Shown one piece after another: positions 1 through 41,356 of a stretch of DNA of 41,356 nucleotides. Every line of letters begins with the position of its first letter. Within the stretch, counting starts at the first letter, position 1. Made by a program: the position numbers and the translations under genes. Origin of the DNA: Halorubrum trapanicum (GTDB lineage Archaea; Halobacteriota; Halobacteria; Halobacteriales; Haloferacaceae). Under the pieces are notes generated by a model that worked only from the letters and a program-made list of their open reading frames with translations, was not told where the DNA came from and did no database searches. The stretch covers positions 1 to 41,356 of the forward strand of contig NZ_JAGGKE010000018.1 in the NCBI RefSeq assembly GCF_017873555.1, written 5' to 3'.

Positions 1-47
1 AGCTGGTCCTCGTGGATTTCACCGTCTGCTTGCTTGGTATTAGACAC
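1..47 (-). CDS. Possible start of a further gene of the leftward operon (partial)
   Basis: A GTG codon whose first base is position 47 opens a leftward frame (V-S-N-T-K-Q-A-D-G-E-I-H-E-D-Q) that stays open to the window edge. It lies 24 bases downstream of the stop of the lipoprotein gene, a spacing that fits the next cistron of the same operon. The composition is haloarchaeal (polar, acidic), but only about 15 codons are visible, so no product can be named. It could instead be a chance open frame. Confidence 0.35.
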   Translation of the reverse strand, partial: MSNTKQADGEIHEDQ

Positions 48-71
48 ACCTTCAGCAAGCAGACGTCTCAA

Positions 72-641
72 CTAACCGGCTTTGTGATGTACTGAGATTA
101 GTTCAGTTATCGCTTCCGGACCGCTTCCTGTGTTCTCTACCGTAACGAATGCCTCGCCATTCTTGATCCGGTCTGTCTCGCTCTCACCATAGACTTCGTC
201 CCACGGCTTATCTGGGTTATTCCGATAGAGTCCGACATCCTGTATCTGGATCTCTGGACGGAGTTCAGTCGTGGTCTCAACTACTGTCTCCTCGCCTTTC
301 AACGCGAGTACGCGGTACTCACCGGGCGCATACGCGGTGCCGATCTCGAACGAGACCTGCTGAGCACCCGCGGCTACGTCACGTTTCCCGAATAACTCGC
401 CGTTCGGTTGGATGAGGTTGACCTGGTCGACGTCGGCCTCTTCGGAGAGTTCGACGACGAGTGCTGTTCCCTCAATAGTGATACGCGTGAGTGGACCTTT
501 GCCATCTGGAGAGGTCGTTCCGTCACCAGGCGTCCCAGAACCGCCATTGTCGTTCAGACAGCCAGCGACGCTCATGAGGGCAGCACCTGCGACTGTTCGG
601 AGGGCGGTTCGCCGACTGATGTGTGGGTGGTTTCTAGTCAT
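72..641 (-). CDS. Tat-exported lipoprotein of unknown function
   Basis: A 189-aa protein whose N-terminus holds a twin-arginine motif (SRRTALRT), a short hydrophobic stretch and a lipobox ending VAGC, followed by a low-complexity Gly/Thr/Ser linker. This is a typical haloarchaeal Tat lipoprotein anchored on the outer membrane face. The mature part (about 120 residues, beta-rich) looks like a small Ig-like or CARDB-like domain; I recognise no family. The ATG at 641 is preferred over an upstream in-frame start because it places the Tat signal at the N-terminus and starts just after the stop of the preceding gene (644), implying translational coupling. It probably works with the large exported protein encoded upstream. 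Confidence 0.75.
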   Translation of the reverse strand: MTRNHPHISRRTALRTVAGAALMSVAGCLNDNGGSGTPGDGTTSPDGKGPLTRITIEGTALVVELSEEADVDQVNLIQPNGELFGKRDVAAGAQQVSFEIGTAYAPGEYRVLALKGEETVVETTTELRPEIQIQDVGLYRNNPDKPWDEVYGESETDRIKNGEAFVTVENTGSGPEAITELISVHHKAG

Positions 642-643
642 GA

Positions 644-2380
644 CTACGGGTTCCGTTGGAAGATGTCTTCTGGACCGAGCATTCGGAGAAGTCGCTTGCC
701 AGCGTAGAACATCACAACAAACGGGATGAGCTGCCAGCCGACCTCGAAAATGAACGCGAACCAACCGTCGATGGTGCCAAGCGGGTGCCAGCGAGCAGTT
801 GCCATCGCACTCACGTATGCGGGGTCGTGCCCGAGCCACGAACCCGGATGGTACCGAGCCGTGTAGATACCCGGCTTGTCGATCGTCACAATCGCTACCC
901 CGGAGGCGTTGGTCTCAACACGTTGCTCCGCGATGGTGATGTACCCGTTGCGAGTGTTCCCGCCGATTGGATATCGTCGGTCGGGATCGCTGAGCACGAT
1001 TGGTGCGCCGGTCTCGTTATCCCGGAGCTCGATGCGGAGTGTGGCCTGGCTTTCGTTCTGCTGGAGCACCTCAACAGTCAGATTACTGCGCCGGAGCTGC
1101 CGCTCTGAGCTAGCGTCAGGTGCCACAATCGAGGCGTTCACGCCCCGTACGATCCCCGCTACTTGGAGGGCGTTGCGGTCGACGTTCTCCGCGCGAACCG
1201 CAACACCGTACGTCGTCGTGTACGACTGGTTGACGATGTCGATGTTGATGTTCTCACCGAGCGTGCCGACCGGAGACGGTCGGTCAATGCCCCAGGTGTC
1301 GATGATCTCTGGGCCATCGCGAACTGGTTCAGCCCTCGGGCCGATCCGCGATGGATATGCATGGACGTACACGGGAATTGCGTCAGACTCGACGGTGGCG
1401 CTGTCGGTCCGGTTCGACCTGACGAGGGTATCCCAATTGGAGTTCCGAGCGGTGTAGAACCGCCAGACGCCACGCACTCGTGCGCTTCCATTCTCCGTCA
1501 GCGTGTACCCCTGCCACGGTCGAGACTGGAAAATGGCCACACCGGCGTCACCATTGGGATACTCGGCGTAGTAGGGGTACGCTGAGAGGTCGTAGATCTC
1601 GACGGCGATCGAATCCGAGACGTTGAGCGATTCGGTTCGGTACGTGACCTCGACATCGGTCTCGTCGCCTCGGTCGATTCGCGTGGTCTTCTTCAGCCGG
1701 ACGCTGATCTCGGCTTCAAGCGTGAGGTTTGCACTCCAGTCATCCTCGATCTGGTAGTCGAGGGCCGGCGTGTGCGAGCCGTCACGCTCGACGATGGTTT
1801 CGCCGTCCTTCTGCAATCGAACCTCCTCGACCTCGTTGCTCGCGAGCGACCACTCGATCGTCGTGTTCCCCGAAGAGCTGCCGTTCGGGACGCGAACGCG
1901 ATAGTCGACGAGCCCCCGCATCGTGCCGTTCGGCGCGATATAGAGCGGCGTATCACCCGACTCCAAGTGACCTCGCGTCGACGGCTGCACTGCGAATACC
2001 GTGGCGTGGGCGTCCTCGATAAACACGCCATCTTCGAGCGACGCGTGGCGCGGATGCACGGACGTATCCGACCCACCGGCTTCGAGATCAGCGAAGTCGT
2101 TTCGCGTCCACGTTGCAGCTGTCGCCGGCGGGCGCGTGAACGTGATGTCCGTCCCGTTTGCGAGCTGGTGCATCGCGGTCCGGCTCTCGCCGTAGCGCTG
2201 CTGGTACTCCTCTTGGGTGATGTAGTTGTCCGCGTCGCGAGACCACAGCGTCGCTGATTCATTTTCTGTGAGGCCATTCCCCTCCGTGCCTGGCCGTGGC
2301 GGGCTTGCAGTGACGAGACCTGTGACTAGGCTCGTCACGAACAGGGCGGCCATTAGCACGGAGAGCTCTCGTTGTGTCAT
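644..2380 (-). CDS. Large exported membrane-anchored protein, unknown function
   Basis: A 578-aa protein with an N-terminal signal-like hydrophobic segment (residues about 7-25), a long extracellular region with many N-x-S/T sequons, and a C-terminal transmembrane helix near residues 543-565 followed by a short basic tail. Haloarchaeal surface proteins are commonly N-glycosylated, so the sequons fit an exposed location. No catalytic motif was seen; the pattern suggests stacked beta-sandwich domains. It sits in a tight operon between a small two-helix membrane protein and a Tat lipoprotein, an arrangement like uncharacterised accessory genes of archaeal integrative or conjugative elements. A role in transfer or surface contact is inference from context only. 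Confidence 0.75.
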   Translation of the reverse strand: MTQRELSVLMAALFVTSLVTGLVTASPPRPGTEGNGLTENESATLWSRDADNYITQEEYQQRYGESRTAMHQLANGTDITFTRPPATAATWTRNDFADLEAGGSDTSVHPRHASLEDGVFIEDAHATVFAVQPSTRGHLESGDTPLYIAPNGTMRGLVDYRVRVPNGSSSGNTTIEWSLASNEVEEVRLQKDGETIVERDGSHTPALDYQIEDDWSANLTLEAEISVRLKKTTRIDRGDETDVEVTYRTESLNVSDSIAVEIYDLSAYPYYAEYPNGDAGVAIFQSRPWQGYTLTENGSARVRGVWRFYTARNSNWDTLVRSNRTDSATVESDAIPVYVHAYPSRIGPRAEPVRDGPEIIDTWGIDRPSPVGTLGENINIDIVNQSYTTTYGVAVRAENVDRNALQVAGIVRGVNASIVAPDASSERQLRRSNLTVEVLQQNESQATLRIELRDNETGAPIVLSDPDRRYPIGGNTRNGYITIAEQRVETNASGVAIVTIDKPGIYTARYHPGSWLGHDPAYVSAMATARWHPLGTIDGWFAFIFEVGWQLIPFVVMFYAGKRLLRMLGPEDIFQRNP

Positions 2381-2408
2381 GGGGGCTCGCGACGGGGGTG
2401 GTAGTCGC

Positions 2409-2831
2409 CTACCAGGGGGCGAGGTCGACGCACTGCGCCAGCGGGAGGTTCATCATCGACCCAGCGACGGTGTAGAGTGGGCCGAGGGCGACGAGGACGA
2501 CCGCGGACTTCATCGCCGACCGTTTGTGCCGCTTGAGGCCCTTCTTCTGCTCGGGCGTGATCGTGAACATCTCGATAAGGGAGTCAGCCTGCCACACGAC
2601 TGCGAGGCCGACAATGCCTAGCGCCGTGGTAAGCTGGAAGAAACCCTCGATCATGCCGGGAAGGTTGTCCGCACTACAGACGGCATTCGTCTGTGCGGCG
2701 GCGGGTCCCACAGCGAACAGGCTCAGGGCGACGACGATGAACATAGCTTGCCTGGGAAGCCTACTCGATGCCGTGGACTGGCTGTCGGGGCGATTCGAAG
2801 CCGTCTCGGAGGGCGTATTGTCCTGTGACAT
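2409..2831 (-). CDS. Small membrane protein, possibly VirB2/TrbC-like in topology
   Basis: A 140-aa protein with a polar N-terminus (about 28 residues), a signal-like helix ending in an Ala-rich AAAQ site, then two further hydrophobic helices separated by a charged loop rich in Lys and Arg (residues about 93-107). Two cysteines lie near the start (AVCSADN) and end (AQCVDL) of the mature part and could form a disulfide. Cleaved signal, two helices and small size match the topology of VirB2/TrbC pilins of type IV secretion, but I see no diagnostic sequence motif, so this is topology only. It starts 6 bases after the upstream gene's stop, so the two are co-transcribed. Confidence 0.7.
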   Translation of the reverse strand: MSQDNTPSETASNRPDSQSTASSRLPRQAMFIVVALSLFAVGPAAAQTNAVCSADNLPGMIEGFFQLTTALGIVGLAVVWQADSLIEMFTITPEQKKGLKRHKRSAMKSAVVLVALGPLYTVAGSMMNLPLAQCVDLAPW

Positions 2832-2837
2832 AGCGGG

Positions 2838-3086
2838 TTACTCCTCTGCGTCGTCGACGAGTGCTTTCAGATCAGCGTAGCGGTTGGTCTCGTCGACGAT
2901 CTCGTCTTTCGTGTAGCCCTGTTCGCGAGCCCGTTCGAAGAGATCTCGAAGCTCGTCAGGGTCAACGTCGCGAAGCTCCATCTCATCTCGGAGGGCGCGG
3001 CGGTAGAGGGCGGACCCGTTGATATGGCTGTTCCACGTCAGGTACAGGTCATCGATGTCTTCGATGGTGACTGCCCGTGTGATCAT
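2838..3086 (-). CDS. Small acidic protein of unknown function, first gene of the operon
   Basis: An 82-aa acidic, helix-rich soluble protein starting M-I-T-R-A-V. It contains alternating charged helices with D-P-D-E-L-R-D-L and Y-T-K-D-E-I-V-D-E segments, resembling a small coiled-coil or helix-turn-helix adaptor, but no family is recognised. I chose the ATG at 3086; an in-frame GTG at 3107 would add seven His/Pro-containing residues. It is first in the leftward operon and could be a regulator or partner of the membrane proteins that follow. AT-rich stretches at about 3150-3158 and 3187-3200 could supply the promoter. Confidence 0.65.
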   Translation of the reverse strand: MITRAVTIEDIDDLYLTWNSHINGSALYRRALRDEMELRDVDPDELRDLFERAREQGYTKDEIVDETNRYADLKALVDDAEE

Positions 3087-3288
3087 ATGTGCGGGGTGGG
3101 TATGCACCGGTTGAGCCCCGGTCCATGGTGGTGCGATAGCTAGAAGATCGGTATATGCTTTCTGGCCACCAACTGGCGCAAAAATCTAAAGTAAATTATA
3201 ACCGGATAGCTCGTTCACCTCGCAAGGGTACGGTTAACCAACAATGGGGCTAGATTCCGTTGTCTGTTGGTTAAGGTTAGGATGGCCT

Positions 3289-3492
3289 CTACTCGAGTTC
3301 CACGACCTCTCCACGCCCGTTGTCAAGGATTTCTCGCACCTCGGCCAAGCGTTCCTGACCCTCCTCGTGGAGCCTTGTCCCTTCATCGAGATCACACTCA
3401 TCCGCATCGAGCTGCTCAATGATTTCTTCGACACGGGTCAGCCGGTCGTGAATCTCTTGGTCGTTTGCCACGCTCAGATCACCCCCAACCAA
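3289..3492 (-). CDS. xseB: Exodeoxyribonuclease VII small subunit
   Basis: A 67-aa (or 60-aa) acidic helical protein with the family pattern: V-E-E-I-I-E-Q-L-D followed by the D-L-D-E-G-T-R-L-H-E-E-G region and a second helix ending in a short acidic tail. In bacteria XseB binds the coiled-coil arm of XseA, and the complex degrades single-stranded DNA. The ATG at 3492 overlaps the end of xseA by 19 bases. An in-frame GTG at 3471, just beyond the xseA stop, would give a start M-A-N-D-Q-E and may be the real one. Translational coupling to xseA is likely either way. Confidence 0.85.
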   Translation of the reverse strand: MVGGDLSVANDQEIHDRLTRVEEIIEQLDADECDLDEGTRLHEEGQERLAEVREILDNGRGEVVELE

Positions 3493-4517
3493 AGCCCAGT
3501 GATAGCCAACAACAGCAACAACAGCACAGCGATTGCGGCCTTGTAATAGACCGGCGGGAGGCCCTCGGGTACGGCCGCCTCGTCGACTGCTTCGGCAAGC
3601 TCCCGTTCATGTTCGTGCTCTTGCTGGAAGGTCTCGTACGCGGCGTCGAGTTGCTGTGCCAGCGGCTTGACTTCGCCCGCCAAGAACTCCTCGCGGGAAT
3701 TCACGATATACTCACCGGCGGCCGTCGGCGTGATCGTTGCCACATCCGCGACCTGATCGGCGATTAACCGGTCGTCAGTATGCCCGATCGCCGTGACGAT
3801 CGGGGTGTTTGCGGTGAAGATAGCTTCCGAGACCCGCTCGGTGTTGAACGCCTGGAGGTTCGAATCGCTCCCGCCACCGCGACCGACGATAATCGCGTCG
3901 ACGTCCTCGGAGCGGTCCAGATGGTGGATGCCGTTCGCGATGGATGTGGGCGACTCCGACCCTTGGACGGTGGCGTCCTTCACCAGGATGTCGACGGTAG
4001 GGTCCTGTTCGTGGATCGCGTTCTGGATGTCATAACGGGCATCGCCACGGAGGGAGGTTACGACCCCAACCCGCTCTGGGAACGCCGGCGGGCGCTGTTT
4101 CTGCTCGTCGTCGAACCAGCCACGCTCTTCGAGTTCGCTTCGTAGTCGCTCGACGGCAGCTGCTTGATCGCCGTCGCCGACGACGATCACCTCCCACGGC
4201 TTGAGGTCGATTTTCCCGCCCTCTGTCCAGTAGTCGATATCGCCTTCGAGGATGACCTCGGTCCCGTCCTCGAGGCCGACATTCATCTCCCGGTAACGGT
4301 TCGCCCAGATCATACAGGGGAGCTCGGCGTCGCCGTCAGTCAGGGTGAAATAGAGGGCGGTACTGTTCTGATGGAGATCCGTGACCTCGCCAATACAGCG
4401 GACGCCGTTGAGGGCAGGCGTGTCCTGGACGACCGATGCAATTCGGTCGTTCAGCTCTTGGACTGAAAGAACATTCCCGGACAGGACATCATCTACCTCC
4501 CGTTCGGCATCAGCCAT
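3474..4517 (-). CDS. xseA: Exodeoxyribonuclease VII large subunit with C-terminal membrane helix
   Basis: A 347-aa protein with an N-terminal OB-fold region (residues about 13-110, starting V-L-S-V-Q-E-L-N) and the ExoVII catalytic core: the VGVVTS strand, a GRGGGS loop, and the A-I-G-H-T-D-D-R-L-I-A-D-Q-V-A-D / TPTAAGE segment that corresponds to the bacterial GHE...D..ADxR.xTP motif. It is shorter than bacterial XseA (usually 400-450 aa) because the long coiled-coil arm is reduced to roughly 50 residues. Unusually, the last 22 residues form a hydrophobic helix (AAIAVLLLLLLAITGLW), suggesting membrane anchoring. The xseB partner follows. The organisation is a compact xseA-xseB operon. Confidence 0.9.
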   Translation of the reverse strand: MADAEREVDDVLSGNVLSVQELNDRIASVVQDTPALNGVRCIGEVTDLHQNSTALYFTLTDGDAELPCMIWANRYREMNVGLEDGTEVILEGDIDYWTEGGKIDLKPWEVIVVGDGDQAAAVERLRSELEERGWFDDEQKQRPPAFPERVGVVTSLRGDARYDIQNAIHEQDPTVDILVKDATVQGSESPTSIANGIHHLDRSEDVDAIIVGRGGGSDSNLQAFNTERVSEAIFTANTPIVTAIGHTDDRLIADQVADVATITPTAAGEYIVNSREEFLAGEVKPLAQQLDAAYETFQQEHEHERELAEAVDEAAVPEGLPPVYYKAAIAVLLLLLLAITGLWLGVI

Positions 4518-4602
4518 CGCACTAACTTAACACGGGGAGAGCAGATTCAAAAATGTACTCACCAGTGCCAGTGTACCCTGCCAACTGTTCTGTGTCGTTG
4601 AA

Positions 4603-5163
4603 TTACTCCAGTAACCCGAGGTCAGTGAGCCGGTTTTCGATCACTGTAAGCGCTTGTTCAGCATCGTCAAGCTGTTTTCCGCCCGTGATGACGAGCTTTC
4701 CACTCCCGAAGAGGAGTGCGACGACGTCCGGGTCGTCAAGCCGGTAGACGAGCCCCGGGAACTGCTCTGGTTCGTATTCGATGTGTTCGAGACCGAGGCC
4801 GATCGCAATCGCATTCAAATTGAGTGTGTGGTCGAGGTCCCCACTTGAGACAATATTCTGGATTTCGATATCTGGAGAGGTAGCGACATCGACACCCAAT
4901 TCACGGAGCTCGTCGAAGACGTATTCCAACGCAGTCGTCACATCGTCGACGCTTTTTGCACCCGTACAGACGACTTTCCCCGAGCGGAAAATGAGCGCTG
5001 CGGCTTTAGGATCGTGCATCCGATATACGAGTCCAGGGAAGTTATCGGGATCGTAGTCGGTGGCTCCTAAATCCTCAGAAAGCGTTTCCAGATCGAGTTC
5101 TTGACCGATATCGGACGACGCGACCACATTCTCGACTTGAATTGATTCGGCTGTGACACTCAT
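4603..5163 (-). CDS. tbp: TATA-box-binding protein (TBP paralogue)
   Basis: A 186-aa protein made of the two imperfect repeats that define TBP. Each repeat carries a V-E-N-V-V-A-S or I-Q-N-I-V-S-S strand, an F-P-G-L-V-Y-R stirrup and an S-G-K-V-V-C-T-G-A-K or S-G-K-L-V-I-T-G-G-K strand. It binds the TATA element and recruits TFB and RNA polymerase. Haloarchaea often carry several tbp copies, some on secondary replicons, and alternative TBP/TFB pairs are thought to rewire promoter use. No tfb gene is visible nearby. Full length with no obvious defect. A T/A-rich element at 5190-5197 lies about 27 bases upstream of the start, suggesting a very short leader. Confidence 0.97.
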   Translation of the reverse strand: MSVTAESIQVENVVASSDIGQELDLETLSEDLGATDYDPDNFPGLVYRMHDPKAAALIFRSGKVVCTGAKSVDDVTTALEYVFDELRELGVDVATSPDIEIQNIVSSGDLDHTLNLNAIAIGLGLEHIEYEPEQFPGLVYRLDDPDVVALLFGSGKLVITGGKQLDDAEQALTVIENRLTDLGLLE

Positions 5164-5189
5164 AGGAGTACCTTCCAGTCACAACCCCC

Positions 5190-5197
5190 TTAAAACG
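5190..5197 (-). promoter_or_regulatory. Candidate TATA element of the tbp gene
   Basis: Read on the minus strand this is CGTTTTAA, about 27 bases before the tbp ATG at 5163. That spacing fits a leaderless or near-leaderless haloarchaeal transcript. There is no experimental support, and the match to the consensus is only moderate. Confidence 0.4.
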
Positions 5198-5234
5198 GGG
5201 AGTGACTTCGAGCGTCGGTGTGGTACCTTCCGAA

Positions 5235-5402
5235 TTAGAGGTCGCGGGGCTGGACCGTCTTCCGGTCGTTGGCCTCGGCACGCTCGGCGGCGTCGTCGAG
5301 CAGTTCGGCGACCTCTTCGTTGAGGGCGTCGTAGAAATCTGCCGAGACGTTGTGGTCCGAGAGCGCGTCCTTCACGGCTGCTTTGACGATTAGGTCAGAC
5401 AT
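5235..5402 (-). CDS. Small histone-fold-like protein (DUF1931-type)
   Basis: A 55-aa frame starting M-S-D-L-I-V-K-A-A-V-K-D and ending K-T-V-Q-P-R-D-L. The pattern of a short N-terminal helix, a long central amphipathic helix with paired acidic residues (L-N-E-E-V-A-E-L-L-D-D-A-A-E-R) and a final T-V-Q-P-R-D-L strand/loop matches the small haloarchaeal DUF1931 proteins, which share the histone fold (compare the TVxxxD motif of archaeal histones). It probably dimerises and may bind DNA. It lies upstream of tbp in the same direction, 71 bases away with its own promoter-like gap between. Function is inferred from fold similarity only. Confidence 0.75.
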   Translation of the reverse strand: MSDLIVKAAVKDALSDHNVSADFYDALNEEVAELLDDAAERAEANDRKTVQPRDL

Positions 5403-5538
5403 TCCATCGCGGACTTCTCTTGTCCACCATATAAAGGTTCGAAGTTCTCACGCAGGGTTCTCGCCTCGTCGTATCGAATATTGGCATCTGAGTACCAGAG
5501 AGAACATATGCCACCCCTCAAAAATAGAGAACAGGCAG

Positions 5539-5835
5539 ATGCACGATCTAACTGGGTTCCAGCGGGATATCTTGTACGTAACCACCGGGCTCGAGGAACC
5601 ACATGGGCTCGCAATCAAGGACGAACTCGACGACTATTACGAGCATGAGATCAATCATGGCCGCCTCTATCCGAATCTCGACGATCTCGTCAACAAAGGA
5701 CTGCTGGAGAAGGGTGAACTCGACAAGCGGACGAACGTGTACACGGTCACGCAACGCGGATTGCGGGAAATCGAGGCGCGACGTGAGTGGGAAAGTCAGT
5801 ATTTAGAAGATGTGAACGCACCCACTCCGTCGTAG
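5539..5835 (+). CDS. PadR-family winged-helix transcriptional regulator
   Basis: A 98-aa protein with the PadR pattern: L-T-G-F-Q-R-D-I-L-Y-V at the N-terminus, then H-G-L-A-I-K-D-E-L, a recognition helix with I-N-H-G-R-L-Y-P-N-L-D-D-L, and the wing G-L-L-E-K-G-E-L-D-K-R-T-N-V-Y-T-V-T-Q-R-G. It lacks the long C-terminal dimerisation helix of classic PadR proteins, as do many halophile and haloarchaeal-virus members. The ATG at 5539 is chosen over a TTG frame extension because the conserved domain begins there. It sits 53 bases upstream of the Doc/Fic-like gene in the same direction and may control it, although that gene has its own TATA element. Confidence 0.9.
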   Translation: MHDLTGFQRDILYVTTGLEEPHGLAIKDELDDYYEHEINHGRLYPNLDDLVNKGLLEKGELDKRTNVYTVTQRGLREIEARREWESQYLEDVNAPTPS

Positions 5836-5841
5836 AGTCAT

Positions 5842-5849
5842 TATAAAAA
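5842..5849 (+). promoter_or_regulatory. TATA box of the Doc/Fic-like gene
   Basis: TATAAAAA lies just after the PadR stop codon and about 40 bases before the ATG at 5889. This is a strong match to an archaeal TATA element at a plausible distance, so the downstream gene can be transcribed independently of the PadR gene. Confidence 0.6.
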
Positions 5850-5888
5850 CGGGACTGCTTTACCCACTTCCCACGAATCCACAGTAAG

Positions 5889-6776
5889 ATGGCTCGGCTC
5901 GTCTTCTATCACCACCCCCAGGCCGAGAATTTCTCACTCAAATATAGCTCGGCATCGGTGGCAGAAATCCTGTCTCAGCGAGAGCAATCCGACGAGTCGA
6001 CAAAGCTCATCGGGTACCCCTTTGAAACACCGGTCTATGTGCTCTACGAAGGCGATTCAGAGATCGAATCAGCCCGAGAGGTCGACTTCGATCAGGAATG
6101 GCTGAGCGACCGTATTCGTGACCTCCCCCGTGCTGGGCAGGTTGTCGCATTCCGATTAGTGGAGTTGCTCGAAGCCGCGGTCGATGTTCGAGATGAGGAT
6201 GAGTTCCGGCTCTACAAGGAGTTCGAACCGCAAAAGATCCAGCAGGCACTCGATCACGTCTCCTGGGGAGCACCGCTTCCGACCGTCGCTGGAGAGGTGA
6301 TGTCGAATTTGATCCTCCGACATTCCCTCCCGAATGCGAACCATCGAACTGGCATTGCGATGCTGCAGTTCTGTATTGAGAGTGTGGACCCGGATTTTGA
6401 GATGCCACGAACGCACGTCGACGACGATTCCTGGCGAGAGTGGGTCGATCCCTATATCGTCGATTCCAAACGGCTCATTACTGTCCGCCGGAACAACCTC
6501 CGTTTCAAGCAACTCGAAGACTTGGACGTCGACGTCGTCGAACGGAAAGACGGGATCCAAATCCGATTAGCCGAGTTCGAGCTGGATATGCACTGGCGAG
6601 AAGCCCTCACAGAGTATGCTGGGCAGCACGAATCTCACTGTACGGACTTCGCGCAGGCAGTTCTCGAACGAGCAGGACGGGACGATCTACTTGACCGTCA
6701 AGGACCAACGAAACAAGAGTTCCTCACGTATCTGGAGAACGGACTGGTCGAACGGGACTTCAGAGAAATGTTCTGA
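5889..6776 (+). CDS. Doc/Fic-like protein
   Basis: A 295-aa soluble protein. Residues 145-155 read HSLPNANHRTG, close to the Doc/Fic signature (Doc: HxFxNANKRTA). The catalytic-type His, the N-A-N loop and the Arg are kept; Phe is replaced by Leu and the Doc Lys by His. The surrounding helices (L-D-H-V-S-W-G before, A-M-L-Q-F after) fit the Fic core. Fic enzymes transfer AMP or phosphate to target proteins, and Doc phosphorylates EF-Tu. The protein is far longer than Doc (about 126 aa), with about 140 residues before and after the motif that I do not recognise. No Phd-like antitoxin is visible next to it. Assignment rests on one motif, so the activity is uncertain. Confidence 0.6.
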   Translation: MARLVFYHHPQAENFSLKYSSASVAEILSQREQSDESTKLIGYPFETPVYVLYEGDSEIESAREVDFDQEWLSDRIRDLPRAGQVVAFRLVELLEAAVDVRDEDEFRLYKEFEPQKIQQALDHVSWGAPLPTVAGEVMSNLILRHSLPNANHRTGIAMLQFCIESVDPDFEMPRTHVDDDSWREWVDPYIVDSKRLITVRRNNLRFKQLEDLDVDVVERKDGIQIRLAEFELDMHWREALTEYAGQHESHCTDFAQAVLERAGRDDLLDRQGPTKQEFLTYLENGLVERDFREMF

Positions 6777-6881
6777 TCAGTCGCGAAGCTCGGCGACCGA
6801 CTGTCCGACCTCGCGAACGTGTTCACTTCGCTCGAGGTCGAGTTCCTCGGCGAGGTAGTCAACCGTCTCTTCGAGGCTCAT
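6777..6881 (-). CDS. Possible 34-aa acidic small protein
   Basis: A short frame M-S-L-E-E-T-V-D-Y-L-A-E-E-L-D-L ending in V-A-E-L-R-D, convergent with and directly abutting the Doc/Fic-like gene (stop codons adjacent). The residue composition (Glu/Asp-rich amphipathic helix, no rare residues) is what a genuine haloarchaeal gene looks like, and its codons favour G/C in third position. It could be a small regulator or antidote. A longer in-frame extension to 7055 has non-haloarchaeal composition and is rejected. Confidence 0.4.
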   Translation of the reverse strand: MSLEETVDYLAEELDLERSEHVREVGQSVAELRD

Positions 6882-7097
6882 GTTAGAAAGAAGTCCGTCA
6901 AGCGGTATAAACCTAGTGCTGGTGCAACAATGTAGCCCATCAGAGGAAGCGTCTGTGTATACCAAACTACGTATCCCTCGGGAAAACTGTGGAATCGGTG
7001 ACTGCATAGCGATACCCACCGAAATCACGCAGTATCGCCATTTGCTGTCCATCAACCGAACTCAATTGAAAGAAGCTCCGAAGCGATCGGGAGCGTT

Positions 7098-9215
7098 TCA
7101 GTCTGCAGGTTGTGCGTCAGTCGCTGGTGTCCCGCTTGGAAGCTCGGGGATGGACAGGTCCACGCGGCGGAGCAGCTGAGCGTTGATGGCAACGATGACT
7201 GTACTCAACGACATCAGGAGCGCACCCACAGCGGGCGACAGCAGAATCCCGATCGGTGCCAAGACGCCCGCTGCGAGCGGAATCGCGAACACGTTGTAGC
7301 CGGCCGCCCAGACGATGTTCTCCTGCATCTTCCGGTAGCTCGCCTTACTGAGTTTCACGAGCCGAACGACGTCCATCGGGTTGTTCTGGACGAGGATGAC
7401 GTCGGCCGACTGGACGGCGACGTCGGTGCCGCTCCCGATCGCGATACCGACGTCGGCCCGGGTCAGCGCCGGCGCGTCGTTCACACCGTCGCCGACCATC
7501 CCCACGAGCTTGCCCTGGTCCTGGAGTTCCTGGACTTTCTCGTCCTTGTCTTCGGGGAGGACTTCCGCGAACACCGTGTCGATGCCCAGTTCGTCGGCGA
7601 CGGCGTTGGCGACGTCCTGGGAGTCCCCTGTCAGCATCGCCACCTCGATACCCAGATCGTGGAGCGCGTCGACGACGCGGAAACTCTCCTCGCGGATCAC
7701 GTCGGCCATCGCGAAGGCGGCGATTAGCTCTCCGTCACGAACGAGATACACCACTGTCTGGGCGTTCTGTCCGGCCTCGTCAGCGAAGCGCTGGAGATGG
7801 TCGGGGATCTCGCTATCGAGCTGGGTCAACAGGTTCGGTCCACCGACGTACACCTCATTTCCGTCGACGTTCGCGCGGACGCCCCGGCCTTTGATCGCCT
7901 CGAAGTCGGTCGCGTCAGGCGCGGTGAGGTCCTGATCGTTGGCGGCCTCGCGGATAGCTCGAGCGATCATGTGTTCGGAGTCGCTCTCGACACCCGCCGC
8001 CAGCGTGAGTGCGTCGTCCTCGTCGACGCCGTCGACGGTCGCCATATCGACGACGCCGTGTTCGCCTTCGGTGAGCGTCCCCGTCTTGTCGAAAATGATG
8101 GCGTCCAGATTTCGTGCCTCTTCCATCGCAATCCGGTCGCGGACGAGCATTCCGTTGCGAGCCGCGAGTGACGTATTGATGGCGACAACCAGCGGGATGG
8201 CAAGCCCGAGCGCGTGCGGGCAGGCGATGACGAGTACCGTGACGACACGCTCGATGACAGTCGCGTTGAACGAGACCGCGATGGTCCACGCGATTGCTGT
8301 CACGACTGCTGCCCCGAGGGCAACGTAGAACAGCCAGCCAGCCGCTCTGTCAGCCAGCACCTGCGTTTTGGACTTGCTCTGTTGGGCTTCCTCGACGAGT
8401 CGCATGATACCTGCGAGTGTCGTCTCCTCGCCCGTTGCACCGACACGTATGCGGAGACTGCCGTCGCCGTTGATCGTCCCGCCGATGACCTCATCCCCGG
8501 GTTTCTTAGAAACTGGTTTCGACTCGCCCGTGATCATCGACTCCTCGACGTCCGAATCACCCTCTTCAACGATGCCGTCAGCAGGAACACTCGCGCCCGG
8601 TCGAACGAGTACGAGGTCGCCCTCGGAGAGTTCACTCACCGGGACTTCCTCGGTGTCACCGTCGTCGCTGATCCGCTCGGCGGTATCGGGCATCAGCTTC
8701 GCCAGCTCGTCGACCGCGCTCGAGGCACGTCGTACGGACCGCATTTCGATCCAGTGGCCCAGCAGCATGATGTCGATCAGCGTCACGAGCTCCCAGAAGA
8801 ACGCCGACTGTGTCGGGAAGACCACGCTCGCGAGGCTGTAGACAAATGCGACCGTGATCGCCATCGAGATGAGCGTCATCATTCCCGGCGACCGGTCTTT
8901 CAGCTCCGGGACCGCCATCTGGAGGAACGGCACCCCACCGTACGCGAAGACGATGACCGCGAAGGCGGGGTTAATCCACTCGCTACCCGGGAACGCGGGA
9001 ACGGAGAACCCGAGCCACTCCTGCAGCATTTCGCTGTACAGGAGGACCGGAATCGACAGGAGCGTCGAGACGAAGAAGCGCCGCCGGAACATTTGCTCGT
9101 GGCCTTCGTGCATCCCACCGTGGTCGTCGTGTCCGTCGTGTCCGTCGTGCCCATCATGCTGACTGTGTGGGCCGTGGTCTGCTTCGTCGGCCTCCCTTTG
9201 GGATTTATCGTCCAT
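7098..9215 (-). CDS. copB: CopB-type copper-transporting P1B-3 ATPase
   Basis: A 705-aa heavy-metal ATPase. The N-terminus (residues 14-39) is a His/Gly/Asp-rich metal-binding tail instead of an HMA domain. The transmembrane metal motif is C332-P-H334, the signature of the P1B-3 subgroup (Cu2+/Cu+ exporters such as CopB). The TM7 motif [12 protein letters not shown] and TM8 motif [12 protein letters not shown] also match P1B-3. The phosphorylated Asp is D376 (DKTGTL), with TGES and GDGVNDAP present. The nucleotide-binding SEH motif reads SEHMIA rather than SEHPLA. The ATG at 9215 is chosen because upstream in-frame sequence is atypical. Expected role: copper export under oxidising conditions. 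Confidence 0.95.
9122..9157 (-). repeat. 9-bp tandem repeat coding the His-rich tail of CopB
   Basis: Four adjacent 9-base units (two identical, GTCCGTCGT on the plus strand, with one diverged unit at each end) encode H-D-G repeats in the CopB N-terminus. Such units can expand or contract by slippage and so change the number of metal-binding histidines. Confidence 0.7.
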
Positions 9216-9331
9216 TACCGAGCAATTGAACCGAGGATGCTTCAACGTGGGGGCTACTGTGAGTTGACACGCCCTCTGAACAGGCTGGCATCTACCGAAC
9301 ATTCGCGAGACTGATGTGGTCGGGGATGATC

Positions 9332-9727
9332 CTACGTCTCCTTGTGGCGGTCTCTGTAAGTTTTTGCCCCCAGAAAAACGTATACTGCGCCGATAACTCG
9401 TACACCTGTCGTGAATTGCTCGTTCCATTCGATAGCATCTGGGCGCTCATAGAGGACCGTGGAAGCAAACTTGCGATACAGGTCGGGAAACATGAGGACA
9501 GCTGCACCGAACGCCCCGGTGAGATTCATCATCCACGCATACAATCGGCTACCAAGTAGGGAGATCACGACTATCAGAATTCCTTCTGATCGTATAGCTG
9601 GGTTTACCCATTTCCTTAGGGTGCCTTCACTGGGATTAGTGATCGCATGTTTCTCAAAGAGCGCAACTATCTTGTCCGGGAACAATGTAGTAACAGCTCC
9701 GAGGACGCCGATAAGTATCCGTATCAT
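9332..9727 (-). CDS. Small membrane protein of unknown function
   Basis: A 131-aa protein with about three hydrophobic helices: residues 1-18, a central pair around 47-80, and one near 107-120 ([13 protein letters not shown]). The loops are basic and aromatic, and the tail is basic ([10 protein letters not shown]). The composition is less acidic and the DNA less GC-rich than the neighbours, so it may have a separate origin. No family is recognised. It lies between copB and acnA in the same direction; a functional link to copper is only positional. Confidence 0.65.
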
Positions 9728-9846
9728 ACGCTACGGTACGACCTATTCGGATTTAATATTCTCCACAAATCTACACGTCCGAGAACGGAGCCGGAACGCA
9801 GTATTCAGAAGTCCAATTATACAGAATAGACGAAGATGCAGAGTTA

Positions 9847-12627
9847 CTACGTGAGTAGCTGTCTAAGGACGTAGTGGAGGATGCCGCCGTGTTCGATATA
9901 GGTCACGGCGGCCGGCGTACCGACCTGTGCCGTGACCGGGAACTCGACAGTCGAACCGTCCTCGCGCTCGGCGATAACTGTCAATTCATCTACCACGTCG
10001 AGACCGTCATCGAGACCGTGAATTGTGAAGACCTCCGACCCGTCCAGTCCGAGAGATTCCCATGAGTCGCCGTCATCGAACTGTAAGGGGAGAACACCCA
10101 TCCCGACGAGGTTGTCGCGGTAGATGCGCTCGTAACTCTCGCCGATGGTTGCGCGGACACCGAGTAGGTCCGTTCCTTTCGCTGCCCAGTCACGACTCGA
10201 CCCGGTTCCGAGCTCCTCGCCCGCCATCACGATGAGTGGGGTGCCCTCCTCGCGGTAGCGCTGGCTGGCTTCGAACACGGTCGTCTGCTCGTCGGTTGGG
10301 TGGTGGATCGTATAGCCACCCTCGATATTGTCGAGCATCTCATTCTCGATGCGGACGTTGGCGAACGTCCCTCGCATCATCACCTCGTGGTTGCCCCGGC
10401 GCGCGCCGTACGTGTTGAACTCGTGGGGCTCGACGCCGTGATTGAGCAGCCACTGGCCGGCAGGGAGGTCAGATCCGAATGGGCCAGCAGGGCTGATGTG
10501 GTCGGTCGTAACGGTATCGCCGAGCGTCAGCAGGCAGCGTGCGTCCTCGATATCGGCGACGCCGGGTTTCTTGAGGGGAAAGTCTTGGAAGAACGGCGGC
10601 TCTCGGATGTACGTCGAGTCGTCGTCCCACTCGTAGACGTCACCACTTGGCGCGTCGAGAGCAGCCCACCGCTCGTCACCCTCGTACACGGAGGCATACT
10701 TCTCCTCGAACATCTCCGGGGAGACGTTCTCGTGGATTGCTGCCTGCACGTCGGCTGCGTCCGGCCAGATGTCCGCCAGATAGACTGGGTCACCCTCAGC
10801 GTCAGTGCCCAGCGGCTCGTTCTCGAGGTCGATGTCCATCCGCCCTGCGAGCCCGTAGGCGACCACAAGCGGTGGGCTCGCGAGGTAGTTCGCTCGGACT
10901 TTCGGGTGAATACGCGCCTCGAAATTGCGGTTCCCCGAGAGGACACTCGTCGTCCAGAGGTCGTGGTCGTCGATCGCCTGCTCGATGGAGTCCGGAAGTG
11001 GTCCGGCGTTACCGATACAGGTGGTACAACCGTAGCCAACGACGGCATACCCGAGCTCTTCGAGATACGGAAGCAGCCCTGATTCTTCGAGATACTGCGT
11101 GACGACGCGGCTGCCCGGTGCGAGGCTCGTCTTGACGTACGGCGGGACGTCCAGGCCTTTTTCGACGGCGTTCTGGGCGAGCAGACCAGCGGCGATCATC
11201 ACCGACGGGTTTGAGGTGTTCGTACAGCTCGTGATGGCACTAACCAGGACATCACCGTGACCGATTTCGACCGTTTCACCGTCGAGGTCGACCTCAACGC
11301 GTTTGGTTAACGGGTGCAGTTCGGACTCGGCCTCGACTTGAGCGCCGCCATCAGTCTCTGCGTCGGCTACACCCCCCTCACCGAGCCACCGCTGCAAGGC
11401 CTCTTCATCGACATCGTTGAGGTCGTGCTTGAACTCCCCGTGGAGAAGTCCTCGGAAGCTCTGTTTTACGTCCCCCATCGGGATTCGGTCCTGTGGTCGC
11501 TTGTGTCCGGCCAGACTCGGTTCGACAGTTGAGAGATCGAACTCGACGACCTCGGTGTACTCCGGTTCCTGTTTCCCGAACAGGCCTTGGGATTCGAGGT
11601 ACTCGCGGACGAGGTCGATGTGTTCAGGGTCGCGCCCGGTGAGTTCGAGATACTCGAGCGTCTGATCGTCGACCGGGAACATACTGATCGTCGACCCCTG
11701 TTCGGGTGCCATATTAGCGATCGTTGCCCGGTCCGGGACAGTAAGGTTCTGTACACCGGGCCCGAAGAATTCGACGAACCGGTCGACGACGCCGACCTCG
11801 CGGAGTTGTTCGGTGATGTGAAGCACGAGATCCGTTGCCGTCGCGCCTTCGGGTAACTCGCCTTCGAGACGAACGCCGACCACCTCGGGGAGTTTCATCG
11901 TAATCGGTTGGCCGAGCATCGCTGCTTCCGCTTCGATACCCCCGACGCCCCAGCCGACGACACCGATACCGCCGATCATCGGGGTGTGGCTGTCCGTGCC
12001 GACGAGTGTGTCCGGCAGAAGCCAGTTCTCGTCATCTTGTTCGCGGGCGTGAACGACACGGCCGAGATGTTCGAGATTTACCTGATGAACGATCCCGGTT
12101 CCCGGCGGGACGACGTTGAAGTCCTCGAAGGCGTTTTGCGCCCACTTGATCGCGCGATACCGCTCGGCGTTGCGCTCGTACTCCAGTTCGACGTTCTTCT
12201 CGTAGGCGTCCTCGGAGTCGAAGTAGTCGACTTGGACGCTGTGGTCGATCACGAGATCAATAGGGATCTCCGGTTGGACCAGAGTGGGGTCGCGGTCTTT
12301 GCGATCGACTTCGGAGCGGAGGGCTGCTAGGTCGACCACTGCGGGCACGCCGGTAAGGTCCTGTAGGACCACCCGTGACGGAGAGAACGGCACCTCTGCG
12401 TCCGGAACGTCCGGCTCCCAGCCAGCAGCATTTCTGACGTCTGACGCGGTGATGGTTTCGCCGTCGACGTTTCGGAGCACCGATTCGAGGAGGATACGGA
12501 TACTCACCGGGAGCGTGTCGAGTTCACAGAGTCCATGTTCTTCGAGTGCTCGAAGGTCAGCCATCTTGTACGTCGTCCCGTCGACGTCAAGTTCGCGGAC
12601 GGCATCGAACGGGAGTGTGTCAGTCAT
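9847..12627 (-). CDS. acnA: Aconitate hydratase, AcnA/IRP type
   Basis: A 926-aa enzyme of the AcnA class, which isomerises citrate and isocitrate using a [4Fe-4S] cluster. Visible landmarks: the substrate loop G-T-D-S-H-T-P-M near residue 215; the first cluster cysteine in S-C-T-N-T-S-N-P-S and the paired ones in G-C-T-T-C-I-G-N-A-G-P-L-P; D-H-I-S-P-A-G and G-T-G-S-S-R-D-W-A-A-K-G in the swivelling C-terminal domain. Length fits AcnA (about 890-930 aa) including an acidic haloarchaeal insertion around residues 395-440. It looks intact. Its position inside a copper-resistance island is notable because [4Fe-4S] dehydratases are known copper targets. A TATA-like element at 12652-12659 suggests a leaderless transcript. 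Confidence 0.97.
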   Translation of the reverse strand: MTDTLPFDAVRELDVDGTTYKMADLRALEEHGLCELDTLPVSIRILLESVLRNVDGETITASDVRNAAGWEPDVPDAEVPFSPSRVVLQDLTGVPAVVDLAALRSEVDRKDRDPTLVQPEIPIDLVIDHSVQVDYFDSEDAYEKNVELEYERNAERYRAIKWAQNAFEDFNVVPPGTGIVHQVNLEHLGRVVHAREQDDENWLLPDTLVGTDSHTPMIGGIGVVGWGVGGIEAEAAMLGQPITMKLPEVVGVRLEGELPEGATATDLVLHITEQLREVGVVDRFVEFFGPGVQNLTVPDRATIANMAPEQGSTISMFPVDDQTLEYLELTGRDPEHIDLVREYLESQGLFGKQEPEYTEVVEFDLSTVEPSLAGHKRPQDRIPMGDVKQSFRGLLHGEFKHDLNDVDEEALQRWLGEGGVADAETDGGAQVEAESELHPLTKRVEVDLDGETVEIGHGDVLVSAITSCTNTSNPSVMIAAGLLAQNAVEKGLDVPPYVKTSLAPGSRVVTQYLEESGLLPYLEELGYAVVGYGCTTCIGNAGPLPDSIEQAIDDHDLWTTSVLSGNRNFEARIHPKVRANYLASPPLVVAYGLAGRMDIDLENEPLGTDAEGDPVYLADIWPDAADVQAAIHENVSPEMFEEKYASVYEGDERWAALDAPSGDVYEWDDDSTYIREPPFFQDFPLKKPGVADIEDARCLLTLGDTVTTDHISPAGPFGSDLPAGQWLLNHGVEPHEFNTYGARRGNHEVMMRGTFANVRIENEMLDNIEGGYTIHHPTDEQTTVFEASQRYREEGTPLIVMAGEELGTGSSRDWAAKGTDLLGVRATIGESYERIYRDNLVGMGVLPLQFDDGDSWESLGLDGSEVFTIHGLDDGLDVVDELTVIAEREDGSTVEFPVTAQVGTPAAVTYIEHGGILHYVLRQLLT

Positions 12628-12651
12628 AGTATCTGAATATGTGCTCGGGAG

Positions 12652-12659
12652 CGATATTA
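12652..12659 (-). promoter_or_regulatory. Candidate TATA element of acnA
   Basis: The minus strand reads TTAATATC about 25-32 bases ahead of the acnA ATG (12627), the spacing expected for a leaderless haloarchaeal mRNA. No operator-like palindrome was recognised beside it. Confidence 0.4.
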
Positions 12660-12723
12660 ATCTCCCTCCGAATTCATTCCGATGGGAATCGGGATCCTGA
12701 ATACTGTGACGGCGTTTCAGAAC

Positions 12724-12999
12724 TCACCGAATGAAAGACCAGAGGAGGACGGCAAACCCACACGCCAACGCAGCGGATTCGGCAACATGCACCTGCGTGA
12801 GCGTTAATGCTGTGAGCTGGTAGAGAAAACCTTCTATGAGGACACCGAGCGTCATGAACCCGAAGCCGATCGTTGCGTCACGTAGGTATCGAGTCCGTTC
12901 CTGACGATACGCGCGAAAGCTGATCGCTGTCGTCGCCATACCCAAGAAGAGGAGAAAGACACGGACTCCAATTAGCGTGACTTCCCATCCAGTAGTCAC
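12724..12999 (-). CDS. DUF7521-type small membrane protein
   Basis: A 91-aa protein with three predicted helices (about residues 6-26, 42-64, 70-90) and the family pattern A-Y-R-Q-E-R-T-R-Y-L-R-D-A-T-I-G-F-G-F-M-T-L-G-V-L-I-E-G. These proteins are restricted to haloarchaea and usually occur next to an ArsR-like HTH gene, as here. The function is unknown. It is a divergent paralogue of the next gene upstream and is separated from it by only 3 bases, so the three genes 13664-12724 form one operon. Confidence 0.8.
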   Translation of the reverse strand: MTTGWEVTLIGVRVFLLFLGMATTAISFRAYRQERTRYLRDATIGFGFMTLGVLIEGFLYQLTALTLTQVHVAESAALACGFAVLLWSFIR

Positions 13000-13002
13000 G
13001 AT

Positions 13003-13296
13003 TCATCGCCCCCCCTGTGTTGGCTGGGACATTTGTCCGTGTAGCGAATAAAGGATAATGAGCATACCTGCCGCGACAAGTGTAGTCTGGATGGTCCCAG
13101 CAACGAAGATGGACAACCCAACCACGTCGAAGAGAATGCCTTCGATTACGGACCCGACGCTGATGAATAGGAATCCGATAGCGACGTACAGCATTGGTTC
13201 GCTACCGTAGACCCTGTATCCACGATACGCTTGATACGTTATCGACAGCCCTAGTCCGACTGCGATGAGCTTTGCAATGACGAGTGCGGTGTGCAT
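13003..13296 (-). CDS. DUF7521-type small membrane protein (paralogue)
   Basis: A 97-aa protein with the same three-helix plan as its downstream neighbour: A-Y-R-G-Y-R-V-Y-G-S-E-P-M-L-Y-V-A-I-G-F over the conserved loop and helix 2, then S-V-I-E-G-I-L-F. A polar tail (H-G-Q-M-S-Q-P-T-Q-G-G-R) follows helix 3. The adjacent paralogue suggests duplication and possibly a heteromeric membrane complex. It starts 2 bases after the regulator's stop. Function unknown. Confidence 0.8.
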   Translation of the reverse strand: MHTALVIAKLIAVGLGLSITYQAYRGYRVYGSEPMLYVAIGFLFISVGSVIEGILFDVVGLSIFVAGTIQTTLVAAGMLIILYSLHGQMSQPTQGGR

Positions 13297-13298
13297 GG

Positions 13299-13664
13299 TT
13301 AGGTGTCTCGGATGTCGCCCCAGATACGCGAGAACCGCTGCGCGGCGTCCTCACGAACGTCCATCTTGATGTCGATCGTTCCATCTTCGATGTCGACATC
13401 GACGTGGTCAACGTTTGCTTCGTACACGCTATGATGGCTCCCGTCAGTCTCAATCTGTGTTTGTTCGACGAGCAGATCATTAGCGACCATATCTTCGACC
13501 CGGCGGTAAATCGTTGAGAGGGCAACGTCGCATTCCTCGCTCAGTTCCTTCGCTGAGAGGGGGTCCCGGCTCGTCGCGGCCAGAATCTGACGAACCCGTT
13601 CCTCCCCGAGGAGGTCTAATAGCTCGTCAGCGCGATGGTCCGTGGACACAGCTGTTCCTCGCAA
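13299..13664 (-). CDS. ArsR-like winged-helix regulator of the DUF7521 operon
   Basis: A 121-aa protein with an N-terminal winged helix: D-E-L-L-D-L-L-G-E-E-R-V-R-Q-I-L-A-A-T, then S-A-K-E-L-S-E-E-C-D-V-A-L-S-T-I-Y-R-R-V-E-D-M as helix-turn-helix, and a wing ending around residue 85. The C-terminal part alternates acidic beta residues (D-H-V-D-V-D-I-E-D-G-T-I-D-I) and ends in a helix. No metal-binding Cys pair is seen. A GTG at 13649 is an alternative start. It likely senses a membrane or redox signal and controls its own operon with the two DUF7521 genes. Confidence 0.85.
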   Translation of the reverse strand: MRGTAVSTDHRADELLDLLGEERVRQILAATSRDPLSAKELSEECDVALSTIYRRVEDMVANDLLVEQTQIETDGSHHSVYEANVDHVDVDIEDGTIDIKMDVREDAAQRFSRIWGDIRDT

Positions 13665-13780
13665 TACAAGTTAATGCCCTGCCGAAACGTATGTAACGAC
13701 CAGTTTTGCGTCGCACGCAAAACAGCTCACCCGTCTATTTTCCCACCCCTCGTATTCTCACCTGTGAGGTGACCTACGCT

Positions 13781-14449
13781 ATGACAACCAATTCAGGACT
13801 CACCCGGCGGCGAGTGCTCCAGTTAACTGGTGGTACAGCGGTTATTGGACTCGCAGGATGTACTGGATCGGAATCAGACGGCAGTGATAGTGGGGCCGAA
13901 AGCACTGCGGGATCTACCGAAGACGGAGGCGGGTCGGGGCATGACGAAGGAGAGAACAGTAGCGAAGGAGAATCGGGGCATGACGACGAGGAAGGTCACG
14001 ATGAAGCCGTCGAGGAACCGAGCGATACAGCTGAGGTGGCGATGGTCACCGAAGACGGAGGATATCACTTCGAACCGCACGTCGTCCGCGTCAATGTCGG
14101 TGGGACGGTAACGTGGACTAACGAGAGCGGCAGTCACTCCGCGACGGCCTACCATCCAGACAACGACCAACCCCAGCTCGTTCCCGATGGTGCTGCAGCA
14201 TGGGATAGTGGTCTCCGCTCGGAGGAAGGAGCGACGTTCGAGCACACTTTCGAGACCGAGGGCGTCTACCACTACTACTGTACGCCCCACGAGACGGTCG
14301 GTATGCTCGGGAGCGTCATCGTCGGCGACCCAGATCCACATGAACAGATCGCGCTCGAAGAGCCACCCGAGGAGAAACCAGATACTGTCCGAGAGAAGCT
14401 CACCGAACTGAACGGAATGGTTTCGAGTGCACTTGGCGATGACCACTAA
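13781..14449 (+). CDS. Halocyanin-like blue copper lipoprotein
   Basis: A 222-aa Tat lipoprotein: R-R-R-V-L-Q-L-T-G-G signal and lipobox LAGC27, then a long Gly/Ser/Glu/His/Asp linker (residues 28-85) with three G-H-D motifs that could bind metal, then a plastocyanin-fold domain. The type-1 copper ligands are visible as H119 (in S-G-S-H-S), C167 and H170 (in Y-Y-C-T-P-H), and M175. A C-terminal helical tail (about 185-222) follows. Halocyanins carry electrons at the outer membrane face and can also bind excess copper. The ATG at 13781 puts the signal at the N-terminus. Divergent from the DUF7521 operon regulator, 116 bases apart. Confidence 0.93.
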   Translation: MTTNSGLTRRRVLQLTGGTAVIGLAGCTGSESDGSDSGAESTAGSTEDGGGSGHDEGENSSEGESGHDDEEGHDEAVEEPSDTAEVAMVTEDGGYHFEPHVVRVNVGGTVTWTNESGSHSATAYHPDNDQPQLVPDGAAAWDSGLRSEEGATFEHTFETEGVYHYYCTPHETVGMLGSVIVGDPDPHEQIALEEPPEEKPDTVREKLTELNGMVSSALGDDH

Positions 14450-14505
14450 TTGCTGACGAACGCTCCCGGCATCTTTTCTATCGCTGCCGGACGCGGTTTA
14501 AGGAG

Positions 14506-15039
14506 TCATACCAGTAGGTTATACATAGCGTGTGCTATTGCGAGGGTAAGATACCCTCCCAAAAGGAAGAGAAGAGTTCTTCGAGGCAGTGATGGCAGGC
14601 CAATCGTGTCGGATCCGTGAATACGCTCACCGAGGGCATACACGAACCGACCGGCTACCAATGCGAATGGAAGATACACGAGTAGTATCGGGACAACCAT
14701 CGCATCGAATCTGGCGGTGGCTTCAAGCCGGGACAAGTATTCGAGTTTGAAGATTAGTTCCAGCCCCCCAACAGTGATCCCGGATGCGGCGGTCGCCAAG
14801 ATCCCCTCCGTTTTCGAGAGTAGTTGGCTTCGCCAGTAGCTCCAGAAATAGAAGACTACGATCAACGGAAGCAGTCGGACGAACGTTTCCTCGATAAAAC
14901 CGACAAGAAGTATTCCGGTGCGAGAGGTCGTAGCCGGTAGGAGTACAAGCTCAACCTGATACGCGATCCAGACACCGACACCTGTCACTACAGCACTGAT
15001 CGCCACAAGTGCGAAGAGAGAGCGGTACCTGGTGGACAC
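14506..15039 (-). CDS. PrsW-like intramembrane protease candidate
   Basis: A 177-aa polytopic protein (five to six helices). Three motif positions resemble glutamic-type or PrsW/CPBP intramembrane proteases: E50-E51-T-F-V-R55, then G-G-L-E94-L-I-F-K-L-E in the next helix, and H170-A-M-Y-N174 in the last helix. PrsW-family members cut membrane-bound proteins, such as the anti-sigma factor RsiW in Bacillus; archaeal substrates are mostly unknown. The order and helix placement of the three motifs fit, but overall similarity is modest and a non-proteolytic membrane protein is possible. It is transcribed divergently from the exported Lon-like gene with 156 bases between them. Confidence 0.6.
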   Translation of the reverse strand: MSTRYRSLFALVAISAVVTGVGVWIAYQVELVLLPATTSRTGILLVGFIEETFVRLLPLIVVFYFWSYWRSQLLSKTEGILATAASGITVGGLELIFKLEYLSRLEATARFDAMVVPILLVYLPFALVAGRFVYALGERIHGSDTIGLPSLPRRTLLFLLGGYLTLAIAHAMYNLLV

Positions 15040-15195
15040 GGCTGACTAATTGGGGATGCGTCAAGATAGTCGTGTGGAATCTAACACGGGAATACTCGTT
15101 TTTGCGCCGAATTTCTGACCGACACCATTCTTATAGATTCACAATCGTTACCAAGTAACATAGTACCATCACTACCCACGAAACACTCCCAGAGT

Positions 15196-15954
15196 ATGCC
15201 ACCTACCGAACGAGAGACAACGTCCGCATCCACGTCTGACTCAAGTGACGACATCGTCTCTCGCATCGAGCGAGACCTCCTTTCGCGGAGAGAATTTCTT
15301 GCCGGACTGGGTCTCGGATCGATAGGCGGTGCCGGTGGAGCAGTCGCTCTCACGCGGTCAGATACCGATTTCCAGTCACTAGCGACACTGGCAGGCGGGG
15401 CGGCCTCTCTCCCGGACACACAGTTCCATCTTCCGGCAGTGGATGCAGCTAACTCGGGTCTCATTATCGCGACCAATTTCGAGTTTTCTGATGGCAACGG
15501 TGAGCTGTTTGTCAATCTGAACGGTATCGAGATCCGCCACGACCTCCAGCGTGCACTGGATGAGGCGAGACAAACTGCTACCCGTCTTACTGGTCGTTCA
15601 CTTGGAGATACGGCTACGCACGTATCATTCGTCTCACCTGAGACGGGCACTCTTACACTCCGTGGAAAAAGCTGGGAAGCCGGCCTTACGGTTGCTTTTA
15701 TTGCCAGTCTTCGCCAGCAGTCGCTGTCGTCTGAAACCCTCATCACTGGAATCGTTGCCGACGATGGCAAGCTGCTCCCGGTTGGCGGAATCAAAGCAAA
15801 GGCCCGGAGTGCCCGGGCGTTCGGAGCGACCGAATTGATTGTTCCCAGCGATACCGATTCAGATGTAACTATCGAGGGATTACGCGTGACACCCGTTGAA
15901 TCGATCTCAGACGCACTTAGCCACTTGGCACAAACTCAACGTTCGGAGCAGTGA
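15196..15954 (+). CDS. Tat-exported Lon-like (S16) protease domain protein without ATPase
   Basis: A 252-aa protein. Residues 30-53 form a twin-arginine signal (S-R-R-E-F-L-A-G-L-G-L-G-S), with no lipobox. Residues about 80-245 match the proteolytic domain of Lon: the catalytic Ser region G-K-S159-W-E-A-G-L-T-V-A-F replaces the usual GPSAG, and the catalytic Lys lies in V-G-G-I-K200-A-K-A-R-S-A-R-A-F-G. The Ser-Lys spacing (41) is close to that of E. coli Lon (43), and I-V-P after A-T-E-L matches the final core strand. There is no AAA+ domain and no substrate-recognition domain, so proteolysis would be ATP-independent and outside the cell. P-S-A of the nucleophile loop is changed to K-S-W-E-A, so activity is not certain. 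Confidence 0.8.
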   Translation: MPPTERETTSASTSDSSDDIVSRIERDLLSRREFLAGLGLGSIGGAGGAVALTRSDTDFQSLATLAGGAASLPDTQFHLPAVDAANSGLIIATNFEFSDGNGELFVNLNGIEIRHDLQRALDEARQTATRLTGRSLGDTATHVSFVSPETGTLTLRGKSWEAGLTVAFIASLRQQSLSSETLITGIVADDGKLLPVGGIKAKARSARAFGATELIVPSDTDSDVTIEGLRVTPVESISDALSHLAQTQRSEQ

Positions 15955-16008
15955 AGGCGAGATACGCTACGATGGGGCGTCGCTCGCCTTCTGTCGTGAC
16001 GTGATAGC

Positions 16009-16212
16009 TTACGTAGAGGCGTCGTACCCGGCGTCTTCGACCACAGTCACGAGGTCATCTGATTCAGCTGTTCCTTCGACTGTCGCGGATTCCGAGTCCC
16101 GATCCGCAGTCGCCGATGTGACTCCGTCGACTTCTTTGAGTGCTTCCTCTACAGTTTGCTCACAGTGTTCACAGGTCATTCCTTCGACCGAGATGGTCTG
16201 ACTCATATCCAT
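16009..16212 (-). CDS. copZ: CopZ-like HMA copper chaperone
   Basis: A 67-aa single heavy-metal-associated domain (65 aa if the ATG at 16206 is used) with G-M-T-C-E-H-C-E-Q-T-V as the metal-binding loop and the fold's terminal V-V-E-D-A-G-Y-D. Such proteins carry Cu+ in the cytoplasm and hand it to CopA or a sensor. It is divergent from the Lrp-TRASH regulator gene; their 128-base intergenic region holds a 10-mer shared with the copA upstream palindrome. This suggests joint copper control of chaperone, regulator and pump. The symbol is assigned by function class; orthology was not tested. Confidence 0.93.
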   Translation of the reverse strand: MDMSQTISVEGMTCEHCEQTVEEALKEVDGVTSATADRDSESATVEGTAESDDLVTVVEDAGYDAST

Positions 16213-16252
16213 ACATAATTAGGGCCCCCTATTCTATGTGCTTTTCTGCTTA

Positions 16253-16262
16253 GAATCCAAAG
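16253..16262 (-). promoter_or_regulatory. Candidate copper-regulator half-site between copZ and the Lrp-TRASH gene
   Basis: GAATCCAAAG on the plus strand is the exact reverse complement of the first ten bases (16938-16947) of the element upstream of copA. It lies 41 bases ahead of the copZ start and is overlapped by a short inverted repeat, AGAAT (16252-16256) / ATTCT (16265-16269). An operator function is inferred from sharing and position only. Confidence 0.4.
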
Positions 16263-16340
16263 TCATTCTGAGTTCAAAATCGCACTCTCAAAGGTTTATT
16301 TTGAGAAACAATAATGTATCCTGCGGTGCGACGCTATTGT

Positions 16341-16931
16341 ATGCGCAACCTAGACGAAACAGATCTGGAGATTCTCTCGTTACTAGCCGAAAACGCCCGT
16401 CGTCCATTTAGCGCCATCGGCGAAGAAGTTGATTTGTCCGGGCCAGCTGTTTCCGATCGAGTCCAACGATTACAGGAAGCAGATATTATCAACAATTTCA
16501 CGATCGATGTAAACCGGGCGCACCTTCGGGCCGGTGTTCCAGTATTCATTCAAACAGAAATCGAACCGGAATCACTCGAGGAGGCCCGTACGCGAGTCCG
16601 GGAATCGGACGGCATCGAACACGTCTTCACGACCTCAGAAGGCGATCTCTGGTTCTATGCCCGCGTTGAGGCACAGAACGTCCGTCAGTGGGTAGACAGT
16701 CTGTTTGATGGGCTTGGGATGTCTGGATATTCAGTCACCTTGATCGACGAAGCTGAATGGACGCCTTCGATCGACGGCGTCGAATTTGCTCTCACCTGCA
16801 CTGAATGTAACAATACCGTCGACAATGAAGGTGAGACGACGCGCATCGATGGCGAGATCTATCACTTCTGTTGCCCATCTTGTCTCGCACGGTTTGAAGA
16901 CCGCTATCAGCGGCTCGAAGAGGGTGTATAG
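16341..16931 (+). CDS. Lrp/AsnC-family copper-responsive regulator with TRASH domain
   Basis: A 196-aa regulator with an N-terminal Lrp-type HTH (D-E-T-D-L-E-I-L-S-L-L-A-E-N-A-R; recognition helix L-S-G-P-A-V-S-D-R-V-Q-R-L), a shortened central sensing region and a C-terminal TRASH metal-binding module with C153-T-E-C156 and C177-C178-P-S-C181. This architecture matches the Halobacterium regulator VNG1179C, described as needed to induce the copper ATPase YvgX. The gene stands 88 bases upstream of copA in the same direction. The ATG at 16341 is preferred; a GTG-led or ATG-led extension (16314) adds nine residues ahead of the HTH. Likely role: sensing cytoplasmic copper and activating copA. Confidence 0.93.
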   Translation: MRNLDETDLEILSLLAENARRPFSAIGEEVDLSGPAVSDRVQRLQEADIINNFTIDVNRAHLRAGVPVFIQTEIEPESLEEARTRVRESDGIEHVFTTSEGDLWFYARVEAQNVRQWVDSLFDGLGMSGYSVTLIDEAEWTPSIDGVEFALTCTECNNTVDNEGETTRIDGEIYHFCCPSCLARFEDRYQRLEEGV

Positions 16932-16938
16932 TACGCTC

Positions 16939-16951
16939 TTTGGATTCCAAA
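16939..16951. promoter_or_regulatory. Palindrome upstream of copA, candidate regulator operator
   Basis: TTTGGATTCCAAA is a perfect 13-base palindrome (6-base arms, one central base) located 8 bases after the Lrp-TRASH stop and about 70 bases before the copA start. Ten bases that include its left arm (16938-16947) recur inverted at 16253-16262. Lrp-type proteins bind short palindromes, so this is the best operator candidate here. Confidence 0.5.
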
Positions 16952-17019
16952 TTTTCTTGGTGTCAATAACCACCTTCTCGAAACAGTAAACCGCCTAAAC
17001 ATAGACCCCGTATAGTAAG

Positions 17020-19632
17020 ATGAGCATGACAAGCCGAACAACCCATCTCGATATTACGGGGATGTCCTGTGCCAACTGTTCAGGAACGATCCAGGACACC
17101 CTTGAATCCCTTGACGGGGTATCGAAGGCGGATGCGAACTTCGCCACCGACGAGGGATCCGTGACCTACGATCCCGATGAGGTATCACTCCAGGAAATCT
17201 ATGAAGCGATCGATGAGGCGGGCTACGGCATAGTCTCGGAGACGGTGTCTATTGCCATCTCCGATATGACGTGTGCCAATTGCGCCGAGACCAACAAAAC
17301 TGCTCTCGAGAATACACCGGGTGTCGTCACCGCCGAAGTCAACTACGCGACTGACGAAGCGCAGGTCACCTACAATCCGGCAGAGGTGTCTCTCAATACG
17401 CTGTATGATGCTATTGAGGACGCTGGCTACTCGCCCGTCCGCGAAGATGGTGATGACGACGAGTCGGGCCAAGACGCACGAGATGCCGCACGACAGGCTG
17501 AGACCCAAAAGCAACTCAGACTGACCCTCTTTGGGGCAGTGTTGTCGGCTCCGTTGCTCTTCTTCCTCATCGACAAATTTCTGCTCGGTGGCGCGATCGT
17601 CCCTGATGCCGTCTTCGGCGTTGAAATCGGGTGGCTCGAGTTCCTCCTCGCCACACCGGTGCAGGCGATCCTCGGCTGGCCGTTCTATAAGAACTCGTAC
17701 AAGGCGATCGTGAAAAACGGCCGCGCCAATATGGACGTGTTAATCGCAATCGGTTCAACAACCGCCTATCTCTACTCCGTGGCAGTCCTGTCTGAACTCA
17801 TTGCAGGTGGGCTCTACTTCGACACGGCAGCGCTCATCCTCGTGTTCATTACGCTCGGTAACTACCTCGAAGCTCGGTCGAAGGGGCAAGCGGGCGAGGC
17901 CCTCCGGAAGCTCCTCGAAATGGAAGCCGAGACGGCGACCATTATCCGCGAGGACGGCAGTGAAGAAGAAGTTCCGCTCGAAGAAGTCACAACGGGTGAC
18001 CGGATGAAAATCCGTCCGGGTGAAAAGGTTCCCACAGACGGCGTCGTTGTCGACGGTCAGTCCGCCGTCGACGAGTCGATGGTCACTGGTGAATCCGTCC
18101 CTGTAGAGAAGGAAGAGGGCGATGAGGTCGTCGGCTCGACGATTAACGAGAACGGCGTCCTTGTCGTGGAGGCGACAAAGGTCGGAGAAGATACGGCTCT
18201 TCAACAGATCGTTCAGACTGTCAAGGAGGCGCAGTCGCGCCAGCCCGACATCCAGAACCTCGCGGACCGTATCTCCGCGTACTTCGTGCCTGCGGTCATC
18301 GCGAACGCTCTCCTCTGGGGCATTGTTTGGTTCCTGTTCCCGGAGGTACTGGCTGGCTTCGTCGACTGGCTCCCGCTGTGGGGTCAGGTCGCTGGCGGCC
18401 CGGCCCCGGTCGGTGGGACCGTTTCCGTCTTCGAGTTCGCGATTATTGTCTTCGCGTCCTCGATCCTCATCGCCTGTCCCTGTGCGCTGGGGCTGGCGAC
18501 GCCCGCAGCCACGATGGTCGGGACGACGATTGGTGCCCAGAACGGCGTCCTGTTCAAGGGCGGTGACATCCTCGAACGCGCAAAAGACGTCGACACGGTC
18601 GTCTTCGACAAGACGGGCACCCTCACGGAGGGTGAAATGGAATTGACCGATGTGGTCGTCTTCGATAGCGATGGAAATGCAGTGACTGACGGTGGCGAGC
18701 CGACGCCAGATGGTGGACAGATCAGCACTCGTGAGCGCCTCTCCGAGGACAACGTGCTGCGGCTGGCGGCGATAGCAGAAAGCGGAAGCGAACACCCGCT
18801 CGCGCGGGCAATCGTCGACGGGGCTGAAGAACGCGGGCTGGACGTGACTGAGCCCGACGACTTCGAGAACGTTCCTGGTCACGGGATCAAAGCGGTTGTT
18901 GGTGACAACGAGGTACTGGTCGGCAACCGCAAGTTGCTGCGAGACAACGACATCGACCCGTCACCCGCCGAGGAGACGATGGAACGCCTCGAAAACGAGG
19001 GGAAGACGGCGATGCTTGTCGCTTCCGAGGGCAAACTGGTTGGTGTAGTGGCTGACGCCGACACAATCAAAGAGAGCTCCAAGCAGGCCGTTACAGCCCT
19101 CCAAGAGCGGGGCGTCGACGTAATGATGATTACGGGCGACAACGAGCGAACTGCTCGTGCGGTCGCCAAACAGGTGGGTATCGACCCGGAGAATGTCCGA
19201 GCAGGGGTCCTTCCCGAAGACAAGTCTAACGCGGTCGACAGTATTCAAGACGAGGGCCGTCAGGCGATGATGGTCGGAGACGGCGTCAACGACGCCCCCG
19301 CGCTCGCGGTCGCGCACGTGGGGACAGCCATCGGCTCCGGCACGGACGTGGCCATCGAGGCTGCAGACCTTACGCTGATGCGCGACGACCCGCTCGACGT
19401 GGTGAAGGCGATCCGAATCTCGGACGCGACACTCCAGAAGATCAAGCAGAACCTCGTGTGGGCGCTCGGATACAATACCGCGATGATTCCCCTCGCGTCG
19501 CTCGGGCTGCTCCAGCCGGTGCTCGCTGCAGCAGCAATGGCGTTCTCGTCGGTGTCGGTGCTGACGAACAGCCTGTTGTTCCGGCGGTACACCCCCGATC
19601 ACGACTACAAGCTCTTCGGGTTCCTTCGCTAA
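17020..19632 (+). CDS. copA: CopA-type Cu+-exporting P1B-1 ATPase
   Basis: An 870-aa pump with two N-terminal HMA domains (G-M-S-C17-A-N-C20 and D-M-T-C85-A-N-C88), a polar linker rich in Asp/Gln, eight membrane helices, TGES in the actuator domain, C486-P-C488 in the sixth helix, phosphorylated D530 ([10 protein letters not shown]), S-E-H-P-L-A and G-D-G-V-N-D-A-P. The helix-7 Y-N and helix-8 M-A-F-S-S motifs match the Cu+ subgroup P1B-1. It exports cytoplasmic Cu+ delivered by the chaperone. The start could be either ATG at 17020 or 17026. It is equivalent to YvgX of Halobacterium by architecture and by the neighbouring regulator. Confidence 0.97.
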
Positions 19633-19649
19633 CCGTCGCCTCTATCTCA

Positions 19650-19874
19650 ATGTCGAATATTTCCCGCCAAACGGTTCGGAGGTACCTCGTCGAGACAGCC
19701 AGTAGCGAACCGACGTACCTCCGGGCTCACGAGATCGCCGGTGATCTTGACGGCTCTCCGAGGGCTGTCGCGCAATACCTCAGCCAACTTCAGGACGACC
19801 TCTCACTCGTCTCACTCGAACAGTGGGGGCGCTCTAAGAGCACGACGTGGCGCTTGGAGGTGAACGAGTCGTGA
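19650..19874 (+). CDS. DUF7123-type small HTH protein
   Basis: A 74-aa protein with a winged-helix-like pattern: Q-T-V-R-R-Y-L-V-E-T-A-S-S-E-P-T-Y-L-R-A-H-E-I-A then S-P-R-A-V-A-Q-Y-L-S-Q-L and a closing W-G-R-S-K-S-T-T-W-R-L strand typical of haloarchaeal DUF7123 proteins. It probably binds DNA. It begins 18 bases after copA and its last codons overlap the start of the DUF63 gene, so it belongs to the copA transcript. It may be a small accessory regulator; no metal ligands are seen. Confidence 0.8.
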   Translation: MSNISRQTVRRYLVETASSEPTYLRAHEIAGDLDGSPRAVAQYLSQLQDDLSLVSLEQWGRSKSTTWRLEVNES

Positions 19875-20872
19875 GTACTGTCACGCGACGCGTCGAAACC
19901 GCCCTTCCGGAAACAGGCTCACGCGAGTGGTGGGCGCTGTACCTACTTGCTCCGCCCGTCCTCATCGGTGCGGGAATCCTTGCGTTCCCGGGCCTCGTCT
20001 TCGACCAGTTCATTTGGCAGTACCTCTGGGGACCAGTCGTCGCTGACGCTGCCAGTGAGCCAGTCATGCATGAGGGGATTCGTGCTGTTCGGGGCTACAA
20101 CGCGGTGAACACCGTAACCTACCTCGCGGCGGTCGTGTACAGCCTCCCCGGACTACGAGTGTATCTCGATCAACTCGACGTCACGTTTGACGCACGACTG
20201 GCCTACGGGTTCGCCCCGATCATTATCGCCGGCGGAGCGATGCGCGCCCTCGAGGACATCGGCCTACTCGGGGACTACGCGGTGTGGTTCATCACGCCGT
20301 CAATCTACTTTGTCGTTACCGCTGTCACCGTCCTCGCGCTCGGCATCGGCGCACTTGCGCGTGATCGGAATACCGGTTCCATTCCGTCAACGGTCGGGCT
20401 TATCGGGTCGGTGTGGGCTGTCGGTGCTGTCGGGTGGGTGCTTTGGTACGGCCTCTCGACGTCGACCCCGCTCCGTCTGTGGGTTCCTGTCGCAACGACG
20501 GGGATTGCTCTCGGGGCGACCGCGCTCTACTACTGGGGAGCGAGTTTCGTCAATGTCACACACCTTCGACACCCGCTGATTCTGCTGGCCGTCTTTGGCC
20601 AGCTGTGGGACGCTGCACAGAACCTCATCGGTGTGACGTTTCTCGGCTACTCCCCCAAGCTGGTCGTCACGAATCTCGTATACCAGGCGACTGGATTTGC
20701 CGGATCGACGTTCGTGCTGAAACTCGTCGTGACTGTCGGCATCGTGTGGTATCTCGCTGATGCGAAAGAGGAGATGAACCACACATGGTGGTGGCTTATG
20801 ACGTTCTTCATCGGAGCGATCGGGCTCCCGATGGGCGTTCGCGGGTCACTTCGGATGCTACTGGGGGCCTAA
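19871..20872 (+). CDS. DUF63 polytopic membrane protein
   Basis: A 333-aa protein with about eight to nine transmembrane helices, G-Y-N-A-V-N-T in an early loop, G-G-A-M-R-A-L-E-D and G-Q-L-W-D-A-A-Q-N, residues characteristic of the archaeal DUF63 family. Function is unknown; charged residues (R, E, D) inside helices suggest transport or an enzymatic pocket. The GTG at 19871 is chosen because it overlaps the upstream stop (GTGA), implying translational coupling with the DUF7123 gene and hence with copA. Core-genome DUF63 copies also exist in haloarchaea, so this may be an extra copy. Confidence 0.85.
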   Translation: MSTVTRRVETALPETGSREWWALYLLAPPVLIGAGILAFPGLVFDQFIWQYLWGPVVADAASEPVMHEGIRAVRGYNAVNTVTYLAAVVYSLPGLRVYLDQLDVTFDARLAYGFAPIIIAGGAMRALEDIGLLGDYAVWFITPSIYFVVTAVTVLALGIGALARDRNTGSIPSTVGLIGSVWAVGAVGWVLWYGLSTSTPLRLWVPVATTGIALGATALYYWGASFVNVTHLRHPLILLAVFGQLWDAAQNLIGVTFLGYSPKLVVTNLVYQATGFAGSTFVLKLVVTVGIVWYLADAKEEMNHTWWWLMTFFIGAIGLPMGVRGSLRMLLGA

Positions 20873-21054
20873 CAACGGCCTCGGCGATGTACCGCGCTTT
20901 CTGTTAAGAATCGAAACCGGCCGAACGGTATCTGGGATGGTGGATTGAGGCGTTCACCGCGCGTAGCCTTGCTGGATCACTCCCGTTTCGAAAGAAAACA
21001 GAGTGGAGTGTGGGACCGGCGTGTCCTAGAATAGACAATCCTACCGAAGGCGAC

Positions 21055-21064
21055 TGTGATCACA
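21055..21064. promoter_or_regulatory. Palindrome upstream of the DUF411 gene
   Basis: TGTGATCACA is a perfect 10-base palindrome about 60 bases ahead of the DUF411 ATG; a second small one (GTTATTAGTAAC, 21071-21082) sits next to it over an AT-rich promoter-like stretch. Either could be an operator; a 10-base palindrome can also occur by chance. Confidence 0.3.
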
Positions 21065-21123
21065 TTCCGGGTTATTAGTAACAGGGGTAAAGCGTATGGG
21101 AACTACTGTTGTATCGTCTAATA

Positions 21124-21618
21124 ATGCCGCAACCGTGGAATCGTCGTCGGGTGCTTCAACATAGTGGTACAATCGGAATACTAGGTCTTACAGGCTGTCT
21201 AGGTGGCTCAAGCACGAACTCATGGGATATTGATGACCCAGTAGCAGTGGCATCAGCACAACAATTTAACTCACCAGGATGTAGCTGTTGCGAGCAGTAT
21301 GCATCATATCTTCGTGAGAATATCACTGGTGACCTCTCAGAGACCGTACCGGATGATATCCAAGCAGTAAAGCAGGAATATGGGATCCCCGAAGACCTCC
21401 AGAGCTGTCACACACTCGTCCTCACAGATTACGTCGTAGAAGGACACGTCCCGGTCGAAGTAATCGCCCGGCTTCTCGATGAAAACCCACCGATAGATGG
21501 AGTTGCACTCCCTGGTATGCCATCTGGGACACCGGGGATGGGTGGAGAGAAAGATGGCTCGTTAAGCATATACGCTATTGACGGCGATAAAGCCGGAGCT
21601 GAGTACACTGAGGTATAG
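21124..21618 (+). CDS. DUF411 metal-binding lipoprotein
   Basis: A 164-aa Tat lipoprotein (N-R-R-R-V-L-Q-H-S-G signal; lipobox LTGC25) with a DUF411 domain: P-G-C53-S-C55-C56-E-Q-Y near the start, S-C95-H96-T-L-V near the middle and G-H-V-P-V-E-V-I-A-R-L-L. DUF411 proteins are linked to copper resistance in bacteria and probably bind Cu through these cysteines. A Gly/Met/Pro stretch (residues 129-141) could add ligands. Base composition is visibly less GC-rich than the copA region, suggesting separate acquisition. The ATG at 21124 is used; an upstream TTG frame start is unlikely. Confidence 0.9.
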   Translation: MPQPWNRRRVLQHSGTIGILGLTGCLGGSSTNSWDIDDPVAVASAQQFNSPGCSCCEQYASYLRENITGDLSETVPDDIQAVKQEYGIPEDLQSCHTLVLTDYVVEGHVPVEVIARLLDENPPIDGVALPGMPSGTPGMGGEKDGSLSIYAIDGDKAGAEYTEV

Positions 21619-21945
21619 ATTCAGAGATACAGTAGATCTGCAACTGATGTTCAGACGGCTTCTCTATGGGTTCGGATACACCTTCGCGCGTCTCATCTTT
21701 TTCAACGCGAAACTTCAACAGCTGTCTTGAAGCGGGTTTGTATCGCGTTCTGGCTTGTTGGTGATCCAATTCAGAAGCTTTCCCGTGTAAACTGTGAAAC
21801 AGCTTATAGGAGACAGTATTCAGAAAATCAAGAGGTATCTAACACGTTGAGTCCAGCGTCAGCTCTGTATGCAATCTCTGATTATTCACGGGGTTGCTAC
21901 TGATAGTTTAGATTTGAAACAGTAATCGCAGTAAATGAGGAGCGT
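21619..21945. other. Low-GC intergenic stretch, no gene assigned
   Basis: This gap is AT-richer than its surroundings. One short rightward frame (about 21648-21731) would encode an aromatic/basic 27-residue peptide (M-F-R-R-L-L-Y-G-F) that could be the remnant of a transposase or membrane protein, but I cannot assign it. The end of the gap supplies a GGAG just ahead of the ABC ATPase start. Confidence 0.35.
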
Positions 21946-22689
21946 GTGTATTCATCTATGGAAGCGCCCACAACCTCCACGACAGAGGCTACCACCAGCG
22001 AGGTACTCGTCCGTGCTGATGAGATTGAAAAAACGTACGGGTCAAACCTCCCATTTACACGATCGGTTCCCGTCCTCACCGGTGCCAATCTGGAAATCCG
22101 AGCAGGAGAAATCGTCGGAATCGTCGGGGGGAACGGTTCGGGGAAATCCACGCTTATGAACATCCTCGTCGGCGTCCTCAAGCAGGATTCCGGAGCAGTT
22201 GAACGAACAGGGACGGTTGGCTGGTGTCCACAAGAACCACTGCTTTACGACCGCCTGACGGTCACAGAGACGTTCCGCCTGTTCGGTTCCGGATACGGAA
22301 TGACCGCCGAAGAAATCGACGAGGCCAAACGCCGATTCGCATCGAAACTCGATTTCGAGCAGTACCTTGACTATCGAATCGACCAACTCAGCGGTGGAAA
22401 CCGACAAAAAATCAATCTCAGTATCGCCCTAATGCATGATCCGGACGTCCTCATGCTAGACGAGCCCTACACCGGGTTCGACTGGGAGACATATCTCATC
22501 TTCTGGGACCTCGCCGACGAACTTGCTGCCGACGGAACAGCTGTCGTAATGATTTCACACTTGATCGAGGAGCAGAGCCGTCTCGACCGTATCTACGAGG
22601 TTCGTGATGGACACGTCTACGACGTGACTGAGCGGGAAAGTGAGACCGAAGCGACGACCGGTGAACGGAGGAGAAAGGCCGATGAATAG
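21946..22689 (+). CDS. ABC transporter ATP-binding subunit
   Basis: A 247-aa ATPase (243 if the ATG at 21958 is used). Walker A is G-G-N-G-S-G-K-S-T, the Q-loop is C-P-Q-E-P, the signature is L-S-G-G-N-R-Q-K, Walker B is V-L-M-L-D-E-P-Y, and the switch His is in M-I-S-H-L. The Pro-free signature and the pairing with two hydrophobic permeases fit ABC-2 exporters (NosF or drug/peptide type). GGAG at 21939-21942 favours the GTG start. The next gene overlaps it by 8 bases, so the three genes 21946-24168 form one operon. Substrate unknown; DUF411 upstream hints at metal or metalloprotein handling. Confidence 0.93.
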   Translation: MYSSMEAPTTSTTEATTSEVLVRADEIEKTYGSNLPFTRSVPVLTGANLEIRAGEIVGIVGGNGSGKSTLMNILVGVLKQDSGAVERTGTVGWCPQEPLLYDRLTVTETFRLFGSGYGMTAEEIDEAKRRFASKLDFEQYLDYRIDQLSGGNRQKINLSIALMHDPDVLMLDEPYTGFDWETYLIFWDLADELAADGTAVVMISHLIEEQSRLDRIYEVRDGHVYDVTERESETEATTGERRRKADE

Positions 22690-23419
22690 AATTCAAACGG
22701 GGATCCGGACGAACGTCTCCACCTTCCTCAGGACCCCCCTGAATGTCGTCTTAGCACTCCTCCTTCCGGTTGTCGTTATCGAAGGCTGGGGACAAGCGAT
22801 GGCGGGGTTGCCAACTATGCCGACAGTTGAGGCGATTCCGATCGATCTGGGTCGCCTCCTCGGAGCGATATTCGGTGTCGCCATCATCGCCGGCCTGATG
22901 GGACTCGCCCAGATGATTAGTGCGCGTGCAGCCGATCGACGACTCGTTCAGACAGGCTATCCACCCCGAACACTGCTTGCGACTCGATTAGCGACGCTCG
23001 GAGGGGTCACGGTCGTCGTGGCTGCCGTGAACTACGGCGTGCTCTGGCTGACGATTTCACCGGAAGCCCCTGTCCTGACGTTCGTATTCCTCGTCCTCGC
23101 CGGCCTCGTCTATGCGTTTCTTGGCGCGCTCGTCGGTGCACTCCTTCCGCGACTGTTCGAAGGCTCGCTCGTCGTGGTGTTCCTCGCGATGATGGACGCG
23201 TTCCTCAGTGGCGACAGCCCGCTGGCTGCTGACATTCCTGAGTTCGTGGAATACTTCCCGCTCTATCATCCGAAGGAACTCCTTCAGGAGGCGATGTTCC
23301 AAGGTACATATACGACGGGCGACCTCGGCTTCGTTGCCGGATACCTGCTCGTCTTGCTCGTGCTCGTCACCGTAGTGTTCGGAGTGACGATGCGCACCAG
23401 TGGTGGGTGGTCCGCATGA
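22682..23419 (+). CDS. ABC transporter permease 1 (ABC-2 type)
   Basis: A 245-aa permease with about six membrane helices; the first follows the short N-terminal T-F-L-R-T-P-L-N-V-V amphipathic segment typical of ABC-2 proteins, and the second comes after G-R-L-L-G-A-I-F. No periplasmic domain of note. The ATG at 22682 overlaps the ATPase gene (ATGAATAG). It pairs with the following permease, with which it shares length, helix plan and the M-L-V/L-V-G-A-L loop, so a heterodimer is likely. Confidence 0.88.
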   Translation: MNRIQTGIRTNVSTFLRTPLNVVLALLLPVVVIEGWGQAMAGLPTMPTVEAIPIDLGRLLGAIFGVAIIAGLMGLAQMISARAADRRLVQTGYPPRTLLATRLATLGGVTVVVAAVNYGVLWLTISPEAPVLTFVFLVLAGLVYAFLGALVGALLPRLFEGSLVVVFLAMMDAFLSGDSPLAADIPEFVEYFPLYHPKELLQEAMFQGTYTTGDLGFVAGYLLVLLVLVTVVFGVTMRTSGGWSA

Positions 23420-24168
23420 ACCGTACGACAACGGCGTTCTCGATCGGCATCAAAGAACAGGCGCGTAACTACGTCCTCGTCGCTCTACTGGTCGTCCTAC
23501 CGGTCTCGTTCATCACGTTGGCGTTCGCAGTCACCCAGGACGTCGAGATGCCGGTTCGGACGCTCGTCGACGGTGAGACGGCGACGGTCATGCGGGGGAT
23601 GCCTGAGGTCCACGGCGTGATCATGACGCCGATTACGAGTGCTCTCATCGCCGGACTCGCCGGGTTGTTCCTGATGCGAGAAGCCAAAGACACGGACGGT
23701 CGTCTGGCAGTCGCTGGCTATCGTGCATGGCAGGTAATCGCTGCCCGGTTTGGGGTTCTCGCAGCAATTACTCTCATCGTCACCGGTGTCTCAGTTGGTG
23801 TGATGCTCGTCGATTTCCAGCCCGAGTATCTCTGGTGGTTCGTCGCAGCGATGCTCGTCGTCTCGGTCACGTATGGTCTCATCGGGATGCTCGTCGGGGC
23901 CGTCTTCAACCGCCTAGCCGGGATGTGGCTGATGCTGATTCTCCCGATGCTCGATATCGGACTGTTTCAGGATCCGCTGTTTATTCAATCTGAACCTGAT
24001 TGGTGGATGAAACTCTTTCCGGGCTATTGGCCAGTCCGTGTAATGGTCGATACCGGACTCACAACCGACGTAGATACGGCTCTCTCGTTGGTGTGGGCTA
24101 CTGGATATCTTCTCCTCGTAGCCGTGCTCGCAATTGGTGTTTACTACCGAGCCACACAGGCGAGTTGA
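23416..24168 (+). CDS. ABC transporter permease 2 (ABC-2 type)
   Basis: A 250-aa membrane protein, about six helices, with the same plan as permease 1 (F-L-M-R-E-A-K-D-T-D-G-R-L-A-V-A-G-Y-R after helix 2, matching the R-A-A-D-R-R-L-V-Q-T-G-Y segment of its partner). Its ATG at 23416 overlaps the previous stop (ATGA). It completes an ATPase plus two-permease exporter. Between helices 1 and 2 it has a loop with M-P-V-R-T-L-V-D-G-E-T that could face outside. Confidence 0.88.
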   Translation: MNRTTTAFSIGIKEQARNYVLVALLVVLPVSFITLAFAVTQDVEMPVRTLVDGETATVMRGMPEVHGVIMTPITSALIAGLAGLFLMREAKDTDGRLAVAGYRAWQVIAARFGVLAAITLIVTGVSVGVMLVDFQPEYLWWFVAAMLVVSVTYGLIGMLVGAVFNRLAGMWLMLILPMLDIGLFQDPLFIQSEPDWWMKLFPGYWPVRVMVDTGLTTDVDTALSLVWATGYLLLVAVLAIGVYYRATQAS

Positions 24169-24303
24169 TCACAAGAGAAATCAGTCATAAATGGAACAAA
24201 ACAGGTCACGGGATCGTTCTGAAATCAAAGGTATCGGTGAGGGCGGTATTCTCTAATCCCCGAATCACTTGACCCCGGTGAGTTCACCCTCTCACGGTGG
24301 CAA

Positions 24304-25059
24304 TCAGTTGGAGATGTCCTCATCAGTAGCATCTAATCGCTCACGGCGACGTCTATACTCCTCCTCGTCAATTTCGCCCCTGGCATAGCGGTTCTGGAGC
24401 GTTTTTCTGGCTGAGTCGTCGGTAGTCGATTGAGGAGATTTTTGGTTTCCAAGCCAGTAGAGCCCGCCACCGAGAACGCCCAGCATTCCGAGTACGCCAC
24501 CAACAGCTGGTAGCCCTCCAACTCCACCTCCGTTGCGGCCACTCATCATTCCAGAACCACCTCGTCCCATCATTCCACCACCAGTATTCCCGCTTCCATC
24601 GCTGCTTGAGCCGTAGGCGACTGTACCCTGGTCAACAATCGCCTCACTCGATGGGACCTCTCCATCCGGGATTGAATCCTCCTCTGCCGGTCCGCCAGGA
24701 CTGCCAACTACGATCCGTCCGACCATCCCAATCGACTTGTGCGGGATGCAGTAGTAATCATACGTCCCTGGCGTTTCGAACGTATATTCGAAGCTCCCGT
24801 CTGAGATCGTCCCACTATCGAAGGCGGAAGCGCCCTCCGGAATACGATCTGCGTACGCCGTAGCGGAATGTGCCCCCGCTGCGAGTTCAAATTGAACGGT
24901 TGTCCCGGGATCAACACGTAGGCCGATTGGGTCGAAGTAATTGTTTCCCATCTCCACGATGGGCGTCTCCTGTGCGTTCGCTGACTGAGCAAAGCCGGTG
25001 CTGGCGACTGCGCTGGCACCGACAATGCCTAAGAATTGACGTCGGCTGTGATGTGTCAT
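24304..25059 (-). CDS. Halocyanin-TM-SHOCT fusion protein
   Basis: A 251-aa Tat-exported protein (S-R6... twin arginine near R6-R7, no lipobox). A plastocyanin-fold domain (residues about 33-120) has type-1 copper ligands H64 (A-G-A-H-S), C104 and H107 (Y-Y-C-I-P-H) and M112. A Gly/Met-rich flexible region (about 150-180) follows, then one transmembrane helix (about 183-204) and a C-terminal SHOCT motif (residues 219-244, N-R-Y-A-R-G-E-I-D-E-E-E-Y). The predicted topology is copper domain outside and SHOCT inside. Fusion of a blue copper domain to SHOCT is unusual. It leads a run of SHOCT and copper-related genes in the same direction. Confidence 0.9.
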   Translation of the reverse strand: MTHHSRRQFLGIVGASAVASTGFAQSANAQETPIVEMGNNYFDPIGLRVDPGTTVQFELAAGAHSATAYADRIPEGASAFDSGTISDGSFEYTFETPGTYDYYCIPHKSIGMVGRIVVGSPGGPAEEDSIPDGEVPSSEAIVDQGTVAYGSSSDGSGNTGGGMMGRGGSGMMSGRNGGGVGGLPAVGGVLGMLGVLGGGLYWLGNQKSPQSTTDDSARKTLQNRYARGEIDEEEYRRRRERLDATDEDISN

Positions 25060-25286
25060 GTTGTCTGGATCATTCTTCGGTGGGTAGCTACGCGCGATAC
25101 TGGTGCGAAGACTTCGGACGTGACTCACTCCGAACTTGTCGTTTGTTCCCATTACTACTCATAACCATATGCTGAATCGAGCACACCATTTCGATGTAAC
25201 GGAACGATGCTGCCGAACGGTTGGTTTCGATACCCTCGAGTCGATCCGCAGGTGTTCAAACGGGTGAAACGCGGTTTGGGTAGTGG

Positions 25287-25640
25287 TCACTCTGATTGTT
25301 CGAGCTTTTCTCGTCGGGCTTCGAACTCTTCGTCCGTGAGATCGCCACGAGCGTACGCCAGACGTAACTCTTCCATCGCGGGATTATGAGACGTCTGTGT
25401 CTCGCTCATCCGCCGGAAGATGAGATATCCACCGCCCAGAAGCGCAAGGAGGAAGATGACCGGGACGAGCATCCCGATGAGGGGCCACCAACCACCTGTG
25501 GTACCGTACTGGCCCATCATTCCTCCGTATCCCATCATCCCACCGAACCCCATACCCATTGTGAGCAAGGGAAGGAGGATGAACGCTCCGAGGACGATGA
25601 GCAGTATCGTCGTCGTATCCAGTTGATCCGATGATGCCAT
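25287..25640 (-). CDS. SHOCT-domain membrane protein
   Basis: A 117-aa protein: helix 1 (about 10-30), a Gly/Met-rich stretch (M-G-M-G-F-G-G-M-M-G-Y-G-G), helix 2 (about 52-75), a linker and a C-terminal SHOCT motif (L-A-Y-A-R-G-D-L-T-D-E-E-F-E-A-R-R). Methionines in the extracellular or membrane-edge segment could bind Cu+. SHOCT is a short C-terminal helix found at the end of many membrane proteins and is thought to mediate oligomerisation. Six bases separate it from the stop of the DUF302 gene upstream, so they are co-transcribed. Confidence 0.85.
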   Translation of the reverse strand: MASSDQLDTTTILLIVLGAFILLPLLTMGMGFGGMMGYGGMMGQYGTTGGWWPLIGMLVPVIFLLALLGGGYLIFRRMSETQTSHNPAMEELRLAYARGDLTDEEFEARREKLEQSE

Positions 25641-25646
25641 CAGAGA

Positions 25647-26063
25647 TCAGGCCTCCGATGCGGATCCGAACTCGTCAGTTACGGCTGCCAGTACGCGGTC
25701 GAATCGTTCGCTGACCTCGGTCGCGACGGAGTCAAGCGCGTCGTTATCAGCGATCCCGACTAACTGTTCCGGGTCGACCGCACTCACCACGATGACGCCG
25801 TCATCGTTCTCGTAGACGATGACGTTACAGGGCAAGAGCGCACCGAGTTCAGTTTCTACACTCAACCCTTCGTATGCCAGCGGAGGATTGCACGCACCGA
25901 GGATGCGATACTGGCGGAACTCCTCACCGAGTTTCTCCTTGAGCGTCGCCTGAATGTCGATGTCACAGAGAACACCGAATCCCTCGTCTTTGAGCGCGGC
26001 ATTCGTTGCGTCGACGACATCGTCGAACTCTCCATCAATCTTGGTTTGTATTGTGTAACTCAT
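25647..26063 (-). CDS. DUF302 family protein
   Basis: A 138-aa soluble protein with the DUF302 signature: G-F-G-V-L-C-D-I-D-I near residue 30 and I-L-G-A-C-N-P-P-L-A-Y-E-G then L-L-P-C-N-V-I-V-Y-E. DUF302 domains have a beta-alpha fold and occur beside redox and metal genes in bacteria and archaea; the two conserved cysteines may bind metal or a redox partner. The ATG at 26063 (M-S-Y-T-I-Q) is chosen; the longer frame adds a non-conserved segment. Co-transcribed with the SHOCT gene after it. Confidence 0.92.
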   Translation of the reverse strand: MSYTIQTKIDGEFDDVVDATNAALKDEGFGVLCDIDIQATLKEKLGEEFRQYRILGACNPPLAYEGLSVETELGALLPCNVIVYENDDGVIVVSAVDPEQLVGIADNDALDSVATEVSERFDRVLAAVTDEFGSASEA

Positions 26064-26122
26064 GTAATACTGTATCCTGTTTACGCACTTAAGCGTTCGG
26101 TCCCGTCGCCCCAACTGGCAGA

Positions 26123-26138
26123 CGAGAATTTTTTCTCG
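26123..26138 (-). terminator. Possible stem-loop after the SHOCT gene at 26169
   Basis: CGAGAA / TTCTCG arms (6 bases each) around a TTTT loop lie just past the SHOCT stop codon in the reading direction and ahead of the DUF302 start. It could end the upstream transcript; archaeal terminators usually need only a T-run, so support is weak. Confidence 0.35.
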
Positions 26139-26168
26139 ACGATGCTCCTTCTATTTCGGTCATGGGCA

Positions 26169-26516
26169 CTACTCGAGTTGCTTTCGTCGACGTTCGAACT
26201 CTTCATCGGAGAGTTCACCGCGAGCGTAACGCTCACGAAGAACCGAAAGCGGCCGACTATCACTCCTCTCAGAATCTCTGTTGAGGAGTGAGTAGACGAG
26301 ATAGAGCGGGACGACGATTAGGAGCCCCATCCAAAGGAAGCTCCAGAGGCCCATTCCACCGCTGAAGACCCCCCAACCGCCGCTACCCATCATACCGCCG
26401 CCGTAGCCTCCACCACCGTGAGCCGCTGCGGTGCCCGTTGCTACAATCAACAGCGGAACCGCTAGTATTGCGATTCGACGAGTCGTCCGCCCGAGAGTGT
26501 TGGTGTAGTGTGTCAT
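26169..26516 (-). CDS. Exported SHOCT-domain membrane protein
   Basis: A 115-aa protein with an N-terminal signal-like helix (about 13-30), a His/Gly/Met-rich segment (A-H-G-G-G-G-Y-G-G-G-M-M-G), a transmembrane helix (about 56-78) and a C-terminal SHOCT motif (R-E-R-Y-A-R-G-E-L-S-D-E-E-F-E-R-R). It is built like the SHOCT gene at 25287, so three SHOCT-tailed membrane proteins occur within 2.2 kb. The metal-binding suggestion comes from the Met/His content and the context. Confidence 0.83.
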   Translation of the reverse strand: MTHYTNTLGRTTRRIAILAVPLLIVATGTAAAHGGGGYGGGMMGSGGWGVFSGGMGLWSFLWMGLLIVVPLYLVYSLLNRDSERSDSRPLSVLRERYARGELSDEEFERRRKQLE

Positions 26517-26579
26517 TGTGATCGTTGAGTCAGTAAGTCGAATATCTATCGTGTCAGACGAGGATCCGAACAGGGATCG

Positions 26580-26897
26580 TTAGCAGCCGTACCCCTGTCC
26601 GTTCATCCCCGTCGCGGTGTGATTGTCGTCCGCCATATCTTGGGCCATCTCGTCGACGGTCACGCCCATGTGCGCTTCCATCTCGTCAACGGCATTCGGG
26701 CCCATGTAGTCGGTCATGTGACCTTCCATCCAGGCCGCCCAGTCTGCTGCACTACCATCGGCTGGCGTCCCTTCAGCTGCCGTCTCGTTCCCCTGGATCG
26801 GTTCGTCACCGTGTGCGCTAACTACCGGGGCGGCAAACGCGAGTCCGACAATCGCGAGCACCACGAGCAGCCATCGTCCGAGGTTTCGGTTGGTCAT
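26580..26897 (-). CDS. Exported Met/His-rich small protein, putative copper binder
   Basis: A 105-aa protein with a clear signal peptide (hydrophobic residues 9-22, A-P-V-V-S-A-H-G) and an acidic mature region. The second half is rich in methionine and histidine (W-M-E-G-H-M-T-D-Y-M-G, M-E-A-H-M-G, D-E-M-A-Q-D-M-A-D-D-N-H) and ends in a lone cysteine (G-Y-G-C). Met/His-rich periplasmic proteins commonly bind Cu+/Cu2+. No named family recognised. The ATG at 26897 is chosen because the signal peptide follows immediately. Confidence 0.75.
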   Translation of the reverse strand: MTNRNLGRWLLVVLAIVGLAFAAPVVSAHGDEPIQGNETAAEGTPADGSAADWAAWMEGHMTDYMGPNAVDEMEAHMGVTVDEMAQDMADDNHTATGMNGQGYGC

Positions 26898-27169
26898 TGT
26901 TTTTCGCCTCAAGTAGTCATACGGTGGGTTCGGAGTTATCTTCGTGGGAGTGAACTCAAACAGGAGAGCGTTCAAGAACGTCTATAACGCCATCTAAACG
27001 TTTTCTACTGACGGGATCGTTCATACCTGCCGAATTCGAAAGGATCAGAGGAATGGTGAGAGCAAAGGGGATCCGTCGAGACTGTTCACCTCATTGCGGC
27101 GATCCAGACAATAACCACGGTTCAGGCGGCGAGGGAGGCTCGGGTATTGCTGACCACGAACGAGATGGA

Positions 27170-27874
27170 TCAGTTCCCTCGGAACTGGTGATACTGCCTC
27201 GTGAGTGCCTGACGATGGTAGAGGATTCCAATTGTCATGAGGAACAGAACGGTCGCAATTTCGTAGCCATACGCACCAAGCAATAACATCGTTGAAGAAC
27301 CACTCAGTCCGCCTGCAAGTAGTACGGCAAACAACGGGCTAACGCAGGCAGGGCACGCCACAATCCCGACTATTCCTCCGACTGCCGACTGCGAGAAATC
27401 AAGCAATGCATCATAGACGAGATACGCCAGCGCGAACAGGCCAACCGCTTGGTAAGGAATGAGCGAGACCGTGATCAGGTCACCTGTATAGACGAAGACC
27501 GGACTCCATCCCAAAGATCGACCCCACGTTATTCCGAAGCCGCTTGGTCCAGTGAGCTGCCCGAAATGAGAGGTGCTCGGTCCAAGTAATCCTGAAAAAT
27601 AAAACATCACGATGAGATATAGAGCAACGACAAGTGCGGCACCAATACGATACACTCGACGTTTCGTTACAGGTCGAGTGTGCCAGATCACCCAGACTGA
27701 GGCGGTGAACCAAATAAATGGAAGGACGAAATGGGTCCACCGGCTCCCCATATCTCCTGTGAAATATGCGTACACCAACCCGGCGATCAACTGTGCGGCG
27801 AGGAGGAGATTGAGCCACGTGCTTGACTTGAGAACCCGGCTAATGCGATCAGTTTCGAGTGTTGCTTGTGACAT
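27170..27874 (-). CDS. Polytopic membrane protein with ACPAC motif
   Basis: A 234-aa protein with about six transmembrane helices, possibly the haloarchaeal DUF7546 family. The fifth helix starts G-I-V-A-C-P-A-C-V-S-P-L-F, a CxxC pair inside a membrane, reminiscent of metal-transport or thiol-redox sites such as those of CcdA/DsbD-type or ArsP-type proteins. It lies just downstream of the membrane-tethered HTH gene in the same direction. Function unknown; a role in copper or arsenic transport is inferred from context and the Cys pair. Confidence 0.75.
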   Translation of the reverse strand: MSQATLETDRISRVLKSSTWLNLLLAAQLIAGLVYAYFTGDMGSRWTHFVLPFIWFTASVWVIWHTRPVTKRRVYRIGAALVVALYLIVMFYFSGLLGPSTSHFGQLTGPSGFGITWGRSLGWSPVFVYTGDLITVSLIPYQAVGLFALAYLVYDALLDFSQSAVGGIVGIVACPACVSPLFAVLLAGGLSGSSTMLLLGAYGYEIATVLFLMTIGILYHRQALTRQYHQFRGN

Positions 27875-27907
27875 GATGGGTAGTGTTAGTATGAATTTCT
27901 ACGTCTG

Positions 27908-28489
27908 TTAGTTCTGCAGGTCATCACTCGGATACACGCGGTAGGTTCGACCCTGTCGTTCCCGATACAGCAGCCCGCGCTCCTCGAGTGAACTCACGGT
28001 CTGGCTCACTTTACTCTTTGAGAACTCAGATCGATCCCGAAGTTCGATCTGCGTGATTCCAGGCGAGTTCAGGACGGGTTCAAGGACGCGTCGTTCATCA
28101 TCCGGTAAGAGATCGAGAACGCGCGCTTGCGGATCCGATTCAGGATTGATAGGCGTCGCCGGCGAGGCGTCATCGTCTATCGATGTAGGCGTTGCCTCCG
28201 ATACCTGATCGGGGTCGATGTGATCCGCTGAGTCGGTTGTCGAATCGATGAGATTCCCTCGAACCACGTAATAGATGCCACCGATACTGCCTGCGACCAG
28301 AAGGGTTCCAACCACGTACCAGAGAGGATCTGGACCGTGAATCGCCCCCATAGACGAGTCCATCATCGGCCCCATCGACTGCTCGATAGCGCGACGCTGT
28401 TGATAGGCCCGCCAACTGAGTAGTCCGCCAGCCAAGAGGACGAACCCAAGGAGCACACCAACGACGGTATCCGCTGGACGTTGGTTCAT
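27908..28489 (-). CDS. Membrane-tethered winged-helix regulator
   Basis: A 193-aa protein: two hydrophobic segments (about 8-25 and 60-80) with a short Met-rich loop between (S-M-G-P-M-M-D-S-S-M-G-A-I-H-G-P), then an acidic linker and a C-terminal MarR/IclR-like winged helix (L-L-P-D-D-E-R-R-V-L-E-P-V; S-K-S-K-V-S-Q-T-V-S-S-L-E-E-R-G-L). Topology would place the loop outside and the DNA-binding domain inside. Such one-component membrane sensors can read extracellular signals; the Met-rich loop makes copper a candidate ligand. The ATG at 28489 is chosen. It lies between the permease and the ACPAC protein genes. Confidence 0.85.
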   Translation of the reverse strand: MNQRPADTVVGVLLGFVLLAGGLLSWRAYQQRRAIEQSMGPMMDSSMGAIHGPDPLWYVVGTLLVAGSIGGIYYVVRGNLIDSTTDSADHIDPDQVSEATPTSIDDDASPATPINPESDPQARVLDLLPDDERRVLEPVLNSPGITQIELRDRSEFSKSKVSQTVSSLEERGLLYRERQGRTYRVYPSDDLQN

Positions 28490-28614
28490 ATGACATCCCC
28501 TTGTTTCGATATCTGACTGCTCATACAATCAATTTTGGCGCGACAGGTGTGACAATTGCGGATTGAAGGTGCGATGATGAAGTGCTTCACAGCGGATGAA
28601 CCACAGTACATCTA

Positions 28615-30003
28615 TCAGTGATCGTGATCGTGGTTTGTTATCTGCGGGCTTTGATCAGCAAATTCCGTGGGCTCTTCCTCGAATGCCCGCTTACAGGTCT
28701 TCGAGCAAAAATAGTACGTCATCCCATCATTGGACGCACTCGGCCCCTCATCGTCGGTCCGCATGCCACACACCGGATCACGATACTGACCTGGTGCGCC
28801 GATTCCACGTCGGTAGACATACAGGAGGAACCCGGAGAGCGCGAAGGCGATAATATTGAGGTAGAACGTGTAGTTGAGCTCGAAGTACGTCTGTTCGGTC
28901 GCCGTCTCGCCACCGGCCAGATCTGGTACGATGCCGAGGGCGTCGAACAGCAACTCCATGAGGAAGCCAGTGAACGCCATCGTCACGAAGAAGACGCCAA
29001 GGATGTACAGCATGATCTTCCAGCCGTAGTACTTCCGGTAGACGTTCAGCACGGGCACGGTGATGAGGTCGGCGTAGACGAACGCGATGATCCCGGCGAA
29101 GCTGACGCCACCGCCCCACAGCGCGACGGCGAACGGGACGTTGCCCATACTGCCGACGAAACTGAGGACGGCGATGATGACGCCCATGACGGCGTTCTCG
29201 GCAGTCACGAGCAGGCCGTCGCCCTGAATGAACAGCGTGTTCCACACCCACTGCGGGACGAAGACGATGACGAACCCAGAAATAAGGAAGCCGGCGACGA
29301 TGTCTTTCCAGATCATCGACCACTCCTTGCGGTACTGATTCCCGACCTTGTACCAGCCACCCCACGACAGCAACTCGTCACGCCACCCGCCGCTACTCGA
29401 CGTCTCCTGGCGATAGGTCTCCATACAGCCCTCCGAGCAGAATTTGAGCGTCTCACCGCCGTCGGTCGTGAGCGTGTACTCGTCTTTCCCCTCCATCCCG
29501 CAGGTGGGATCTTCCGTGACGCCCGCCTGGCGGTCGCGCTCGTTGAGCTTCTCGCGGACTTCGTTAAACAGGTTTTCGGGAAGCGTAAGGTGGACGATGG
29601 CGGCCATGACGGCGATGAGAATCAGGCCGCCGAGCAGTTCCGCGACGAGGAACTCCCAGCCAAGCAGGATGAGAATCATCAGCCCTAGTTCGACGATGAG
29701 GTTCGTCGACGCGAACATGAACGCGAGGAAGTTCACCGCGTGCGCCCCCTTCTTGAACAGGCCCTTCCCGATGGCGACGGCGCCGAAGCTACAGCCACTG
29801 CTTGCTGCTCCGAACACAGTCGCCTTGGTAAGTCCAGTTAGATCGCCCTCACCCAGCACCTGTGCCATCCGCTCCTTCGAGACGTAGACCTGGACCAGAC
29901 TCGTAATCGTGAGGCCCATGATGATCGCCCACGCCGCCGTCCAGAGAAATCCGACACCGATACGAAGGGATTCAAGAACTCCGTCGATTATCGTCGCCTG
30001 CAT
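28615..30003 (-). CDS. ArsP/DUF318-like permease with two YHS/TRASH metal modules
   Basis: A 462-aa permease with about eight to ten membrane helices; a S-S-G-C71-S-F-G-A-V-A-I segment resembles the conserved Cys motif of this transporter family. Two YHS/TRASH-like modules are inserted: residues 165-193 (D-P-T-C168-G-M, F-C189-S-E-G-C193) in a cytoplasmic loop and residues 409-437 (D-P-V-C412-G-M, F-C433-S-K-T-C437) after the last helix, plus a C-terminal H-D-H-D-H. YHS is a metal-binding domain often tied to copper. Likely a metal-sensing or metal-delivering permease; the transported species is unknown. Stop at 28615 is 126 bases ahead of the HTH gene. Confidence 0.9.
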   Translation of the reverse strand: MQATIIDGVLESLRIGVGFLWTAAWAIIMGLTITSLVQVYVSKERMAQVLGEGDLTGLTKATVFGAASSGCSFGAVAIGKGLFKKGAHAVNFLAFMFASTNLIVELGLMILILLGWEFLVAELLGGLILIAVMAAIVHLTLPENLFNEVREKLNERDRQAGVTEDPTCGMEGKDEYTLTTDGGETLKFCSEGCMETYRQETSSSGGWRDELLSWGGWYKVGNQYRKEWSMIWKDIVAGFLISGFVIVFVPQWVWNTLFIQGDGLLVTAENAVMGVIIAVLSFVGSMGNVPFAVALWGGGVSFAGIIAFVYADLITVPVLNVYRKYYGWKIMLYILGVFFVTMAFTGFLMELLFDALGIVPDLAGGETATEQTYFELNYTFYLNIIAFALSGFLLYVYRRGIGAPGQYRDPVCGMRTDDEGPSASNDGMTYYFCSKTCKRAFEEEPTEFADQSPQITNHDHDH

Positions 30004-30331
30004 AGGTGTATCATTGTAGGGATCATCTATTGCGGTTTTGATTAGAATATACTGCCTATGAGGGTATCAGTACTATGGCATCGTAACCGTCGGCCATAGA
30101 TGATCTATCGTAAAGAGGGGAAAACATTGCAAACCTCCACAAGCTCCACGGAATCCGACTTCAGATTCAAAAGGGGAATCTGATTAAATCACGCCGACGT
30201 ATTAGAGGCTAATGGGACCAGTAGAGACCGATGATATCCCAAATGAGGGGAACACCACCTGGAAGAACAGCCTTCGCCGGCCTGCTCGGTTGTCCAGTAC
30301 GGTAACTGTCACATCCACTTCCTAATTTACG
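30004..30331. other. Promoter region of the permease, with an inverted-repeat pair
   Basis: GATCATCTAT at 30021-30030 and its exact reverse complement at 30096-30105 flank the likely promoter (TATATTC-like element on the minus strand near 30045-30053) ahead of the permease start. The rest is low in coding signal; a 37-codon frame (30212-30325) ends just before the amidohydrolase but shows no recognisable features. Confidence 0.45.
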
Positions 30332-31798
30332 ATGGCTGTCGATCTGGCAATCCATGATGCACTCGTTCTCACAGCCGACGAGCGGAACCGCCTGTACGAG
30401 CGCGGCACAGTATGCATCACCGATGGCTGTATCGAAGAAGTCCGACCATCACGTGCAGGAGACGGAGAATTAGAAGCGTCCACCGTTATCGACGGGAACG
30501 GGAAACTGGTGATGCCGGGGTTGGTGAACGCCCACACGCACTTGGAGATGACACCGCTCATCGGTGCGTTTAGCGAACTCGAGCTGACGGAGATGCTTGG
30601 GAGTGGGACGGCCTTGTTTAACAGATTAGGGAACGGCGAATTCGAGTACCTCGTCGAGGCAGGCGTCGAGCTCGCAGCGCTCAATTTCCTCTTGGGCGGT
30701 GTCACGACCGTGAACTCGATGGACGCACGGCCTGCCGCAGGTGCAGAGGCGTTCGGGGAAGCAGGGCTCCGCGGATTTTTCGGCCCGGCGATCTCGGACC
30801 TCTTCTGGGACCAACCAGTCGATCAGCAGTTCTCCCGTGCTCGCGAGTTCGTCGAAACGTACCACGACACGTACGAGGGCCGAATCAGGGCGACGATCTG
30901 CCCGCACGACGACTGGTCGTGTACCAGGCAGCTGTGGGAACGGACCGCGTCCCTCGCCGCAGAGTACCCGGACCTGCTCGTCCACACGCACTTGCTCGAA
31001 CTCGAGGAGAGTAACACGATGGCACGAGCGAACGGTGGCGAGGACTCGGTGGGATTGCTCGACGACGTTGGACTCCTGGACGACCGACTGGTCGCTGCTC
31101 ACTTCCGCCTCGCCGACGAAGAGGACATCCAGCGAACCGCCGAGGCGGACGCGGCTGTTGCGCACTGCCCGTCCGTCTTCTGTTACTGGAATCCGGACGG
31201 GGAGACGCAGTGGACGCCCGTTCCCGAGCTTCGAGCCGCCGGCGTCGACGTCGGAGTAGGGATTGACGACCACTACTGGCACGACTCGTACAGCATGTTC
31301 GGTGAAGCGCGGCAAGCTCGGCTGGCGGCAAATCTCAAGCGTTCAGCCGGGCAGTTCGACTCGATGGAACTGATACGAATGCTCACTATTGAAGGCGCAC
31401 GCGCGCTGGGGATGGGCGACGAGATCGGCAGTATTGAAGCGGGAAAGCGCGCGGATATTATCCTCCTCGACGTCGACAAACCGAAGTTCACGCCACGGAC
31501 CAATATTCCTGCACAGGTCGTGAACAACGCGGTGCCGGCCGACGTCGAGACAGTGATCGTTGACGGCGACGTCGTCCTCCGGAATGGTGTGCCCGAGACA
31601 ATGGACTCGGACGACGTGCGACAGCGAGTAAATCAGGCTGTCGAACGCTTCATGGACGAGACAGGCTGGGAGTTAGACATTGGTGGTAGTGAACCGCCGA
31701 CCAGCATCGAGACTGTACGGGACCTCCCAAAGCGTGGCCCTGCGCGACTCCTGACTCGCCTCGCGATGCAATCCGCGCGTGATCGGTTCTCCTTCTAA
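30332..31798 (+). CDS. Metal-dependent amidohydrolase (AtzC/TrzA/cytosine-deaminase-like)
   Basis: A 488-aa amidohydrolase with the TIM-barrel metal-site pattern: N-A-H68-T-H70-L near the N-terminus, H218 in L-V-H-T-H-L-L-E-L-E-E, H257 in A-A-H-F-R-L-A-D, and D312 in G-V-G-I-D312-D-H-Y. These coordinate one or two metals in deaminases and chlorohydrolases such as SsnA, TrzA/AtzC and guanine or S-adenosylhomocysteine deaminase. Two Pro/Gly-rich urease-type N- and C-terminal beta elements (I-T-D-G-C-I-E-E-V; G-D-V-V-L-R-N-G-V) are present. Substrate not identifiable. It is not obviously linked to metal resistance. Confidence 0.93.
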   Translation: MAVDLAIHDALVLTADERNRLYERGTVCITDGCIEEVRPSRAGDGELEASTVIDGNGKLVMPGLVNAHTHLEMTPLIGAFSELELTEMLGSGTALFNRLGNGEFEYLVEAGVELAALNFLLGGVTTVNSMDARPAAGAEAFGEAGLRGFFGPAISDLFWDQPVDQQFSRAREFVETYHDTYEGRIRATICPHDDWSCTRQLWERTASLAAEYPDLLVHTHLLELEESNTMARANGGEDSVGLLDDVGLLDDRLVAAHFRLADEEDIQRTAEADAAVAHCPSVFCYWNPDGETQWTPVPELRAAGVDVGVGIDDHYWHDSYSMFGEARQARLAANLKRSAGQFDSMELIRMLTIEGARALGMGDEIGSIEAGKRADIILLDVDKPKFTPRTNIPAQVVNNAVPADVETVIVDGDVVLRNGVPETMDSDDVRQRVNQAVERFMDETGWELDIGGSEPPTSIETVRDLPKRGPARLLTRLAMQSARDRFSF

Positions 31799-31827
31799 GA
31801 CCCTGCCAGCGTAGGGGTGGTTCCCCC

Positions 31828-32352
31828 TCAGGAATTTCTGTGGGCGCGAACGAACGCACGTCGCAGGACGGTCAGAAGAACGTACGTCTCGTACTTCTGG
31901 GTCTGGCAGTGCTCGCAGGGCTGCATATCCTCGACGATCTCCTCAATAGCGTCGTCGTACTCGTCGGTGAGCGTAGTGAGCGCGTCCGTGATCTGGGGCT
32001 GGGCAGCGTCGATCATCTCCTCGACGGCGGCGTCGGCCGAATCTGGTAGTGAGTACGAGAGGACGATCGTGTTCGCGTGGTAGTACTTCGTCGTCCCACC
32101 ACGCCCCTCCTCGAAGCGAACGACGTCGACGAGGCCCGCATCCCGGAGCTCGTTGATGTGATGGCGGACCGTGTTCTCCGTCCGGTCGATGCCGCGATCG
32201 TCGAGGCGTTCGTGGACCTCGGTCGCAGTTAGGGCTTCCTCGGACAGAATGTCGAGGACCATCGCCCGCATCGGCTCGTCGATGGCGTCCGAAATCCGAG
32301 TGTCTCGCACCGCGATGTCGTCGAGACGGTGGTCGGTATCGGAATCACTCAT
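31828..32352 (-). CDS. ArsR-like winged-helix regulator with C-terminal CxxC
   Basis: A 174-aa regulator: winged helix in the N-terminal half (P-M-R-A-M-V-L-D-I-L-S-E-E-A-L-T; recognition helix T-E-N-T-V-R-H-H-I-N-E-L-R-D-A-G-L-V), then an acidic helical dimerisation region, and a C-terminal C-E-H-C-Q-T-Q-K-Y pair that could bind zinc or another thiophilic metal. It is divergent from the HMA-ATPase pair, with a 201-base shared promoter region. It likely represses them in the absence of metal. The ATG at 32352 is chosen; the upstream frame extension has no conserved character. Confidence 0.88.
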   Translation of the reverse strand: MSDSDTDHRLDDIAVRDTRISDAIDEPMRAMVLDILSEEALTATEVHERLDDRGIDRTENTVRHHINELRDAGLVDVVRFEEGRGGTTKYYHANTIVLSYSLPDSADAAVEEMIDAAQPQITDALTTLTDEYDDAIEEIVEDMQPCEHCQTQKYETYVLLTVLRRAFVRAHRNS

Positions 32353-32509
32353 ACGAGGACTGAGCGCGAGCACGCGGGAAAAGGTAGCGGGGCAGGAGTC
32401 GGGTAGGTGTCTGTCGAGGTATCCAGTACAGGATGGACCCGCGATAGCGAAAGCCCTAGACGACCCGTTTGACTGTTCCAACGACTCGTATCCGAATTCA
32501 AACATATCA

Positions 32510-32517
32510 TATAAAAA
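32510..32517 (+). promoter_or_regulatory. TATA box of the HMA-ATPase operon
   Basis: TATAAAAA lies 37 bases ahead of the HMA gene start (32554), flanked by an A-rich upstream tract that could serve as BRE. This is a convincing archaeal core promoter and lies between the divergent regulator and the ATPase genes. Confidence 0.65.
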
Positions 32518-32553
32518 ATACTTATTGAGGTACGGGCACTATCTCAAACTGTA

Positions 32554-32769
32554 ATGAGCGACACAACCCAATTCCGCGTCCTCGACTTCGACTGCCCGAC
32601 CTGCGCGAGTACCGTCGAACGCGCCCTGTCGAACGTCGACGGCGTCCAGCACGTCGAAGTCCACTACGCGACCGGCCGCGTCGAGATCGAGTACGACGAC
32701 AGCGTCGCTGACCCCGACGCCTTCGCAGAGACCATCGAAAACCAGGGGTACACTCCCCAGCCCGCCTAA
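32554..32769 (+). CDS. Stand-alone HMA metal-binding protein
   Basis: A 71-aa HMA domain with the metal loop F-D-C-P-T-C-A-S-T-V and the closing I-E-N-Q-G-Y-T-P. Its stop is 4 bases before the ATPase start, and the ATPase has no HMA domain of its own, so it looks like a split-off N-terminal domain or a dedicated chaperone. CPTC and the position next to a P1B ATPase suggest delivery of a soft metal to that pump. Confidence 0.92.
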   Translation: MSDTTQFRVLDFDCPTCASTVERALSNVDGVQHVEVHYATGRVEIEYDDSVADPDAFAETIENQGYTPQPA

Positions 32770-32773
32770 CACT

Positions 32774-34693
32774 ATGAACAAACAATCGATCACGCAGTAC
32801 TACCGGAACCACCGGAAGGCCATCGTCACGGCGACAAGCGGCCTGCTGTACGGCGGTGGCTGGAGTCTCGGCTACCTCACGAGTTTCGAGATGGCAAGCG
32901 CCGCCATCCTCGTCCTCGCGACAGTCGTGGGTGGCTACGACATCGCCAAGACCGCTTACCACGAGGTCACCAACCGGACGCTCGGCATCAAGACGCTGGT
33001 GACGCTGGCCGCCATCGGTGCTATCGTCATCGGGGAGTACTGGGAAGCCGCCGCCGTCGTCTTCCTGTTCAGCCTTGGCAGCTACCTCGAAGGCCGGACG
33101 ATGCGGAAGACCCGGACGGCACTTCAGGAGCTACTGGAGATGACGCCCGACACGGCGACCGTCCGTCGCGACGGGACACTCCAAAAGGTCTCCGCCCGCG
33201 ATGTCGAAGAGGGCGAAGTCGTCGTCGTAAAGCCGGGCGGGAAGATCCCGGTCGACGGAACCGTCGTCGACGGCGAGAGCGCAGTCAACCAGGCGCCGGT
33301 CACCGGCGAGAGCGCGCCCGTCCACAAGGCCGACAGCGACGAGGTGTACGCCGGGACGGTCAACCAGGAGGGCGCGCTAGAAATCCGGACGACGGGAGCG
33401 GGATCGGATACGACTCTCGAACGGATCATCCGTCGCGTCGAGGAGGCCCAGGAGGCTCAGTCGCCCACGGAGAGTCTCATCGACCGGTTCGCGAAGTACT
33501 ACACGCCGGCCGTCATTGCCCTGGCTATCGGCGCGTACGCGGTCACGCAGAACGCGATCCTGTCGCTGACGCTGCTGGTCATCGGCTGTCCGGGCGCGCT
33601 GGTCATCGGGCCACCGGTCAGCATCGTCTCGGCCATCGGTAACGCCGCCCGGTCGGGCGTGCTGATGAAGGGCGGCGAACACCTCGAACGCGCCGGCAAG
33701 ATCGATCTCGTCGCCTTCGACAAGACGGGGACGCTCACGAAGGGCGAGACCACCGTCTCCGGTATCGAGGGGTTCGGCGTCGCCGCCGCCGACGTCCTCT
33801 CGCTCGCAGCGACCGCCGAGAAGAAGAGCGAACACCACCTCGCGGACGCCATCGTCGACATGGCCCGCGAACGCCAGACGGCTGCGACGGACGGTGGAGC
33901 GACGGTCGCCCAAGCGGACGATACGGACGTGGGGCGCAGGTCGGTCCCCGATCCCGACGACTTCGACGTGGTCGCCGGCAAGGGCGTCATCGCCCATGCC
34001 GATGGCCAGGAAGTCGTCGTCGGCAACCGCGCGCTGCTGGACGACCGCGACGTCGATGTCCCCGATCGGGTCGCCGACTACGTCCGCGAGCGTGAGGGGC
34101 GCGGCGAGACAGTCGTCCACGTCGTTCGGGACGGGGACATCATCGGCGCGATTGCGATGCGGGACGAGCTCCGGGAGGCCGCTCCTGGGGTCGTCGCGGC
34201 GCTCCAAGACGCTGGCATCGAGACGGTGATGCTCACCGGCGACAACGAGCGGACGGCCGCTGCCGTTGCCGAGGAGGTCGGTATCGACGAGTACCGTGCC
34301 GAACTCCTCCCCGAGGACAAGCAGTCCGTCATCGAGGGCTACCAGGCCGACGGCCACGTCGTCGCGATGGTCGGCGACGGCATCAACGACGCGCCATCGC
34401 TGGCCACTGCCGATGTCGGCATCGCGATGGGTGCTGCGGGAACGGACACCGCTATCGAAACGGCTGACATGGCGTTGATGGCCGACGACCTCGAACGCAT
34501 CCCGTACGCGGTCAAACTCAGCAAGGCGACGCGCTGGAACGTCCTCGAGAACGTCGGGCTCGCGGTGCTGACCGTGACCGTCCTCCTCGCGGGCGTGCTC
34601 ACCAGCTACGTCACCCTCGCGTCGGGAATGCTGGTCCACGAGGCCAGCGTCCTCCTCGTCATCCTCAACGGGATGCGACTGCTCCGCTACTGA
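32774..34693 (+). CDS. P1B-type metal ATPase with atypical CPG motif
   Basis: A 639-aa pump without an N-terminal HMA domain. It has four N-terminal helices, TGES, the transmembrane motif C272-P-G274 where pumps normally show CPC, CPH or SPC, phosphorylated D316 (DKTGTLTKGE), and the hinge M-V-G-D-G-I-N-D-A-P. The nucleotide motif reads S-E-H-H-L-A in place of SEHPLA. The last helix has V-H-E-A-S-V-L-L-V-I-L-N, resembling the HEGG(S/T) signature of P1B-4 (Co/Zn/Fe-type) pumps. Substrate cannot be read with confidence: Zn2+, Cd2+ or Co2+ are likelier than Cu+. Confidence 0.93.
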   Translation: MNKQSITQYYRNHRKAIVTATSGLLYGGGWSLGYLTSFEMASAAILVLATVVGGYDIAKTAYHEVTNRTLGIKTLVTLAAIGAIVIGEYWEAAAVVFLFSLGSYLEGRTMRKTRTALQELLEMTPDTATVRRDGTLQKVSARDVEEGEVVVVKPGGKIPVDGTVVDGESAVNQAPVTGESAPVHKADSDEVYAGTVNQEGALEIRTTGAGSDTTLERIIRRVEEAQEAQSPTESLIDRFAKYYTPAVIALAIGAYAVTQNAILSLTLLVIGCPGALVIGPPVSIVSAIGNAARSGVLMKGGEHLERAGKIDLVAFDKTGTLTKGETTVSGIEGFGVAAADVLSLAATAEKKSEHHLADAIVDMARERQTAATDGGATVAQADDTDVGRRSVPDPDDFDVVAGKGVIAHADGQEVVVGNRALLDDRDVDVPDRVADYVREREGRGETVVHVVRDGDIIGAIAMRDELREAAPGVVAALQDAGIETVMLTGDNERTAAAVAEEVGIDEYRAELLPEDKQSVIEGYQADGHVVAMVGDGINDAPSLATADVGIAMGAAGTDTAIETADMALMADDLERIPYAVKLSKATRWNVLENVGLAVLTVTVLLAGVLTSYVTLASGMLVHEASVLLVILNGMRLLRY

Positions 34694-34721
34694 CCACGAG
34701 ACACGATCACAACCACAACTC

Positions 34722-35375
34722 ATGACATCGAATTCGACTGCGACTGACACGACCCAGACGAGAACCAATTGGCAGGTCGACTACGACGCCGACCCGATCG
34801 AAATCCGCGACCCCGTCGCGGAGGCCCTCGGCGTCCTCGAACCGGGCGAGCCGTTCGTCGTCACCTACCGGGACGCGGTGAAAGAAGCCGGACACTCCTG
34901 TCCGACAGCCTCGGGTGCCTATCGGATCGTCCAGCTCGGGCTCGACGCCCTGTATCCCGACGACTATCCAGTCCGGAGCGAAATCGAGGTCCAGACGGCC
35001 GGCCCGCAGGACGATGCCGCGTACGGCGTGATGAGCCGCATCATCTCGTACGTGACTGGCGCGACCGGCGATGACGGATTCAGCGGGCTCGCCGGCGGCT
35101 ATGGCGGCCGCCGCGACCTCCTGCGCTTCGACGCGTTCGACCCGGACACGGCGGACCCGACGTTCCGGTTCCGGCGAACCGACACGGACGAGACCGTCGA
35201 AGTGACCTACCACGTCAGCGACGTTCCTGACGGTGGACCCGCAATCGGGAACCTCCAAGGGATTCTCGACGAATCGGCAACTGACCAGCAACGAGAGGCT
35301 TTCGCTGACGCCTGGCACCGCCGGGTACAGGTCGTCCTCAGCGACGACTCGCTGTTCACCGTCGACGCGGTGTGA
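34722..35375 (+). CDS. FmdE-like metal-binding protein
   Basis: A 217-aa soluble protein containing an FmdE-type domain: E-A-G-H-S-C-P-T-A-S-G-A-Y-R near residue 60 corresponds to the H-x-C-P-G-x-x-x-G-Y-R motif of formylmethanofuran dehydrogenase subunit E relatives, and G-L-A-G-G-Y-G-G-R-R-D-L-L follows the domain. Halobacteria do not make methane, so a role in methanogenesis is unlikely; related proteins bind metals or molybdopterin-type cofactors. Its position 28 bases after the ATPase suggests it joins the metal circuit as a storage or sensing protein. Confidence 0.8.
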   Translation: MTSNSTATDTTQTRTNWQVDYDADPIEIRDPVAEALGVLEPGEPFVVTYRDAVKEAGHSCPTASGAYRIVQLGLDALYPDDYPVRSEIEVQTAGPQDDAAYGVMSRIISYVTGATGDDGFSGLAGGYGGRRDLLRFDAFDPDTADPTFRFRRTDTDETVEVTYHVSDVPDGGPAIGNLQGILDESATDQQREAFADAWHRRVQVVLSDDSLFTVDAV

Positions 35376-35408
35376 ACGCGACGGTCTACCCCTCTCACTC
35401 GAAATAAG

Positions 35409-36641
35409 TTACTGCGGTACACTATCGATCTCCTCAAGGGCCTCAGTAGCGACATCACCTAACTCACCAGCCTCGATATGCGAGTACCGCTCACGAACCA
35501 TCTCCTCAGAATTATCGAGATATCGGGCCGCCACAGTATATCCGAATGCCCGGACCAGAACCTCGCCCATGCCACGACGGCCACCGTGCGGAGCAAGATA
35601 ATCGTGTTTCGGATGGTCGATGTCGATCTCCGCGGCCTCCGAGAGTCGTTGGAGAATCGACCGTGCGCCGTCCGTCGTGATCGACGGCGGCCGAATGTCC
35701 ACATCGAGCGCCAGCAGCAGGTCGCGAGCGTACTCCGCACGGCGTTCAATGATTGCTTCTGGGCGTTCCCCTCGTTCGGCGAGGTTTTCCCGGACGAGCC
35801 CTGCGAGCGTCCGTTGGTCGAACGTCGGAAACACCGGCCAGCGCTCCGTTGGTGGGTCCATCAACTGGCGATAGCTTCGCAACGGCGAGATCACCGGATC
35901 GGGAAGGCTCGCGGCATCCCATTGCTGTTTCTTCCGGTAGACGTCCATACTCCCGTCGTCGACGGAGAGGTCCTCCCAGCGGACGCCGCGCCGGCGCGGG
36001 TCGTTCGGATCGCGGAGGAGTTCGCCAACGCGGACGGCGGTGTACGCGAGGACAAACACCAGCGCCCGGTCACGAGCCGCCTTCAACGCCGCGTAGCGTG
36101 CTCGCTGCTTGTCGAGGGGATCAGTATCCTCCGGGAGTGTCGTGTACGCCTCGACGGCGTCGCGGGCCCGTTCGTCGACGTGACGGGTGAGGGCGTGGCG
36201 CTGTTCGGACGTCCAGGCCTGCTGGTCGCCGGGCTTGCGACCGTCGTCCTCCGGCAGCGGCGCCATCGCACTCGCTCGCTGCGCGTAGTGGGCCTCAAGA
36301 TATCCCTCGTTGACGCACCAGCCACACCACGCAGAGATATAGCGGTAATAGGTTTGTACTGTGTTCTGCTTGAGTCCCCGATCTCCACCGAGATGTCGGG
36401 CGTACTCCCGGAACACGCGTTCGTCGAGATCGTCGAAGGTCGGCTCGCGGCCGACGTCGTCGGCGATCCCGGTCCAGTCGTCGGCGCCGCGGTCGCCGGC
36501 GGCCCACTCGGCGAACCGTTCGAGCTCGCGTGCAGCGTTACGTCGATAGTTCCCACCGCCGCCGCCCCGGCCTTTCCCCTTGTCTTGGAGGTAGCGCTCG
36601 AAGCTGTCGTCGAGCGGCGTCGAAAGCGCTCGGTCAGGCAT
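35409..36641 (-). CDS. Tyrosine recombinase/integrase
   Basis: A 410-aa recombinase with a SAM-like N-terminal DNA-binding domain (residues about 10-125) and a catalytic domain with R204 (A-V-R-V-G-E-L-L-R), H352-x-x-R355 (A-P-H-G-G-R-R) and the nucleophile Y386 (R-E-R-Y-S-H-I-E). The usual second His before the nucleophile appears as Asn (L-D-N-S-E-E). Length and the N-terminal Gly-rich insert resemble haloarchaeal plasmid integrases found beside ParA. It can catalyse site-specific integration or resolve dimers. It reads away from the par operon. Confidence 0.93.
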   Translation of the reverse strand: MPDRALSTPLDDSFERYLQDKGKGRGGGGGNYRRNAARELERFAEWAAGDRGADDWTGIADDVGREPTFDDLDERVFREYARHLGGDRGLKQNTVQTYYRYISAWCGWCVNEGYLEAHYAQRASAMAPLPEDDGRKPGDQQAWTSEQRHALTRHVDERARDAVEAYTTLPEDTDPLDKQRARYAALKAARDRALVFVLAYTAVRVGELLRDPNDPRRRGVRWEDLSVDDGSMDVYRKKQQWDAASLPDPVISPLRSYRQLMDPPTERWPVFPTFDQRTLAGLVRENLAERGERPEAIIERRAEYARDLLLALDVDIRPPSITTDGARSILQRLSEAAEIDIDHPKHDYLAPHGGRRGMGEVLVRAFGYTVAARYLDNSEEMVRERYSHIEAGELGDVATEALEEIDSVPQ

Positions 36642-37022
36642 TCACCGGCCCTCCACCGTCCTGCAGCCCCGGTCTCGGGTCCTCTACCCTGGGGGAAGCG
36701 TCGTCGTGAGGCGGTTGCAGCATTCGTGCTTCACCGACGGCGCCGGGGTACTTCAAAGTGGTCGTGATTACCGGCGTAATCAGGACCATCGAGTACAGAA
36801 ATCTCATAACCATTTTTCCGATGATAGAAGGGTTCTATCCCCTGAAATTCGGATTTGACCAACGGTATAAACCATATACCGATATACTAAAACCGCGACC
36901 GCCGTTCGGACCCGGTTCTGAGAATAATCGCAAGACTGCAAGCAGATAGCTTGCTACACAATCTGCATAATGTACAATGCGCACAAAATTTGAATGGTGA
37001 GGAAAATCAGCCAAATCCAATG
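36642..37022. other. Intergenic region between recombinase and par genes with a 19-bp palindrome
   Basis: No gene seen. CGGTATA-AACCA-TATACCG (36863-36881) is a perfect inverted repeat with 7-base arms; the sequence becomes AT-rich around it. At 36958-36976, ACAATCTGC and ATAATGTACA repeat parts of the iterated motifs upstream of parA (the 9-mer ATAATGTAC recurs at 38461-38469). It may hold a recombination or partition site. Confidence 0.5.
36863..36881. repeat. Perfect inverted repeat, candidate recombination or operator site
   Basis: Two 7-base arms (CGGTATA and its exact complement TATACCG) around a 5-base spacer, located between the tyrosine recombinase and the ParA operon. The arm-spacer-arm layout resembles a small Xer/dif- or att-core site, but arm length is short and a transcription operator is equally possible. 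Confidence 0.45.
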
Positions 37023-37508
37023 TTAGTCGTTCGTAGCTTGCTCGCTCAGCATCTCAACAACTTCCTGAACACGTTCCTCATCGGCTTCGATACCACGCTC
37101 CCGGAGGATCTGGAGGGCAACCTCATCACCGTGGTCCGCAATTACCCGGAGACACGCATCTTGAAACTCTCTTCCCTCAAACTCGGGAACATCAAACATA
37201 GAACACGCAGCAGTTACCGATGATCGCATCCGGGTGACGCCATCCCACGTGTCCTCCCGGACATAGAAGCCGTGCATATCGGTCTCATCAAAGGAGAAGG
37301 CCGGTCCACCGGTGGATTCGTCCACATCCTCCTCATCCTGCTCAGGAATGGACTCAGTCTCCGACTCTGTGTCCTCAGTAGTTATCTCTTCATCCGGTTG
37401 CGGTTCATCCTGGGCGTCAGTACGTTCGTCGTCATCCGATTCGGCTCCTTCCTCCGTTTGTTTGAGCTGTTCAGCGACGTCCCCGAAACGGTCGTCCTCA
37501 TTAGGCAT
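37023..37508 (-). CDS. Acidic partner of ParA, unknown family
   Basis: A 161-aa protein with a very acidic, low-complexity N-terminal half (residues about 10-70, mostly Glu/Asp/Thr/Ser) and a structured C-terminal half (about 80-155) with a T-W-D-G-V-T-R-M-R-S-S-V-T-A segment and helices E-V-A-L-Q-I-L-R-E-R-G-I. Its start overlaps the parA stop by 8 bases. In many plasmids the gene after parA encodes the centromere-binding protein, so a ParB-like role is the best guess, although no ParB, ribbon-helix-helix or HTH motif is visible. Confidence 0.7.
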   Translation of the reverse strand: MPNEDDRFGDVAEQLKQTEEGAESDDDERTDAQDEPQPDEEITTEDTESETESIPEQDEEDVDESTGGPAFSFDETDMHGFYVREDTWDGVTRMRSSVTAACSMFDVPEFEGREFQDACLRVIADHGDEVALQILRERGIEADEERVQEVVEMLSEQATND

Positions 37509-38373
37509 GGCTGTGTTCCTCCACGAGGTCCGCTAAGTGATCGAAATTCGGGATCTGGTCGCAATCTTCGTCGAACTCCGAGACCGGCATTCCTTGCTTG
37601 AACGCGCGAGAAATCGCGGTCCGTTCGCGAATCCCTGGCTTCGGAATACTATCGATGGTGCGTTCCGAATCATCGAGGGCATCGAAGATCTCCGGGTCCA
37701 CACGAGCGTACTCGGGGACGAATGAACCGAACTCCCGGTTGAGATTTTCAACGAGAGTCCGATGCTCGTTGCGTTGTCCCATTGTTTCGCGAATCATATT
37801 CGGAGTGACTGCGAGGATATCCAACCCGATATTCTGCCGGATTGGGGAGATCTGGCGTTCAATCATCTTATTGAGGCCGTTGATCGAGCCAGCACGCGGG
37901 ATTAGCGGGATTATGACGCGCTGGACGGCGATGAGGGCATTGTCGGAGAGTTTCCCACGGCCGCCTGCGGCATCAATTATCACGTAGTCGTATCCGTTTT
38001 GAATGAGCGGATCGACGACGTTCCGTCGAAGCTTCACGTCTGCGAACCGTTCGTCCTTCAGCCTCGTCTCGACGTTCTCGAGCTCGTTACTCGACGGGAG
38101 TAGGTGAACGCCGAAGTCCGTCTCGATAAGCAGGTCTTCGGGGTCCTCACCATCGATAAGGGCGTCACCGAGGTTCGCATCTCGGTCGTACGCATCGTCG
38201 TATCCCAACTGGGTCGTCATGTGCCCGTCCTTATCCAGATCCAATAGTACCGTCTCATGGCCACGAGCAGCGAGTCGATCAGCGATGTTGAGCGCGATCG
38301 TGGATTTCCCTACCCCTCCCTTGAGCAACGAGACAGCTGCTCCGGGGAGCCCTTCAAACTCGTCAGCACTCAT
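37501..38373 (-). CDS. parA: ParA/Soj-family partition ATPase
   Basis: A 290-aa deviant Walker ATPase: K18-G-G-V-G-K-S-T (P-loop with the signature Lys), V-L-L-D-L-D-K-D (Walker A') and Y-D-Y-V-I-I-D-A-A (Walker B). It drives plasmid or chromosome segregation by forming ATP-dependent patterns on DNA with a centromere-binding partner. Its gene is followed by an overlapping acidic gene and preceded by repeat-rich DNA, the usual par layout. The N-terminus lacks the HTH of type Ia ParA, so it is type Ib-like or Soj-like. Confidence 0.95.
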   Translation of the reverse strand: MSADEFEGLPGAAVSLLKGGVGKSTIALNIADRLAARGHETVLLDLDKDGHMTTQLGYDDAYDRDANLGDALIDGEDPEDLLIETDFGVHLLPSSNELENVETRLKDERFADVKLRRNVVDPLIQNGYDYVIIDAAGGRGKLSDNALIAVQRVIIPLIPRAGSINGLNKMIERQISPIRQNIGLDILAVTPNMIRETMGQRNEHRTLVENLNREFGSFVPEYARVDPEIFDALDDSERTIDSIPKPGIRERTAISRAFKQGMPVSEFDEDCDQIPNFDHLADLVEEHSHA

Positions 38374-38401
38374 AGCTCAGCACCCCGTAAGAAGCGGATT
38401 T

Positions 38402-38758
38402 TGTACATTTTGTAGGTAATGTACATTGGGTAGATGTTGAAGGTTGCGCGAGTTTTGTCGATAATGTACGTTTTGCACTGGTCATACGCGGTCAATGATG
38501 CTCGTCCATCTTAATTCTGTGCCAGACAGATTGCGTACGCCATCTACACAATCTACATTTTGTACATTACGTAGATTGTTGGCACAATCTCAATTGGCAT
38601 AATCACCGTCGACCCTACGCAATCTACATAATTTAGATAATCAGCATTTCATACGCATTCATCACAATCTTTGCCACCCACACGAACCAATTGAAGAAGC
38701 CCAATTTACATTATCTACATTATCCACATTATGCAGATTGGCTATGAGATCTACATTC
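38402..38758. repeat. Iterated TCTACATT/TGTACATT motifs, candidate centromere or origin
   Basis: The AT-rich region upstream of parA has many copies of a short motif: TGTACATT, AATCTACA, TTATCTACATTATCCACATTAT-like runs and related forms at 38402-38414, 38418-38427, 38461-38469, 38542-38570, 38619-38632, 38706-38732 and 38748-38758. Spacing is irregular, so it is not CRISPR. Such iterons upstream of a ParA gene are typical of centromeres (parS) or replication origins bound by the partner protein. Confidence 0.7.
38548..38579. repeat. 9-bp inverted repeat inside the iterated region
   Basis: ACAATCTAC (38548-38556) and GTAGATTGT (38571-38579) are exact reverse complements separated by a 14-base spacer that itself contains TTTTGTACATT. 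It is the most symmetric element of the repeat cluster and could nucleate protein binding. Confidence 0.65.
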
Positions 38759-38840
38759 TTCAGTCATTCAATGGGAGAGTCCCGAGTGATAGAACTCAGA
38801 CAGAGCCGTTCTACCCCGTCTTCTAGTAAGACCTTTAGCT

Positions 38841-38860
38841 GTTACCGGATTATTGGTAAC
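38841..38860. promoter_or_regulatory. Inverted-repeat operator candidate of the AbiE-like operon
   Basis: GTTACC (38841-38846) and GGTAAC (38855-38860) are exact inverted repeats with an 8-base spacer, located 6 bases before the antitoxin ATG at 38867. AbiEi-type antitoxins are known to repress their own promoters through inverted repeats, so an autoregulatory site is likely. Confidence 0.5.
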
Positions 38861-38866
38861 TACCAG

Positions 38867-39541
38867 ATGTATGAGGTTCTCGACGACACGGCGGCACAGA
38901 CTATCCTCGCCATCGAGAGTGGTGACTCCATCCGCCGTGTCGCCCAACACCTCCACACGCCCTACGAGACAGTGAGACAGGCCGTCAATCGGCTGGAAGA
39001 GGCAGGCTACGTTTCCTATGATGACGGCCTCACTGTAGTCGACGAGCGCGTACGCGACGCAGCGCTCGAGCTCGTCGCTGCCAGCGCTGGCGTCAGTCCA
39101 CCCTCCATCGAGGAAACATACGTCATCCCACAATTCGGTGACTGGCCGTTCGCGTTCACGCGGATCGACGCCGTCTACGTGTGGACTCAGGGCGGCTACC
39201 AAGTCGGTCGCGAGCCCAACGACTATCCACTGTTCCTGGCTGTTCGTGAGCAGGACGTCGACGCCTGGGAGGGGTTCTTCGAGTCCTTCGACCTCCCGAC
39301 CGCATTCGAACGACAGCCCCGAGACGAGCTTAGCGGACCGCTACAAATGGTCCTCGAGCCACGCGCGTCACTCGATATCGAGCACGTCGAAGGGTACCCG
39401 GTGATACCGAGAGCAGAGACGATCGAGTACATGCGCGAGAACTACGCCCAGTTCCAGTCGGCGCTGGCGATGCTCGACCGGATGTACGAGGACCTTGACC
39501 TCGGCGTCACGTATCGAGAGACCGAACGGGCGCAGCCATGA
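38867..39541 (+). CDS. AbiEi-like HTH antitoxin
   Basis: A 224-aa protein: N-terminal winged helix (T-I-L-A-I-E-S-G-D-S-I-R-R-V-A-Q-H-L; recognition helix Y-E-T-V-R-Q-A-V-N-R-L-E-E-A-G-Y) and a C-terminal domain of about 150 residues, as in AbiEi-type antitoxins of type IV systems. The toxin gene follows with an ATGA overlap. The ATG at 38867 is used; the longer frame upstream lies in the repeat-rich region. A GTTACC...GGTAAC repeat precedes it. Likely role: autoregulated antitoxin that counters the nucleotidyltransferase. Confidence 0.8.
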   Translation: MYEVLDDTAAQTILAIESGDSIRRVAQHLHTPYETVRQAVNRLEEAGYVSYDDGLTVVDERVRDAALELVAASAGVSPPSIEETYVIPQFGDWPFAFTRIDAVYVWTQGGYQVGREPNDYPLFLAVREQDVDAWEGFFESFDLPTAFERQPRDELSGPLQMVLEPRASLDIEHVEGYPVIPRAETIEYMRENYAQFQSALAMLDRMYEDLDLGVTYRETERAQP

Positions 39542-40233
39542 GCTTCAACAACCGAAGTGACGCGCTCATCGAACTGCTCGAGGAGCTCACCAAAGAGGGC
39601 CACGAGTACGTTCTTGTTGGCGGCTACGCTGTCTCAGCATTCAATGCTCGCTTCTCCACGGACCTCGATATCGTCGTCGCGCCGGATTCCAAAGCTGACT
39701 TCGTCGAGTTCCTCGAACAGCGGGGATTCGAGAAAACGGACAGCCACGCCAAAGAATGGTTCTACGACACCGAAGTAATCGAGTACGAGAAGCGGCTCAC
39801 GCCGCAGCAGCCGATCGGCTTCGATCTCCTGGTGAACGGACTCGCGTGTCGCCAGACGGAGGCACAGTGGTCGTTCGACTACCTGTACGACCACAGCCAC
39901 CAACAGGAGGTGAGCGGAGGCACAGTGACGACGACAGCCAGAGTGATCGATGGGGCCGTCCTCGTGGCGGCAAAGCTCCACAGCGGCAGAGAAACGGACC
40001 TTCGGGACGTCCTGGCGGTCGCAGAAGAGAGCGACCTCAACGCTGTCACACCCCACCTGCGGCGAGGGGACGACGATGAGCTCCGGGAGCAACTTGAGCG
40101 TGGTCTGGAGATCTTGGAGAGTGACGAACTCAAACACGGATTTCGGAGTGACTTCGGGGCCTCAGCTGTCTCAGAAGAAACGGTCACCGCTCTCCAAGAG
40201 TATCTGTCTGCACAGATTGACTACCTGAGCTGA
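39538..40233 (+). CDS. AbiEii/MenT-like nucleotidyltransferase toxin
   Basis: A 231-aa nucleotidyltransferase of the DNA-polymerase-beta superfamily: L-V-G28-G29-Y-A-V-S-A-F, D42-L-D44 and a third Asp in I-G-F-D96-L-L make up the G-G...D-x-D...D active site. A C-terminal helical part follows. AbiEii/MenT toxins modify tRNA or other targets with nucleotides. The order (HTH antitoxin first, toxin second, 4-base overlap) is typical. Placed beside the par locus it would also stabilise the replicon. It is shorter than AbiEii (about 300 aa), so an MNT-type variant is possible. Confidence 0.85.
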   Translation: MSFNNRSDALIELLEELTKEGHEYVLVGGYAVSAFNARFSTDLDIVVAPDSKADFVEFLEQRGFEKTDSHAKEWFYDTEVIEYEKRLTPQQPIGFDLLVNGLACRQTEAQWSFDYLYDHSHQQEVSGGTVTTTARVIDGAVLVAAKLHSGRETDLRDVLAVAEESDLNAVTPHLRRGDDDELREQLERGLEILESDELKHGFRSDFGASAVSEETVTALQEYLSAQIDYLS

Positions 40234-40317
40234 AGCGGTCGGGACCCCCTTGCTCGGAAGTGAAGATAGGGCCCTTCAGCGGTGCTTGCAGTCAGTCGAA
40301 AAATTGGAGGGGCGGTG

Positions 40318-40623
40318 TCAGTCGACCGTCGCTAACACGCGGACATCCGTAGCTGAGTGTCGTTCCCGTTCAGTACGAGCACCGTGCTCGCGGAGGAACT
40401 CATCAATACGGTCGGCAAGGGACTCCGCATCCTCCCTATCGACGTGGACGATCAGCGTCGGACGCTCCTCGTCGCTGTTCTCGATCACGAGCGAGACATC
40501 CTTGAATTCGTCCGGCTGTCTATACGCCTCGAACTCATCGGCGACCTGGTCGGCCAGGTCGTCGAGTACCTCAATCGGTTCCTTTGTCATAGATTGTATT
40601 TCGGCTTTGGAAGGTTGTGCCAT
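40318..40623 (-). CDS. Small acidic protein of unknown function
   Basis: A 101-aa soluble protein (start M-A-Q-P-S; a later ATG at 40590 is possible) with alternating strands and helices: V-L-D-D-L-A-D-Q-V-A-D-E-F, then V-S-L-V-I-E-N and P-T-L-I-V-H-V-D-R-E, then A-E-S-L-A-D-R-I-D-E-F-L and V-R-V-L-A-T-V. The beta-alpha pattern suggests a small ferredoxin-like or binding fold. No family recognised. Convergent with the toxin gene, 84 bases away. Confidence 0.65.
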   Translation of the reverse strand: MAQPSKAEIQSMTKEPIEVLDDLADQVADEFEAYRQPDEFKDVSLVIENSDEERPTLIVHVDREDAESLADRIDEFLREHGARTERERHSATDVRVLATVD

Positions 40624-40894
40624 CGTGAACGAACGGAGCGGGCGTAACGTGACTTTCAGAACCACCTCCATCAGACAAACTCGAACGGATCCTTCTCACA
40701 CCGATGGTTTACCGAGAAGAAGACAGATCCACGAAGGGACAAGGGGTTAGAGTGCTCGCGGATCGCTATCGACGATGCTCGCAACACTGACTTCTGGTGG
40801 CCGTACGGAAGATGGTGAGATGCCCGAGAACGCGGGAGTTAGATGTGGAGCAGTAGCTCACAGGGCCTCACGAACGCTTGAGATCCTGGTTAGA

Positions 40895-41143
40895 TTACCA
40901 GCCACTGGTTAGCGACGATATGAACCCGACGACGGCCAACACGTCAATCACACCCAACAACGCACCGATAGCAACCCATCCCATCACGAGACTATTCGCT
41001 GCACCAGAGAACGGCCCGGAGAAAATGTCTGCCGGGGCAACACCGATTATCATCGATAGAATGAGGGTGAATAACAGGTACGCAAAATTTCCGACGACAA
41101 GCCCAATAACCAATCCAACGGGGTCACCTCCACCTCTACTCAT
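40895..41143 (-). CDS. Small membrane protein of unknown function
   Basis: An 82-aa protein with a short Gly-rich start (M-S-R-G-G-G-D-P-V-G-L) and two long hydrophobic regions (about 9-33 and 52-75) giving two or three helices. No motif is recognised. The 213 bases beyond it to the window end show no gene. Confidence 0.6.
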   Translation of the reverse strand: MSRGGGDPVGLVIGLVVGNFAYLLFTLILSMIIGVAPADIFSGPFSGAANSLVMGWVAIGALLGVIDVLAVVGFISSLTSGW

Positions 41144-41356
41144 TACTTCACGTGATTCTATCCGCTAGTACAAAGCTATCGCTTAGTCGGGCTTTGAAAT
41201 ACGAGCGGCGTCAAAACAACGTTCGCTGCCCCTCTAAACTCGACCGTCATTGTGGATGACTCATCCGTCTTTAGTTAAGCCTCACACCTCGGTTGTGTAG
41301 CGGTAGCGAGCGTCTCTTGTAAGATTGGTCGTTGCTGGTGGATCTTTTGAGCGTCT

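Follow-up and report, generated by a model that had tools for sequence, protein, structure and literature searches.

SHOCT domains (PF09851) are short domains near the C terminus of their carriers, lying within 50 residues of it in 89.2% of cases (PMC3581485). They are widespread, and the literature considered gives only predicted roles for them (PMC3581485 and the accessible part of PMC11237479); the latter, a 2024 study, predicts in that part a role for SHOCT-like domains in assembling membrane-associated complexes and in anchoring proteins at the inner leaf. The main text of PMC3581485 mentions neither copper nor plastocyanin or cupredoxin. An association with copper is already in print for archaea: in the accessible portion of one report, SHOCT and DUF302 genes adjoin the copper islands of Cuniculiplasma and Mia14, which also hold a Cu ATPase, an Lrp-type regulator, and a chaperone, and that portion does not mention a cupredoxin-SHOCT fusion (PMC5498576). 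The haloarchaeal Cu efflux network VNG1179C/VNG0700G comprises, in the available portion of its description, an Lrp-family TRASH regulator, a P1-type ATPase, and HMA chaperones, and the word “halocyanin” is absent from that text (PMC3551603). In Alteromonas genomic islands of the merR-copA-cupredoxin kind, which are mobile, the genes for a cupredoxin and a copper ATPase are adjacent, but there the cupredoxin is a separate gene, and “SHOCT” is absent from the accessible part of the paper (PMC8478169). Our literature search found no report of a cupredoxin-SHOCT fusion.

We analyzed a 41,356-nucleotide stretch of Halorubrum trapanicum (contig NZ_JAGGKE010000018.1), here called the window, which carries all the kinds of genes listed above for Cuniculiplasma and Mia14 and, at 16009 to 19632, those of the haloarchaeal network. 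The latter are a small HMA-domain protein of the copper-chaperone type (16009 to 16212, minus strand), an AsnC-type regulator with a C-terminal TRASH domain (16314 to 16931, plus strand; PF24273 TRASH, 89.2 bits; AsnC HTH, 54.9 bits), and a copper-translocating type P-type ATPase with a CPC motif (17020 to 19632, plus strand; TIGR01511, 562.9 bits; cutoff, 397). A second ATPase of this type, CopB-like and with a CPH motif (7098 to 9428, minus strand), scored 615.3 bits against the same model and cutoff. A Cu ATPase and an Lrp/TRASH-type regulator thus share one island, as in copper resistance islands.

The cupredoxin-SHOCT fusion and its neighbors

Profile searches placed PF00127 (45.1 bits; Pfam gathering threshold, 21.2) and PF09851 (31.8 to 32.2 bits; threshold, 27) in one frame of a minus-strand open reading frame at 24304 to 25152, confirming the original prediction that a type-1 copper domain is joined to SHOCT in a single protein. 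Because relatives align from about there, the start is probably M32 at 25059, which would give a protein of 251 amino acids (24304 to 25059) with the Tat motif SRRQFLG. From the N terminus, and all on the minus strand, the fusion consists of the type-1 copper domain (residues 41 to 118; 24706 to 24939), a Gly/Met-rich segment (24520 to 24609; 39% Gly and 13% Met over 20 aligned sequences), an apparent membrane helix recognized by eye (24451 to 24519), and the SHOCT domain (24334 to 24408). Based on helices and sidedness read by eye, the cupredoxin would lie outside the cell and SHOCT inside. Residues H64, C104, H107, and M112, which we take to be the type-1 copper ligands of a predicted site, were invariant in the alignment of 25 of 25 distinct relatives.

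The fusion has the PF00127 domain and type-1 ligand residues in common with pseudoazurin, plastocyanin, and halocyanin but adds the Gly/Met segment, helix, and SHOCT, and it falls below the NCBI cutoffs for all three. It scored 49.5 bits with the halocyanin model TIGR03102 (curated cutoff, 93.8), making the earlier label “halocyanin” a loose one, and 51.9 bits with the pseudoazurin model TIGR02375 (cutoff, 109.85). The solved proteins that matched it best were pseudoazurins (9.3e-15). AlphaFold2 (25-row alignment) gave a mean pLDDT of 44.6, too poor for a fold search; the order of elements in that model, strands and then helices at 212 to 226 and 232 to 250, is compatible with a cupredoxin followed by a SHOCT hairpin.

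Four further minus-strand genes accompany the fusion. SHOCT1 (25287 to 25640) has two apparent membrane helices, a GFGGMMGYGGMMG loop, and a SHOCT tail at 25302 to 25379, and SHOCT2 (26169 to 26516) has an apparent signal peptide, a GGGMMG segment, one apparent membrane helix, and a SHOCT tail at 26175 to 26252. Their PF09851 scores of 29 and 41.8 bits (cutoff, 27) bear out the claim of two more small SHOCT membrane proteins with Gly/Met outer segments, and Met pairs in the outer segments are conserved in alignments. Three of the eight SHOCT matches in the 3.08-Mb assembly lie within 2 kb at this locus, so the clustering is not due to chance; the cluster as first described nevertheless omitted a DUF302 gene (25647 to 26063; 89 bits) between the two small SHOCT genes. 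An alignment of 22 distinct relatives showed the cysteines of its GACNP and LPCNV motifs to be retained. The Met/His-rich exported protein (26580 to 26897) is also present as predicted, but in the direction of transcription its gene precedes the others rather than following them. Eight of its Met residues besides the start are shared by all 16 distinct relatives; a Pfam search gave no match, and AlphaFold2 reached a mean pLDDT of 57.1, too poor for a fold search. Beyond it, on the same strand, lie genes for a DUF7546 membrane protein (27170 to 27874), a MarR-like regulator (27908 to 28489, with its start placed after an annotated relative), and an ArsP_1-type permease with two YHS stretches (28615 to 30003). 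A Haloarcula thioredoxin gene aligns, though loosely, with the interval from SHOCT1 to the fusion; tblastn (E up to 1) found no thioredoxin match in the window, and we therefore do not claim a decayed thioredoxin there.

The three PF09851 matches end 9 (fusion), 4 (SHOCT1), and 1 (SHOCT2) residues from the C terminus, as is typical of SHOCT proteins, and no indels separate the tails: one ungapped 26-mer fits 26 of 28 fusion, 17 of 17 SHOCT1, and 13 of 13 SHOCT2 rows, the two exceptions being L018 and L048. Each tail keeps its own signature (mostly GEIDE, GDLTD/E, and GELSD), with identities of 0.69 to 0.89 within a paralogue versus 0.49 to 0.55 between paralogues. Within this genome, positions 160 to 246 of the fusion profile matched SHOCT1 (9.7e-12) and positions 152 to 243 matched SHOCT2 (7.1e-11). 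As read from these matches, the shared module is the Gly/Met segment, apparent helix, and SHOCT together, larger than SHOCT alone. The N terminus ahead of it differs among the three proteins: SHOCT2 has a signal peptide there, SHOCT1 a membrane helix, and the fusion a Tat-exported type-1 copper domain. Within the fusion, pN/pS was 0.18 for the cupredoxin, 0.23 for SHOCT, 0.43 for the Gly/Met segment, and 0.61 for the spacer between helix and SHOCT. SHOCT is thus under purifying selection. The Gly/Met segment belongs to the less constrained portions of the fusion, and L043 and L047, two of the relatives, have each lost half of it. Of the genome's five other SHOCT proteins, four have no Met segment, which indicates that the SHOCT domain is not in itself a copper domain.

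Distribution, gene neighborhoods, and mobility

Full-length matches to the fusion occurred in 58 of 391 Halobacteria genomes and 29 of 86 genera, as tallied after hand-picking the 58 from a match table in which only seven candidates were scored in nearly every genome. In six of the 58, the match contains stop codons, some of which may be the natural end of the gene, and in two the N-terminal part is missing. At E ≤ 0.01, PF00127 was found in 25 of 25 distinct relatives and PF09851 in 23, the architecture that the original prediction had proposed to look for; the two without a recognizable tail are again L018 and L048, whose C termini look frameshifted. Among the outgroup cupredoxins of L056 to L088, 33 of 33 matched PF00127 and none of the 33 matched PF09851 (E ≤ 0.01). 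With both domains in 23 of 25 distinct relatives and full-length matches in 58 genomes, we rejected a frameshift origin of the fusion, and it is not unique to this sequence. Broken copies do occur: two are interrupted (L051 and L052), two are split (L053 and L054), one is cut at its 5′ side (L055), and one (L033, identical in location to L091) carries a stop codon within the gene and no longer has the first His ligand. One of the broken copies is surrounded by phosphate-uptake genes. A 5.7-kb block is 99.8 to 99.9% identical in DNA between genera, showing that it moves between them; the spread of the fusion is patchy and, between genera, recent.

We counted neighbors in two overlapping sets of loci, which were kept separate: 47 haloarchaeal loci with flanks of ∼6 kb, a redundant set in which L009 to L018 are nearly one sequence and L021 to L030 encode the same fusion protein, and a more diverse set of 34, chosen for spread from 32 of the 58 genomes. 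In the 47 loci, neighbors of the fusion within 8 kb were DUF302 in 40, SHOCT1 and SHOCT2 in 38 each, the exported protein in 37, HTH in 27, and thioredoxin and the YHS permease in 25 each. The corresponding counts among the 34 loci were 25 for DUF302, 22 for SHOCT1, 19 for SHOCT2, 17 for the exported protein, 12 for the permease, and 10 for HTH, and thioredoxin (25) was commoner beside the fusion than SHOCT1. The five genes kept a common order and strand in 35 of 47 loci versus only 13 of 34 in the diverse set; none of the other four stood within 8 kb on the strand of the fusion in 7 of the 47 and 8 of the 34. Over these short flanks, a copper-type ATPase was within 8 kb in just 4 of 47 loci and at most 4 of 34 (CopA, 2; CopB, 2). 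Two loci (L139 and L140) have small SHOCT genes without a full fusion, with a copper-translocating type ATPase downstream, and six (L139, L141 to L144, and L159) have an extra Met/Trp-rich SHOCT protein divergent to the YHS permease. On annotated Halorubrum and Haloarcula plasmids, the neighbors of the fusion are largely metal genes and not respiratory ones.

We also examined four bacterial plasmid neighborhoods, belonging to four of the five bacterial entries noted among the best 40 of 63 matches. All four SHOCT proteins have an MM-bearing stretch ahead of an apparent helix; three of the genes have a heavy-metal ATPase within 6 kb, and a multicopper oxidase is equally near two of those three. 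A Deinococcus peraridilitoris plasmid has like parts consecutively (ATPase, cupredoxin, SHOCT, and TlpA), but the cupredoxin (of the PF13473 kind) and SHOCT are separate genes, unlike the haloarchaeal fusion. Around the Martelella gene lie a two-component system, a DUF302 gene, and Ccm genes, and the 12-kb stretch examined there has no annotated metal pump. A tblastn search of viral contigs with SHOCT1 found no relative.

Possible roles of the cluster

A copper role for the cluster is likely, based on the invariant type-1 ligands, the conserved Met pairs, and the two copper-type ATPases, AsnC/TRASH regulator, and YHS permease of the island. That much of the original prediction holds; its further proposal that the proteins collect or sense copper is less likely than detoxification, since the neighbors are of the efflux type and the cluster has a better sensor candidate in the MarR-like regulator, with its Met-rich loop (MGxMMxxSMGxxHG) between two apparent membrane helices. 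The reading that we favor, at roughly even chances, is a membrane-surface handling set for copper, and probably also silver, in a mobile metal-resistance island, with outer-face capture tethered near efflux. The island ATPases or the YHS permease would push out Cu(I)/Ag(I), which the Met segments, along with the Met-rich exported protein, would bind at the outer face. The cupredoxin domain would hold the expelled copper or exchange an electron with it, so that copper is kept from reentry. Inside, SHOCT would hold each protein at the membrane and probably dock to a partner such as an efflux pump, and DUF302, plus thioredoxin where present, may supply thiols. Counting against this explanation, the set often comes apart, as in the diverse loci; copper-type ATPases are few near the fusion, and one broken copy sits amid phosphate-uptake genes; most of the genome's other SHOCT proteins have no Met segment; the Martelella locus has no annotated metal pump; and the Gly/Met segment is one of the less constrained parts of the fusion and is halved in two relatives.

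Pseudoazurins are electron carriers, and as the closest solved relatives of the fusion they make it conceivable that SHOCT is merely a retention or stability tag on a membrane-bound electron carrier whose island position is incidental to copper defense. The predicted inner-leaf anchoring by SHOCT-like domains would fit (accessible part of PMC11237479), as would the frequent occurrence of the fusion without SHOCT genes but with thioredoxin. We nevertheless consider this unlikely: the protein already has an anchor in its apparent helix, and still selection preserves SHOCT, and the plasmid neighbors are metal rather than respiratory genes. The original prediction, in which the three tails bind one another to form a single membrane complex gathering or sensing outside copper, draws on the clustering of SHOCT matches, the gene order in 35 of 47 loci, and the predicted assembly role (accessible part of PMC11237479). 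It now appears improbable and is not supported by our results; in the sole direct test that we found, size exclusion, a SHOCT domain left its carrier a monomer (PMC3581485), the tails are conserved separately, and the genes are separable in both directions, small SHOCT genes occurring without the fusion and the fusion without the other four. Cuproenzyme assembly uses parts like cupredoxin, thioredoxin, and an ABC-2 type transporter, and by that resemblance the set might instead acquire copper and deliver it to cuproenzymes. Such a role is very improbable in an island with two copper-translocating type ATPases, an AsnC/TRASH regulator, and an efflux-type permease, and with a spread that is patchy and recent between genera.

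Extending the capture-near-efflux reading, we tentatively raise the doubtful but broader possibility that the Met-rich segment, helix, and SHOCT form a portable copper device of archaea and bacteria. An efflux pump docked by the inner SHOCT would pass Cu(I)/Ag(I) straight to the outer Met site, so that one small protein would couple both membrane faces; the haloarchaeal fusion would be the version with a full blue-copper receiving site and the unfused Deinococcus cupredoxin-SHOCT pair the two-gene form. Because the tail is tied here to scorable activities (blue copper and copper tolerance) in a genetically tractable group, the role of SHOCT is open to direct test. Met segment-helix-SHOCT proteins recur in the metal islands of archaea and bacteria, which suggests a small, overlooked kind of resistance part.

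Architecture and spread of the fusion

The fusion gene (24304-25059, minus strand) encodes, from its likely start, a 251-residue protein with a Tat motif (SRRQFLG), a PF00127 copper domain at residues 41 to 118, a Gly/Met stretch, a single apparent helix, and a PF09851 (SHOCT) match at residues 218 to 242. Its longest open reading frame begins at 25152, and alignment with relatives begins only at about M32. Pseudoazurins are the closest solved structures; the name halocyanin used in the original prediction proved too loose, as curated halocyanin and pseudoazurin models score under their cut-offs.

A scan of genome contigs recovered 245 stretches encoding relatives. Among the best 80 of the 245, which were retained, the fusion type occurs, intact or broken, in 47 haloarchaeal loci (L009-L055), and SHOCT is absent from all 33 cupredoxins of L056-L088, though every one of these matches PF00127. 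All 25 distinct fusion proteins match PF00127 and 23 carry PF09851 as well; a recognizable tail is missing in L018 and L048. Some match to the fusion profile was found in each of 391 Halobacteria genomes; among the matches listed, the weaker ones cover mainly the cupredoxin part. The match extends to at least profile position 244 of 248 in 58 genomes; these come from 29 of the 86 genera and from 8 families. Based on a simple counting method applied to 20 sequences, pN/pS values were 0.18 (cupredoxin), 0.23 (SHOCT), 0.34 (helix), 0.43 (Gly/Met stretch), and 0.61 (helix-SHOCT spacer). The SHOCT tail is thus retained for a reason. We conclude that the fusion is genuine and old. In both Halorubrum saccharovorum DSM 1137 and Halorubrum sp. 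CSM-61 (L051 and L052, 4353-6606), an insert of ∼1.5 kb interrupts the gene.

A shared module in a copper-type gene set

Read in the direction of transcription, minus-strand genes of the window encode first an ArsP-type permease containing YHS domains (28615-30003), then a MarR-like regulator that has two apparent membrane helices (27908-28489), the membrane protein DUF7546 (27170-27874), an exported protein rich in Met and His (26580-26897), the small membrane protein SHOCT2 (26169-26516), a DUF302 protein (25647-26063), a second small membrane protein, SHOCT1 (25287-25640), and the fusion. The fusion, two small SHOCT proteins, and exported protein described in the original prediction are thus all present, and that grouping holds except that it overlooked the DUF302 gene. 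Three of the eight SHOCT matches in the genome lie within this cluster. The same island encodes an HMA protein (16009-16212), an AsnC/TRASH regulator (16314-16931), and two copper-type ATPases, one of them of the copper-translocating type at 17020-19632 and the other at 7098-9428.

The fusion profile matches SHOCT1 over positions 160 to 246 and SHOCT2 over 152 to 243, a region comprising the Gly/Met segment, helix, and SHOCT. The simplest description is one module set on three N-termini. Tail identity is 0.69 to 0.89 inside paralogues versus 0.49 to 0.55 across them, with signatures that are mostly GEIDE in the fusion and GDLTD or GDLTE, and GELSD, in the small SHOCT proteins. Of the genome's five remaining SHOCT proteins, four have no Gly/Met segment; the fifth (G000:C1:249993-250070), outside the island, has a Gly/Met stretch (MGGMAGSGMAGGMGGAM). 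Met pairs of the outer segments are conserved, and so are methionines of the exported protein: M42 and M43 are invariant in 13/13 SHOCT2 sequences, M36 and M41 are invariant and M35 and M42 nearly so in 17 SHOCT1 sequences, and eight, excluding the start, are invariant in 16/16 exported proteins. The regulator's Met-rich loop (MGxMMxxSMGxxHG), between its two apparent helices, is kept in 9/9 distinct sequences; this protein might act as a one-component sensor of Cu/Ag outside the cell.

Other genes lie close by. An ABC ATPase gene and two further genes, the first for an ABC-2 type permease, converge on the fusion gene (21946-24168, plus strand); the ABC ATPase gene is ≤8 kb from the fusion in 23 of the 47 loci L009-L055. 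A P-type ATPase of cadmium/heavy-metal type (32774-34693, plus strand) has an unusual CPG metal motif (VIGCPGALVIGPP), identical in 6/6 close homologues, window included. Next to it are genes for an HMA protein (32554-32769) and for a regulator of HTH type (31828-32505).

Gene order, mobility, and related loci

The 47 loci are a redundant set with flanks of ∼6 kb. No more than 8 kb from the fusion, 40 of them have DUF302, 38 SHOCT1, 38 SHOCT2, 37 the exported protein, 27 the regulator, 25 thioredoxin, 25 the permease, and 4 the copper-translocating type ATPase CopA. The single-strand order of exported protein, SHOCT2, DUF302, SHOCT1, and fusion occurs in 35 of these loci and in 13 of a second, more diverse set of 34 (L145-L178) selected for spread. 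The fusion lacks all four other genes on its own strand in 7/47 loci and lacks the other four in 8/34, some cases possibly reflecting contig ends or broken genes. In two genomes without a full fusion (G015 and G019), the small SHOCT genes occur along with DUF302, and a copper-type ATPase follows downstream. The fusion and small SHOCT genes are therefore not strictly dependent on each other. DUF302 and thioredoxin (25 each) are at least as constant as SHOCT1 (22) and SHOCT2 (19) in the diverse set. On the annotated plasmid of Haloarcula marismortui, a thioredoxin gene (CGAC motif, PF00085) separates SHOCT1 from the fusion; none was matched at that position in the window. The pair of thioredoxin and fusion may be the core of the set.

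Ten loci (L009-L018), attributed to Halorubrum, Natrinema, Halosimplex, and Halobellus, share 99.8 to 99.9% identity with the block at 24304-30003, indicating recent movement between genera, and plasmids carry several copies of the block. Six loci (L139:14445-14816, L141-L144, and L159) encode another two-helix SHOCT protein, rich in Met and Trp, divergently from the YHS permease; in the window, the region upstream of the permease has an amidohydrolase-like gene and no SHOCT match. SHOCT proteins of the four bacterial plasmid loci examined have an MM-bearing stretch ahead of an apparent helix. The gene is near a multicopper oxidase and heavy-metal ATPase in Roseovarius and Thalassobaculum; in Martelella it adjoins a two-component system, a DUF302 gene is close by, and no metal pump is annotated at the locus. 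A Deinococcus peraridilitoris plasmid (L181:3061-6784) encodes, consecutively, an ATPase, cupredoxin, Met-rich SHOCT protein, and TlpA. Its cupredoxin-SHOCT pair corresponds to the fusion in two-gene form, but the cupredoxin belongs to another Pfam family (PF13473, not PF00127).

Proposed role in copper handling

SHOCT and DUF302 genes are reported to adjoin copper islands of Cuniculiplasma and Mia14 (PMC5498576), and bacterial islands to include merR-copA-cupredoxin clusters (PMC8478169). In Haloferax alexandrinus, silver is reported to induce copA as well as two petE genes and the gene of a SHOCT membrane protein (PMC10694973). The main text of the SHOCT paper (PMC3581485) names no copper protein, and SHOCT does not occur in the accessible text of PMC9240420, which catalogues Haloferax mediterranei halocyanins. 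Among the matches listed, the accessible parts of the mostly non-subscription SHOCT literature on copper and metal proteins gave no account of the fusion.

Most likely, copper reaches the outer face by export through the ATPases or permease, or from outside, and is met there by Met sites and an anchored blue-copper site. The inner SHOCT tail would hold these sites at the machinery below and perhaps dock them to it; docking is a guess. Based on neighbors and mobility, we infer that the direction is detoxification. The co-assembly of the SHOCT proteins through their tails proposed originally would sit with a 2024 study, which predicts for SHOCT-like domains a role in positioning proteins at the inner leaf and in assembling membrane complexes (PMC11237479). 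However, one published test was negative, SHOCT fused to CD4 domains remaining monomeric (PMC3581485), and the genes co-occur loosely. Self-assembly, already unlikely in our estimate, became slightly more so after gene orders were counted.

The fusion is real, conserved, and mobile. It is a variant built from known parts, its setting is of copper type, and its interest is that it puts SHOCT into a testable context.
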